Below, piece after piece: positions 1-64,000 of a stretch of 64,000 nt of DNA (positions within the stretch are counted from its first letter, which is position 1; every line of letters begins with the position of its first letter). The position numbers and the translations under genes are program-made. A model generated the notes under the pieces. The model worked only from the letters and a program-made list of their open reading frames with translations, did not search any database and had not been told where the DNA came from. This DNA comes from Siniperca chuatsi (lineage: Eukaryota; Chordata; Actinopteri; Centrarchiformes; Sinipercidae), in the NCBI RefSeq assembly GCF_020085105.1, contig NC_058046.1:1953175-2017174 (forward strand), written 5' to 3'.

Positions 1-87
1 GATGTCGACAGTGATGATGAGTTTCCCTACATGTACTGCAGCATTTCAAAGCGTAAAGGTGATTGGTCAACATTGCAGCTGGATTAA
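1..87 (+). CDS. C-terminal exon of an unidentified gene (partial)
   Basis: Frame 1 is open from the first base and reads 28 residues ending in ..KGDWSTLQLD followed by TAA at 85-87. The stretch is acidic at its start (DVDSDDEFPYMY) and basic in the middle (SKRKG), and is followed by a long AT-rich segment with a good polyadenylation signal, as expected for a terminal exon. The 5' part of the gene lies outside the window, so no domain can be named. It sits about 12.8 kb upstream of lox in the same orientation. Alternative: a chance open frame at the window edge. The fit of open frame, stop and downstream AATAAA favours a real exon, with moderate confidence. Confidence 0.5.
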   Translation, partial: DVDSDDEFPYMYCSISKRKGDWSTLQLD

Positions 88-912
88 AGCACGTTCTTCT
101 AGTTGGATCTCTACAGGGCCGGTCACACCAACAGTCTTTTGAATCCTCCCTTTGATCAAAATGTAAAATGACGCAAGTACAAATCAGCATCACCTTCACA
201 GGAAAGAGGGCGGAAGACCAACTATGTTTAGTTTGAGTGCATCTTTCAGTGTTTTTGTTGTTACAGTAGTGTTTCGTTATCTGTACTGTATCTTAACACT
301 AAGAGTGTGTGTGTGTGTGTTTTAAAAGAACATGAGTTTTGTGAATGAGTGTTTTTGACATTCCTTTGAGCACTGGGAGCTAGTTGGGATTAAAGTGGTG
401 CCAAATTATGTGATTAAATGAGGGAGAGGGGATTTTTTAAAGCGAGAGGAAAAAGGACAGAAAGTAAGGAAACCACTAAACTCAATCTCCCAGAGTCCTT
501 TGCTATAGTGAGCCTGTGTATTTTGTTCTGGTTCCTTTAGAGAGATAGACGAGTCTTTTAGTTTGGTTGTGTACAGTATAAGTGATCTATAATATCTCAG
601 TGTGTGAATGCAGATTAGGTGTGATAATTGTTATTGATAATTAATCTATCAGAATTTATAGTAGCTATTTCTCTGATTATTTCTATTCTGGGAAGGTGTT
701 GGGTTTGTTCTTTTTTTCCAACAGGATTCAGTTTTGAACAGTTCTAACAGAGATGTCCTGTTTCATACATGTATTGTACATAGGCTAGTAGCTGTGTATA
801 TTAATATATTGGGAGTTGGGAACTTTATGTTCTGTCATCCCAAATCATTTTCACTCTGTACCCTCTCATGTCTCGGTTTGTTTTTCTTATAATAAACAGT
901 CAAATTTGTCAA
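88..912 (+). other. 3'UTR of the gene at the window start
   Basis: AT-rich non-coding sequence follows the stop at 85-87. AATAAA at 891-896 is the first strong polyadenylation signal and is followed by a T/GT-rich stretch. The exact cleavage site is inferred. Confidence 0.4.
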
Positions 913-3900
913 ACAAAAGAGTAGAGATTGTGTCTTATTTTACACAAATATTATATTATATTCTTTTGTTTTTTAAATATAAATGTTTATTAATATATTT
1001 TAGTTGGGGTTCTTTTAGTGAGCAAGCAGATATTCGACACCTCTTCCATCCACTGGTTCTGTGTTTGGGTCCATCATCACATACTGAGGCCCAAAACATC
1101 CCAAAGTTTCCAGAGATACCACTGAAAAATGTGTAATAAGATCTAGACATTAGAATATTTCCATTTGATGAAACAATGCAGCCATAAAAACATGTCTTGG
1201 GATAAGCATCACATTCTGCACCTTCAGTCATAGCAGATAGTTTAGGTGACGCGGTCATACGAAGCGCAAACATTTTTTTTATGTTACTTTAACTGTAACT
1301 TTAACCCCTTTAATCAGCCCCAGTGGGACACCGCTGTTTAACTGAGGCTTTCTCATGAAGCGACTGCTGAATCTCGCTATCAGTCGAAATATCAGTAGCT
1401 CTGGCCCTTACAAGCAACAAGTGTGCATGACAGTTTGGTTGTGTCCCACTTTCCTTAATAGAGGAAGTGGCTGTAAAGAGTTCACTAAATAGTTGCTTGT
1501 GTTATTTACGATTCACACACTAGGTTTTGACGCCCTGACGCCTATAAAGCCAAAAAGCTTAGTGACATGGTGTGACTTAAGGAAAACCTGAATGACAGTT
1601 ACTTTGAGTTGAGGCTTGCTGTTTTTCGGCTCTGTTTTTTATTGGTATATTGGTTCTGTGGTAAGTCCATAGTTGCTGCGAGTTACACCAAAATCCTCAC
1701 AGGTTAGTTGGATTACTCTTCTGCAATATTTGACAAATTCAGAATTCAAATAAAATGCATTTTAACAGAAATTTTCTAGGCAACATCCATATTTGAAGCT
1801 AATAAGAGACTCAGAGACTCCGATAAATGCAAGTAGCACAAAAACAAAGGCCTGGGACTGTAAGAATTAAAGTTACACGTTCAGATCATCACTCATTCCA
1901 CCTGCATACTGAATACTGAGACGTCTAATATGTGAACTTTCAAACCTGTTGATAATGATTCAAAGTATGACTGATGAGACATTTTGTGTTTAGTGTGATA
2001 GATTAGTTGTAGATCACTAAGCATGTGGAGGAAACGCTGGTCAGAAATGCGCCTTGATGTGAATTGTTTCAAAATATGACCTCAAAATGAATTCCTGGGA
2101 GGTTGTTTCATGATCTTTTCATTGTGATTAAGTGACCTTACTTCCTTCTCTTCCAGCTGTTTTAACAGTTGCAACTCACCACATTGCAGTCCAGATAAAA
2201 GAATCAGTGCAATGTACAAAATGTACATCAGGAGATACCAAGTGTTCATGAGCTGGACATCAGCAGGGGGCGGCAGAGAGACAGAAACCTTTATCCAAAC
2301 TGAATCCTGCAGAGAACTTCCACCCTACAGCACGGTTTCTGTGAGATTAGGAAATAAATAACGCCTGGAACAGCTAAAACCAACAGTACCACTGATATAT
2401 TTGACAGATGACAGACCCTCAAGTGGTTTGGAAGGGATACCAGACCCATTTTCTACTCTGATAGTGAGCAGTCGTACGAACTCTCAAAAAACAAAACATT
2501 GTGAATTCTGTTTTAGGGTAGATCTTTCCCTGTTTCCAGGATAAACAATGGCTAATGTGTTCCAGTTTACAACAGGGTTCATGGTGGGTAGGAATGTTCT
2601 TGTTACCTGTGCCACCGGTAATAAAACTTTACAGCTAATAAATACTGATACAATTAATACTTTGCATTGATTAAAGCTTTTTTTAGCCAATAGATACGTG
2701 AGAACTCCAAAACAAGCTGACAGACACACATTAACATGTTAGCAGCCAGACACAGAGCAACGTGATCATCCCATTGGAGACGGGTTTGTGTCACCTGATG
2801 GACGTCAGTCCAGTCTCCAGCAGCTGCTGAGGGAAATATCTGGCTCTTTAGCTGCTAAATGCTCCACTTTCTTCCCCAGCTGCTCTCTGACTGCGTCTGT
2901 CTGCTGTTTGCTGCTGGGCAGCTCGTGTACAGCGGCTTTATTAGAGCTTGTCTGATGAAAACAGCTGCTGCTGCTGGAAACACTGAGACTGAACCAGACA
3001 GGAAATGTGCCGCAAAACCAAAACTAGGAGCTGAACGAGGCTAAAAAGCTCCGTAGAACTGCAGATATGGTGACAATTAGTTCATCACTACGAGCAACCC
3101 TTTCACATTACACAGTTAAGAAAGCATAATCACTTCTCCAATTAAACCTTCATACACATGTATACCTCAGCCCTGCAAACGTCTCTCTGCCAAAGGCCTA
3201 CTGATTGACCTCAGTAACTCAAACTACCTGTAGCCTATGTAGACTTTGTGAAGTCACACACAACCTGGCAGATAAGCACAAATGTGCATCTTACTTTTAC
3301 ATGAAAATACCATCATTCTCATTGAAACAGCGATGGGAGAGATCTCAGAAAGAATTTACTGACTGTCATGTATTTTTTTTGCGTTGTTTGGTGTCAGGAT
3401 TATCTTTCTCTTTTGAAAAAGAAGGTATCAGTTACTGTATGAATTGGATAATGATGGTAAGGTGTTACAAAACATTAGCAGGACAGAGCTACTCTGCACC
3501 TTTGACAGAACCACACTCGCTGTAATTGTTCTTGGTGGAAGCAAAGCTAAATTTGACAAAGAAACCAAAAGCAGAGCGTTGTTTGCAGACGTGGGCTCAG
3601 TGACCGCAGCTTTCATAAGGGTGGTTCAACAGTGGTTCAGGGCCAAAAGGCAAGTCACAAGGAGGTAAACACTGGTCCAGGTTTCATTTTGTAAGTAAAA
3701 TCTGTTTAATGTTGCTTCAGCTATGAAGAATAAATGGTTGGTTGGATAGAGAGTCTAAAAAAAGCAACACAATGAGTTTTGGACAGCAAAAAAAGAATCT
3801 CTAGACGTGTAAGGTTTACACAACACTGGGCGAGGTGACAACAGCTTTTCTAAGTGTTTTTTTCGTGGTGTGATGCTAGAGTGGGCTCAGCCAAACCCAA

Positions 3901-5954
3901 CCTGGCTGTAATTATTGGTGCTGCTCTGCTCGCTGTTGTCCTCCAAAATATGTGAGGAGGTTTGGCCAAGATGAGGATTATTTTTATCTCTTTGGTGTGA
4001 ACTCTGTCACGTCCACAGATGCAGATGCAGAACCGAGGAGAGCTAAAGTTAAAGCATCTGGTCATTTTTATTAAAGACCATTAATGACAAAAATATTAAG
4101 TGATATTAAGTTTTCAGCGTAAGAGACGACAGAATGACCACAATGACTATGATGACCCGATGACGGTGTTTTGATTTAGTGTGAATTGGCTTAGGACATG
4201 CTCACTCATTTGGTTTTAATGAAATTCACTATTTTGGCCAAAAAGCCTACTAGCTTTCACTGTGCAGACAGAGTTTAGTTCTTTTGGTCAAATCAGGTTT
4301 GGTCATTTCAGACATTTTGAGCTCTCTTTACTGACAAACATTTGCATAGTTTGTTCTGCCAGTTGTTATTTCTGACTGTTGTGTACCTGGAAAACCCATG
4401 TTCCAGAAGTTTACTATGGGAGCCGACAACCTTCAGCTTTTTTCATTTTGACGTATTTGAAAACATACATATAAAAATGTAGTTAATGTAAACATTACCT
4501 CATTTTTTATGGGCTGAAACTTTATAAAAATCCACATTTTATTAAATTATAAATAAAAAACATCTCGTTGCACCTTAGCCTGTCCTTGCACACAAAGTTT
4601 GCCACACAAACTTTAAGAGACACTGTTGCAGAAACTGTCCAAAACTACTTCTCCCTTTTGTTTCCAGCGTATCCTGTAGTAGTATCTGCTATGTAGGTCC
4701 TTAGCAGCCGTCACAGCTCCACTGATGAAATGAAACTAGAGAGCACAGGATCAATTCAAGTGACTCTGCATATGAACAGATACGTATGGTACGACTGAAA
4801 GAGAGAATGTATTGGAAGATTATATTGGGACCAAGAATAGCGCCCTGTGGAACACCTCAGGTTCATTCTTTTAGGAGGAGGAGGACAGATTAGCTGTTGA
4901 GATACAGAATGTCACAGTGGACAAATAAGAAGTTGATCAGCCAAGTGTTGTTTCTATAATGCCAACTCATAGATCTTAAATAAATACAAATTTAACATGG
5001 GTGCCACTGTGGAGTTAAAACTCCTTAACCTGACAGAGTGAATGCTTTGTTCTCACTGCTGAGCCACACAGGGCATAGCATGATATGAATGAAGCAAAAG
5101 CAACATCACAATCTTTAATCTGTAACTAAATAATACATACAGATAAACTGAGGAATGTTTTGAGACCTCTGTACATGTTGGTCCATAGATAAAGGATTTG
5201 GGTTGGGACACGGCTCCATTCATGCAATAAGACTGCTATTGTACTTGGCTGCTGGTAAATGTATTTCGTGCCATTTTAAGACTCCAGAAAATGCTAATTG
5301 CTTTGGAATTCAAAAGTCAGGAGGAAATGGGGTAAATTATTGCTGAATGAAGCTTAAATGGTTTTGTAGATTAAACTTTTAATGGTCCATGTTGGGAAAT
5401 TGGGCCACTGCAGCAGTTAATAAGACAAAAGAACACAAAACAAAAAGGAATAGAAAGAAGTAAATAGGGCTCAAATAACAATCTAACAATTAGCTCTTGT
5501 TGTTTTTATGATCACCTTTTCTATAACTAAACAATTAATAATAATGTGATGTAAAAGTAACAATGATTACAGAGAAACAAAATCTGATTGTATTGAGTTG
5601 CTTAGGTGATGAGACATAGACATAGAAGTGTTACTTAAAAAACTGCCATAACTGTTCATTGTTTCATTTGGGCATTGACAAGATGTTATGTTTCTCTCGG
5701 TGAAGAGGTCCTATGATGTGGTAATTAAGTTTCCTGTCAGATTTAACAATAATATAAGTAATTATATTTTTACATAATGCCATCATTACAGGTGTGTTGA
5801 TTAAATGATGACTCCTGCGCCACCTGTGGGAGACTCACGTTCTCTCTCGTTTGGTGGGTGTGTCAGAGGTGTTACCCAATCAGCAGCGTTGTGTTTAAAC
5901 CCTGCCTTATTCAAAAAGTAAATTAAAAAAAAGTAAATTGGATTTTTCCAGACA

Positions 5955-6205
5955 GGTTTGTGGTGGTTTTGGTGTATCACTTCCTGGTTTATTTTGTAGT
6001 AGTCTCCTTCCCTTGTGTGTCTTGTGTTTTTACTTCCTGTCTGTGTTTTCCCTCCAGTTTTGATTGTTGGTCCTCCCTTGATTGTTTGCACCTGTGTCTC
6101 GTTGTCTCACCTCCCCTTGGGTATTTAGTCTTGGTCTTTTTCTTTGTTCTGTGTTGGATCATTGTTGTACACATGGTGTTGTTCCTTGCCGAGCCCTTGT
6201 CTTCA
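5955..6205. repeat. Possible degraded LTR-like remnant
   Basis: A T/C-rich, G/T-rich block contains phrases such as TTCCTGTCTGTGTTTTCC and CTTGGGTATTTAGTC that resemble the U3/R region of teleost Gypsy-type LTRs. No paired LTR or target-site duplication was found. The call rests on composition and general resemblance only. Confidence 0.25.
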
Positions 6206-8094
6206 TCCGGCTACTTCACCCTGAGACCGCTTCTTGTCATCTGCTTTTGGGTCCACATACCTGCATATAGCACCTCGCCATACGACAAGGTTTGCATATA
6301 GCCTACTTTGACTTCGCTCTACTGGTCCACTGGTTTGGTAAATGCTACTTGAAAGACAAACACTTCTAAGTGGACATAAGTGGGATCTGCACCGTCTGAC
6401 TGGCTCCTCCACCCATACTGAACACAAGGGAGAAACACATCGTGAATCTGAAAGTTATCTGTGAAGCCACGGAGCCTTATCCATCGGGCAGCAGATGAAG
6501 AGGAAGCTGGTCTCCATCACCACAGCAACGTCTGATCACACTTGGACACGTGAGGTGAGCAGGTGAGGGGATGTCTCAAACATTAAAGCAAAAATCAAAA
6601 AGACACTGGACAGGAAATACCTCCTCTGGATATTTAATGTACCATGAGTGGACAGAAAAGAGCCAAACACAATCACCAACTACAGAAGCTATACTCCCAG
6701 CCCCGCCTCCACAGTTTGATTGACAGGTGATCTCTGGAAAGTAGTGAAACTGCAGAGAAATCTGAGCCACTTGTCATTAATGTTTAATGGAAGGTGTGTG
6801 GATCTGTCTTCTAGCAGTTTGACTTCAGGGTTTGAGGTCAGGGGTCAGCTGGTAGATGTGGAGTCAGGTTCTGTTTATAGTGTTTTTATTGAGCCTGGCT
6901 TCTATTAGCTTCTGCTGGAGCTGCTTTACAGACACATCAGCAGGAATGAGCTGTTCTCACGGACTGACTGACGGGTGGATGGAGAGATGAGTGACTAGTC
7001 ATGTACCCATTAAAAGGTTTTAAGCAAAGAAGTGCTACAGAGGAAGGGTTACTTGCTACAAGGGCCGCCGTTTCAACTCAAACCACAGACTTTCTGCAGA
7101 CGTACATCCCAGAACCTCCGCTGTCTCCGTTCTTTCTGGTGCCGTGGAGGCCTGTAATGGTGAGTGGCATCAGTGGCATGTTTTTCACCTCAGTGAAACA
7201 TGAAAACTTTTTTGCAATATTTTGGCTTTTTGTATTTTTCCAGAGGATTCCACTCAGGGTTTCTTTATGCACATGTGCGTAAAAGGCTACTGACGGACTA
7301 ACTACATGAATGACTGGAAAAAATACCTGCGGGACTGATTTACTGACTGACCCCTTTATTCCTAAATAATGGATAAATGATTGTTTCCTTAGTTGTTGTT
7401 AAAAGCACACCCATACAGGTGTTTTCACTTATTCTGGCAAACTACACCTCTGGTCAGGTTGAAGGTGGGTGGAGCTATGATGGTAATTACGTGTTGTCAC
7501 CAGACCAGACAGAGCAGGTGCAACAAAGCTATTCGGTGGGTCTGCTCCATTTCAGTGCGCTGGTGCACCACTTAACACGTAACGGCGAGGGCTGGGAAAC
7601 TGATCTGTCAGCCAGCGGCAGCAACCACGTAACCATCAGCGTAACGTCGCCCACGGGCCAAAAGCCATGGTAGCTTTCCTCGTTGACAAATAATTGTCAG
7701 CATGGACAGCAATGTTCACAATATGATTTTATGCAAGCCTGAATTACGTGCATCAGTTATCTGTCTTATCCACCCCCCTTGACCTGTTTGTGTGGTCGAG
7801 GTGGACGTACACGCCGCTATCGCCGCTTGAATTGAGCGGGGCATCCGGCGTATGCGTTGGCTGAGACGCCTTTTTTAAAGTGGTGTGCAGACTCCGCCTA
7901 CTCGGCGCACCGCAGGCGTACGCCGGCATGGTATTGGTGCGGACCCAGTGAGACGTCAGTCTGTACACTCCCCCACAGTCCTGAGAAGAAGTCTAATCCT
8001 CTAATCTGTCAAAATAATTAGAATCACCTGTGTGGGTGTAACATAAGTGTGCAGGGCCTTTAATAAATGACCTCCAATAGACAGTAGAGGATAA

Positions 8095-8345
8095 ACACTT
8101 AACAACCACCTGGAAAAGCACCAGCAACCACATACATACACCCAAGTAACCACCCGCCATACCCCTAGCAACTGCCTAAAAAGCCATAGCAACCACTTAG
8201 CAAATATTGTAGCAAACCACTTGACAAACAGCTAGCCACCATGTAGAAAACACCACCAATATCTTAGCATCCATATGTTAGTCACCTAGCAACCACCTAT
8301 GGCCATCTCAAATCTTGTTTTATGTCTCAACATTTAGCAACACAT
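8095..8345. repeat. AGCAACCAC-type degenerate minisatellite
   Basis: The words AGCAACCAC, TAGCAACC and close variants recur every 20-40 bases across the segment (for example at 8124, 8168 and 8189). This is a simple, diverged tandem repeat with no coding signal. Confidence 0.6.
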
Positions 8346-8494
8346 TAGCTAACCTTTTATAAATGTGAAGTGGTAGCTGATGTGAATGCAACGAGCTAGC
8401 AACAAGAGATCTCCGGGGCATACACAAAGCTGTAAACACAACTGTAAATCAACTGTAATTAGTTTTGAAATTCGGTGTTGTCTGTCTTTACCAG

Positions 8495-8590
8495 AGTCAC
8501 ATGAGAAGATGGACATCAGTTTGAAACTGATGGACAGAGCTAGCCTAGCTTAACACAAAAACTGGAAGCAGGGAGAAACAGCCACCAAAA
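8495..8590. repeat. Dispersed teleost repeat fragment
   Basis: The segment GCTAGCCTAGCTTAACAC..ACTGGAAGCAGGGAGAAACA shares phrases with 9685-9735 and with the MITE-like block in the lectin introns (AACTGGAAACAGCTAGCC at about 36529). It is a short piece of a dispersed family. Confidence 0.45.
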
Positions 8591-9684
8591 GAAAACATCT
8601 ACACCTTCCAAGCTGTCTGATTTACATGTTGTATCTTGCTTTCTAGCTTGCTTGTGGGTCTGCTGTGTCATATTCAAGGACCAGTCTTCAAATTTGAAAT
8701 GGATGGATGGATTTGCAGCTCGCTATCTAACTTGTAAGTAAGACTGCTTTAAACATCTTGAACCGTGCATGCTGTACTTTAACGCATGGTTGGATTTAAG
8801 TTCAGTCACGTGCCTCACGCGTCTAATTTGTTGAACGCAGGTGTGGCATTAAGCAGCATCACTGCATCGAGTCTTCAACACCTTTTTATAGACCAGGCTG
8901 TGGAGGTTTTCTGTATGGTACTCAACAACACTTAGGTGCATACATTCACTCACATCGTCTCTCTCAAACTCATACAAAGTTGATGTACTGTTTTTGTGGC
9001 ATTATTACAAATCTCTTCTTTCTTCCATTGTCTTCTACACACACATTGAAGGTGCTGATGATGTTGGCGGTGATGAAGGCAGTGCTGCTGTGACCGGTGT
9101 TTCCGTGGCTCTTTACGTGTCCTGTGCGCAGGGGGCCCCTCCAGGCGGCCAGCCCTCATTATGAAGCTGTTTAAAGCGCTCAGATCAGGCCGACACCTGC
9201 TTCTCATTGGAAACCGCAGCCGCTGCTGCCTTGTATTCCTGAAAGGGAAGTGCAGAGCGCTGCCTGCCTTTGATCTTTACACAAATGTGTAAAAGAGCTC
9301 TTGTTCAGCTTGATCACGTTTTCCTTTAACATAAAGGAATCGGTTCAACTACGCACACGTGTTGCTGCTGCAGGCTAGTTAGCTGCTAGCTGCTGCATGG
9401 CTAGCTACTGCTACTGGAGCGTTGGCATTTCTCCTGCTACACAGAGCCCGGGTGGTGAGATCCATGACTGAATTCAAATCAATATCTGGAGTCACATCAA
9501 AAGGTGGCGGCAACCACCACAGCTAAACGTTTTAATCTGCAGTTGCTCTAATGGCCACTAGATGCTGACATTGAGAAATTCTCACTGCATTGGTGAATAG
9601 GAATATCCCCAAATTCTCTCTACGATGTCAACTGTTTGTTTTGCCGCTTGTTTTGAGCATCCCAAAAGCTAATAAACTAAGCTG

Positions 9685-9735
9685 GTGACTGTAGCTTAGT
9701 ATAAAGACTGGAAGCAGGGGGAAACAGCTACACTG
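9685..9735. repeat. Dispersed teleost repeat fragment
   Basis: GTAGCTTAGTATAAAGACTGGAAGCAGGGGGAAACAGC-type wording matches the element seen at about 8540-8585, so this is a second small relic of the same family. Confidence 0.45.
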
Positions 9736-10389
9736 TTAATTTGAGAGAACGAAGTCATTTGAGGGGACTTTTTAGTAGTTTGAGGTGATGAAATACTAAA
9801 CCGAGAGACGAAATTAAAGATACTTAGCACACAAAGTAGTAGCTGGTGGGAATTATTTGAAATTTTGATTGCACAAACTAATACAGAGAACATGCAGCAG
9901 AAATCTTCCCCCCTGACATGTACCAGACTCTATTCTGGTAAATCTATTTTCCTTCCCTGAGCTCGATACAAGCAATGACGGATGTGCAGATGCAATTACA
10001 GTCGTCACAGTGGACGAAGCAGCTGATAGTGAGCAGATGCTCTTGCTGTTCCTTCAGGGGACAATGAGCAGGTTCATTACAGAACTATGGAAACAAACTC
10101 TGCCAAAGTATGTGTCCTGTACATTAAGCAACAGGACAACAAACTGAAAGCAGCATGCTCAGGGTTCCGATCAGTGCTCACAGACAGGGCGTCTCAGGGC
10201 GGTCCAACTTATTATGTCTTTAAGCCCTTTTTGATAAGCTGTTTATAATATTTTGTCTTCCCCCTCTACTTCTAAACTTCCGATCTGCACCTCCGTTACT
10301 TTAAAGAAGTCTTGAACTCCAAATGTAATTACAATTAAAACTCTTAATAACACTAAGAGTCTGCAGAGTGTGAGGCTGTACTCAGGCAC

Positions 10390-10560
10390 CGTGCTTTGAG
10401 CGAAATGCTAATGTCAGCATGCTAACATCCTCACATCCACAGTGACAATGCTAACATGCTGATTAAGCAGGTTTACCGTGTCCACCATCTTAGTTTGTAT
10501 CATTAGTTTTGCAGGTATTTGGTCATAAACCAAAGTACTGAATCACCAATTCAAATGTTG
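10390..10560 (-). repeat. Dispersed repeat (CATGCTAAC family), inverted copy
   Basis: TGCTAATGTCAGCATGCTAAC.. and ..CACCATCTTAGTTTG read in reverse complement resemble 21685-21810 and 33025-33165, where AAACTAAGATGGTGAACC and ATTAGCATGCTGATTTAGC occur. No ends or target-site duplications were delimited. Confidence 0.5.
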
Positions 10561-10849
10561 ACCTGATAGTGGCGCTAGAGGAAAAGAGGATCGCCAGAGA
10601 GGCAGAATTCATCCTCTGGGGACCCCGAGAGTTTGAACCACATTCATCCAGTAGTTGTTGAGACTGTTTTATAGTTTCTCTTTGTATTCTGTAGTTTGGG
10701 ATGGAAGATGAAAGGAAAAAAATAAAAGTTTGTCTTCTAGGCTGCTAAAGTCCACTGAAGAAGATGCCTGACCTGTAACTTACTGGTAGATGCATATGGA
10801 AATATGACCTGTGTAAAGTAGCTCAAATAGATCGGCTTAAAGGGAAACT

Positions 10850-10873
10850 GTGTGTGTGTGTGTGTGTGTGTGT
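10850..10873. repeat. (TG)n microsatellite
   Basis: An uninterrupted run of TG dinucleotides. Confidence 0.95.
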
Positions 10874-11054
10874 TTCATGTTCTTATATCCTGGTGGGAAC
10901 TTTAACCTGAATGCACACTAACCCATGGGGACACGTGTCCCCACAGGTAGAGACTGCTGTTTGAGGGTTAAGACTTGGTTTTAGGGCACAGGTTACAGTT
11001 AGGTTAGGGTAAGGGGCTAGGGAAAGCATTATGTCAATGGATAGTGAAACAAAC

Positions 11055-11100
11055 GTGTGTGTGTGTGTGTGTGTGCGTGTGTGTGTGTGTGTGTGCGTGC
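11055..11100. repeat. (GT)n microsatellite with GC interruptions
   Basis: A GT run interrupted by two GCGT variants. The reverse strand gives spurious HT-repeat open frames. Confidence 0.95.
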
Positions 11101-12706
11101 GTGACTTGCAGCATGTGGGTGGCAGGTTGCGTGTTTTACGGTGTTCTGAGGAGGAAACTTCTCAGTCGGTAAGTGCTTCAGTTTCAGCTTTTTTAAAGCA
11201 TCCTGAGTGCTCAGCGGGGCAGAGGGCGTCGTTTCTCCAATAAAACCACACAAAAGCATCTTGAATGGATTGGACTGTAACTGAACAACGTTTCATGCAC
11301 ATGTACAGTAGCTACAGAGGCCACAGGTTTAATACCACACACCTGACAGATACCCTTTGGTCAGTGCTGAACAGTGAAAAAAACTTAGAGCAAATAGAAA
11401 ATGATGAAGATCATGGAACAGTTAGACTACTTGCAAGAAAAGAGAGTAATGAATAACCTAAAAGAACTGGACCATATTGAACAGGGTAAACCTCTTGGGA
11501 CCCTGGGAGCCTTTTATCCAGTGTGGACCCTCAGGATGTAGTTCTGACTCCCAGTTCTTCAGTCAGAGAGCAGCTCTGACCACAGACATGATAAGACTGA
11601 GACAGGACAGTTATTGCTCTAATTACACCTAACAATGGGTCAGAGCTTAGAGTTCAGAGAGAAAGAAGCTGCAGTCCAGAGCCTGGTGCGTCTTTCATTT
11701 AGTTTGAGCACATTAACAACGAATCCTTGTCCAACTCGTTCTGTGATTTCCTTCCATCCACTGGTTCCAGTTCTTCTGCAAGAAAATCAGTCTGCAGAGA
11801 TGTGAAGCTTTCTGCCGGTTCAATCCATCACTGTCACCTTTTTAGTGAGTTTATTTTCAGTTAGTTCATTTATCATTCTGCATTCTGAAACCTCTCCATG
11901 TTGGTGCATTCAAGACGCTCTGACATCAACCTTTTCAGATCAAGGGATCGGGACTTCGTTCCAAACAGTCGCCTCTTTCTGTCACTTTGTGCAAAGACGC
12001 CAAATGCAGCTGTAACAAAGCCGGCGTTCCTAAGCTGCTGCCGCCGTTTGGGTTTGGCTGGAATGTAAACTGTAATTGTGTGAGGCCTGAAAAATACGAA
12101 ATAAAAGCCTCAGCAAAAAACATCAGTTTCAACTCAGTTCTCAGGACACCGTGAAACCACCGGGCCATGACAGCAGATCCTTCTTTCAAAGACCTGAAGG
12201 GGGTCGATCCTGCTTTTGCCTTCTCCTAAAGTCGACCCGAACGCTGAACGTGATCGGTATCTTGGATTGGCTTCTTGTCCTTTCTTAAAACCTCAGAGGA
12301 GCCAAATCAGTTTATTTGTATTATAAACGTATTTTAAAAACACTTTTACCCAAGGCAAGAATTTTCTATTTTTATGCATCAGTGTGTTTTGTATGATCTC
12401 TTTTGTGCACTTTGAAAAGTTCTGCAGATGCAGTTTACATGCACACAAATGTCAGTCTCTGGTTGTTGAGTCGTTGAACCAGGTAACAGCAAATGAGTCA
12501 AAGGCCACATCCAAGACCAGCTACCAAACCTCTCTCTCCCAGTTCAGTGGGCTTTATTGGCATCATGGGAAACAGATGTAAACGTTGCCAGAGCACGTGT
12601 GAAATTAAAACATACATGAACAGAAGAATTGTGATATTAAAATATATACAGATAAGTAAGCTGGGATGATGATAACTTGCAGTTACAATACAAAAAGTGA
12701 GAACTA

Positions 12707-12710
<4 letters not shown>

Positions 12711-12737
<27 letters not shown>

Positions 12738-12738
12738 C
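12711..12738. repeat. (GT)n microsatellite upstream of lox
   Basis: A GT run about 180 bp before the lox start codon. A C-rich run and a short CAG repeat (about 12786-12804) follow, so the probable lox promoter/5'UTR region is low-complexity. Confidence 0.9.
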
Positions 12739-12918
12739 CTCAGGTTGTGGCATGTTGATATACAGTATACAGGGCTGCCCCCCCCCCAGCAGCAGCAGCA
12801 GCAGCTGAGGTTACACAGTTGAGAGAAACTCTTCAGATCAGCGGCTGCGTGTGTGTGGGAGGAAGACAGTACTTTATTTTTCGCGGATTATTAAAAATAG
12901 AATCGTTTCTTTTGAGTC

Positions 12919-17894
<4,976 letters not shown>

Positions 17895-19450
17895 GATGAA
17901 ATCTGCAATATGAGCTACAGAAACGGCTACAGAAGAATGAAGCTTGAAGTTACATGTAATTTAAATAATTCAGTTATAACCAGATTAAATAACAAAAACT
18001 GGATTACTCACTAACAAGTTTTTCAAATTACTGGCGCAGGTATTCGTGTCAGTATTAATGGATGTGGGTTAATGCACCACGGTTAAGTACATTCATCTTT
18101 ACTTTCTGGACTAAGTTTCGAGGTTCTGGATTGGGTTGCACCAGCTATTTGTAAATCCATGATTAAGTCTGTGTTCAAAGTCTTTTCTGAGATCTTAATA
18201 AATATTACCTAGTTTCAAATCAGTGATGTACTTTTTCAAGGAAGGAAATGTCTGGTCTAGTAACGACTTTAGAGATCTGTAAATCGTTTGCTAGGAAACA
18301 TCTGTAGCAGCGTCCAATCAAAAGCCATCTATGCAAACTGTAACATCACCAGCTGTAACCTAACTTCCAAAAATCCATTTTAGGGGGCCAAATATATTAA
18401 AGTACCTGCCAATCCGTTGTAAATGTAGGTCAATCTTTGCTTTCTTTAGTGTACATGGAGAAGTTCGTGGGTTTCACGGTTTGTAGCATTAATGAAGTTT
18501 AGAATGTGAAACATCTGATTGCACAACTTCACCAACAGAGTAATTGGTCATTCAGTAACATTATTTAACATCATCGGCATAACGTTTACTGATTTGAGGA
18601 CTGTATTCTTTTGTAAGATAGATTTAAAATCGTTTTTATCAATAATAAACAGCATTTTGATCAGACACCCTTTTTAATTATAAAACAATCACACACATGG
18701 CCAGAGGGCAGGGGTAAAGATGAATTTGTTAGTTATAAAGCTTTCAGCCTTTATATTTGTTCTTTTCCCCTTTTGATGAATTTTTCTCATTGTGTGTTTT
18801 AATGTTTTCAGAACGCATCTGGAGATATTATTTTCTGATCTTAATCTCTGATCTCACCGAGCTGACAAACCACTTTCTAAGGATCACAGAATAATAATTT
18901 TGTGATCACAAATAGAAAGTTACTTACATGCATGTTCTCCCTGGGCTTCCGTAGACTTCTTTTATACTATATGTGATATAACTGGCATTTTAATGTTAAT
19001 TTAATGTTTTGAATATGAGAAATTGCACATTGACAGTTTCTGGACATTTTCAGAGAAAAGTGACCACAGCAGTTTCTGTTTTAAACTTCTTATAAGGTTT
19101 TATTTCACTAGTGGTGTTTTTGTGTTCATTATTGGTGCTGTAGAGTAGATCTTTGAGTTTTGGTGCTAAAGGTGGTTTTCACTTTGTGACATTTTGTGTC
19201 CGCAAACTGATTTGAACTAAAAATACTCAGCAGATGGACACAAAATGAGCTGCTGGAGGTCAGACTTACAAACTCGTGTGTGTGTTTCTGTTGGTGAGCG
19301 CTGTATCGAGTGTGTATACAGAGTACACAGGGTGTAACCACCTGTAACCACACATCCCTGCAGAGCTGTATATATAAGAGCTCACATCTCATGTTATTAA
19401 CCTGCATTACTGCTTCTTATCACATTAATAAAGTTTGCTTGAATGTGAAC
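17895..19450 (+). other. Probable lox 3'UTR
   Basis: Non-coding sequence follows the lox stop (17892-17894). AATAAA signals occur at 18197-18202, 18644-18649 and 19427-19432, allowing alternative ends; the last is followed by GT-rich sequence. Part of this region (about 18730-18897) reappears inverted in the duplicated units at 30.7 and 50.1 kb. Confidence 0.5.
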
Positions 19451-20612
19451 CCTGTTAAGTGTGACTCATTGCAAGCCACAGTATATTTCCACCAACCTGT
19501 TTAAGTGCGTTTTTTAATTTGTGCACGAACACCTGAGAGGAAACAAAATCTTGTAATGTAATATTTCAAAATATAATAATATTTTAGTAGGCCTACCAGC
19601 TCTCTACCAATGAAACTAAATGTGTAAATAATGTGCAAATCATTTTTATTAGACTCAACAAAACTCTTACGCTGACATCAGTGCTGAAACAATTAAGGAA
19701 TCCATTGAGTAATTGATCAATAGAGAATTATTTCAATAATTGATTGTTAAAATCCTTTTCCAAGAAAAAAACGATAGTTCCAGTTTCTGAAATATGAGGA
19801 TTTGTTGCTTTTCTTGTTTTATATCGTTAACTGACATAAACATTGAATATCTTTAGGTTTTGAAAATGTTCAAAACATTTATAGACTAAACAACTGATCG
19901 AGAAAATAGAGTGGCCTAATAGATCGTGAAAATCTTCAGTTGCAATCCTAGACGATCTAAATGTGTATAAACTCCAGCACTGAGTCGGTTGGCAAACAAC
20001 GAAATGCTGCCTCACTGCTGCCAACTGGTCTGGAGTGTGGATCATAGATCTGAGTTTCTAGGGTTGATAGGCTAATAATAGTCCATCCTGGTGGAAGACA
20101 TATTCCAATTCTTTATGTAAGTAAAAGTAACAATGCATCACTATAAAGAGGGAGGCCATATGACCACCTCCCCTGTTATAATGTGACCTGAGGTCTAAGT
20201 CACCTGAGCAAGTTCCATTTGCTGAAGAAGGTCATGGGACAGGACCAAAAGCTCAGAGAAGTGCATTTCATTATTTACCACATATTTCATGCCAGTTCGG
20301 TTCTCCATAAAGGGTTCCCCCGAAACAGAATTACATTTCACCAGAATTGTAATGTAATACTGTATGACATATAGAACATAGTACCATTTTGCAGAACAAA
20401 TACTTTTGATACTTTAAGTACATTTTTGGTGGTAATACTTCTGTACATTTTGAATGGAAGACTTCTACTTGAAATGGAGTATTTCTACACAGTGTTATTG
20501 CTACTTTTACTACAGTAAGAGATCTCAATATCTCAACCAACACCATGCTGTGTGATCCCTGCAGTATTCTGTGCAGTTTTCCCTCTCCCTGTGAGTGTCC
20601 TCCGTTTGTCTG

Positions 20613-20678
<66 letters not shown>

Positions 20679-21880
20679 ACTCCGGCTCCCCGGGCTTCCA
20701 CCTGCTGCTGATGACCGGCGCACCTGTCATCAATCATTAGTCTCCTCAGCATAAAGACCGGGCTCTTCCTCATCTCCGTATACCTGTTTGAGCATACGTA
20801 ACGGCTCCTCACAGCAAGTACAGTTGTAGCTCTGTCTGGTAATCTTGTGTTTTTTGCAAACTCTGGTTTGCTTCTGCTGCAGACATCCCTCTCGCCGGTG
20901 ATCACAGCCACGTCACCTCACGGATATCTGCCAACCTGTTCGTGCTCTGCCAGCTAACCAGTGGTCTCCCTGCTCCACCTGTGAAAACCCCCGTGCCACT
21001 TTTGTGAGTAAGTTGAACTTGTTGGAGTAATACAGTATTTTAATTCTTACTTTAGTAGATTTTTAGAAAAAAAATATTACATTTGGATATGTTCATCGCT
21101 CTACTTTGATTTATTTATTTTATATTGATTTATTTATTCGTGCGCAGTCCATTGAGAGGTTGGTGGTCAGCTGATCCACGCCCCCTCTTGACTATGTTCA
21201 GAGCAGAGAGCAAAAAACAGACTGATTTTTATTTTATGTGGACGTGACGGATATAACTTTATCACCACAGATGGTCTTCCTCAGGTAAAAGTGAAGAAGT
21301 GAACACACCTGGAGGCAATTCATGATGAAACGTCACATCATTATCTCCTAATGAGCCTAAATGAGTCGTCTGATATGAGACATTTTCAGTCACATTAGAG
21401 GCTAATTAGGCCACTAATCTAATTGTCTTCCTGTGATTGGAGAATACTTGGTGTGGGGGGGAACTGGGACTTGAGACGTCTATACTGTAACATGTGGACA
21501 CTCTCTGTATTTACTTTCTGACATAACAGACATGGTCCATGGCTGCTGACTGGATGGCAGTTGTCACTGAAATAAACTGTATGGAGAAATGGACGTTTAC
21601 CTTAAGACTACAATATGATCAATATATAAAATACTGGAGAAAATGGACTTCATGTACAGTATGTGCTAAAAATGTGTTAAAAAAAACACGCTAAACTAAG
21701 ATGGTGAACCTGCTAAACATCAGCATGCTAGCATTGTCATTTTGAGAATATTAGCATGCTGATTTAGCTCAAAGCATCACTGCTTCAAAGTACAGCCTCA
21801 CATAGCTGCTGGCATAGCTACAGACTCTTGAATTGTATTAATATAATTGATCTACATTAGAGAAGTTGTTCTGTTTCTTC
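19451..21880. other. Intergenic segment between lox and the first lectin gene
   Basis: No gene is supported. It holds a long GT microsatellite (20614-20678), a dispersed repeat at about 21685-21810 similar to 33025-33165, and AT-rich sequence. Confidence 0.5.
20614..20678. repeat. (GT)n microsatellite, about 32 repeats
   Basis: An uninterrupted GT tract. On the reverse strand it creates three poly-His-Thr open frames that are not genes. Confidence 0.98.
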
Positions 21881-22261
21881 TGAAAATTTGGTAGAAATTC
21901 AGGAAGATTATACCCATGTAAACAGAAGATTTAACACAGACTCACAGACCATCAGCCTTTTTCAATGCTTAAGCTTTTTAATTTGCACAAGACAAGAAAA
22001 GTTCACTCTGCAGAGTAAAGCCATGCTAAAATCCTTCTTTTCATAACTCATTCAGTCTGCTCTTATTAAAGGCACAAAGCCTCAGAGACCATCCAGCCAG
22101 TTCATGTCACTTCGATCCTCCTTCGTAGCGTTACAGCGATAGAAAGATGTCAAATGAGATTCCGAGAATTCAGGTTGCATATGAGAGTGATGGCACAAAT
22201 ACACATCGGCCAGTGTTTGTGCTTTTTCCAGACGGATCATGCCTCTGTTTCAGCCCAGGAA

Positions 22262-24585
22262 TCACATGAGAATAATGCTGCAGACTGATGGGAGATGAGA
22301 ATCGCACTGCGTTTCATTCAAGCACCCCGACACGTTTTCTGTAAGTGCCAAAAACACAGGAGTCAGTGAGCTCAACACAAACGAAGACCTTAACCTATCT
22401 GATGATGCATCACTATGTACAAAGACTATGGAAATATTCCAGGGGAAATGACATTGTTCTGCACAACGGCATCGCCACACACAGTTTCAGGCAGAAACCA
22501 CTGTGGTGTGTAATTCTCATATGACTTAAATTTACAGCTGCATCAGTAAGTTACTCATCAATGTCAAAACCATATTAGATAATGCAATACTGTGTATGGA
22601 TAACCATGAACTGATTTGATACTCGGATTGATTTACCTCCAGAGGGTTGAAAACAGAAGTGCTCACGCTCATCAGATGTCCAGTCAAAAATACTCCAGGA
22701 CCAAGAAGGATCCTGTGAGGCAAAATATAATGTAATACATTGCTATATTACTATATAAGATATTACTTGGATTAAAATGAATGAATTGAATATTGTTTAA
22801 AAAGCAGTCAAACCTCATGTAATAGTATATACCTCTGTATCACAGCCTCCAACCCATACGTCTCCAGAATTATAGCCAGCACTCTGAATCAGCTTTTGAA
22901 CGTCATCAAAGGACTCAGCGTCGCCTGCAAATGCAAGGTTTCCACCCATGGACCGGCAGTTTTCCTACAGTGGAGACAAACAAACAGAGTGATGTCACCA
23001 AGAAAAGCAACCTTAGTAATAGGACATCAACAGAAGATGCCAATTAACCAAGTAAATACAGAGTTAACTTAGTGTAGAAACGTTCTGCTTTGAATAAAGA
23101 ATCATCCGGATTACCTGAGCTTCATCCCAAGTCATGCTTTCTGCAACGTAGCGGAGACAACGAATAGTGAATGTAGTCCAACCATCAGGACAAGATGGAA
23201 ACCAGGGTTCATCTGAAGACAAATACAGACAAGAGGTTAATATCGAGTCACCAGGGGAGTTACAAGAATATGTAGAGGCAGTTTTTCTCTCTCAGGAAAA
23301 CATTTTGACAAAGTGTGTTGCATTTTTGCAAATACCTAAAAGTATATATACACCAACCTATTACTGGAGTTGGAACTGGAGTCCAGATGTCTCCATCTGT
23401 ATAAGCTGGACAGTTTGACATAGCAGTTATTATAGACATCTGCTCTTATTTATTTTATTGTTATTTCATTGTATTTATATTCACATCATTACAAATCTGA
23501 GGAAATATACACTCACGATCAACCATAATGTCCTGTGTCACAGGCTCGTCCTCTGTTTCTGGAAGAGCTGGAAGGACAGTTTGACACACCAGTGAGCAGT
23601 GGTGGAGGAAGCACGCACATCCTTTACTTAAAGGAATAGTTTGACATTTTGGGAAACACTCTTATTCACTTTCTGGCAGAGATAAAGCCAGGCTAGCTGT
23701 CTTAATGCTAAGCTAATCAGCTACTGCTGTAGCTTCATATTTAGCGTACAAACATGAGTGACATCAAGCTTCTCGAACTCTCAGCAAGAAAGCGAATAAG
23801 AGTTTTTTTAAAAATGTCTAACTGTTAGTAAAAGTGATGATAATACAATATGAAAATAATCTGTTACAAGTGTAAGTCCTGCATTAAAAGTTTTCTTTAA
23901 GTAAAAACACAGAAGTATTATCAGCAAGATGGACATGAAGTATCAAAAGTAATGTAATAATCCAGAATTACCCTTGATACAGTATTATTATAGATAGATA
24001 GCAGCTATATTATAGGCTAATAGCATATATTATTGGATTATAATTATGATGCATTCATGTTTAAGCAACATTTTAATCTTGTAGCTGGGTGAGGTGGAGT
24101 TAATTCTATCTACTTTATGTACTGCTGTGTAGTTTAATCTATAACAATGCATCGACGCTGTCCCATGTATGTAACTACAAATTTTGTCATTTTGAATTTT
24201 TGTGTTCCTTTATGGGTTGAAAAAATGATCCTACTTCTTCAGCTAAATGAACCATTTAAAAACCTTGTCTGAAAAATATAGAATCATAAAGTTTAAAACA
24301 GCTCATCAAAAGTTGACACAAAATCTTCATCTGTAAAGTAAGTAATAACTATAGCTGACAGATAAATGCAGTGGAGTCAAAAGTACAACATTTCACTCTG
24401 AATGTAGTGAAGTAGAAAGAAGCCGAAAATGGAAATACTCAAGTAAAATACACGTACTTCAGAAAATTTTCTCATGTTTAGTACTTCAATAAATGACATC
24501 TCACCACTGCCAGTAAATACTCACGAGTAGCTCTGGTCAGAGCCATCATGGCACACACAAACACGGACACAATCAGCATCTTCAT
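22262..24585 (-). CDS. Secreted C-type lectin-domain protein, copy A (7 coding exons)
   Basis: Minus-strand exons: 24525-24585 (E1), 23517-23567 (E2), 23358-23405 (E3), 23115-23212 (E4), 22833-22964 (E5), 22637-22712 (E6) and 22262-22338 (E7). All borders are GT-AG and phases agree, giving 180 aa. E1 is a signal peptide ([20 protein letters not shown]). E2 and E3 encode an acidic then Pro/Thr-rich stalk ([30 protein letters not shown]). E4-E7 form a [38 protein letters not shown] (WIGL position), and [10 protein letters not shown] at the end. The EPN/QPD and WND motifs are absent, so ordinary calcium-dependent sugar binding is doubtful. The fold resembles small secreted fish lectins of the ladderlectin/type II antifreeze kind. 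Ligand unknown. Confidence 0.82.
23625..23830. repeat. MITE-like element between lectin A exons E1 and E2
   Basis: It starts near AGGAATAGTTTGACATTTTG and ends near AAAATGTCTAACTGTTAG, which are imperfect inverted termini. The inside carries GCCAGGCTAGCTGTCTTAATG. Longer copies lie in gene B (about 36400-36830 and each later repeat unit) and gene C (about 53738-54155), so it was present before the duplications. Confidence 0.6.
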
Positions 24586-24731
24586 GGTGGAGATGTGGCA
24601 GATGTGAGAGATGATGATGTCCTTTCATTAAGAGAGACAGGCATGTTACTCATACTTCAGCAGGGAGCAGATGACTTACACTGATACTGCCAGGACTTTC
24701 AAAAAAGAAAGAGGATGAGTTTATAGAAGAC

Positions 24732-24833
24732 CTGCTGCAGAATGATCTTCTCTTCGTCCTTCTCAGTTACAGCGCGTAGCTTCAGCCGTCCTGTGTGGAG
24801 CTGCTGAACAAGACAAAGACCGGCTCTTAAATA
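24732..24833 (-). promoter_or_regulatory. Lectin A promoter and 5' non-coding exon
   Basis: On the minus strand TATTTAAG (24826-24833) is a TATA-like box. Transcription would start near 24800, and a 5' leader would run to a donor at 24731/24732 (CAGCAG|GTCTTC). The next acceptor (GAAAG|GACATC) joins at 24621, just upstream of the ATG at 24585. The same layout is kept at the other two lectin genes. The start site is inferred. Confidence 0.55.
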
Positions 24834-25492
24834 CAGTTAGTTACAAAGCCAGGACGTGAGGCCACACACACTGAAAACACACAGACAGAAATGCAAATCT
24901 AAAATCAATCTGCCTTCCTAATCTAAAAAAAAGTAGATCAAGGGAAGCTTTTAATTGTTTTTTATGACAAGACAAATGACTCATTGTTTAAAATTTCCCC
25001 TGGTATTTATCTAGTGATGGTGATACCTGCCAACGCCCTGATTCAGTCGCTCATATTGCCCATAGCTCAGCTGACAGCAGCCCAACACAAATAGCATAAG
25101 CCTAAGCTTAAATATCTTCTAATAGAAAACATTTGCTCAGTGCTTTGACAGTAAAGCAGACTTCCTTCACTTCTGCAGAAGCGTGAGACAGAACAGCACA
25201 CAAGCCGTGACATCCGTGAGGGCTGACTGGACTTCCATGATGGTGATGGTGTTTGCTGATGATAGTGTAGCAAAGATGGATCTTAGATACAATCATTAAT
25301 TAATAACGGCTCTAGTTCTTGAGAACTCCAGGGACACCAGTATCACACAGAATTACACACTTGAATGCAAATGTATTGTGGCTTCACTGATCAATCACTG
25401 CGTGTGATGTGACATAGGTCATAGTGAGAGCGCTTAGCAACTTTTAGTGCATCGTTTTGGTTTTTTCTAACCTTGTTTCCAAATGTTTCCAG

Positions 25493-25599
25493 AGAAAAAG
25501 CTGCTGAACACGAGCTGCTCAGCAGCAAACAGCAGACAGACGCAGTCAGGGAGCAGCTGGTGAACACAGTGGAGCATTTAGCAGCTGAAGAGCCAGATA
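25493..25599 (+). pseudogene. Coiled-coil gene exon, unit A (cut by Tc1)
   Basis: After an acceptor TTTCCAG the exon encodes a Glu/Gln/Lys-rich helical segment (EKAAEHELLSSKQQTD.. VEHLAAEEPD). It stops at a TA where a Tc1-like element begins. In units B and C the sequence beyond the far end of the Tc1 continues the frame (..SCWRPNTELKGK, stop). In unit A that far end is missing, replaced by Gypsy sequence. No upstream exons of this gene are visible, because the head-to-head lectin gene occupies that side. I do not recognise the family. Confidence 0.5.
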
Positions 25600-25915
25600 C
25601 AGCAGGTAAAATAAGTATTATACACATCACCATTTTTCTCAGTAAATATATTTCTAAAGGTGCTATTGACATGAAATTTTCACCAGATGTTGGTAACAAC
25701 TCATGAAATCCACACATGCAGAGAAATCTAACCATAGATGTCCATATATTAAGTTATGTGTTAAAATGTTAATGACACAGGGAAAAAGTATTGAACACAT
25801 GAAGAAAGGGAGGTGCAAAAGGGCATGGGAAGCCAAGATAATCAGTAATTAGAAAGCAATCCTGCCCCTTGTCAGTGCAAATTAATATCGGCTGGTTCAG
25901 TCCCACCTGATCTGG
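25600..25915. mobile_element. Tc1-like element end, unit A (truncated)
   Basis: It begins at TA|CAGCAGGTAAAATAAG, the same target as in units B and C. The roughly 195-bp inverted terminal repeat is followed by AAGAAAGGGAGGTGCAAAAG, which in unit C is found, reversed, next to the opposite end (59525-59575). The remainder is lost at the junction with the Gypsy fragment. Confidence 0.75.
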
Positions 25916-25920
25916 CCAAC

Positions 25921-27776
25921 ATGAACCCAGCAGACGATAACATGGAAGTAGCACCCTACCACTTAGCGCTAGCTAGCCAAGGGATTCTGCTAGGCCAGCA
26001 TGAACAATTAATCCGGGCTCTGACAGACAGCAATCAGGCCATGGTTTCCCAAATCACACAACTAACCCAACAGGTTTCCCGACTCTCCACCCAGCTCTCG
26101 ACTCCGGCTCCGATGATGTCCTCACTGCCAGCCACGCCGTTACCATCACTGTCAGCTCCGCCACTCTGGGACTCCAACGCTTTGGACCCAGACACCTTCT
26201 CCGGAGAAGTGAACAGCTGCCGGAGTTTCTTGCTTCAGTGCTCCTTGGTCTTCTACCAGCACCCCGTCACATTCTCCTCTGATTATCCGAAAGATAAACT
26301 TTATAGTGGGACTACTACGGGGAAGAGCTTTAGCTTGGGCTGAGGCGACGCACACTAGCAGACCTCTCTCGTCCTTCTCCCTGGTGGATTTCACAACGGT
26401 CTTTGACCACCCGGACACCTGTGGGACCGCCTGTGATCGCCTTCTTCGGACCAGCCAAGGTAATCGTAATATAGCGGACTTCTCCATTGAGTTCTGCACA
26501 CTAGCCGCTCACTCAGGGTGGAACAAGCAAGCCCTGGTTAGCGCCTTCAGAAGGGGCCGGAGGAAAACCATCAAGGACAAGTTGGCTTCCCGCGACGAAC
26601 CCGTGGGTTTGGATGCATTAATTACCCTTGGTATCGGGATAGACAATCGCCTTCGTGAATGACGCCAAAAGCGCCTCCATCGGTCTCCTGCTCTGCTTTC
26701 ACGCAACTCTACGTTTCCTCCAGGGCCACGGCGGGGAAACCCGACGATTGCCGCTGCACCTCGTCCGCCACAACCGGCCAGCCTAGACTCTGAGCCGATG
26801 CAACTTGGCTCAGCCCACCTCACGCCGGCAGAACACCTACACCGACATACTGCGGGGGAATGCCTCTACTGCAGCCGCGGGGGCCATTTCCTGGCCACCT
26901 GCCCCGTGCGACCAAAAGATTAGGCTCACTAATTACAGTGGGGGTTCTGGTGAGCCCTAACAACCCTCGACAGCCGGAACCGCCACATCTACAGATCCCG
27001 GTCACTCTCCACCATCCACACGGATCACTTCTGCTGCTAGCCCTGATCGACTCGGGAGCGGAGGACAACTTCCTGGATCCGGAACTCGCTCGACAGGCAG
27101 GTATCCCCACAGAGGTCTTCCAGGGGCCACAGAAGGTGGAGGCACTGGATGGCAGACCCCTAGCCCAGATAACCCATTGCACCGCTCCGGTTTCCATGGT
27201 CTTATCGGGCAATCACCGTGAGGACCTCCACTTCAAGCTCATCTCGACACCTTGGACACCACTGGGTTACCCCTGGTTGTGTCAACACAACCCCCACATT
27301 CACTGGAGGACAGGGAGAATCCTGAGTTGGAGCACCTACAGCCTCTCCACCTGTCTCAGTACAGGCAGGCCTCATTCGCTCCTCTTCTTCACCGGTAGGA
27401 ACAGGGTTTTTCTTCGTAGCCAAAAGACAAAACACTGTGACCCTGCATCAACTACAGAGGACTCAACCAGATCACCATAAAAAAACAAGTACCCCCTGCC
27501 TCTCATCAACTCAGCTTTTAAACCCCTCCACGGGGCCACCATATTCTCTAAACTGGACATGCGCAACGCCTATCACCTGGTTCGGATTCAGGAGGGGGAT
27601 GAATGGAAGACCGCCTTCAACACACCCCTGTGTCACTTTGAGTACCTGGTCATGCCATTTGGGCTCACCAATGCACCGGCGGTGTTCCAAGCCCTGGTTA
27701 ATGACGTCCTCCGCCGATTTCCTAAACCGTTTCGTGTTTGTCTACCTTGATGACATCCTCATCTTCTCCCGCAAAA
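25921..27776 (+). mobile_element. Ty3/Gypsy retrotransposon fragment (gag to RT), decayed
   Basis: Successive frames carry a gag-like protein from 25921; a capsid-like part ending about 26660; a zinc knuckle C-LYC-SRGG-H-FLAT-C near 26865-26910; a protease motif (ALIDSGAEDNF, about 27045); and an RT part with [33 protein letters not shown] and [11 protein letters not shown] (27545-27775). Frame shifts near 26300, 26660 and 27740, plus a missing stretch between protease and RT, make it non-functional. No LTRs are present. The right edge joins sequence homologous to 46330. Confidence 0.88.
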
Positions 27777-28380
27777 TTGTGCAACACCATACTCACAGTA
27801 CAAAATCTGCTGTTTGAGGTGCTGTTCTCACAGGACAGCGACACTACACACACACACACACACAATGATCTTATAGACCATGATGTATATAAAGTAGTTA
27901 AAATGACCTCAACCTTAAACATCTGCAGAAGTAAAATGCAACACACACATGAATGCAGCAGGAATATGAATCCAGAAACATCAGATATCATAAAACACTG
28001 ACAGGAGCGTTTTACTGCACAGTGAGCTGATAACACTTCTATACTTTTACTTCAGGGAGGTTTGAATGCAGGACTTTCACTTGTCGGGGAGTGTTTTCAC
28101 AGTGTTAGTACTTTGACTGCAGTAAAGGCTCTGAGTCCTTCCGCCACTGTCTCTGTCCCTCTTTGTATTTCCTTCTCCTTCACATCCTGCAGCTGGTGCT
28201 ACAACTCTGCCCTCTGCTGCTGCAAATAAACCAAACTTTCAGGAAGAGCGCCTTCTTTTCCCAGAGAAACTGTATTTTATTCAAAAGAAGCGTCAGAAAA
28301 GAAAAAGCTCATCGATGTTAATATCTTATATTAATGACAAAATATATGACAACATTTTACGTTGTCCCCTGAACTCATTA
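27776..28380. repeat. Left edge of duplication unit B (homologous to 46326-46955)
   Basis: From TTGTGCAACACCATACTCAC onward this matches the segment starting at about 46332, including TTATAGACCATGATG and CTTTCAGGAAGAGCGCC. It contains an inverted copy of the dispersed repeat from lox intron 1 and a short CA run. No coding exon is supported. Confidence 0.7.
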
Positions 28381-28634
28381 AAACAGTTTGAACATGATGT
28401 TAACAATATAACCTTCATGAAGGAGGATTCAGAGTGAATGCATTAGGTTTAGCTTGATGTATAAAACTGAGCTGCTTCATGTTACAATCTGTCTGTACTT
28501 AGAGCAACGTAATTGCTACTGCAATGAACTAATATCTAAATATAACTGCTTTGCACAGCTGCTGAACTACTGTGTACAATTTTCTCTCAATTATCTCTCA
28601 CTCTTTCTTTTTGTCTTTCTCCCTCATCCCGCAG

Positions 28635-28707
28635 TACTCTGTCACGTCTCTGAAGAGCATCCCAGAGTTGTCCAGGAGGAGTGATGGCCAGGCCGAGGAG
28701 AGACCAG
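28635..28707 (+). pseudogene. Isolated putative exon of an unknown gene
   Basis: A clean acceptor (CTCATCCCGCAG) and donor (CCAG|GTAACT) bound an open 73-nt segment reading YSVTSLKSIPELSRRSDGQ and on. It lies in a block (about 28383-28975) present in unit B but absent from unit C, suggesting a captured or differentially lost gene piece. Neighbouring exons were not found. Confidence 0.35.
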
Positions 28708-29507
28708 GTAACTACGAATTATAAAAGGATAGCTTAGTTAGAATTTTTACTCTACTTTTGAACTAAAACTGTGTAGCAGTTTCTTCTGATTGTTCTGTTT
28801 GTGAAGTTGCTCCACGAAGATTATAATGTATAATGTTGATTTAACTTTATGATCATTTGGGAGAATGTAGTTTGTGCTGCTCTTGGGTCATATTTTTTTC
28901 ATTTCTATCAATAAGAGACTAAATAACACAAACACTGTACAACAGCACCACAAACTACAGCCTCCAAAATGAGCTTTGTCCTTTACTGCCTTATCTTTGA
29001 TTGATGTTCAATAGTGTTTTTTTTTTTTTTTAAGAGATTACTGACTATAAATAATAACATACATTAGTTTTCTTACCGGAACAAACTGCAGTGCACAGGA
29101 GTTTATAGTGTGTTTACAGCCCTGAGTAGTTCCTGCAGGTGTTCCTCCTATGTAGCCTGAGAGGCGAAACCCGGGGCAAAAGAAAAACTTATATCACCTG
29201 CTGCTGCCTACTTACTGTGAAGGAACAGTGATTCTTGAAAACTACTTAGATGAACATTTTTATCAACATCTCTCTTCTCTGGATCTTGGCGTTGGAAGAT
29301 TCTGTTTAGTATTTGTTCATTTTGAAATGAACTGATATTCTGTAATACTTAAAATTTCACCAGCTGATGTTTTCAGTAGTTTCCTTTTTCAAATCATTTT
29401 CAGTCTTGTAATTTTTTAAGTTTCTTCAGTTTCATGCCATTACAAAACACTAACAGAACATTTCATTACAAACTTCACCAGTTTCTCCTGCTTCTCTATT
29501 CACACAG

Positions 29508-29704
29508 AAAACAAGAGGAGGAGCCACGAGGATGGACCTGAACAGACCGAGGAAGAAAAGGCGGTCACATCTAAGAGTGATAACACAGGATTCCAGGTCG
29601 TGATGGAAGGAGAAGGAGAAAGTGTACCGCTTATGGCAGGAAGACAGGAAGAGACTACTGTGGACAATGGAGGAGAAGAGAAGATCGAATCTCAGAGTGA
29701 ATGA
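29508..29704 (+). pseudogene. Receptor cytoplasmic-tail exon, unit B
   Basis: After the acceptor CACACAG, an open frame encodes a hydrophilic tail (NKRRSHEDGPEQTEEEKAV.. GFQVVMEGEGE..VPLMAGRQEETTVDNGG) ending in TGA at 29702-29704. It matches the tail exon in unit C. Compared with C, a small insertion near 29670 changes the last residues. The preceding transmembrane exon is deleted here, so this is a gene relic. I cannot name the receptor family. Confidence 0.5.
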
Positions 29705-29768
29705 AAAGATCCCCAGTTTGTGGCTGAAAGAGAAACACACCAAGATCAAAAACCAGAGAGCACTGAGC

Positions 29769-30623
29769 GTTCACTGGGGCGAAATCACTGTTACTTATTT
29801 CTAGAGATAAGTTGTGTATTCCCATTCACTAATAATACCCCAAATAAAACATTTGGGGTATTTTTTTAAAGTAAACTCACTAGAGCATGAAATGTGGATT
29901 AATCCACTGCTGAAAATCGTCCCCAACAAGTGAGTAATGTTTGATGTTTTTAGGAAATTACTGAGCCTATATAAAAATGAAATAACACCAAACTAATGAG
30001 TTGGTGGCCTCTTGTGCTAATGACTGCTTGTATGTTTAATGTTAATGTTGTGTTGTCCTGGCAGGTGACAGTCAACCCCAGGCAGCAGGTTCCAGAGTCC
30101 AATTTTAGCAACAACGTGGTTCGTTGTGACGTCCAGTACACCGACACTGCCACTCACATCTCTGGATGCACCATGACATCGTAGGAAAAACTTTCTTCTT
30201 CTCTTATTCATTTGAGCTTTATTGCAGTTACTATTTTTGCAAAGACGAGGTAGTGTCAGTGATTGTGACCAATCAATTCAGCTTCTCCTCATAGATGAAA
30301 GACTTTATATTGTTTTATTAAATAACATTTTTTAACATACTTATTATTCAGATTTGTGAATATGAGGATGACAATTAAAATTCATGCAATTCAGACATAA
30401 TCACTGGTCGCACTCTTCTGTAACATCACTCGGTTCTGGCTGGTTGATATCACAGTTCAGAGATCTTTTTTTGTCTTCACTACACATTTAATGAAATAGG
30501 TTAAAAGTTGTCAGAATTTAAAGATAAGATCAAATTCATGGACAAGTCTTGACCTGAATTTTTGATTTTCAACCCTTTCACCTTAAACCTTCAGAGTAAA
30601 ATGCCACCCATCTTTAAGGTTCA
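29769..30623 (+). pseudogene. lox: Duplicated lox fragment (intron 5 - exon 6 - intron 6), unit B
   Basis: It matches 16602-17456 almost base for base. The exon 6 copy (30065-30180) keeps the acceptor GGCAG, the donor GTAGG and an open frame ([19 protein letters not shown]..), with a few replacements: Asn to Ser, Gly to Asp, Ala to Thr, Val to Ile. No other lox exons accompany it, so it cannot encode an enzyme. The left breakpoint shares CTGAGCGTTCACTGGGG with the native locus. Confidence 0.92.
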
Positions 30624-30716
30624 ATGTAACTCGTTACCACCCACCTCTGCATATGAAATGCAGTGGTGGAAGAAGTATTGAGATTATTATTAAAATTATT
30701 ATTATTATTAGAGAAA

Positions 30717-30890
30717 ATTATTATTCTGTGATCCTTAGAAAGTGGGTTGTCAGCTCTGTGAGATAAGAGATTTAAGATCAGAAAATAATAAGTTTTCTCC
30801 AGATGCGTTCTGAAAACATTATAACAGACAATGAGAAAAATGAATCAAAAGGAGAAAAAAACTAATATAAAGGCTGAAAGCTTTATAACT
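30717..30890 (-). repeat. Inverted copy of lox 3' flank, unit B
   Basis: TTCTGTGATCCTTAGAAAGT.. through ..GGCTGAAAGCTTTATAACT is the reverse complement of about 18730-18897 in the native lox 3' region. It therefore lies close to, but inverted relative to, the copied exon 6 segment. Confidence 0.85.
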
Positions 30891-32960
30891 GAAGGTGAAG
30901 ATCAGGGAGGCCAAGGAGAAGTACAGGAGGAAGCTGGAGCGGAAACTCCAGCAGAACAACATGAGAGAGGTCTGGAGTGGCGTGAAGAGCATCACTGGCT
31001 TCAGACCAACTGGCAGCAGAGGAGTTGAAGGCAGCTTGGACAGGGCCAACGAACTTAATCTGTTCTTTAACAGATTCGACACACCGGCTCCTGCTCATCC
31101 CCCCTCTAACTCAGCTGCTGTCGGCCCTCAAGCTGAGTACTCTGCTCCCCCCTGCCCCATCTTCCTGGGAGAGTCCTACTCCCCCCTCAACTGGATATCA
31201 GGCTAACGGCCCTCTTCACACTACTAATGACCCCCACCTCCCCCGCCTGTAACCTCTGCTCTGTGCCTGACTACTGACCAGGTGAGAGGACAGCTGATGA
31301 AACTCCACTCAAACAAGGCTGCAGGCCCCGATGGAGTTAGCCCCAGGGTGCTAAAAGCCTGTGCCCCCCAGCTATGTGGAGTCCTTCAACATGTCTTCAA
31401 CCTGAGGCTGAGTCTTCAAAGGGTCCCTGTTCTGTGGAAGATATCTTGCCTTCTTCCTGTGCCAAAGACGCCGCGTTCCAGTGGCTCCAAGGACTACAGA
31501 CCAGTGGCACTGACCTCCCACATAATGAAGACCCTGTAGGGACTAGTGCTGGAACAGCTGCGGCCCATGGTCAGATCCCTCCTGGACCCCCTTCAGTTCG
31601 CCTACCAGCCCCGGCTGGGAGTTGATGACGACATCATCTTCCTGCTGAACCGCATCTACGAGGATCATGTTTTTTGACTTCTCCAGTGCTTTCAACACCA
31701 TCCGGGCAGCCCTGCTGGGTGAGAAGCTGGCAGCGATGCAGGTGGATGCCCCCCTCGTGTCCTGGATTGTGGACTACCTGACTGGCAGACCACAGCACGT
31801 GCGCCTGCAGCACTGTGTGTCGGACAGCGTGGTCAGCAACACTGGGGCCCCTCAGGGGACTGTCCTCTCTTCCTTCCTCTTCACCATCTACACCACGGAC
31901 TGAAGTCCATGGTGTAGATGGTGATGATGAAGTCCGTGGTGTGACTTAGTCCTGCCACCTTCAGAAGTTCTCTGATGACTCTGCTGTGGTGATGAGACAG
32001 GGCTGTGTTGGGGAACTTTGTCTCATGGTATGAGCAGAACCATCTGCAGCTCATTGCGACAAAGTCTAAGGAGCTGGTTGTGTATCTACGAAGGGCCAAG
32101 GCACCAGTGACCCCAGTTTCCATCCTGGGGGTCAGTGTGGACATTATAGAGGATTACAAGTACCTGGGAGTACACATGGACAATAAACTGGACTGGGCTA
32201 AGAACACTCAAGCTGTTTACAGGAAGGGCCAGAGCAGCCTCTATTTTCTGAGGAGGCTGAGGTCTTTCAACATCTGCCAGACAATGCTGAAGATGTTTTA
32301 TGAGTCTGTGGTGGCCAGTGCTATCCTGTATGCTGTTGCATGCTGGGGCAGCAGGCTGACGGTAGCGGACGCTAACAGACTCAACAAACTGATCCGTAAG
32401 GCCAGTGACATTGTGGGGGTGGAGCTGGACTCTCTGTCGGTGGTGTCAGAGAGGAGGATGCTGGCCAAACTACATGCCATCTTGGACAGTGTCTCCCACC
32501 CACTCCATGACGTGTTGGTCAAGCAAAGGAGTACCTTCAGCGGAAGACTCATCCCCCCAAAAAGCACCACAGAGCGCCACAGGAAGTCATTCCTGCCTGT
32601 GGCCATCAAACTCTTCAATTCCTCCCTGTAAGTGTAGTCTGTCTCTCTTCATGACCCTAAGTCATTAAACTGGACATTGATCATTACATCTCTGCATTAC
32701 TTGAGATAGTTGTGCAATATCCTACAATATCCTACACTTAACTTGGCAATTCATGCATTATTACTTTATACCATATTATTATCATCAACCAGTAAACCCA
32801 CTTTGTACTTCACAATACCCACAAGTACCCAATTGGTACTTAATTTATTTTCTGACCTATATTTTCATTCAGTCATTGAAAGACCCTGTACAAGTAGTGT
32901 GTTGCCCATGTACAAAGTCTTTCTGTCTGAAAATATCAATAGAATGGAAATAAAGTTCCA
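30891..32960 (+). mobile_element. L2/CR1-group LINE (reverse transcriptase), disrupted
   Basis: Reading frames in order: a pre-RT segment (REAKEKYRRKLERKLQQNN, 30897 on); RT motifs (SNKAAGPDGVSPRVLKAC; KDYRPVALTSHIMKTL then a stop at 31537-31539; FDFSSAFNTIRAALLGEKL; GAPQGTVLSSFLF); a degenerate active site FSDDSAVV near 31970; and a C-terminal segment 32005-32631 (GVSVDIIEDYKYLGVHMDNK.. to ..LPVAIKLFNSSL). Stops and shifts break it, and a short inverted hairpin lies at 31885-31926. The 3' tail resembles the one inserted at 62.4 kb. The unit C copy is internally deleted. Confidence 0.85.
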
Positions 32961-33024
32961 AAAATACATAAAAAAAATAATGACATTCCCATTCCTCAGC
33001 TGTACTGTGTTTATTGGTAAGTAG

Positions 33025-33165
33025 CAAATGTTAGCATGCTAACACGCTAAACTAAGATGGTGAACCTGCTAAACATCAGCATACTAGCATTGTCATTTTG
33101 AGAATATTAGCATGCTGATTTAGCTCAAAGCATCACTGTTTCAAAGTACAGCCTCACATAGAAGT
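33025..33165. repeat. Dispersed repeat (CATGCTAAC family)
   Basis: AAACTAAGATGGTGAACC.. ATTAGCATGCTGATTTAGC..AAAGTACAGCCTCACATAG matches 21695-21805 in unit A and, inverted and more diverged, 10390-10560. Confidence 0.65.
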
Positions 33166-33870
33166 TGTTCTGTTTCTTCTGCGTGATTCTTGGTAGTGAT
33201 GTCCCTGCAGTTATCTACTCCGTATTCACTACATTATCCTCTGCAAACATCATCGCTTAGATAAATATCAATGAAGTTAAACAATGAATTCAAGAAATAC
33301 AAGTAGTTTTTGATCAGTATTTTCATTTAACCATAAGAATTATGTCCTTAAAGGTGTTTCAGTCTGCAAGTGTAGTGTTCTGTGTTTTTACAGAATACTC
33401 AAAGCTGCAAGCTACGTTTTGGCTTACAATTGGATCACAGATTTGTGTATTTAAGAGGGGAAAAAATACTGCTAAACAACAAATAATACATGACAGAAAG
33501 AAGCTACATACCGACTGGCGGCAGCAGGCCTATGCACCAGGTACGGACACTGAACAAGTGTTCTGAAGTGGGAGTGTCCTTAAAGTCCTCAAGTCCTTAA
33601 AAGCAACGTTTATGATAGCATTCATTCTCTAAAATCAGGGGTGACATTTTTCAAATGTTCCCTTTTTGTGTGTATTTTTGTTATCATGTATCAAATTCAG
33701 CATATTTCCCATTTGAGCAGCAGAACATTTACTACCAGTGAAACAGTGCCTGATATATTTCCTCTTGAATAAGTAGTTTTGTTGAAACGAGACCTAAAAT
33801 GTGTGTAACACCATATTTGAAGTTCTGTCATTATTTTGCAGGATAAAAATTGCTACCACGTACAGTACTG
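33166..33870. other. Non-coding segment before lectin B
   Basis: Only short open frames occur and no exon borders are convincing. The right part (about 33620-33870) matches 50570-50820 in unit C. The segment is largely missing from unit A. Confidence 0.4.
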
Positions 33871-34281
33871 CAGAGTTATGGTGAAAATATGGTAGAAATT
33901 CAGGAAGATTATACCCATGTAAACAGAAGATTTAACACAGACTCACAGACCATCAGCCTTTTTCAATGCTTAAGGTTTTTAATTTGCACAAGACAAGAAA
34001 GAACAGTTCACTCTGCAGAGTAAAGCCATGCTAAAATCCTTCTTTTCATAACTCATTCAGTCTGCTCTTATTAAAGGCACAAAGCCTCAGAGACCATCCA
34101 GCCAGTTTATGTCACTTGTCGCTTCGATCCTCCTTCGTAGCGTTACAGCGATAGAAAGAAAGAAAGATGTCAAATGACATTCTGAGAATTCAGGTTCCAT
34201 ATGAGAGTGATGGCACAAATACACATCGGCCAGTGTTTGTGCTTTTTCCAGACGGATCATGCCTCTGTTTCAGCCCAGGAA

Positions 34282-37200
34282 TCACATGAGAATAATGCTG
34301 CAGACTGATGGGAGATGAGAATCGCACTGCGTTTCATTCAAGCACCCTGACACCTTTTCTGTAAGTGCCAAAAACACAGGAGTCAGTGAGCTCAACACAA
34401 ACGAAGACCTTAACCTATCTGATGATGCATCACTATGTACAAAGACTATGGAAATATTCCAGGGGAAATGACATTGTTCTGCACAACGGCATCGCCACAC
34501 ACAGTTTCAGGCAGAAACCATTGTGGTGTGTAATTCTCATATGACTTAAATTTACAGCTGCATCAGTAAGTTACTCATCAATGTCAAAACCATATTAGAT
34601 AATGCAATACTGTGTATGGATAACCATGAACTGATTTGATACTCGGATTGATTTACCTCCAGAGGGTTGAAAACAGAAGTGCTCACGCTCATCAGATGTC
34701 CAGTCAAAAATACTCCAGGACCAAGAAGGATCCTGTGAGGCAAAATATAATATAATACATTGCTATATTACTATATAAGATATTACTTGGATTAAAATGA
34801 ATGAATTGAATATTGTTTAAAAAGCAGTCAAACCTCATGTAATAGTATATACCTCTGTATCACAGCCTCCAACCCATACGTCTCCAGAATTATAGCCAGC
34901 ACTCTGAATCAGCTTATGAACGTCATCAAAGGACTCAGCGTCGCCTACAAATGCAAGGTTTCCCTGCATGGACCGGCAGTTTTCCTACAGTGGAGACAAA
35001 CAGACAGAGTGATGTCACCAAGAAAAGCAACCTTAGTAATAGGACATCAACAGAAGATGCCAATTAACCAAGTAAATACAGAGTTAACTTAGTGTAGAAA
35101 CGTTCTGCTTTGAATAAAGAATCATCCGGATTACCTGAGCTTCAGCCCAAGTCATGCTTTCTGCAACGTAGCGGAGACAACGAATAGTGAATGTAGTCCA
35201 ACCATCAGGACAAGATGGAAACCAGGGTTCATCTGAAGACAAATACAGACGAGAGGTTAATATCGAGTCTCTAGGGGAGTTACAAGAATATGTAGAGGCA
35301 GTTTTTCTCATTTCTTCATTTTGACCTAAAAGTATATATCCACCAACCTGTTTCTGGAGTTGTAATTGGAGTCCAGCTGTCTCCATCTGTATAAACTGGA
35401 CAATTTGACATAGCAGTTATTATAGACATCTGCTCTTTTATTTAATTTATTGTTATTTCATTGTATTTACAGTGACTTGCAAAAGTGTTTGCCCCCTTCC
35501 TGATTTCTTATTTTTTTGCATGTTTGTCACACTTAAATGTTTCAGATCATCAAACAAATTTAAATATTAGTCGAAGATAACACATGTAAACACAAAATGC
35601 AGCTTTTAAATGAAGGTTGTTATTAGTGAATACAAAATCCAAACCTACATGGCCCTGTGTGGAAAAGTGATTGCCCCCGTGAACCTAATAACTGGTTGGG
35701 CCACCCTTAGCAGCAACAACTGCAATCAAGGGTTTGCGATAACTTGCAATGAGTCTTTTACAGCACTGTGGAGGAATTTTTGCCCACTCATCTTTGCAGA
35801 ATTGTTGTAATTCAGCCACATTGGAGGGTTTTCAAGCATGAACTGCCTTTTAAGGTCATGCCACAGCATCTCAATAGGATTCAGGTCAGGACTTTGACTA
35901 GGCCACTCCAAAGTCTTCATTTTGTTCTTCATCCAGCAAGAAAGCGAATAAGAGTATTTCTAAAAATGTCTAACTGTTCCTTTTAGTAAAAGTAATGATA
36001 ATACAATATGAAAATAATCTGTTACAAGTATAAGTCCTGCATTAAAAGTTTTTCTCTCTCTGGAGAACATTTTGACAAAGTGTGTTGCATTTTTGTAAAT
36101 ACCTAAAAGCATATATCCACCAACCTGTTTCTGGAGTTGTAAATGGAGTCCAGCTGTCTCCATCTGTATAAGCTGGACAGTTTGACATAGCAGTTATTAT
36201 AGACATCTGCTCTTTTATTTATTTTATTGTTATTTCATTGTATTTATATTCACATCATTACAAATCTGAGGAAATATACACTCACGATCAACCATAATGT
36301 CCTGTGTCACAGGCTCGTCCTCTGTTTCTGGAAGAGCTGGAAGGACAGTTTGACACACCAGTGAGCAGTGGTGGAGGAAGCACGCACATCCTTTACTTAA
36401 AGGAATAGTTTGACATTTTGGGAAACACTCTTATTCACTTTCTGGCAGAAACTTAGATGAAAAGGTGGAAACCACTCTCATGTCTCTTAAACATGAAGTT
36501 CTAGCCAGCAGCTGTTAGCTTAGATTAACTGGAAACAGCTAGCCCCAGCTATCCGGCACATAACCCTGTAAAACATTATTTGTATACTTTTTTTAGGGAT
36601 TAAACAAACAAGACCTAACGCGTAAATGAATGTGCTTTAGAGGTGCTGGTATTTTGTAAACATTGGATAAAGCCAGGCTAGCTGTCTTAATGCTAAACTA
36701 ATCGGCTACTGCTGTAGCTTCAAATTTAGCGTACAAACATGAGAGTGACATCAAGCTTCTCATCGAACTCTCAGCAAGAAAGCGAATAAGAGTATTTCTA
36801 AAAATGTCTAACTGTTCCATTTAGTAAAAGTAATGATAATACAATATGAAAATAATCTGTTACAAGTGTTAGTCCTGCATTAAAAGTTTTTCTCTCTCTG
36901 GAGAACATTTTGGCAAAGTGTGTTGCATTTTTGTAAATACCTAAAAGTATATATCCACCAACCTGTTTCTGGAGTTGTAATTGGAGTCCAGCTGTCTCCA
37001 TCTGTATAAGCTGGACAGTTTGACATAGCAGTTATTATAGACATCTGCTCTTTTATTTATTTTATTGTTATTTCATTGTATTTACAGTGACTTGCAAAAG
37101 TGTTTGCCCCCTTCCTGATTTCTTATTTTTCTTGCATGTTTGTCACACTTAAATGTTTCAGATCATCAAACAAATTTAAATATTAGTCAAAGATAACACA

Positions 37201-40200
37201 AGTAAACACAAAATGCAGTTTTTAAATGAAAGTTGTTATTAGTGAATACAAAATCCAAACCTACATGGCCCTGTGTGAAAAAGTGATTGCCCCCTAAACC
37301 TAATAACTGGTTGTGCCACCCTTAGCAGCATCAACTGCAAACAAGCATTTGCGATAACTTGCAATGAGTCTTTTACAGCGCTGTGGAGGAATTTTTGCCC
37401 ACTCATCTTTGCAGAATTGTTGTAATTCAGCCACATAGGAGGGTTTTCAAGCATGAACTGCCTTTTTAAGGTCATGCCACAGCATCTCAATAGGATTCAG
37501 GTCAGGACTTTGACTAGGCCACTCCAAAGTCTTCATTTTGTTCTTCATCCAGCAAGAAAGCGAATAAGAGTATTTCTAAAAATGTCTAACTGTTCCTTTT
37601 AGTAAAAGTAATGATAATACAATATGAAAATAATCTGTTACAAGTATAAGTCCTGCATTAAAAGTTTTTCTCTCTCTGGAGAACATTTTGACAAAGTGTG
37701 TTGCATTTTTGTAAATACCTAAAAGCATATATCCACCAACCTGTTTCTGGAGTTGTAAATGGAGTCCAGCTGTCTCCATCTGTATAAGCTGGACAGTTTG
37801 ACATAGCAGTTATTATAGACATCTGCTCTTTTATTTATTTTATTGTTATTTCATTGTATTTATATTCACATCATTACAAATCTGAGGAAATATACACTCA
37901 CGATCAACCATAATGTCCTGTGTCACAGGCTCGTCCTCTGTTTCTGGAAGAGCTGGAAGGACAGTTTGACACACCAGTGAGCAGTGGTGGAGGAAGCACG
38001 CACATCCTTTACTTAAAGGAATAGTTTGACATTTTGGGAAACACTCTTATTCACTTTCTGGCAGAAACTTAGATGAAAAGGTGGAAACCACTCTCATGTC
38101 TCTTAAACATGAAGTTCTAGCCAGCAGCTGTTAGCTTAGATTAACTGGAAACAGCTAGCCCCAGCTATCCGGCACATAACCCTGTAAAACATTATTTGTA
38201 TACTTTTTTTAGGGATTAAACAAACAAGACCTAACACATAAATGAATGTGCTTTAGAGGTGCTGGTATTTTGTAAACATTGGATAAAGCCAGGCTAGCTG
38301 TCTTAATGCTAAACTAATCGGCTACTGCTGTAGCTTCAAATTTAGCGTACAAACATGAGAGTGACATCAAGCTTCTCATCGAACTCTCAGCAAGAAAGCG
38401 AATAAGAGTATTTCTAAAAATGTCTAACTGTTCCATTTAGTAAAAGTAATGATAATACAATATGAAAATAATCTGTTACAAGTGTTAGTCCTGCATTAAA
38501 AGTTTTTCTCTCTCTGGAGAACATTTTGGCAAAGTGTGTTGCATTTTTGTAAATACCTAAAAGTATATATCCACCAACCTGTTTCTGGAGTTGTAATTGG
38601 AGTCCAGCTGTCTCCATCTGTATAAACTGGACAATTTGACATAGCAGTTATTATAGACATCTGCTCTTTTATTTAATTTATTGTTATTTCATTGTATTTA
38701 CAGTGACTTGCAAAAGTGTTTACCCCCTTCCTGATTTCTTATTTTTTTGCATGTTTGTCACACTTAAATGTTTCAGATCATCAAACAAATTTAAATATTA
38801 GTCGAAGATAACACATGTAAACACAAAATGCAGCTTTTAAATGAAGGTTGTTATTAGTGAATACAAAATCCAAACCTACATGGCCCTGTGTGGAAAAGTG
38901 ATTGCCCCCGTGAACCTAATAACTGGTTGGGCCACCCTTAGCAGCAACAACTGCAATCAAGGGTTTGCGATAACTTGCAATGAGTCTTTTACAGCACTGT
39001 GGAGGAATTTTTGCCCACTCATCTTTGCAGAATTGTTGTAATTCAGCCACATTGGAGGGTTTTCAAGCATGAACTGCCTTTTTAAGGTCATGCCACAGCA
39101 TCTCAATAGGATTCAGGTCAGGACTTTGACTAGGCCACTCCAAAGTCTTCATTTTGTTCTTCATCCAGCAAGAAAGCGAATAAGAGTATTTCTAAAAATG
39201 TCTAACTGTTCCTTTTAGTAAAAGTAATGATAATACAATATGAAAATAATCTGTTACAAGTATAAGTCCTGCATTAAAAGTTTTTCTCTCTCTGGAGAAC
39301 ATTTTGACAAAGTGTGTTGCATTTTTGTAAATACCTAAAAGCATATATCCACCAACCTGTTTCTGGAGTTGTAAATGGAGTCCAGCTGTCTCCATCTGTA
39401 TAAGCTGGACAGTTTGACATAGCAGTTATTATAGACATCTGCTCTTTTATTTATTTTATTGTTATTTCATTGTATTTATATTCACATCATTACAAATCTG
39501 AGGAAATATACACTCACGATCAACCATAATGTCCTGTGTCACAGGCTCGTCCTCTGTTTCTGGAAGAGCTGGAAGGACAGTTTGACACACCAATGAGCAG
39601 TGGTGGAGGAAGCACGCACATCCTTTACTTAAAGGAATAGTTTGACATTTTGGGAAACACTCTTATTCACTTTCTGGCAGAAACTTAGATGAAAAGGTGG
39701 AAACCACTCTCATGTCTCTTAAACATGAAGTTCTAGCCAGCAGCTGTTAGCTTAGATTAACTGGAAACAGCTAGCCCCAGCTATCCGGCACATAACCCTG
39801 TAAAACATTATTTGTATACTTTTTTTAGGGATTAAACAAACAAGACCTAACGCGTAAATGAATGTGCTTTAGAGGTGCTGGTATTTTGTAAACATTGGAT
39901 AAAGCCAGGCTAGCTGTCTTAATGCTAAACTAATCGGCTACTGCTGTAGCTTAAAATTTAGCGTACAAACATGAGAGTGACATCAAGCTTCTCATCGAAC
40001 TCTCAGCAAGAAAGCGAATAAGAGTATTTCTAAAAATGTCTAACTGTTCCATTTAGTAAAAGTAATGATAATACAATATGAAAATAATCTGTTACAAGTG
40101 TTAGTCCTGCATTAAAAGTTTTTCTCTCTCTGGAGAACATTTTGGCAAAGTGTGTTGCATTTTTGTAAATACCTAAAAGTATATATCCACCAACCTGTTT

Positions 40201-42428
40201 CTGGAGTTGTAATTGGAGTCCAGCTGTCTCCATCTGTATAAGCTGGACAGTTTGACATAGCAGTTATTATAGACATCTGCTCTTTTATTTATTTTATTGT
40301 TATTTCATTGTATTTACAGTGACTTGCAAAAGTGTTTGCCCCTTCCTGATTTCTTATTTTTCTTGCATGTTTGTCACACTTAAATGTTTCAGATCATCAA
40401 ACAAATTTAAATATTAGTCAAAGATAACACAAGTAAACACAAAATGCAGTTTTTAAATGAAAGTTGTTATTAGTGAATACAAAATCCAAACCTACATGGC
40501 CCTGTGTGAAAAAGTGATTGCCCCCTAAACCTAATAACTGGTTGTGCCACCCTTAGCAGCATCAACTGCAAACAAGCATTTGCGATAACTTGCAATGAGT
40601 CTTTTACAGCGCTGTGGAGGAATTTTTGCCCACTCATCTTTGCAGAATTGTTGTAATTCAGCCACATTGGAGGGTTTTCAAGCATGAACTGCCTTTTTAA
40701 GGTCATGCCACAGCATCTCAATAGGATTCAGGTCAGGACTTTGACTAGGCCACTCCAAAGTCTTCATTTTGTTCTTCATCCAGCAAGAAAGCGAATAAGA
40801 GTATTTCTAAAAATGTCTAACTGTTCCTTTTAGTAAAAGTAATGATAATACAATATGAAAACAATCTGTTACAAGTATAAGTCCTGCATTAAAAGTTTTT
40901 CTCTCTCTGGAGAACATTTTGACAAAGTATGTTGCATTTTTGTAAATACCTAAAAGTATATATCCACCAACCTGTTTCTGGAGTTGTAATTGGAGTCCAG
41001 CTGTCTCCATCTGTATAAGCTGGACAATTTGACATAGCAGTTATTAAAGACATCTGCTCTTTTATTTATTTTATTGTTATTTCATTGTATTTATATTCAC
41101 ATCATTACAAATCTGAGGAAATATACACTCACGATCAACCATAATGTCCTGTGTCACAGGCTCGTCCTCTGTTTCTGGAAGAGCTGGAAGGACAGTTTGA
41201 CACACCAGTGAGCAGTGGTGGAGGAAGCACGCACATCCTTTACTTAAAGGAATAGTTTGACATTTTGGGAAACACTCTTATTCACTTTCTGGCAGAGACT
41301 TAGATGAAAACGTGGAAACCACTCTCATGTCTCTTAAATATGAAGTTCTAGCCAGCAGCTGTTAGCTTAGATTAACTGGAAACAGCTAGCCCCAGCTATC
41401 CGGCACATAACCCTGTAAAACATTATTTGTATACTTTTTTTAGGGATTAAACAAACAAGACCTAACGCGTAAATGAATGTGCTTTAGAGGTGCTGGTATT
41501 TTGTAAACATTGGATAAAGCCAGGCTAGCTGTCTTAATGCTAAGCTAATCGGCTACTGCTGTAGCTTCAAATTTAGCGTACAAACATGAGAGTGACATCA
41601 AGCTTCTCATCGAACTCTCAGCAAGAATGCGAATAAGAGTTTTTTAAAAAATGTCTAACTGTTCCTTTTAGTTAAAGTGATGATAATACAATATGAAAAT
41701 AATCTGTTACAAGTGTAAGTCCTGCATTAAAAGTTTTCTTTAAGTAAAAACACAGAAGTATTATCAGCAAGATGGACATGAAGTATCAAAAGTAATGTAA
41801 TAATCCAGAATTACCCTTGATACAGTATTATTATAGATAGATAGCAGCTATATTATAGGCTAATAGAATATATTATTGGATTATAATTATGATGCATTCA
41901 TGTTTAAGCAACATTTTAATCTTGTAGCTGAGTGAGGTGGAGTTAATTCTATCTACTTTATGTACTGCTGTGTAGTTTAATCAATAACAATGCATCTATG
42001 CTGTCCCATGTATGTAACTACAAATTTTGTCATTTTGAATTTTTGTGTTCCTTTATGGGTTGAAAAAATGATCACACTACTTCAGCTAAATGAACCATTT
42101 AAAAACTGTGTCTGAAAATGATACAATCATAAAGTTGAAAACAGCTCATGAAAAGCTGACACAAAATCTTCATCTGTAAAGTAAGTAATAACTATAGCTG
42201 ACAGATAAATGCAGTGGAGTCAAAAGTACAACATTTCACTCTGAATGTAGTGAAGTAGAAAGAAGCCGAAAATGGAAATACTCAAGTAAAATACACGTAC
42301 TTCAGAAAATTTTCTCATGTTTAGTACTTCAATAAATGACATCTCACCACTGCCAGTAAATACTCACGAGTAGCTCTGGTCAGAGCCATCATGGCACACA
42401 CAAACACGGACACAGTCAGCATCTTCAT
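34282..42428 (-). CDS. Secreted C-type lectin-domain protein, copy B, with amplified stalk exons
   Basis: Ends as in copy A: E1 42368-42428 ([20 protein letters not shown]), E4 35135-35232, E5 34853-34984, E6 34657-34732, E7 34282-34358. Between E1 and E4 there are four E2 copies (41133-41183, 39518-39568, 37902-37952, 36286-36336) and eight E3 copies (40972-41019, 40195-40242, 39357-39404, 38579-38626, 37741-37788, 36963-37010, 36125-36172, 35348-35395). The transcript order is (E2-E3-E3)x4. E2 is 51 nt, E3 48 nt, both phase 1-1, and all copies read keep GT-AG sites and frame. Full inclusion would give 343 aa with a long Pro/Thr/acid stalk ([14 protein letters not shown] units), probably extended and O-glycosylated. 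Actual exon use is unknown. The CTLD lacks EPN and WND motifs, as in copy A. Confidence 0.75.
35470..35935 (-). mobile_element. Tc1-like transposon 3' fragment, array unit 1
   Basis: A terminal sequence CAGTGACTTGCAAAAGTGTT is followed on the minus strand by the end of a Tc1 transposase ([19 protein letters not shown], with the third catalytic acid of the DDE triad). The N-terminal two thirds are absent. It lies between two E3 exons. Confidence 0.85.
37086..37552 (-). mobile_element. Tc1-like transposon 3' fragment, array unit 2
   Basis: Same fragment as at 35470, sharing the GCCCCCTAAACC variant with unit 4. Confidence 0.85.
38702..39166 (-). mobile_element. Tc1-like transposon 3' fragment, array unit 3
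   Basis: Nearly identical to the 35470 copy, sharing its GCCCCCGTGAACC variant. Confidence 0.85.
40317..40782 (-). mobile_element. Tc1-like transposon 3' fragment, array unit 4
   Basis: Nearly identical to the 37086 copy; one C is missing in the run near 40340. Confidence 0.85.
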
Positions 42429-42574
42429 GGTAGAGATGTGGCAGATGTGAGAGATGATGATGTCCTTTCATTAAGAGAGACAGGCATGTTACTCATACTT
42501 CAGCAGGGAGCAGATGACTTACACTGATACTGCCAGGACTTTCAAAAAAGAAAGAAGATGAGTTTATAGAAGAC

Positions 42575-42676
42575 CTGCTGCAGAATGATCTTCTCTTCGT
42601 CCTTCTCAGTGTCAGCGCGTAGCTTCAGCCGTCCTGTGTGGAGCTGCTGAACAAGACAAAGACCGGCTATTAAATA
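42575..42676 (-). promoter_or_regulatory. Lectin B promoter and 5' non-coding exon
   Basis: The minus strand shows TATTTAAT (42669-42676) and a leader to a donor at 42574/42575, matching the copy A layout. One base of the TATA-like box differs from copies A and C (TATTTAAG). Confidence 0.5.
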
Positions 42677-43423
42677 CAGTTAGTTACAAAGCCAGGACGT
42701 GAGGCCACACACACTGAAAACACACAGACAGAAATGCAAATCTAAAATCAATCTGCCTTCCTAATCTAAAAGAAGCTTTTAATTGTTTTTTTATGACAGG
42801 ACAAATCACTAATTGTTTGTTCTCTGGTATTTATCTAGTGATGGTGATACCTGCCAACGCCCTGATTCAGTCGTTCATATTGCCCATAGCTCAGCTGACA
42901 GCAGCCCAACACAAACAGCGTAAACCTAAGCTTAAATATCTTCTAATAGAAAACATTTGCTCAGTGCTTTGACAGTAAAGCAGACTTCCTTCACTTCTGC
43001 AGAAGCGTGAGACAGAACAGCACACAAGCTGTGACATCCGTGAGGGCTGACTGGACTTCCATGATGGTGATGGTGTTTGCTGATGATAGTGTAGCAAAGA
43101 TGGATCTTATATACAATCAATAATTAATAACGGCTCTAGTTCTTGAGAACTCCAGGGACACCAGTATCACACAGAATTACACACTTGAATGCAAATGTAT
43201 TGTGGCTTCACTGATCAATCACTGCGTGTGATGTGACATAGGTCATAGTGAGAGCGCTTAGCAACTTTTAGTGCACCGTTTTGGTTTTTTCTAACCTTGT
43301 TTCCAAATGTTTCCAGAGAAAAAGCTGCTGAACACGAGCTGCTCAGCAGCAAACAGCAGACAGACGCAGTCAGGGAGCAGCTGGTGAACACAGTGGAGCA
43401 TTTAGCAGCTGAAGAGCCAGATA

Positions 43424-44043
43424 CAGCAGGTAAAATAAGTATTATACACATCACCATTTTTCTCAGTAAATATATTTCTAAAGGTGCTATTGACATGAAA
43501 TTTTCACCAGATGTTGGTAACAACTCATGAAATCCACACATGCAGAGAAATCTAACCATAGATGTCCATATATTAAGTTATAATACGGTGTAGTCCCTCA
43601 TTCGTCCAGGAGTGTTCTATCGTAGAAAAGGTTTCAGTCGTAGTCATCTGGACACTGTTTTCAGAATCAATTGATTCTGAAAACAGTGTCCAGATGAACT
43701 CTGTCTATGTGTCTATGAACTCTGACCTCAGGTGATTGGCTGGGCCATTCCAGCAGCTTTATTTTCCTTCTCTGAAACCAACAGAGCATTTCCTTGGCTG
43801 TGTGTTTGGGATCGGGCCAACTGGCCAAAATCACACTGTGACACATGACACTGAGTCATTAACATTACAACTTAATTTATGGACATCTATGGTTTGATTT
43901 CTTTGCATGTGTGGATTTCATGAGTTGTTACCAACATCTGGTGAAAATTTCATGTCAATAGCACCTTTAGAAATATATTTACTGAGAAAAATTAGGAGAG
44001 AAAAAGAGAAAAATTACGTGTTCAATACTTATTTTACCTGCTG
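43424..44043. mobile_element. Internally deleted Tc1-like element, unit B
   Basis: Both inverted terminal repeats are present (CAGCAGGTAAAATAAG.. and its complement), flanked by TA at 43422-43423 and 44044-44045. Inside remain only a MITE hairpin and a scrap of transposase sequence (about 43720-43830) homologous to 58618-58715 in unit C. Confidence 0.85.
43610..43705. repeat. Foldback MITE fragment inside Tc1
   Basis: GGACACTGTTTTCAGAATCA is followed at once by TTGATTCTGAAAACAGTGTC, a near-perfect palindrome. The left arm matches the start of the 452-bp foldback element at 61819-62270. Confidence 0.8.
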
Positions 44044-44095
44044 TATTTCCTTCAGGAGCTGCTGGAGACCAAACACAGAGTTAAAAGGAAAGTGA

Positions 44096-44974
44096 ATTGG
44101 ACTTAAATTCACATGCATGTTGCTCTGTGTCTGCAGGATGTTTAAGTTGGCAGTTGTTTTACTGACACGTTGCAGCGTAAGATCAACAGGCGTCAGCAGT
44201 TAAGCGGGCAATGTACCAAACCGTCATGGTGAACAAGAATTACATTTCTGACATTGTGTATATTTGGTTTTGCACCTCACTGATAATCTTTATTCTTATA
44301 GTTTGTTTATTTTGCAGTCTTTCCTTCTGCTGCTGTTGCACAACAGTTTCCCTCAGAATAAATATCGTGCTATCATGTCTGATCCCTTTGTATCCCTTGT
44401 CTTAACCTCTGATCCGTGCTTCATCCAATGCATGAGTCAACTTCTTTATCACCCTCTGAATCACACGGTATTACATGGTACTGATACAAGGCTTGCACCA
44501 ATGGACTGGGGGCAGCGAGAGTGGAGTTGCCAAGAAAAATAAATAATGGGAGGATACCAGCTGGTCCGGCTTTCAGGTTTAGCTTCTCCTCACGCTCAAT
44601 CTGACGTGTTGGAATTAATTCTGCCTGTATTGTTAATTGTGATATTTGAAAAAACATACAAATATGTTTGCACGGGCCCCGGGAGAAGAAGGCTGTGAAA
44701 ATGTGAAATGATTGCAGCAAAATGTATCACCTCATGTCACGACCTGAGGACAGCCAGTGGAACCTGACAAACACAGCTATACGACTTCTTTTTTCATAGT
44801 TTTTTATTTATTTATATATCAGTCAACCTGGTTGGTCGGCCTATGATTTATCTGGTTCATTCAAACCTGAACAATATACATGATTTGATTTGTAAGTAAT
44901 GTAATGATTATGCCAAATACACAACCACCCAGGACACACTCACTTACAACATCAACACACACTTCCACAGTCTT

Positions 44975-45032
<58 letters not shown>

Positions 45033-46325
45033 CAAGTGTTCATAGTTTTAGATGAATTGTGCTTTCTTTCCTTTTCTTTTAATCTTATTATTACTCGATG
45101 CTTTGGCGATATTGTCTTTGTTACACTCGTGCCAATAAAGCGTACTGAAGTGAACTGAACTGACTGCAAGCGCTCTGCCCATTCTACAGGATTCTGACTT
45201 TTGTGTGAAGTTGGGGTTAAAAAGTATCCCAGCATGCATTTCATGACAACTGCAGCACTGGTGGAGGAAACGAGCCTATAATGTTGCATCCCCCCACATG
45301 TGAAGGTGTGACTGATAAATGTGCTGTGCTGCTCTTCAGGCTCTGTGGGCCTCGGCCTCAGTTCCTCCTCCTCTCTCATGCTATTGGCTGGTGAATTTGG
45401 GGACCTGCAGCCAATCACAATCCCTACAGAAAGGCTGAGGAGAGAGTGTTTGTGTACTGCGAGCTGTTTTGTCAGGACCTAGTGAAGAGCTCTTTTGCAT
45501 GTTGTTGTCAGGTTGGAAGTGATTGTGCTGTTCAATTTCAGTTCATCAATTATTAAGTTATTAAGTTAGTTACCTGTTTTTTGTATCTTAACAACTTCCT
45601 TTAACTCCTTGCCAGGAAGCCCCGTAGAGGAGAGCTGCCATTTTAGTTACATTCCCTTTTCTCCTGTTTTTTGTGTTGACAGGGAGTCAGCTTTAGGATT
45701 GTAACTTTGCTTTGTGGGTAGTTTTGAAGTTTTAGATCTAAAACTGAAAAAGCTACTCAACCGGGAGGACCCCCACCCGTTGCTCCAGCAGTCTGAGGAA
45801 GCAAAAGCAAGAGGGCATGTTCCAAAGTTTAGTACAAAGTTCCACCTTTGTGTTAGGATCCCTCCACTGAAGCTCAGCAAGGAAACACTGTTTGCTGAAG
45901 CACAAAGAGGGAGCTTCGTACTAAAGACACCCACGTGTTTTGTCTATCTCAGACCGCTTCGGCTGAACTTGAGAATGTAGTTTTATGGTGAACATGATGA
46001 AAGTAGACGTAGACAGGAAGTTTCTCTGGGCAGCAGAAACTTCCTGTGATGGGCCTGTCCTGAGAAATGCTCAGGACAATAATTACCAGTTTGTCCAGAT
46101 GTTAGAACAGTGATTTGTGTTTCTAATAGATGTGTGACAAGATACTCTCAACTCAAAAGTAAACTTCTTCAGAAGATTGCAACCACATCCCAGGGCCTTC
46201 CTTACTGGTATCAGCTGTAAAGCTCAAACCAATGTCCGACTCACTGTGGGCCTCGTGCACGCAGGTAGCTCTTTAAGATGTGTCTTTTTTTGGAACAGTA
46301 CATATTATTATATAGTACAAAGTCC
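44096..46325. other. Non-coding duplicated block, unit B (homologous to 59839-64000)
   Basis: It matches 59839-60390 and then 61725-64000 of unit C, apart from insertions in C. AATAAA near 44538 could end the coiled-coil gene transcript. An 88-codon frame at 45714-45980 is kept in C (63440-63706) but has no recognisable domain. A CA microsatellite lies at 44979-45029. Confidence 0.5.
44979..45029. repeat. (CA)n microsatellite
   Basis: An uninterrupted CA run, much shorter and broken by a T in the unit C counterpart (about 62737-62760). Confidence 0.97.
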
Positions 46326-48500
46326 AGGAAATTGTGCAACACCATACTCACAGTGCAAAATCTGCTGTTTGAGGTGCTCTTCTCACAGGACAGCAACGCT
46401 ACACACACACGATGACCTTATAGACCATGATGCATTGCTGCAGATGAAACTACCCAACAGTATATAAAGCAGTTAAAATGAGCTCAACCTGAAACATCTG
46501 CAGCAGTAAAATGCAACACACACATGAATGCAGCAGGAATATGAATCCAGAAACATCAGATATAATAAAACACTGACAGGAGCGTTTTACTGCACAGTGA
46601 GCTGATAACACTTCTATACTTTTACTTCAGGGAGGTTTGACTGCAGGACTTTCACTTGTCGGGGAGTGTTTTCACAGTGTTAGTACTTTGACTGCAGTAA
46701 AGGCTCTGAGTCCTTCCGCCACTGTCTCTGTCCCTCTTTGTATTTCCTTCTCCTTCACATCCTGCAGCTGGTGCTACAACTCTGCCCTCTGCTGCTGCAA
46801 ATAAACCAAACTTTCAGGAAGAGCGCCTTCTTTTCCCAGAGAAACTGTATTTTATTCAAAAGAAGCGTGAGAAAAGAAAAAGCTCACCAATGTTAATATC
46901 TTATATTAATGACAAAATATATGACATCATTTTACGTTGCCCCCTGAACTCATTAGGCTACTCACGCCTTTTGTTCCAGGTGACCGGAAGAAGACCCCCC
47001 CCCCCACACACACACACACACACACACACCTTTGACCGAGGCGCGCCTGCAGGAGACTTTCAGACACAGACAGCAGGTATGCAGACAGCTTAATAACTGC
47101 TGTGTATCATGTGCTTGGCTTCGACTTTATAACATATCAAATCTTGTTTTTTTACTAACATTAAGGGTCTCCTCTGTGCACCTAATGGAATTTGTTATCA
47201 GGCTTTTCAAATGAATAGTTGTCTAATATCAAAAAGTGTTCCTTGATAGAGAACTGATATAGTACTTTATGACAGATAAATATTGTATTTGCTTCTTTAC
47301 TACAAACTGCTCTGTCCTTTACTGCCTTATCTTTGATTGGTGTTCAATAGTGTTTTTTTAGGAGAATACTGACTATAAATAATAACATACATTAAATAGT
47401 TTTCTAGAACAAACTGCAGTGCACAGGAGTGTACAGTGTGTTTACAGCCCTGAGTAGTTCCTGCAGGTGTTCCTCTCTGGCTGCAGGAATAATCTCCTCC
47501 AGAGCCTCTATATAGCCTGAGAGGCAAAACCCGGGGCAAAAGAAAAAACTTATATCACCTGCTGCTGCCTACTTACTGTGAAGGAACAGTGATTCTTGAA
47601 AACTACTTAGATGAACATTTTTATCAACATCTCTCTTCTCTCCTCTGGATCATGGCGTCGGATTCTGTTTAGAGAGATTTTAGTGAGCAAATCAAACTAA
47701 AACCTTAAAAGTGAGGGGGACACATCATGTCTGAAATATAGTGTGGTGTAAAAAGCTTAGTGGTGAAAGGTTTTCCACAACGAGGATCACTGATTCAGTT
47801 CCCCTACTGTGACCTGTGTGTGTGTGCATGTTCTGTTGACAGATTTCTGCTGGTTTTCAGATTTAAGGATAATAAATCTTGTTTGATAATGTTATTAATA
47901 GGAAATGTTGGAACTGAAAGTAAACCAAAAACAATTAAGGTTACAGTATGACATCCGAACAGGGCCATGTCTTGTCTTCAGACCAGAGTCTGTGTAACTT
48001 TCCTGTCACTAATTTTATCCTGGTCAGAGTTACAGATTTCAGTCGGCGTTCGGTTCATTGTGACAGTGAAGGTGCTCATGGACACACTTTGTAAATTTGT
48101 TATGTTGTTAATGTGTGTTCTGTCGGCTACATCGGCAACCAAATCTAGGTTTATTACAGAAACTGTGCTTGTGCAGTTGCTAGCTCTTCAACTCCACCTT
48201 TCCTACCACCCACAGTGTGTCCGACTCTGAACTTTACAACAAAGCAGCGCCCCGCACTGATTATACTTACATACTTTTACTCAAGTAACATTTTCAATGC
48301 AGGACTTTTACTTGTAGTGGAGTATTTTCACAGTGTGGTATTAGTACTTTTACTGCAGTAAAGGATCTGAATGCTTCCTCCACCACAGCCATGTGGGTAA
48401 TAGTGAAACAAGCCCCAAAGCTCCAGTAGACACACACATCCATGTTCCAGGTGAATATTGTTTATAAGCTAATGATGTGATCACTTAGCTAGACAGTTAA
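46326..48500. other. Left part of duplication unit C
   Basis: It matches unit B (27776-29290) in two blocks: about 46330-46955 and 47311-47660. Sequence 46957-47310 and about 47660-48850 is absent from B. It contains an inverted dispersed repeat, a C/CA microsatellite (46995-47030) and a second dispersed repeat at 48270-48390. A frame at 47967 starts with a signal-peptide-like stretch but has no supported exon borders. Confidence 0.45.
46995..47030. repeat. Poly-C plus (CA)n microsatellite
   Basis: A run of about eleven C is followed directly by a CA run. Confidence 0.95.
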
Positions 48501-48539
48501 TATGAACATGCCGTTCTGTGTTTTATCATTTCTTCATAG

Positions 48540-49232
48540 TACCCAGTACTCCCTGTACTCCTGGCACCACTGGTACTCCTGATACCACTGGTACTCGTGG
48601 TACCCCCGGTACCCCTGGTACTCCCGGTAGTCTGTATTTTATTATGGGCTCAACTATTGGCTTTGCTGCTTTGGTGTCTATTCCTGCTGTTGTCTTTGTT
48701 GTGTAGAAATGGAGAAAAAAGAAATTCAGTAAGTCACACATTTTTTGACTGATTTTTGAGTTTAATTTCATCTGGTGCTATTAAAGTTTGGTTTTGGTGG
48801 AAATGTACTCTCATATCATCAATGAAACTGTCAGAAGATAATATTATTTTGTGTTATTTTGAAATGAACTGATATTCTGTAATACTTAAAATTTCACCAG
48901 CTGATGTTTTCAGTAGTGTCCTTTTTCAAATCATTTTCAGTCTTGTAATTTTTTAAGTTTCTTCAGTTTCATGCCATTACAAAACACTAACAGAACATTT
49001 CATTACAAACTTCACCGGTTTCTCCTGCTTCTCTATTCACACAGAAAACAAGAGGAGGAGCCACGAGGATGGACCTGAACAGACCGATGAAGAAAAGGCA
49101 GTCACATCTAAGAGTGATAACACAGGATTCCAGGTCGTGATGGAAGGAGAAGGAGAAGGTGTACCGCTTATGGCAGGAAGACAGGAAGAGACTACTGTGG
49201 ACAATGGAGGAGAAGATCGAATCTCAAAGTGA
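48540..49232 (+). pseudogene. Receptor stalk/transmembrane and tail exons, unit C
   Basis: Exon 48540-48728 (acceptor TTCATAG, donor TTCA|GTAAGT, phase 1-1) encodes a Thr/Pro/Gly repeat stalk (TPGTTGTPDTTGTRGTPG..) made from GGTACYCCY-type repeats, then one hydrophobic membrane span (IMGSTIGFAALVSIPAVVFVV). A TAG at 48704-48706 follows at once, before the basic stop-transfer stretch KWRKKKF. Exon 49045-49232 joins in phase and encodes an acidic tail (HEDGPEQTDEEKAV..VPLMAGRQEETTVDNG..). The layout is that of a type I membrane receptor. The stop would remove the tail, so I call it a pseudogene, although a tailless product is possible. No ectodomain exon was recognised. Confidence 0.55.
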
Positions 49233-49296
49233 ACGAAAAGATCCCCAGTTTGTGGCTAAAAGAGAAACACACCAAGAACAAAAACCAGAGAGCACT

Positions 49297-49972
49297 GGGC
49301 GTTCACTGGGGCGAAATCACTGTTATTTATTTCTAGAAATAAGTTGTGTATTCCCATTCACTTTAAAACATTTGGGGTATTTTTTTAAAGTAAACTCACT
49401 AGAGCACAAAATGTGGATTAATCCACTGCTGAAAATCGTCCCCAACAAGTGACTAATGTTTGATTTAAACTACAGTGCTGTTTTAGGAAATTACTGAGCC
49501 TATATAAAAATGAAATAACACCAAACTAATGAGTTGGTGGCCTCTTGTGCTAATGACTGCTTGTATGTTTAATGTTGTGTTGTCCTAGCAGGTGACAGTC
49601 AACCCAATGATTGTGACCAATCAATTCAGCTTCTCCTCACAGATGAAAGATTTTATATTGTTTTATTAAATAACATTTTTTAACATACTTATTATTCAGA
49701 TTTGTGAATATGAGGATGACAATTAAAATTCATGCAATTCAGTCATAATCTGGTTGCACTCTTCTGTAACATCACTCGGTTCTGGCTGGTTGATATCACA
49801 GTTAAGAAATCTTTTTTTGTCTTCACTACACATTTAATGAAATAGGTTAAAAGTTGTCAGAATTTAAAGATAGGATCAAATTCATGGACAAGTCTTCACC
49901 TGAATTTTTGATTTTCAACCCTTTCACCTTAAACCTTCAGAGTAAAATGCCACCCATCTTTAAGGTTCAATG
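49297..49972 (+). pseudogene. lox: Duplicated lox fragment with exon 6 deleted, unit C
   Basis: It matches the same lox interval as the unit B copy, but only the first 14 nt of exon 6 remain (49592-49605, GTGACAGTCAACCC), joined to AATGATTGTGACC of intron 6. The acceptor has changed to CTAGCAG. The deletion is younger than the duplication because unit B keeps the exon. Confidence 0.9.
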
Positions 49973-50061
49973 TAACTCGTTACCACCCACCTCTGCATAT
50001 GAAATGCAGTGGTGGAAGAAGTATTGAGATAATTATTAAAATTATTATTATTATTAGAGAA

Positions 50062-50234
50062 AATTATTATTCTGTGATCCTTAGAAAGTGGTTTGTCAGC
50101 TCTGTGAGATAAGAGATTAAGATCAGAAAATAATAAGTTTTCTCCAGATGTGTTCTGAAAACATTATAACAGACAATGACAAAAAAGAATCAAAAGGAGA
50201 AAAAAACTAATATAAAGGCTGAAAGCTTTATAAC
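50062..50234 (-). repeat. Inverted copy of lox 3' flank, unit C
   Basis: Same inverted segment as at 30717-30890, with the same borders, showing that the rearrangement preceded the split of units B and C. Confidence 0.85.
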
Positions 50235-50570
50235 TGAAGGTGAAGATCAGGGAGGCCAAGGAGAAGTACAGGAGGAAGCTGGAGCGGAAACTCCAGCAGA
50301 ACAACATGAGAGAGGTCTGGAGTGGCGTGAAGAGCATCACTGGCTTGGCAACGGCCCTCTTCACACTACTATTGCCCAATTATCCCCCCCCCACTCTCCA
50401 GTACTTTCAACACCATCCGGCCAGCCCTGCTGGGTGAGAAGCTGGCAGCGATGCATGTGGATGCCCCCCTCGTGTCCTGGATTGTGGACTACCTGACTGG
50501 CAGACCACAGCACGTGCGCCTGCAGCACTGTGTGTCGGACAGCATGGTCAGCAACACGCTGACCATTCTC
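50235..50570 (+). mobile_element. L2/CR1-group LINE, internally deleted copy, unit C
   Basis: It starts as in unit B (REAKEKYRRKLERKLQQNN), then jumps at about 50346 and 50400 to the RT part (LLGEKLAAMHVDAPLVSWI; GRPQHVRLQHC) and ends near 50570, where unit B-like flank resumes. About 1.7 kb is missing relative to B. Confidence 0.85.
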
Positions 50571-51222
50571 AAAAATCAGGGGTGACATTTTTCAAATGTT
50601 CCCTTTTTGTGTGTATTTTTGTTGTCTTGTATCAAATTCAGCATATTTCCCATTTGAGCAGCAGAACATTTACTACCGGTGAAACAGTGCCTGACATATT
50701 TCCTCTTGAATAAGTAGTTTTGTTGAAACAAGACCTGAAAAGTGTGTAACACCATAATTGAAGTTCTGTCATATTTTGCAGGATAAAAATTGTCACCACA
50801 TACAGTACTGCAGAGTTATGGTGAAAATTTGGTAGAAATTCAGGAAGATTATACCCATATAAACAGAAGATTTAACACAGACTCACAGACCATCGGCCTT
50901 TTTCAGTGCTTAAGCTTTTTAATTTGCACAAGACAAGAAAGAACAGTTCACGCTGCAGAGTAAAGCCATGCTAAAATCCTTCTTTTCATAACTCATTCAG
51001 TCTGCTCTTATTAAAGGCACAAAGCCTCAGAGACCATCCAGCCAGTTTATGTCACTTGTCGCTTCGATCCTCCTTCGTAGCGTTATAGCAATAGAAAAGA
51101 AAGAGAGATGTCAAATGAGATTCCGAGGCTTCAGGTTATATATGAGAGTGATGGCAGAAATACACATCGGCCAGTGTTTGTGCTTTTTCCAGACGGATCA
51201 TGCCTCTGTTTCAGCCCAGGAA

Positions 51223-54200
51223 TCACATGAGAATAACGCTGCAGACTGATGGGAGATGAGAATCGCACTGCATTTCATTCAAGCACCCCGACACGTTTTC
51301 TGTAAGTGCCAAAAACACAGGAGTCAGTGAGCTCAACACAAACGAAGACCTTAACCTATCTGATGATGCATCACTATGTACAAAGACTATGGAAATATTC
51401 CAGGGGAAATGACATTGTTCTGCACAACGGCATCGCCACACACAGTTTCAGGCAGAAACCACTGTGGTGTGTAATTCTCATATGACTTAAATTTACAGCT
51501 GCATCAGTAAGTTACTCATCAATGTCAAAACCATATTAGATAATGCAATACTGTGTATGGATAACCATGAACTGATTTGATACTCGGATTGATTTACCTC
51601 CAGAGGGTTGAAAACAGAAGTGCTCACGCTCATCAGATGTCCAGTCATAAAAACTCCAGGACCAAGAAAGATCCTGTGAGGCAAAATATAATATAATACA
51701 TTGCTATATTACTATCTAAGATATTACTTGGATTAAAATGAATGAATTGAATATTGTTTAAAAAGCTGTCAAACCTCGTGTAATAGTATATACCTCTGTA
51801 TCACAGCCTCCAACCCATATGTTTCCAGAATTATCGCCGGCACTCTGAATCAGCTCATGAACGTCATCAAAGGACTCAGCGTCGCCTACAAATACAAGGT
51901 TTCCATCCATGGACCGGCAGTTTTCCTACAGTGGAGACAAACAGACAGAGTGATGTCGCCAAGAAAAGCAACCTTAGTAATAGGACATCGACAGAAGATG
52001 CCAATTAACCAAGTAAATACAGAGTTAACTTAGTGTAGAAACGTTCTGCTTTGAATAAAGAATCATCCGGATTACCTGAGCTTCATCCCAAGTCATGCTT
52101 TCTGCAACGTAGCGGAGACAACGAATACTGAATGTAGTCCAACCATCAGGACAAGATGGAAGCCAGGGTTCATCTGAAGACAAATACAGACAAGAGGTTA
52201 ATATCGAGTCACCAGGGGAGTTACAAGAATATGTAGAGGCAGTTTTTCTCTCTCAGGAAAACATTTTGACAAAGTGTGTTGCATTTTTGTAAGTACCTAA
52301 AAGTATATATACACCAACCTATTACTGGAGTTGGAACTGGAGTCCAGATGTCTCCATCTGTATAAACTGGACAATTTGACATAGCAGTTATTATAGATAT
52401 CTGCTCTTTTATTTATTTTATTGTTATTTCATTGTATTTATATTCACATCATTACAAATCTGAGGAAATATACACTCACGATCAACCATAATGTCCTGTG
52501 TCACAGGCTCGTCCTCTGTTTCTGGAAGAGCTGGAAGGACAGTTTGACACACCAGTGAGCAGTGGTAGAGGAAGCACACACATCCTTTACTTAAAGGAAT
52601 AGTTTGACATTTTGGGAAACTTAAAAAGGCAGTTCATGCTTGAAAACCCTCCAATGTGGCTGAATTACAACAATTCTGCAAAGACGAGTGGGCAAAAATT
52701 CCTCCACAGCGCTGTAAAAGACTCATTGGAAGTTATCGCAAACCCTTGATTGCAGTTGTTGCTGCTAAGGGTGGCCCAACCAGTTATTAGGTTTAGGGGG
52801 CAATCACTTTTTCACACAGGGCCATGTAGGTTTGGATTTTGTTTTCCCTTAATAATAACAGCCTTCATTTAAAAACTGCATTTTGTGTTTACATGTGTTA
52901 TCTTTGACTAATATTTAAATTTGTTTGATGATCTGAAACATTCAAGTGTGATAAACATGCAAAAAAAATAAGAAATCAGGAAGGGGGCAAACACTTTTGC
53001 ACACCACTGTATGTTCACGTCATTACAAATCTGAGGAAATATACACTCACGATCAACCATAATTTCCTGTGTCACAGGCTCGTCTTCTGTTTCTGGAAGA
53101 GCTGGAAGGACAGTTTGACACACCAGTGAGCAGTGGTAGAGGAAGCACACACATCCTTTACTTAAAGGAATAGTTTGACATTTTGGGAAACTTAAAAAGG
53201 CAGTTCATGCTTGAAAACCCTCCAATGTGGCTGAATTACAACAATTCTGCAAAGACGAGTGGGCAAAAATTCCTCCACAGCGCTGTAAAAGACTCATTGG
53301 AAGTTATCGCAAACCCTTGATTGCAGTTGTTGCTGCTAAGGGTGGCCCAACCAGTTATTAGGTTTAGGGGGCAATCACTTTTTCACACAGGGCCATGTAG
53401 GTTTGGATTTTGTTTTCCCTTAATAATAACAGCCTTCATTTAAAAACTGCATTTTGTGTTTACATGTGTTATCTTTGACTAATATTTAAATTTGTTTGAT
53501 GATCTGAAACATTCAAGTGTGATAAACATGCAAAAAAAATAAGAAATCAGGAAGGGGGCAAACACTTTTGCACACCACTGTATGTTCACGTCATTACAAA
53601 TCTGAGGAAATATACACTCACGATCAACCATAATTTCCTGTGTCACAGGCTCGTCTTCTGTTTCTGGAAGAGCTGGAAGGACAGTTTGACACACCAGTGA
53701 GCAGTGGTGGAGGAAGCACGCACATCCTTTACTTAAAGGAATAGTTTGACATTTTGGGAAACACTCTTATTCACTTTCTGGCAGAGACTTAGATGAAAAG
53801 GTGGAAACCACTCTCATGTCTCTTAAATATGAAGCTCATGTTAGCTTAGATTAACTGGAAACAGCTAGCCCCAGCTATCCGGCACATAACCCTGTAAAAC
53901 ATTATTTGTATACTTTTTTTAGGGATTAAACAAACAAGACCTAACGCGTAAATGAATGTGCTTTTGAGGTACTGGTATTTTGTAAACATTGGATAAAGCC
54001 AGGCTAGCTGTCTCAATGCTAAGCTAATCGGGTAATCGCTGTAGCTTCATATTTAGCGTACAAACATGAGAGTGACATCAAGCTTCTCGTCGAACTCTCA
54101 GCAAGAAAGTGAATAAGAGTATTTCTAAAAATGTCTAACTGTTCCTTTTAGTAAAAGTAATGATAATACAATATGAAAATAATCTGTTACAAGTGTAAGT

Positions 54201-54869
54201 CCTGCATTAAAAGTTTTATTTAAGTAAAAACACAAGTATTATCAGCAAGATGGACATGAAGTATCAAAAGTAATGTAATAATCCAGAATTACCCTTGATA
54301 CAGTATTATTATAGATAGATAGCAGCTATATTATAGGCTAATAGAATATATTATTGGATTATAATTATGATGCATTCATGTTTAAGCAACATTTTAATCT
54401 TGTAGCTGGGTGAGGTGGAGTTAATTCTATCTACTTTATGTACTGCTGTGTAGTTTAATCAATAACAATGCATCTATGCTGTCCCATGTATGTAACTACA
54501 AATTTTGTCATTTTGAATTTTTGTGTTCCTTTATGGGTTTAAAAAATGATCCTACTTCTTCAGCTAAATGAACCATTTAAAAACCTTGTCTGAAAAATAT
54601 AGAATCATAAAGTTGAAAACAGCTCATGAAAAGCTGACACAAAATCTTCATTTGTAAAGTAAGTAATAACTATAGCTGACAGATACAGTAAATGCAGTGG
54701 AGTCAAAAGTACAACATTTCACTCTGAATGTAGTGAAGTAGAAAGAAGCCGAAAATGTAAATACTCAAGTAAAATACACGTACTTCAGAAATGCCAGTAA
54801 ATACTCACGAGTAGCTCGAGTCAGAGCCATCATGGCACATACAAACACGGACACAGTCAGCATCTTCAT
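51223..54869 (-). CDS. Secreted C-type lectin-domain protein, copy C (triplicated E2)
   Basis: Exons: E1 54809-54869, E2 53622-53672, 53051-53101 and 52480-52530, E3 52319-52366, E4 52076-52173, E5 51794-51925, E6 51598-51673, E7 51223-51299; 214 aa if all are used. Splice sites and phases are kept. The signal peptide is [20 protein letters not shown]-like. Two of the E2 copies read [16 protein letters not shown], with Glu for Asp. The CTLD differs from copy A at several places (for example [46 protein letters not shown]), the most diverged of the three. EPN and WND motifs are absent. E2 copies 2 and 3 lie in a 571-bp tandem repeat that includes a Tc1 fragment. Confidence 0.78.
52441..53582. 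repeat. 571-bp tandem duplication in lectin C (E2 plus Tc1 fragment)
   Basis: 52441-53011 and 53012-53582 are nearly identical. Each unit holds one E2 exon, the start of the intronic MITE, and a Tc1 3' fragment (about 52619-53005 and 53190-53576) with ends TTAAAAAGGCAGTTCATGC and ACTTTTGCACACCACTGTA. The Tc1 piece is inverted relative to those in gene B. Confidence 0.92.
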
Positions 54870-55015
54870 GGTAGAGATGTGGCAGATGTGAGAGATGATG
54901 ATGTCCTTTCATTAAGAGAGACAGGCATGTTACTCATACTTCAGCAGGGAGCAGATGACTTACACTGATACTGCCAGGACTTTCAAAAAAGAAAGAAGAT
55001 GAGTTTATAGAAGAC

Positions 55016-55117
55016 CTGCTGCAGAATGATCTTCTCTTCGTCCTTCTCAGTTACAGCGCGTAGCTTCAGCCGTCCTGTGTGGAGCTGCTGAACAAGACAA
55101 AGACCGGCTCTTAAATA
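55016..55117 (-). promoter_or_regulatory. Lectin C promoter and 5' non-coding exon
   Basis: TATTTAAG on the minus strand (55110-55117) and a leader to a donor at 55015/55016, as in copies A and B. Confidence 0.5.
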
Positions 55118-55867
55118 CAGTTAGTTACAAAGCCAGGACGTGAGGCCACACACACTGAAAACATACAGACAGAAATGCAAATCTAAAATCAATCTGCCTT
55201 CTGCCTTCAGTTCCAGGGAAACTTTTAATTGTTTTTTTATGACAGGACAAATGACTAATTGTTTGTTCTCTGGTATTTATCTAGTGATGGTGATACCTGC
55301 CAACGCCCTGATTCAGTCGCTCATATTGCCCATAGCTCAGCTGACAGCAGCCCAACACAAACAGCGTAAACCTAAGCTTAAATAACTTCCAATAGAAAAC
55401 ATTTGCTCAGTGCTTTGACAGTAAAGCAGACTTCCTTCACTTCTGCAAAGGCGTGAGACAGAACAGCACACAAGCCGTGACATCCGTGAGGGCTGACTGG
55501 ACTTCCATGATGGTGATGGTGTTTGCTGATGATAGTGTAGCAAAGATGGATCTTATATACAATCATTAATTAATAACGGCTCTAGTTCTTGAGAACTCCA
55601 GGGACACCAGTATCACACAGAATTACACACTTGAATGCAAATGTATTGTGGCTACACTGATCAATCACTGCGTGTGATGTGACATAGGTCATAGTGAGAG
55701 CGCTTAGACTTTTAGTGCATCGTTTTGGTTTTTTCTAACCTTGTTTCCAAATGTTTCCAGAGAAAAAGCTGCTGAACACGAGCTGCTCAGCAGCAAACAG
55801 CAGACAGACGCAGTCAGGGAGCAGCTGGTGAACACAGTGGAGCATTTAGCAGCTGAAGAGCCAGATA

Positions 55868-58800
55868 CAGCAGGTAAAATAAGTATTGAACATGTCACCA
55901 TTTTTCTCAGTAAATATATTTCTAAAGGTGCTATTGACATGAAATTTTCACCAGATGTTGGTATCAACTCATGAAATCCACACATGCAGAGAAATCAAAC
56001 CATAGATGTCCATAAATTAAGTTATAATGTTAATGACACAGGGATAAAGTATTGAACACGCTTACTGAAATTCATATAATACTACTACAAAATCCTTTAA
56101 ATGCAACCACAAGGGGGCACAAGCCAGTGTCTTCTTGTGCCAGTCCCAAGTCTGGATAAATGCAGAGGGTTGTGTCAGGAATGGCATCTGACGTAAAGCA
56201 CATGCCAAATTAAAAATGCAAATTGTGAAAATGACTTCCATACCGGATCGGTCGGGGCCCGGGTTAACAAAGGCCGCCACCGGTGCTGTTGACCCACAGG
56301 GTACCGGTGGAAATTGAACTACTGTTGGTCAAAGACGAAGAAGGAGAGGAGGAAGGTGTGTTCGTAGGCAGAGAGAGAAGAGGAAAGCTAAGAATGTAGG
56401 ACTGACAGTAGGGACTTTGAATGTTGGGACTATGACAGGGAAGGCTAGAGAGTTGATTGACATGATGCAGAGAAGGAAGGTGGAAATACTGTGTGTCCAG
56501 GAGACCAGGTGGAAAGGTAGCAAGGCTAGGAGCTTAGGAGCAGGGTTCAAGTTGTTCTACCATGGGTCAGATAGGAAGAGAAACGGAGTAGGAGTTATCC
56601 TGAAAGACGAGTTTGTGAGGAATGTTCTAGAGGTGAAAAGAGTATCAGACAGGTTGATGAGTCTGAAGCTGGAAATTGAAGGGGTGATGTTCAATGTTGT
56701 GAGTGGTTATGCCCCACAGGTAGGATGTGAGTTAGAAGAGAAGGAGAAATTCTGGAGTGAGTTAGATGAAGTGATGCAGAGCATCCCCAGAGGTGAGAGA
56801 GTGGTGATTGGTGCAGATTTCAATGGGCATGTAGGTGAAGGGAACAGAGGTGATGAGAATGTGATGGGCAGGTTTGGTCTTCAGGACAGGAACGCAGAAG
56901 GACAGATTGTGGTAGACTTTGCAAAGAGGATGGAAATGGCTGTAGTGAACACTTTCTTCCAGAAGAAGCAGGAACATAGGGTGACATATAAGAGCGGAGG
57001 TAGAAGTACTCAGGTGGACTACATCTTGTGTAGACGTTGTAATCTGAAAGAGAACAGTGACTGTAAAGTAGTGGTAGGGGAGAGTGTAGCCAGACAACAC
57101 AGGATGGTAGTGTGTAAAATGTCTCTGGTGGTGAGGAAGATGAAGAGGACAAAGGCAGAGCAGAGAACGAAGTGGTGGAAGTTGAAAAAGGAAGAATGTC
57201 GTGTAGTTTTCAGGGAGGAGCTGAGAAAGACTCTGGGTGGTCAGGAAGTGCTCCCAGATGACTGGACCACTACAGCTACTGTGATCAGGGAGAAAGGTAG
57301 GAGGGTACTTGGTGTGTCATCTGGCAAGAGGAAAGTGGACAAGGAGACTTGGTGGTGGAACGAGGAAGTTCAGGAGTGTATACAGAGAAAGAGGTTAGCT
57401 AAAAAGAAGTGGGACACTGAGAGGACTGAAGAGAGTACACAGGAGTACAGGGAGATGCAGTGTAAGGTGAAGGTAGCAAGACCAAAAGTGAAGTGAGGAG
57501 GATGTTGAAGAGGACGTTGAAGAGTGGAAAGGCAGTTGGTCCTGATGACATACCTGTGGAGGTATGGAAGTGTCTTGGAGAGGTGGCAGTAGAGTTTCTG
57601 AGTTTCTCTAGTTTGTTTAATAAGATCTTGGAGAGTGAGAGGATGCCCGAGGAATGGAGGAGAAGTGTACTGGTGGCAATTTTTAAGAACAAGGGTTGTG
57701 GGAAAGAGTAGTGGAAGCTAGGCTAAGGGCAGAGGTGAGCATTTGTGAGCAGCAATATGGTTTCATGCCTAGAAAGAGTACAACAGATGCACTATTTGCT
57801 TTGAGGATGCTGATGGAGAATACATGTGTGTCAATGGGAGGGACCCAGGTGGAATGGTGAGGTTACAGGGAGCAGAGGTGAAGAAGGTGCAGGACTTTAA
57901 GTACTTAGGGTCAACGGTTCAGAGCAATGGAGACAGTGGAAAAGAGGTGAAGAGGCGAGTGCAAGCAGGTTGGAACGGGTGGAGAAAAATGTCAGGTGTG
58001 TTGTGTGATAAAAGAGTATCAGCAAGAATGAAAGGAAAGGTGTTCAAGACGGTGGTGAGACCAGCGATGTTGTACAGCTTAGAGACAGTGGCACTGAAGA
58101 AAAGACAAGAGGCAGAGCCGGAGGTAGCAGAGCTTAAGATGTTGAGGTTCTCTTTTGGAGTGACGAGGATGGACAGGATCAGGAATGAGTACATCAGAGG
58201 GACAGCTCATGTTAGATGTTTCAGAGATAAAGTCAGAGAGGCCAGATTGAGGTGGTTTTGACATGTTCAGAGGAGAGACTGTGAATATATTGGTAGAAGG
58301 ATGCTGAGGTTGGAGCTGCCAGGCAGGAGATCTAGAGGAAGACCAAAGAGGAGATTTATGGATGTAGTGAGAGAGGACATGAAGCTAATTGGTGTGAGTG
58401 AAGAGGATGCAGAGGACAGGGTTAGATGGAGGAACATGATTCACTGTGGCGACCCCTGAAAGGGAACAGCCGAAAGGAAAAGAAGAAGACTACTACAAAA
58501 GCCTTTGTTGGTAATGACTGCTTCAAGATGCCTCCTGTATGGAGCAACGAGTTGCATGCATTGCTGAAGTGTGATTTTGGCCCGTTCTTCCACACAAACA
58601 GTCTTCAAATCTCTTCTATGAACTCTGACCTCAGGTGATTGGCAGGACCATTCAGCAGCTATATTTTCCTTCTCTGAAACCAACAGAGTTTCCTTGGCTG
58701 TGTGTTTCGGATCATTGTCTTGCTGAAATGTCCACCCTCGTTTCATCTTCATCATCCTGGTAGATGGCAGCAGATCTTTATCAAGAATGTCTCTGTACAT

Positions 58801-59786
58801 TTTCCCATTCATCCTTCCTTCAATTACATGAAGTTTGCCAGTACCGTATGCTGACAAACACACCATGATGTTTCCACCTCCAAACTTCACTGTTGGTGTG
58901 GTGTTTTGGGGGTGATGTGCAGTGCCATTTCTCCTCCAAACACGGTGTGTATCATGACATCCAAAGAGTTCAATTTTGGTCTCATCTGACCAGACTATAT
59001 TCTCCCAGTATGTCACAGGCTTGTCCAAATGTTGTGCAGCAAGCTTTAAACAGGCTTCAACATGCTTTTTCTTCAGTAATGGAGTCTTGCGTGGTGAGCG
59101 TGCATACAGGCCACGGCGGCTGAGTGCATTACTTGTCGTTTTCTTCAAAACAATTGTACTTGCTAATTCCAGGTCCTTCTGAAGCTGTCCACAAGCTGTC
59201 TTGAACAACTCTTCTGATAATTCTTTTCACTCAGGAGCATCTGGTCGTGGCCAGATGGTGGTGAAATGATGTTCTTTCCACTTCCGGATTATGGCCCCAA
59301 CAGTGCTCACTGGAACATTCAGAAGTTTTGAAATCCTTCTGTAACCAATGCCATCAGTATGTTTTGCAACAATAAGGTTGCAAGCTCTTTGCTTTTACCC
59401 ATCATGAGATGTCTCTTTTGTGACACCTTGGTGATGAGACACCTTTTTAGAGGCCATCAGGTGGGACTGAACCAGCCGATACTAATTTGCACTGACAAGG
59501 GGCAGGATTGCTTTCTAATTACTGATTATCTTGGCTTCCCATGCCCTTTTGCACCTCCCTTTCTTCATGTGTTCAATACTTTTTCCCTGTGTCATTAACA
59601 TTTTAACACATAACTTAATATATGGACATCTATGGTCAGATTTCTTTGCATGTGTGGATTTCATGAGTTGTTACCAACATCTGGTGAAAATTTCATGTCA
59701 ATAGCACCTTTAGAAATATATTTAAAAAGAAAAATTAGGAGAGAAAAAGAGAAAAATTACATGTTCAATACTTATTTTACCTGCTG
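55868..59786 (-). mobile_element. Tc1-like transposon with nested RTE LINE, unit C
   Basis: Inverted terminal repeats of about 195 bp (CAGCAGGTAAAATAAG.. at both ends) flanked by TA. The minus-strand transposase runs from about 59400 to 58495; its open part (58441-59208) shows [31 protein letters not shown] (first catalytic Asp) and [11 protein letters not shown] (second). The expected DLNPIE segment with the third catalytic acid is deleted ([17 protein letters not shown]), and upstream frames are broken, so it is inactive. Confidence 0.9.
56100..58487 (+). mobile_element. RTE-type LINE inserted in Tc1, RT core deleted
   Basis: A 5' leader (GTGTCAGGAATGGCATCTGA type) precedes an apurinic-like endonuclease frame at 56417-57496 with CVQETRWKG, VVIGADFNGHVGEGN and STQVDYILCRR. 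RT starts at 57493 (GKAVGPDDIPVEVWKCLG), but the block with the YADD active site is missing around 57705-57830. A C-terminal part follows (57824-58440: DFKYLGSTVQSNGD, IRGTAHVRCFRDKVREARL). The tail is TGTGGCGACCCCTGAAAGGG then AAGAAGA. Flanking ACTACTACAAAA (about 56083 and 58490) is a probable target-site duplication. Confidence 0.88.
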
Positions 59787-59838
59787 TATTTCCCTCAGGA
59801 GCTGCTGGAGACCAAACACAGAGCTAAAAGGAAAGTGA

Positions 59839-60394
59839 ATTGGACTTAAATTCACATGCATGTTGCTCTGTGTCTGCAGGATGTTTAAGTTGGCAGTTGT
59901 TTTACTGACACGTTGCAGCGTAAGATCAACAGGCGTCAGCAGTTAAGCGGGCAATGTACCAAACCGTCATGGTGAACAAGAATTACATTTCTGACATTGT
60001 GTATATTTGGTTTTGCACCTCACTGATAATCTTTATTCTTATAGTTTGTTTATTTTGCAGTCTTTCCTTCTGCTGCTGTTGCACAACAGTTTCCCTCAGA
60101 ATAAATATCGTGCTATCTTGTCTGATCCCTTTGTATCCCTTGTCTTAACCTCTGATCCATGCTTCATCCAATGCATGAGTCAACTTCTTTATCACCCTCT
60201 GAATCACACGGTATTACACGGTACTGATACAAGGTTTGCACCAATGGACTGGGGGCAGCGAGAGTGGAGTTGCCAAGAAAAATAAATAATGGGAGGATAC
60301 CAGCTGGTCCGGCTTTCAGGTTTAGCTTCTCCTCACGCTCAATCTGACGTGTTGGAATTAATTCTGCCTGTATTGTTAATTGTGATATTTGAAA
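59839..60394. other. Non-coding duplicated block, unit C left part
   Basis: It matches 44096-44660 closely, including AATAAATAATGGG near 60282. No domain is recognised in its short open frames. Confidence 0.45.
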
Positions 60395-61725
60395 AAACAC
60401 ACAAGATCATTTTAAATGGGTAAATCAAACTATTAAATTACATATTTGATATGCTTGTAATGTATTATCCCCTGTACAGTCAAAGGAAGCTTTATTGTCT
60501 CTAACCCACATAGCAGACGGATCTGTCCCATAAATGGTTCAAGTCGGCACTGACATAAGGCATATGAGCCAAGTCTGAATTGATGGCCCCCTTTTTAAGA
60601 TGGCAAGAAAGATATGGGCTGTCTGTTGCACAAACCACCACAAACAAATCAAATAGCCACTTTTAGGAAAAGAATTTTAATAAACTGTTTTCAAACAATG
60701 AAAGATTTTAAATTTGAGTGATGAAAACAATGTATGCACATAAGTTTATTTGATTACCACTTTTCTGCAAGTTTGAAACAAGTGTTGACTGGAGCCAGTT
60801 TTCTGAGGAAATGTTGCTGCGGGGGGCAGCACTTCACTCCAGAGACGTTCAAAGGCCTTTCTCTGAGGTCCTGTCTGTACTTCTGTCCTCGTGGATTTGC
60901 AAAACGTCATCAGTCACGACCCAAATATTGTCCCAATCAAAGTCTGTTTAGTCTAGAACGCTCCAAGTGACTGAATAGAAAAGTGAATTGTACAGTAATA
61001 TTACAATGATCAATACAATATATACACTAAATGGAAAACTCTGGAGGCAGTGAGAGAAAACCACCAGAACCCTCTAGATAGAAAGCATCCAATCCCTGAA
61101 AACAAAAAAGGCTTGTGGAACTGATCCTCAACGAACTGATCAAATTCTCAGACCATAAAATCAAAATGGCTGTACTCAAACTATTCAGTACAAGTCTATC
61201 AGTTGGCACCTTTCCAGACATCTGCAACAAAGGTTTAATAAGCCCAATTCATAAATAGAGATAAATATGACCCAATTAACTACCTGGTATCTGTGACACT
61301 AGTAGTCTGGGAAAAATATTCTGCAGCATCATTAACAAACGAATTGTCCACAAGGACAACGTTTTACACAAATGTCAAATTCCTGCACAGCAGACCCGAT
61401 ATTTACCCTGCACTTTAACTGGTCGAGAATGAAACAGAACGAAAAGAAAGGTCTGCGCCTGTTTTGTTGATTTCAGAAAAGCTTTCGATTCCATCGGACA
61501 CGAGGGCCTTTTCTATTGGCTCATTGAAAATGGCATATGATTTGATGAAGGACATGTAGACAAAAAGCAAATGTGCTACCAGACAGCCTCAGGACCACAA
61601 TCAGACCAAAGCAAAATATCAGCCAACAAAAAGAAAACTATATCGCATGTTGGAAGGAAACAACACAGATTAAAAATGCACCCTAAATTTGAAAACATAA
61701 CAGACATATTTACATGGGGACATGT
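60395..61725. other. Segment present in unit C but not unit B
   Basis: Relative to unit B this block is extra. It carries the decayed LINE piece listed next and otherwise AT-rich sequence without genes. Insertion in C or deletion in B are both possible. Confidence 0.5.
61060..61560 (+). mobile_element. Decayed non-LTR reverse transcriptase fragment
   Basis: Scattered frames give KKACGTD.., LFSTSLSVGTFPDICNKGLI, IINKRIVHKDN and FVDFRKAFDSIGHEGLFYWL, the order of motifs seen in LINE RT domains. Frame shifts and stops are frequent. The clade is uncertain. Confidence 0.7.
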
Positions 61726-61818
61726 GAGATGATTGCAGCAAAATGTATCACCTCATGTCACGACCTGAGGACAGCCAGTGGAACCTGACAAACACAGCTA
61801 TACGACTTCTTTTTTCAT

Positions 61819-62270
61819 GTAGTCCTTCATTCGTCCAGGAATGTTCCATCGTAGAAAGGGTTTCAGTCGTAGTCATCTGGACACTGTTTTCAGAATCAAG
61901 ACGTTTCGGCTCCCATCCGGAAGTCATTCTCAATTGCGGAAAAGGTCTGAGAACTCAGAAATTTAAGCTACTCTGTGTTGCTTACGCCCTGCCCTCAGGG
62001 AGGAGTCTTCCTGACCTTCTTTTGTTTCCAACCAATCCTCCATTACCGGGCCATCATGGAAACAAAAGAAGGTCAGTTTCAGGTGAAACTAGGCAGGGTA
62101 AACAGCAGACACTCAGGTAGACTCCTCCCTGAGGGCAGGTCTTAAGCAACACAGAGTAGCTTAACTTTCTGAGTTCTCAGACCATTTTCACAATTGAGAA
62201 TGACTTGAGCCAAAACGTCTTGATTCTGAAAACAGTGTCCAGATGACTACGACTGAAACCCTTTCTACGA
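61819..62270. mobile_element. 452-bp foldback element (MITE) with 12-bp flanking repeat
   Basis: Arms of about 190 bp are inverted copies: TCGTAGAAAGGGTTTCAGTC near 61851, and its complement ending at 62270. TTCTTTTTTCAT flanks both sides (61807-61818 and 62271-62282). Unit B has a single such site (about 44788-44799), the empty site. No protein is encoded. Confidence 0.88.
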
Positions 62271-62396
62271 TTCTTTTTTCATTGATTTTTATTTATTTAT
62301 ATATCAGTCAACCTGGTTGGTCGGCCCGTGATTTATCTGGTTTATTCAAACCTGACCAATATACATGATTTGATTTGTAATTAATGTAATGATTAT

Positions 62397-62668
62397 CATC
62401 TTTATCATCTTAATAAGCTACACTTAACTTGACAGTACATGCGCTATTACTTATTAGTTATATTATTACATTGTATTATAATACAGTACATACTTATCAT
62501 CAACTGGCAACAGTACTTTACACTTATTTTAATTTTATACTTATAGCCACCTGGTACTTAATTTATCTTGACTGTATTATAGTGTATTACATTTTGATTG
62601 CTTAGTACTTCTATTCCTGTGTGCAAGTTTCCCCTCGGGGATCAATAAAGTATTTCTGATTTCTGATT
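62397..62668 (+). mobile_element. L2-like LINE 3' tail insertion
   Basis: The sequence ends in CCCCTCGGGGATCAATAAAG followed by a TTTCTGATTTCTGATTT tail, typical of L2-type 3' ends, and its inner part resembles 32690-32850. The unit B counterpart (about 44905) reads straight across as AATGATTATGCCAAATAC, so this is a 5'-truncated insertion in unit C only. Confidence 0.85.
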
Positions 62669-64000
62669 TATGCCAAATACACAACCACCCAGGACACATC
62701 CACTTACAACATCAACACACACTTCCACAGTCTTTCACACACACACACATACACACACACAGAGCAAGTGTTCATAGTTTTAGATGAATTGTGCTTTCTT
62801 TCTTTTTCTTTTAATCTTATTATTACTCGACGCTTTGGCGATATTGTCTTTGTTACACTCGTGCCAATAAAGCGTACTGAAGTGAACTGAACTGACTGCA
62901 AGCGCTCTGCCCATTCTACAGGATTCTGACTTTTGTGTGAAGTTGGGGTTAAAAAGTATCCCAGCATGCATTTCATGACAACTGCAGCACTGGTGGAGGA
63001 AACGAGCCTATAATGTTGCATCCCCCCACATGTGAAGGTGTGACTGATAAATGTGCTGTGTTGCTCTTCAGGCTCTGTGGGCCTCGGCCTCAGTTCCTCC
63101 TCCTCTCTCATGCTATTGCCTGGTGAATTTGGGGACCTGCAGCCAATCACAATCCCTACAGAAAGGCTGAGGAGAGAGTGTTTGTGTACTGCGAGCTGTT
63201 TTGTCAGGACCTAGTGAAGAGCTCTTTTGCATGTTGTTGTCAGGTTGGAAGTGATTGTGCTGTTCGATTTCAGTTCATCAATTATTTTAAGTTAGTTACC
63301 TGTTTTTTGTATCTTAACAACTTCCTTTAACTCCTTGCCAGGAAGCCCCGTAGAGGAGAGCTGCCATTTTAGTTACATTCCCTTTTCTCCTGTTTTTTGT
63401 GTTGACAGGGAGTCAGCTTTAGGATTGTAACTTTGCTTTGTGGGTAGTTTTGAAGTTTTAGATCTAAAACTGAAAAAGCTACTCAACCGGGAGGACCCCC
63501 ACCCGTTGCTCCAGCAGTCTGAGGAAGCAAACGCAAGAGGTCATGTTCCAAAGTTTAGTACAAAGTTCCACCTTTGTGTTAGGATCCCTCCACTGAAGCT
63601 CAGCAAGGAAACACTGTTTGCTGAAGCACAAAGAGGGAGCTTCGTACTAAAGACACCCACGTGTTTTGTCTATCTCAGACCGCTTCGGCTGAACTTGAGA
63701 ATGTAGTGTTATGGTGAACATGATGAAAGTAGACGTAGACAGGAAGTTTCTCTGGGCAGCAGAAACTTCCTGTGACGGGCCTGTCCTGAGAAATGCTCAG
63801 GACAATAATTACCAGTTTGTCCAGATGTTAGAACAGTGATTTGTGTTTCTAATAGATGTGTGACAAGATACTCTCAACTCAAAAGTAAACTTCTTCAGAA
63901 GATTGCAACCACATCCCAGGGCCTTCCTTACTGGTATCAGCTGTAAAGCTCAAACCAATGTCCGACTCACTGTGGGCCTCGTGCACGCAGGTAGCTCTTT
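62669..64000. other. Non-coding duplicated block to window end, unit C
   Basis: It matches 44910-46273 in unit B nearly base for base, including a shortened CA run and the 88-codon frame of unknown meaning at 63440-63706. The window stops inside the homology. Confidence 0.6.

Follow-up and report, generated by a model that had tools for sequence, protein, structure and literature searches.

A young, tidy array of symmetric linker exons in one of three sister CTLD genes of Siniperca chuatsi

Gene B, one of three sister genes in a window of 64,000 bases (the whole stretch of DNA analysed; C5:1953175–2017174), carries twelve mini-exons between its signal-peptide exon and its CTLD exons: four E2 (51 nt) and eight E3 (48 nt), in the order (E2-E3-E3)×4 on the minus strand. 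This exon array is real in the assembly, young and tidy. The reading that we favour, at a little better than even confidence, is that gene B holds a recently grown tandem exon array, would encode a secreted AFP-like CTLD protein and would have part of the array spliced in. Splicing of the array, secretion, an extended conformation of the linker and any benefit from it are features that we infer for gene B from the DNA sequence.

Exon structure of gene B and its sister genes

Scanning the window on both strands with up to 20 mismatches allowed, we located 8 E2 and 10 E3 copies, every one on the minus strand. In gene B, the signal-peptide exon (42368–42428; 61 nt, ending in phase 1; the signal peptide was called by inspection and by likeness to the sister genes) is followed by E2 copy 1 (41133–41183) with E3 copies 1 and 2 (40972–41019 and 40195–40242), E2 copy 2 (39518–39568) with E3 copies 3 and 4 (39357–39404 and 38579–38626), E2 copy 3 (37902–37952) with E3 copies 5 and 6 (37741–37788 and 36963–37010) and E2 copy 4 (36286–36336) with E3 copies 7 and 8 (36125–36172 and 35348–35395), all identified by the scan and a spliced model. 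The CTLD exons (35232–34282) were placed by an exon model: exon 1 at 35135–35232 (also covered by a Pfam Lectin_C match on a short-array isoform), exon 2 at 34853–34984, exon 3 at 34657–34732 and exon 4, including the stop codon, at 34282–34358.

Each of the array exons is preceded by AG, followed by GT and in phase 1-1 (12/12 in every case), and the spliced model of 17 coding exons yields a single open frame of 343 amino acids. The array fits the definition of symmetric tandem exon duplication: its neighbouring exons are homologous, have equal phase and could be spliced in register, a symmetry that would let duplications extend the linker and leave the frame intact. All 4,096 inclusion patterns of the twelve exons stay in frame without a stop, with precursors of 147 to 343 amino acids in 45 distinct lengths. 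The initial annotation of this DNA had given the layout, exon phases, open frame and 196-residue maximum correctly, as judged by the scan and the spliced model, and its statement that any number of exons can be included without breaking the frame holds for every subset. Its stalk range of 33 to 196 residues stands at the upper end only; 33 residues correspond to one E2 plus one E3, and frame computation gives 0 to 196 residues added, depending on the exons included.

Gene B of that annotation is real and is accompanied by two sisters in the window, both on the minus strand, with the same CTLD exons and established by scan and spliced model. Gene A (22262–24585; open frame of 180 amino acids) has one E2 (23517–23567) and one E3 (23358–23405). 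Gene C (51223–54869; 214 amino acids) has three E2 (53622–53672, 53051–53101 and 52480–52530) and one E3 (52319–52366). The larger aligned blocks of the three genes are about 95–97% identical. The repeat of gene C is a 571-base unit (99.2% alike over 753 bases) that holds E2 and a fragment of a Tc1-like element family; this unit differs from that of gene B, and both units contain a fragment from that family. Genome searches, in which the numbers of places are lower bounds, found E2 with its flank at no fewer than 8 places on C5 (those of genes A, B and C), with 2 weaker matches on C22, and, with the 3′ part of gene B as query, E3-bearing matches only at ten places in the window among 36 candidates scored.

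Growth of the array

The array is made of four copies of a 1.6-kb unit with pairwise differences of just 0.15–1.83% (the fourth compared over 1.3 kb), which rules out chance repeats. The sequence on the 3′ side of E3 runs into the sequence upstream of E2 through one 22-base junction, which occurs at 7 places in gene B (behind all E3 copies except the final one) and, at up to 1 mismatch, at no other site in the window; the parent stretches, for which gene A served as a stand-in, share about six bases at this point. Every second E3 of gene B lacks an E2 of its own; in its place stands the end of a Tc1-like element, at a TA with a counterpart in the E2-E3 intron. By sequence comparison, this part element lies at 35462–35930 (no strand assigned), with further copies at 37077–37546, 38693–39162 and 40309–40777. 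The copy at 38.7–39.2 kb matched Pfam DDE_3 (E = 2.4e-7); a second piece searched against Pfam gave no match.

On the basis of these observations, growth may have begun with duplication of a gene B segment holding E2 and E3, which would account for the shared junction at 7 places. A Tc1-like element would then have inserted into one copy, the E2 of which was deleted, to leave an E2-E3-E3 unit; this 1.6-kb unit would have doubled, and the resulting 3.2-kb pair would have doubled again, as suggested by the variable sites, 15 of which (out of 29) set units 1 and 3 against units 2 and 4. The shared junction and the unit pairing are observed, and from them we infer the order of the early steps.

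The last doubling is where an assembly or haplotype artefact would lie, if two alleles had been joined or a false repeat introduced and the true haplotype had two units. The two array halves are 99.2% alike over 3,184 bases and units 2 and 4 have 2 differences in 1,313 sites, and both values fall within the range of allelic differences. However, the window contains no N, the 719-Mb assembly comprises 65 contigs, and 9 of the 29 variable sites are private to unit 1 (3 are private to unit 3 and 2 to unit 2). We consider such an artefact improbable.

The Tc1-like insertions of genes B and C apparently occupy the same TA of the E2-E3 intron, in opposite orientation. The element is abundant (1,406 first-look candidates genome-wide, 40 of them scored), and the fragment is 93–95% alike to nearly all other scored genome copies, with B and C fragments 94% alike to each other. 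A single insertion shared by B and C was set aside, given the opposite orientation and a likeness no higher than that among copies genome-wide, which independent insertions explain equally well.

Evidence on use of the array exons

The initial annotation had noted that acceptor, donor and open frame are all retained in each exon. This is true of all twelve, and is mostly to be expected without selection in copies so young. Variable sites among the gene B units are distributed alike over exons and introns (2/147 versus 27/1,164; Fisher p = 0.76), and simulated units kept all three exons intact in 85, 72 and 67% of cases after 15, 29 and 36 random substitutions, respectively; the probability that three random indels would leave every exon and splice site untouched is 0.73. 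Intact exons were thus rejected as proof of use, the copies being too young for their frames and splice sites to be informative on this point.

These results bear on a reading in which the array is real DNA and a passive by-product: the extra exons would mostly be skipped, a short linker would be used, as presumably in gene A, and the copies would persist because they are young and frame-neutral. We regard this as possible, although on the unlikely side. It is consistent with exon conservation no higher than that of introns, with the mostly intact neutral simulations and with the presence in the unit of a piece of an abundant Tc1-like element. Splice scores, calculated with an informal matrix and expressed as percentiles (for acceptors, against the AG sites of the window), point both ways. 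E3 acceptors look weak (65th–72nd percentile), as skipping would predict, but E2 acceptors are good-looking (96th percentile, next to 94th–99.6th for CTLD acceptors), and the E3 acceptors fall within the same range in genes A, B and C alike. Given that E3 is single in A and C, weakness by this informal matrix need not mean skipping. E3 donors scored at the 97th percentile in gene B versus the 92nd in A and C (same matrix), which speaks for the favoured reading.

In the favoured reading, at least part of the array is most likely spliced in, so that the CTLD would sit at the end of a spacer, acidic and rich in Thr and Pro, with a length of up to 196 residues. A non-exclusive sub-case is a stalk of regulated, variable length, in which weak E3 acceptors would let the number of exons vary. 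The open frame of every subset, the many distinct lengths that result and the weak-looking E3 acceptors are compatible with it; the copies have almost the same splice sites, which leaves no mark of the copy to be used, and we find this sub-case quite doubtful.

Predicted protein

With all twelve exons included, the predicted 196-residue stalk contains 48 Thr, 29 Pro, 8 Ser, 28 Asp and 20 Glu and no Lys or Arg (net charge −48), a composition that makes the Pro/Thr spacer proposed earlier plausible. The CTLD of one short-array isoform of gene B matched Pfam PF00059 (Lectin_C) with 31.6 bits against a cut-off of 22.6 (E = 2.9e-7), and, among solved structures, sea raven type II AFP (2afp, E = 3e-11) was the top match for the gene B CTLD. 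One C22 paralogue gave a different order of matches, with yolk sac IgY receptor precursor (4.8e-51) and lymphocyte antigen 75 (about 8e-49) as the best solved structures and 2afp (1.5e-28) weaker than these mannose-receptor-type chains. The gene B CTLD has 8 Cys, short of the ten of type II antifreeze protein proper. It does have three introns inside the CTLD at the places that define the AFP-like CTLD group, its exon borders having been compared by eye with those in PMC514892.

The motifs EPN, QPD and WND, by which a Ca2+-dependent sugar-binding lectin is recognized, were sought in the gene B CTLD and are all absent. The A/B/C group has CLNETQC or CLNEMQC (A and C judged by eye) where the C22 genes have CWDDMWC, and EPN and WND-type motifs are kept in two modelled C22 paralogues; CTLD exon 3 is 76 nt in gene B and 112 and 109 nt in these two genes, which have EPN and CWDDMWC. 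The classical sugar site has probably been lost in genes A, B and C, and the label "lectin" in the initial annotation is doubtful.

Divergence of the CTLD heads

The CTLD of gene C differs from that of gene A by 15.0 nonsynonymous changes per 303.7 sites, compared with 7 changes per 568 intron sites, and from that of gene B by 16.0 per 303.7 sites, compared with 6 per 568. With synonymous sites and introns taken as neutral, one-sided Fisher tests gave uncorrected p values of 0.00096 (C–A) and 0.00044 (C–B), or 0.015 and 0.005 with flanks added; the two comparisons both include gene C and are not independent of each other. No significant excess was found between the CTLDs of A and B (p = 0.10, or 0.31 with flanks; uncorrected), nor any between two C22 paralogues (26/422 exon versus 43/920 intron sites, p = 0.29). 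The excess in C suggests that the CTLD heads may be made and under selection, and hence that the genes may be expressed. E3 also changed fast between A and B (of four B copies compared, three gave 5/36 nonsynonymous with 0 synonymous changes and the remaining one gave 6; Fisher p = 0.00026). We set this aside as proof of selection, because divergence is also raised in the intron that follows E3, and the fast change would be accounted for by exchange with a copy that had diverged further.

Relatives on C22 and age of the linker

The outgroup sample consisted of eight 10-kb genome stretches, seven of them from C22. CTLD exon 1 had a good match at five C22 places (one each in stretches L019, L023 and L024 and two in L020), and at four of these five CTLD-bearing places the stretches examined hold a single E2 of 51 nt and a single E3 of 42 nt. 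The E2 acceptor AG is lost at two of the four (L023 and L024), and the fifth place (L020, about 4.1 kb) lacks E2 and has only an apparent E3 tail. In L021, L022 and L025, E2 and E3 were sought at up to 30% mismatch and neither was found. Two C22 genes could be modelled in full, with a signal peptide, E2 of 51 nt, E3 of 42 nt and four CTLD exons. These paralogues may be ladderlectin/nattectin-like.

The presence of one E2 and one E3 at four of five C22 places indicates a linker that predates the separation of A, B and C and was later amplified differently in B and C. In the ancestral gene, signal peptide and CTLD would have been connected by a short linker of two phase 1-1 exons, E2 and E3; this linker appears to have been kept, though not strictly, given the AG losses at two C22 places and the absence of E2 from the fifth. 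The two E3 lengths, 42 nt on C22 and 48 nt on C5, differ by a multiple of three, which favours its being a true exon. E2 and E3 are themselves likely to be an old duplicate pair: in one C22 gene they have the acceptor stretch and first bases in common, with a likeness score reached by 0 of 2,000 shuffles but by 3 of 2,792 other segments of the locus.

Linkers of 1+1 (gene A), 4+8 (gene B) and 3+1 (gene C) exons, together with the one-copy relatives, offer a natural series for spacer growth by exon copying and for the response of splicing to it. If transcripts carry the copies, repeat number in gene B would be set by whole exons. A broader picture, which we think rather unlikely, is a population-variable "exon accordion", in which the sister CTLD genes would set the length of an acidic spacer by adding or dropping entire symmetric exons, with duplication behind the gains and deletion linked to transposons behind the losses, and selection would drive apart heads no longer tied to the former sugar site.

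Comparison with known systems

The initial annotation knew of no described fish lectin with this layout; our literature search for an array of stalk exons likewise found no report, although there are precedents in kind, namely smelt AFP and CLEC4M. The neck repeats of CLEC4M all lie within one exon and are helical, and the stalk of CD23 has duplicated exons, in fewer and older copies than gene B. The C22 paralogues have the same order of exons (signal peptide, E2 of 51 nt, E3 and four CTLD exons in the two modelled genes), but have E2 and E3 singly and keep the EPN and CWDD motifs. Among soluble fish CTLDs, type II AFP/AFPL proteins resemble gene B in being a small single CTLD behind a signal peptide, with 2afp as the best match, and in rainbow smelt type II AFP an extra mini-exon provides an N-terminal extension; they differ in having a ten-Cys CTLD, whereas gene B has 8 Cys, a short CTLD exon 3 and twelve linker exons (smelt and ten-Cys data from PMC2440524). 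Human CLEC4M (L-SIGN) similarly bears its CTLD on a neck, which is polymorphic with 4 to 9 repeats in people; according to PMC3261175, these repeats were amplified from exon 4, whereas each gene B repeat is a separate exon, acidic and Thr/Pro-rich. CD23 (FCER2) also carries a CTLD on a repeat stalk, but this is a heptad-repeat, helical coiled-coil trimer in a membrane protein, as described in PMC6791321. Gene B is a variant on a known theme, in which symmetric exons in the neck of a CTLD protein are duplicated in tandem.

Two pairs of duplicated blocks within the window (43859–44661 versus 59603–60404, 97.9% alike; 45004–46274 versus 62736–64000, 98.7% alike) adjoin the sister CTLD genes B and C, which therefore seem to be part of a larger recent duplication.

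On C22, another contig of the same genome that carries CTLD paralogues, the linker mini-exon E2 has TG in place of AG at its acceptor in two of the four places where it occurs (L023, position 2835, and L024, position 7098, each within a 10-kb stretch), so that E2 may be skipped there or begin nine bases later. A third 10-kb stretch of C22, L019, contains two opposite-strand fragments: a signal-peptide-like fragment (4193–4243), of which the first residue is Ile and not Met, and a last-exon fragment (9212–9271) close to the last exon of genes A, B and C. These fragments are perhaps relics of a gene of the A/B/C type.

Elsewhere in the window, a plus-strand ORF (12916–13572) is a candidate lysyl oxidase first exon, presumably resembling its propeptide with a YNPY-type motif; it had no Pfam match at E 0.01. 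The unit of a 9/18/27-base repeat (48542–48629) could have a putative Gly-Thr-Pro reading, collagen-like in appearance. A minus-strand ORF of 261 amino acids (58441–59226) encodes a Tc1/Tc3-type transposase; a Pfam search with 260 of its residues matched HTH_Tnp_Tc3_2.
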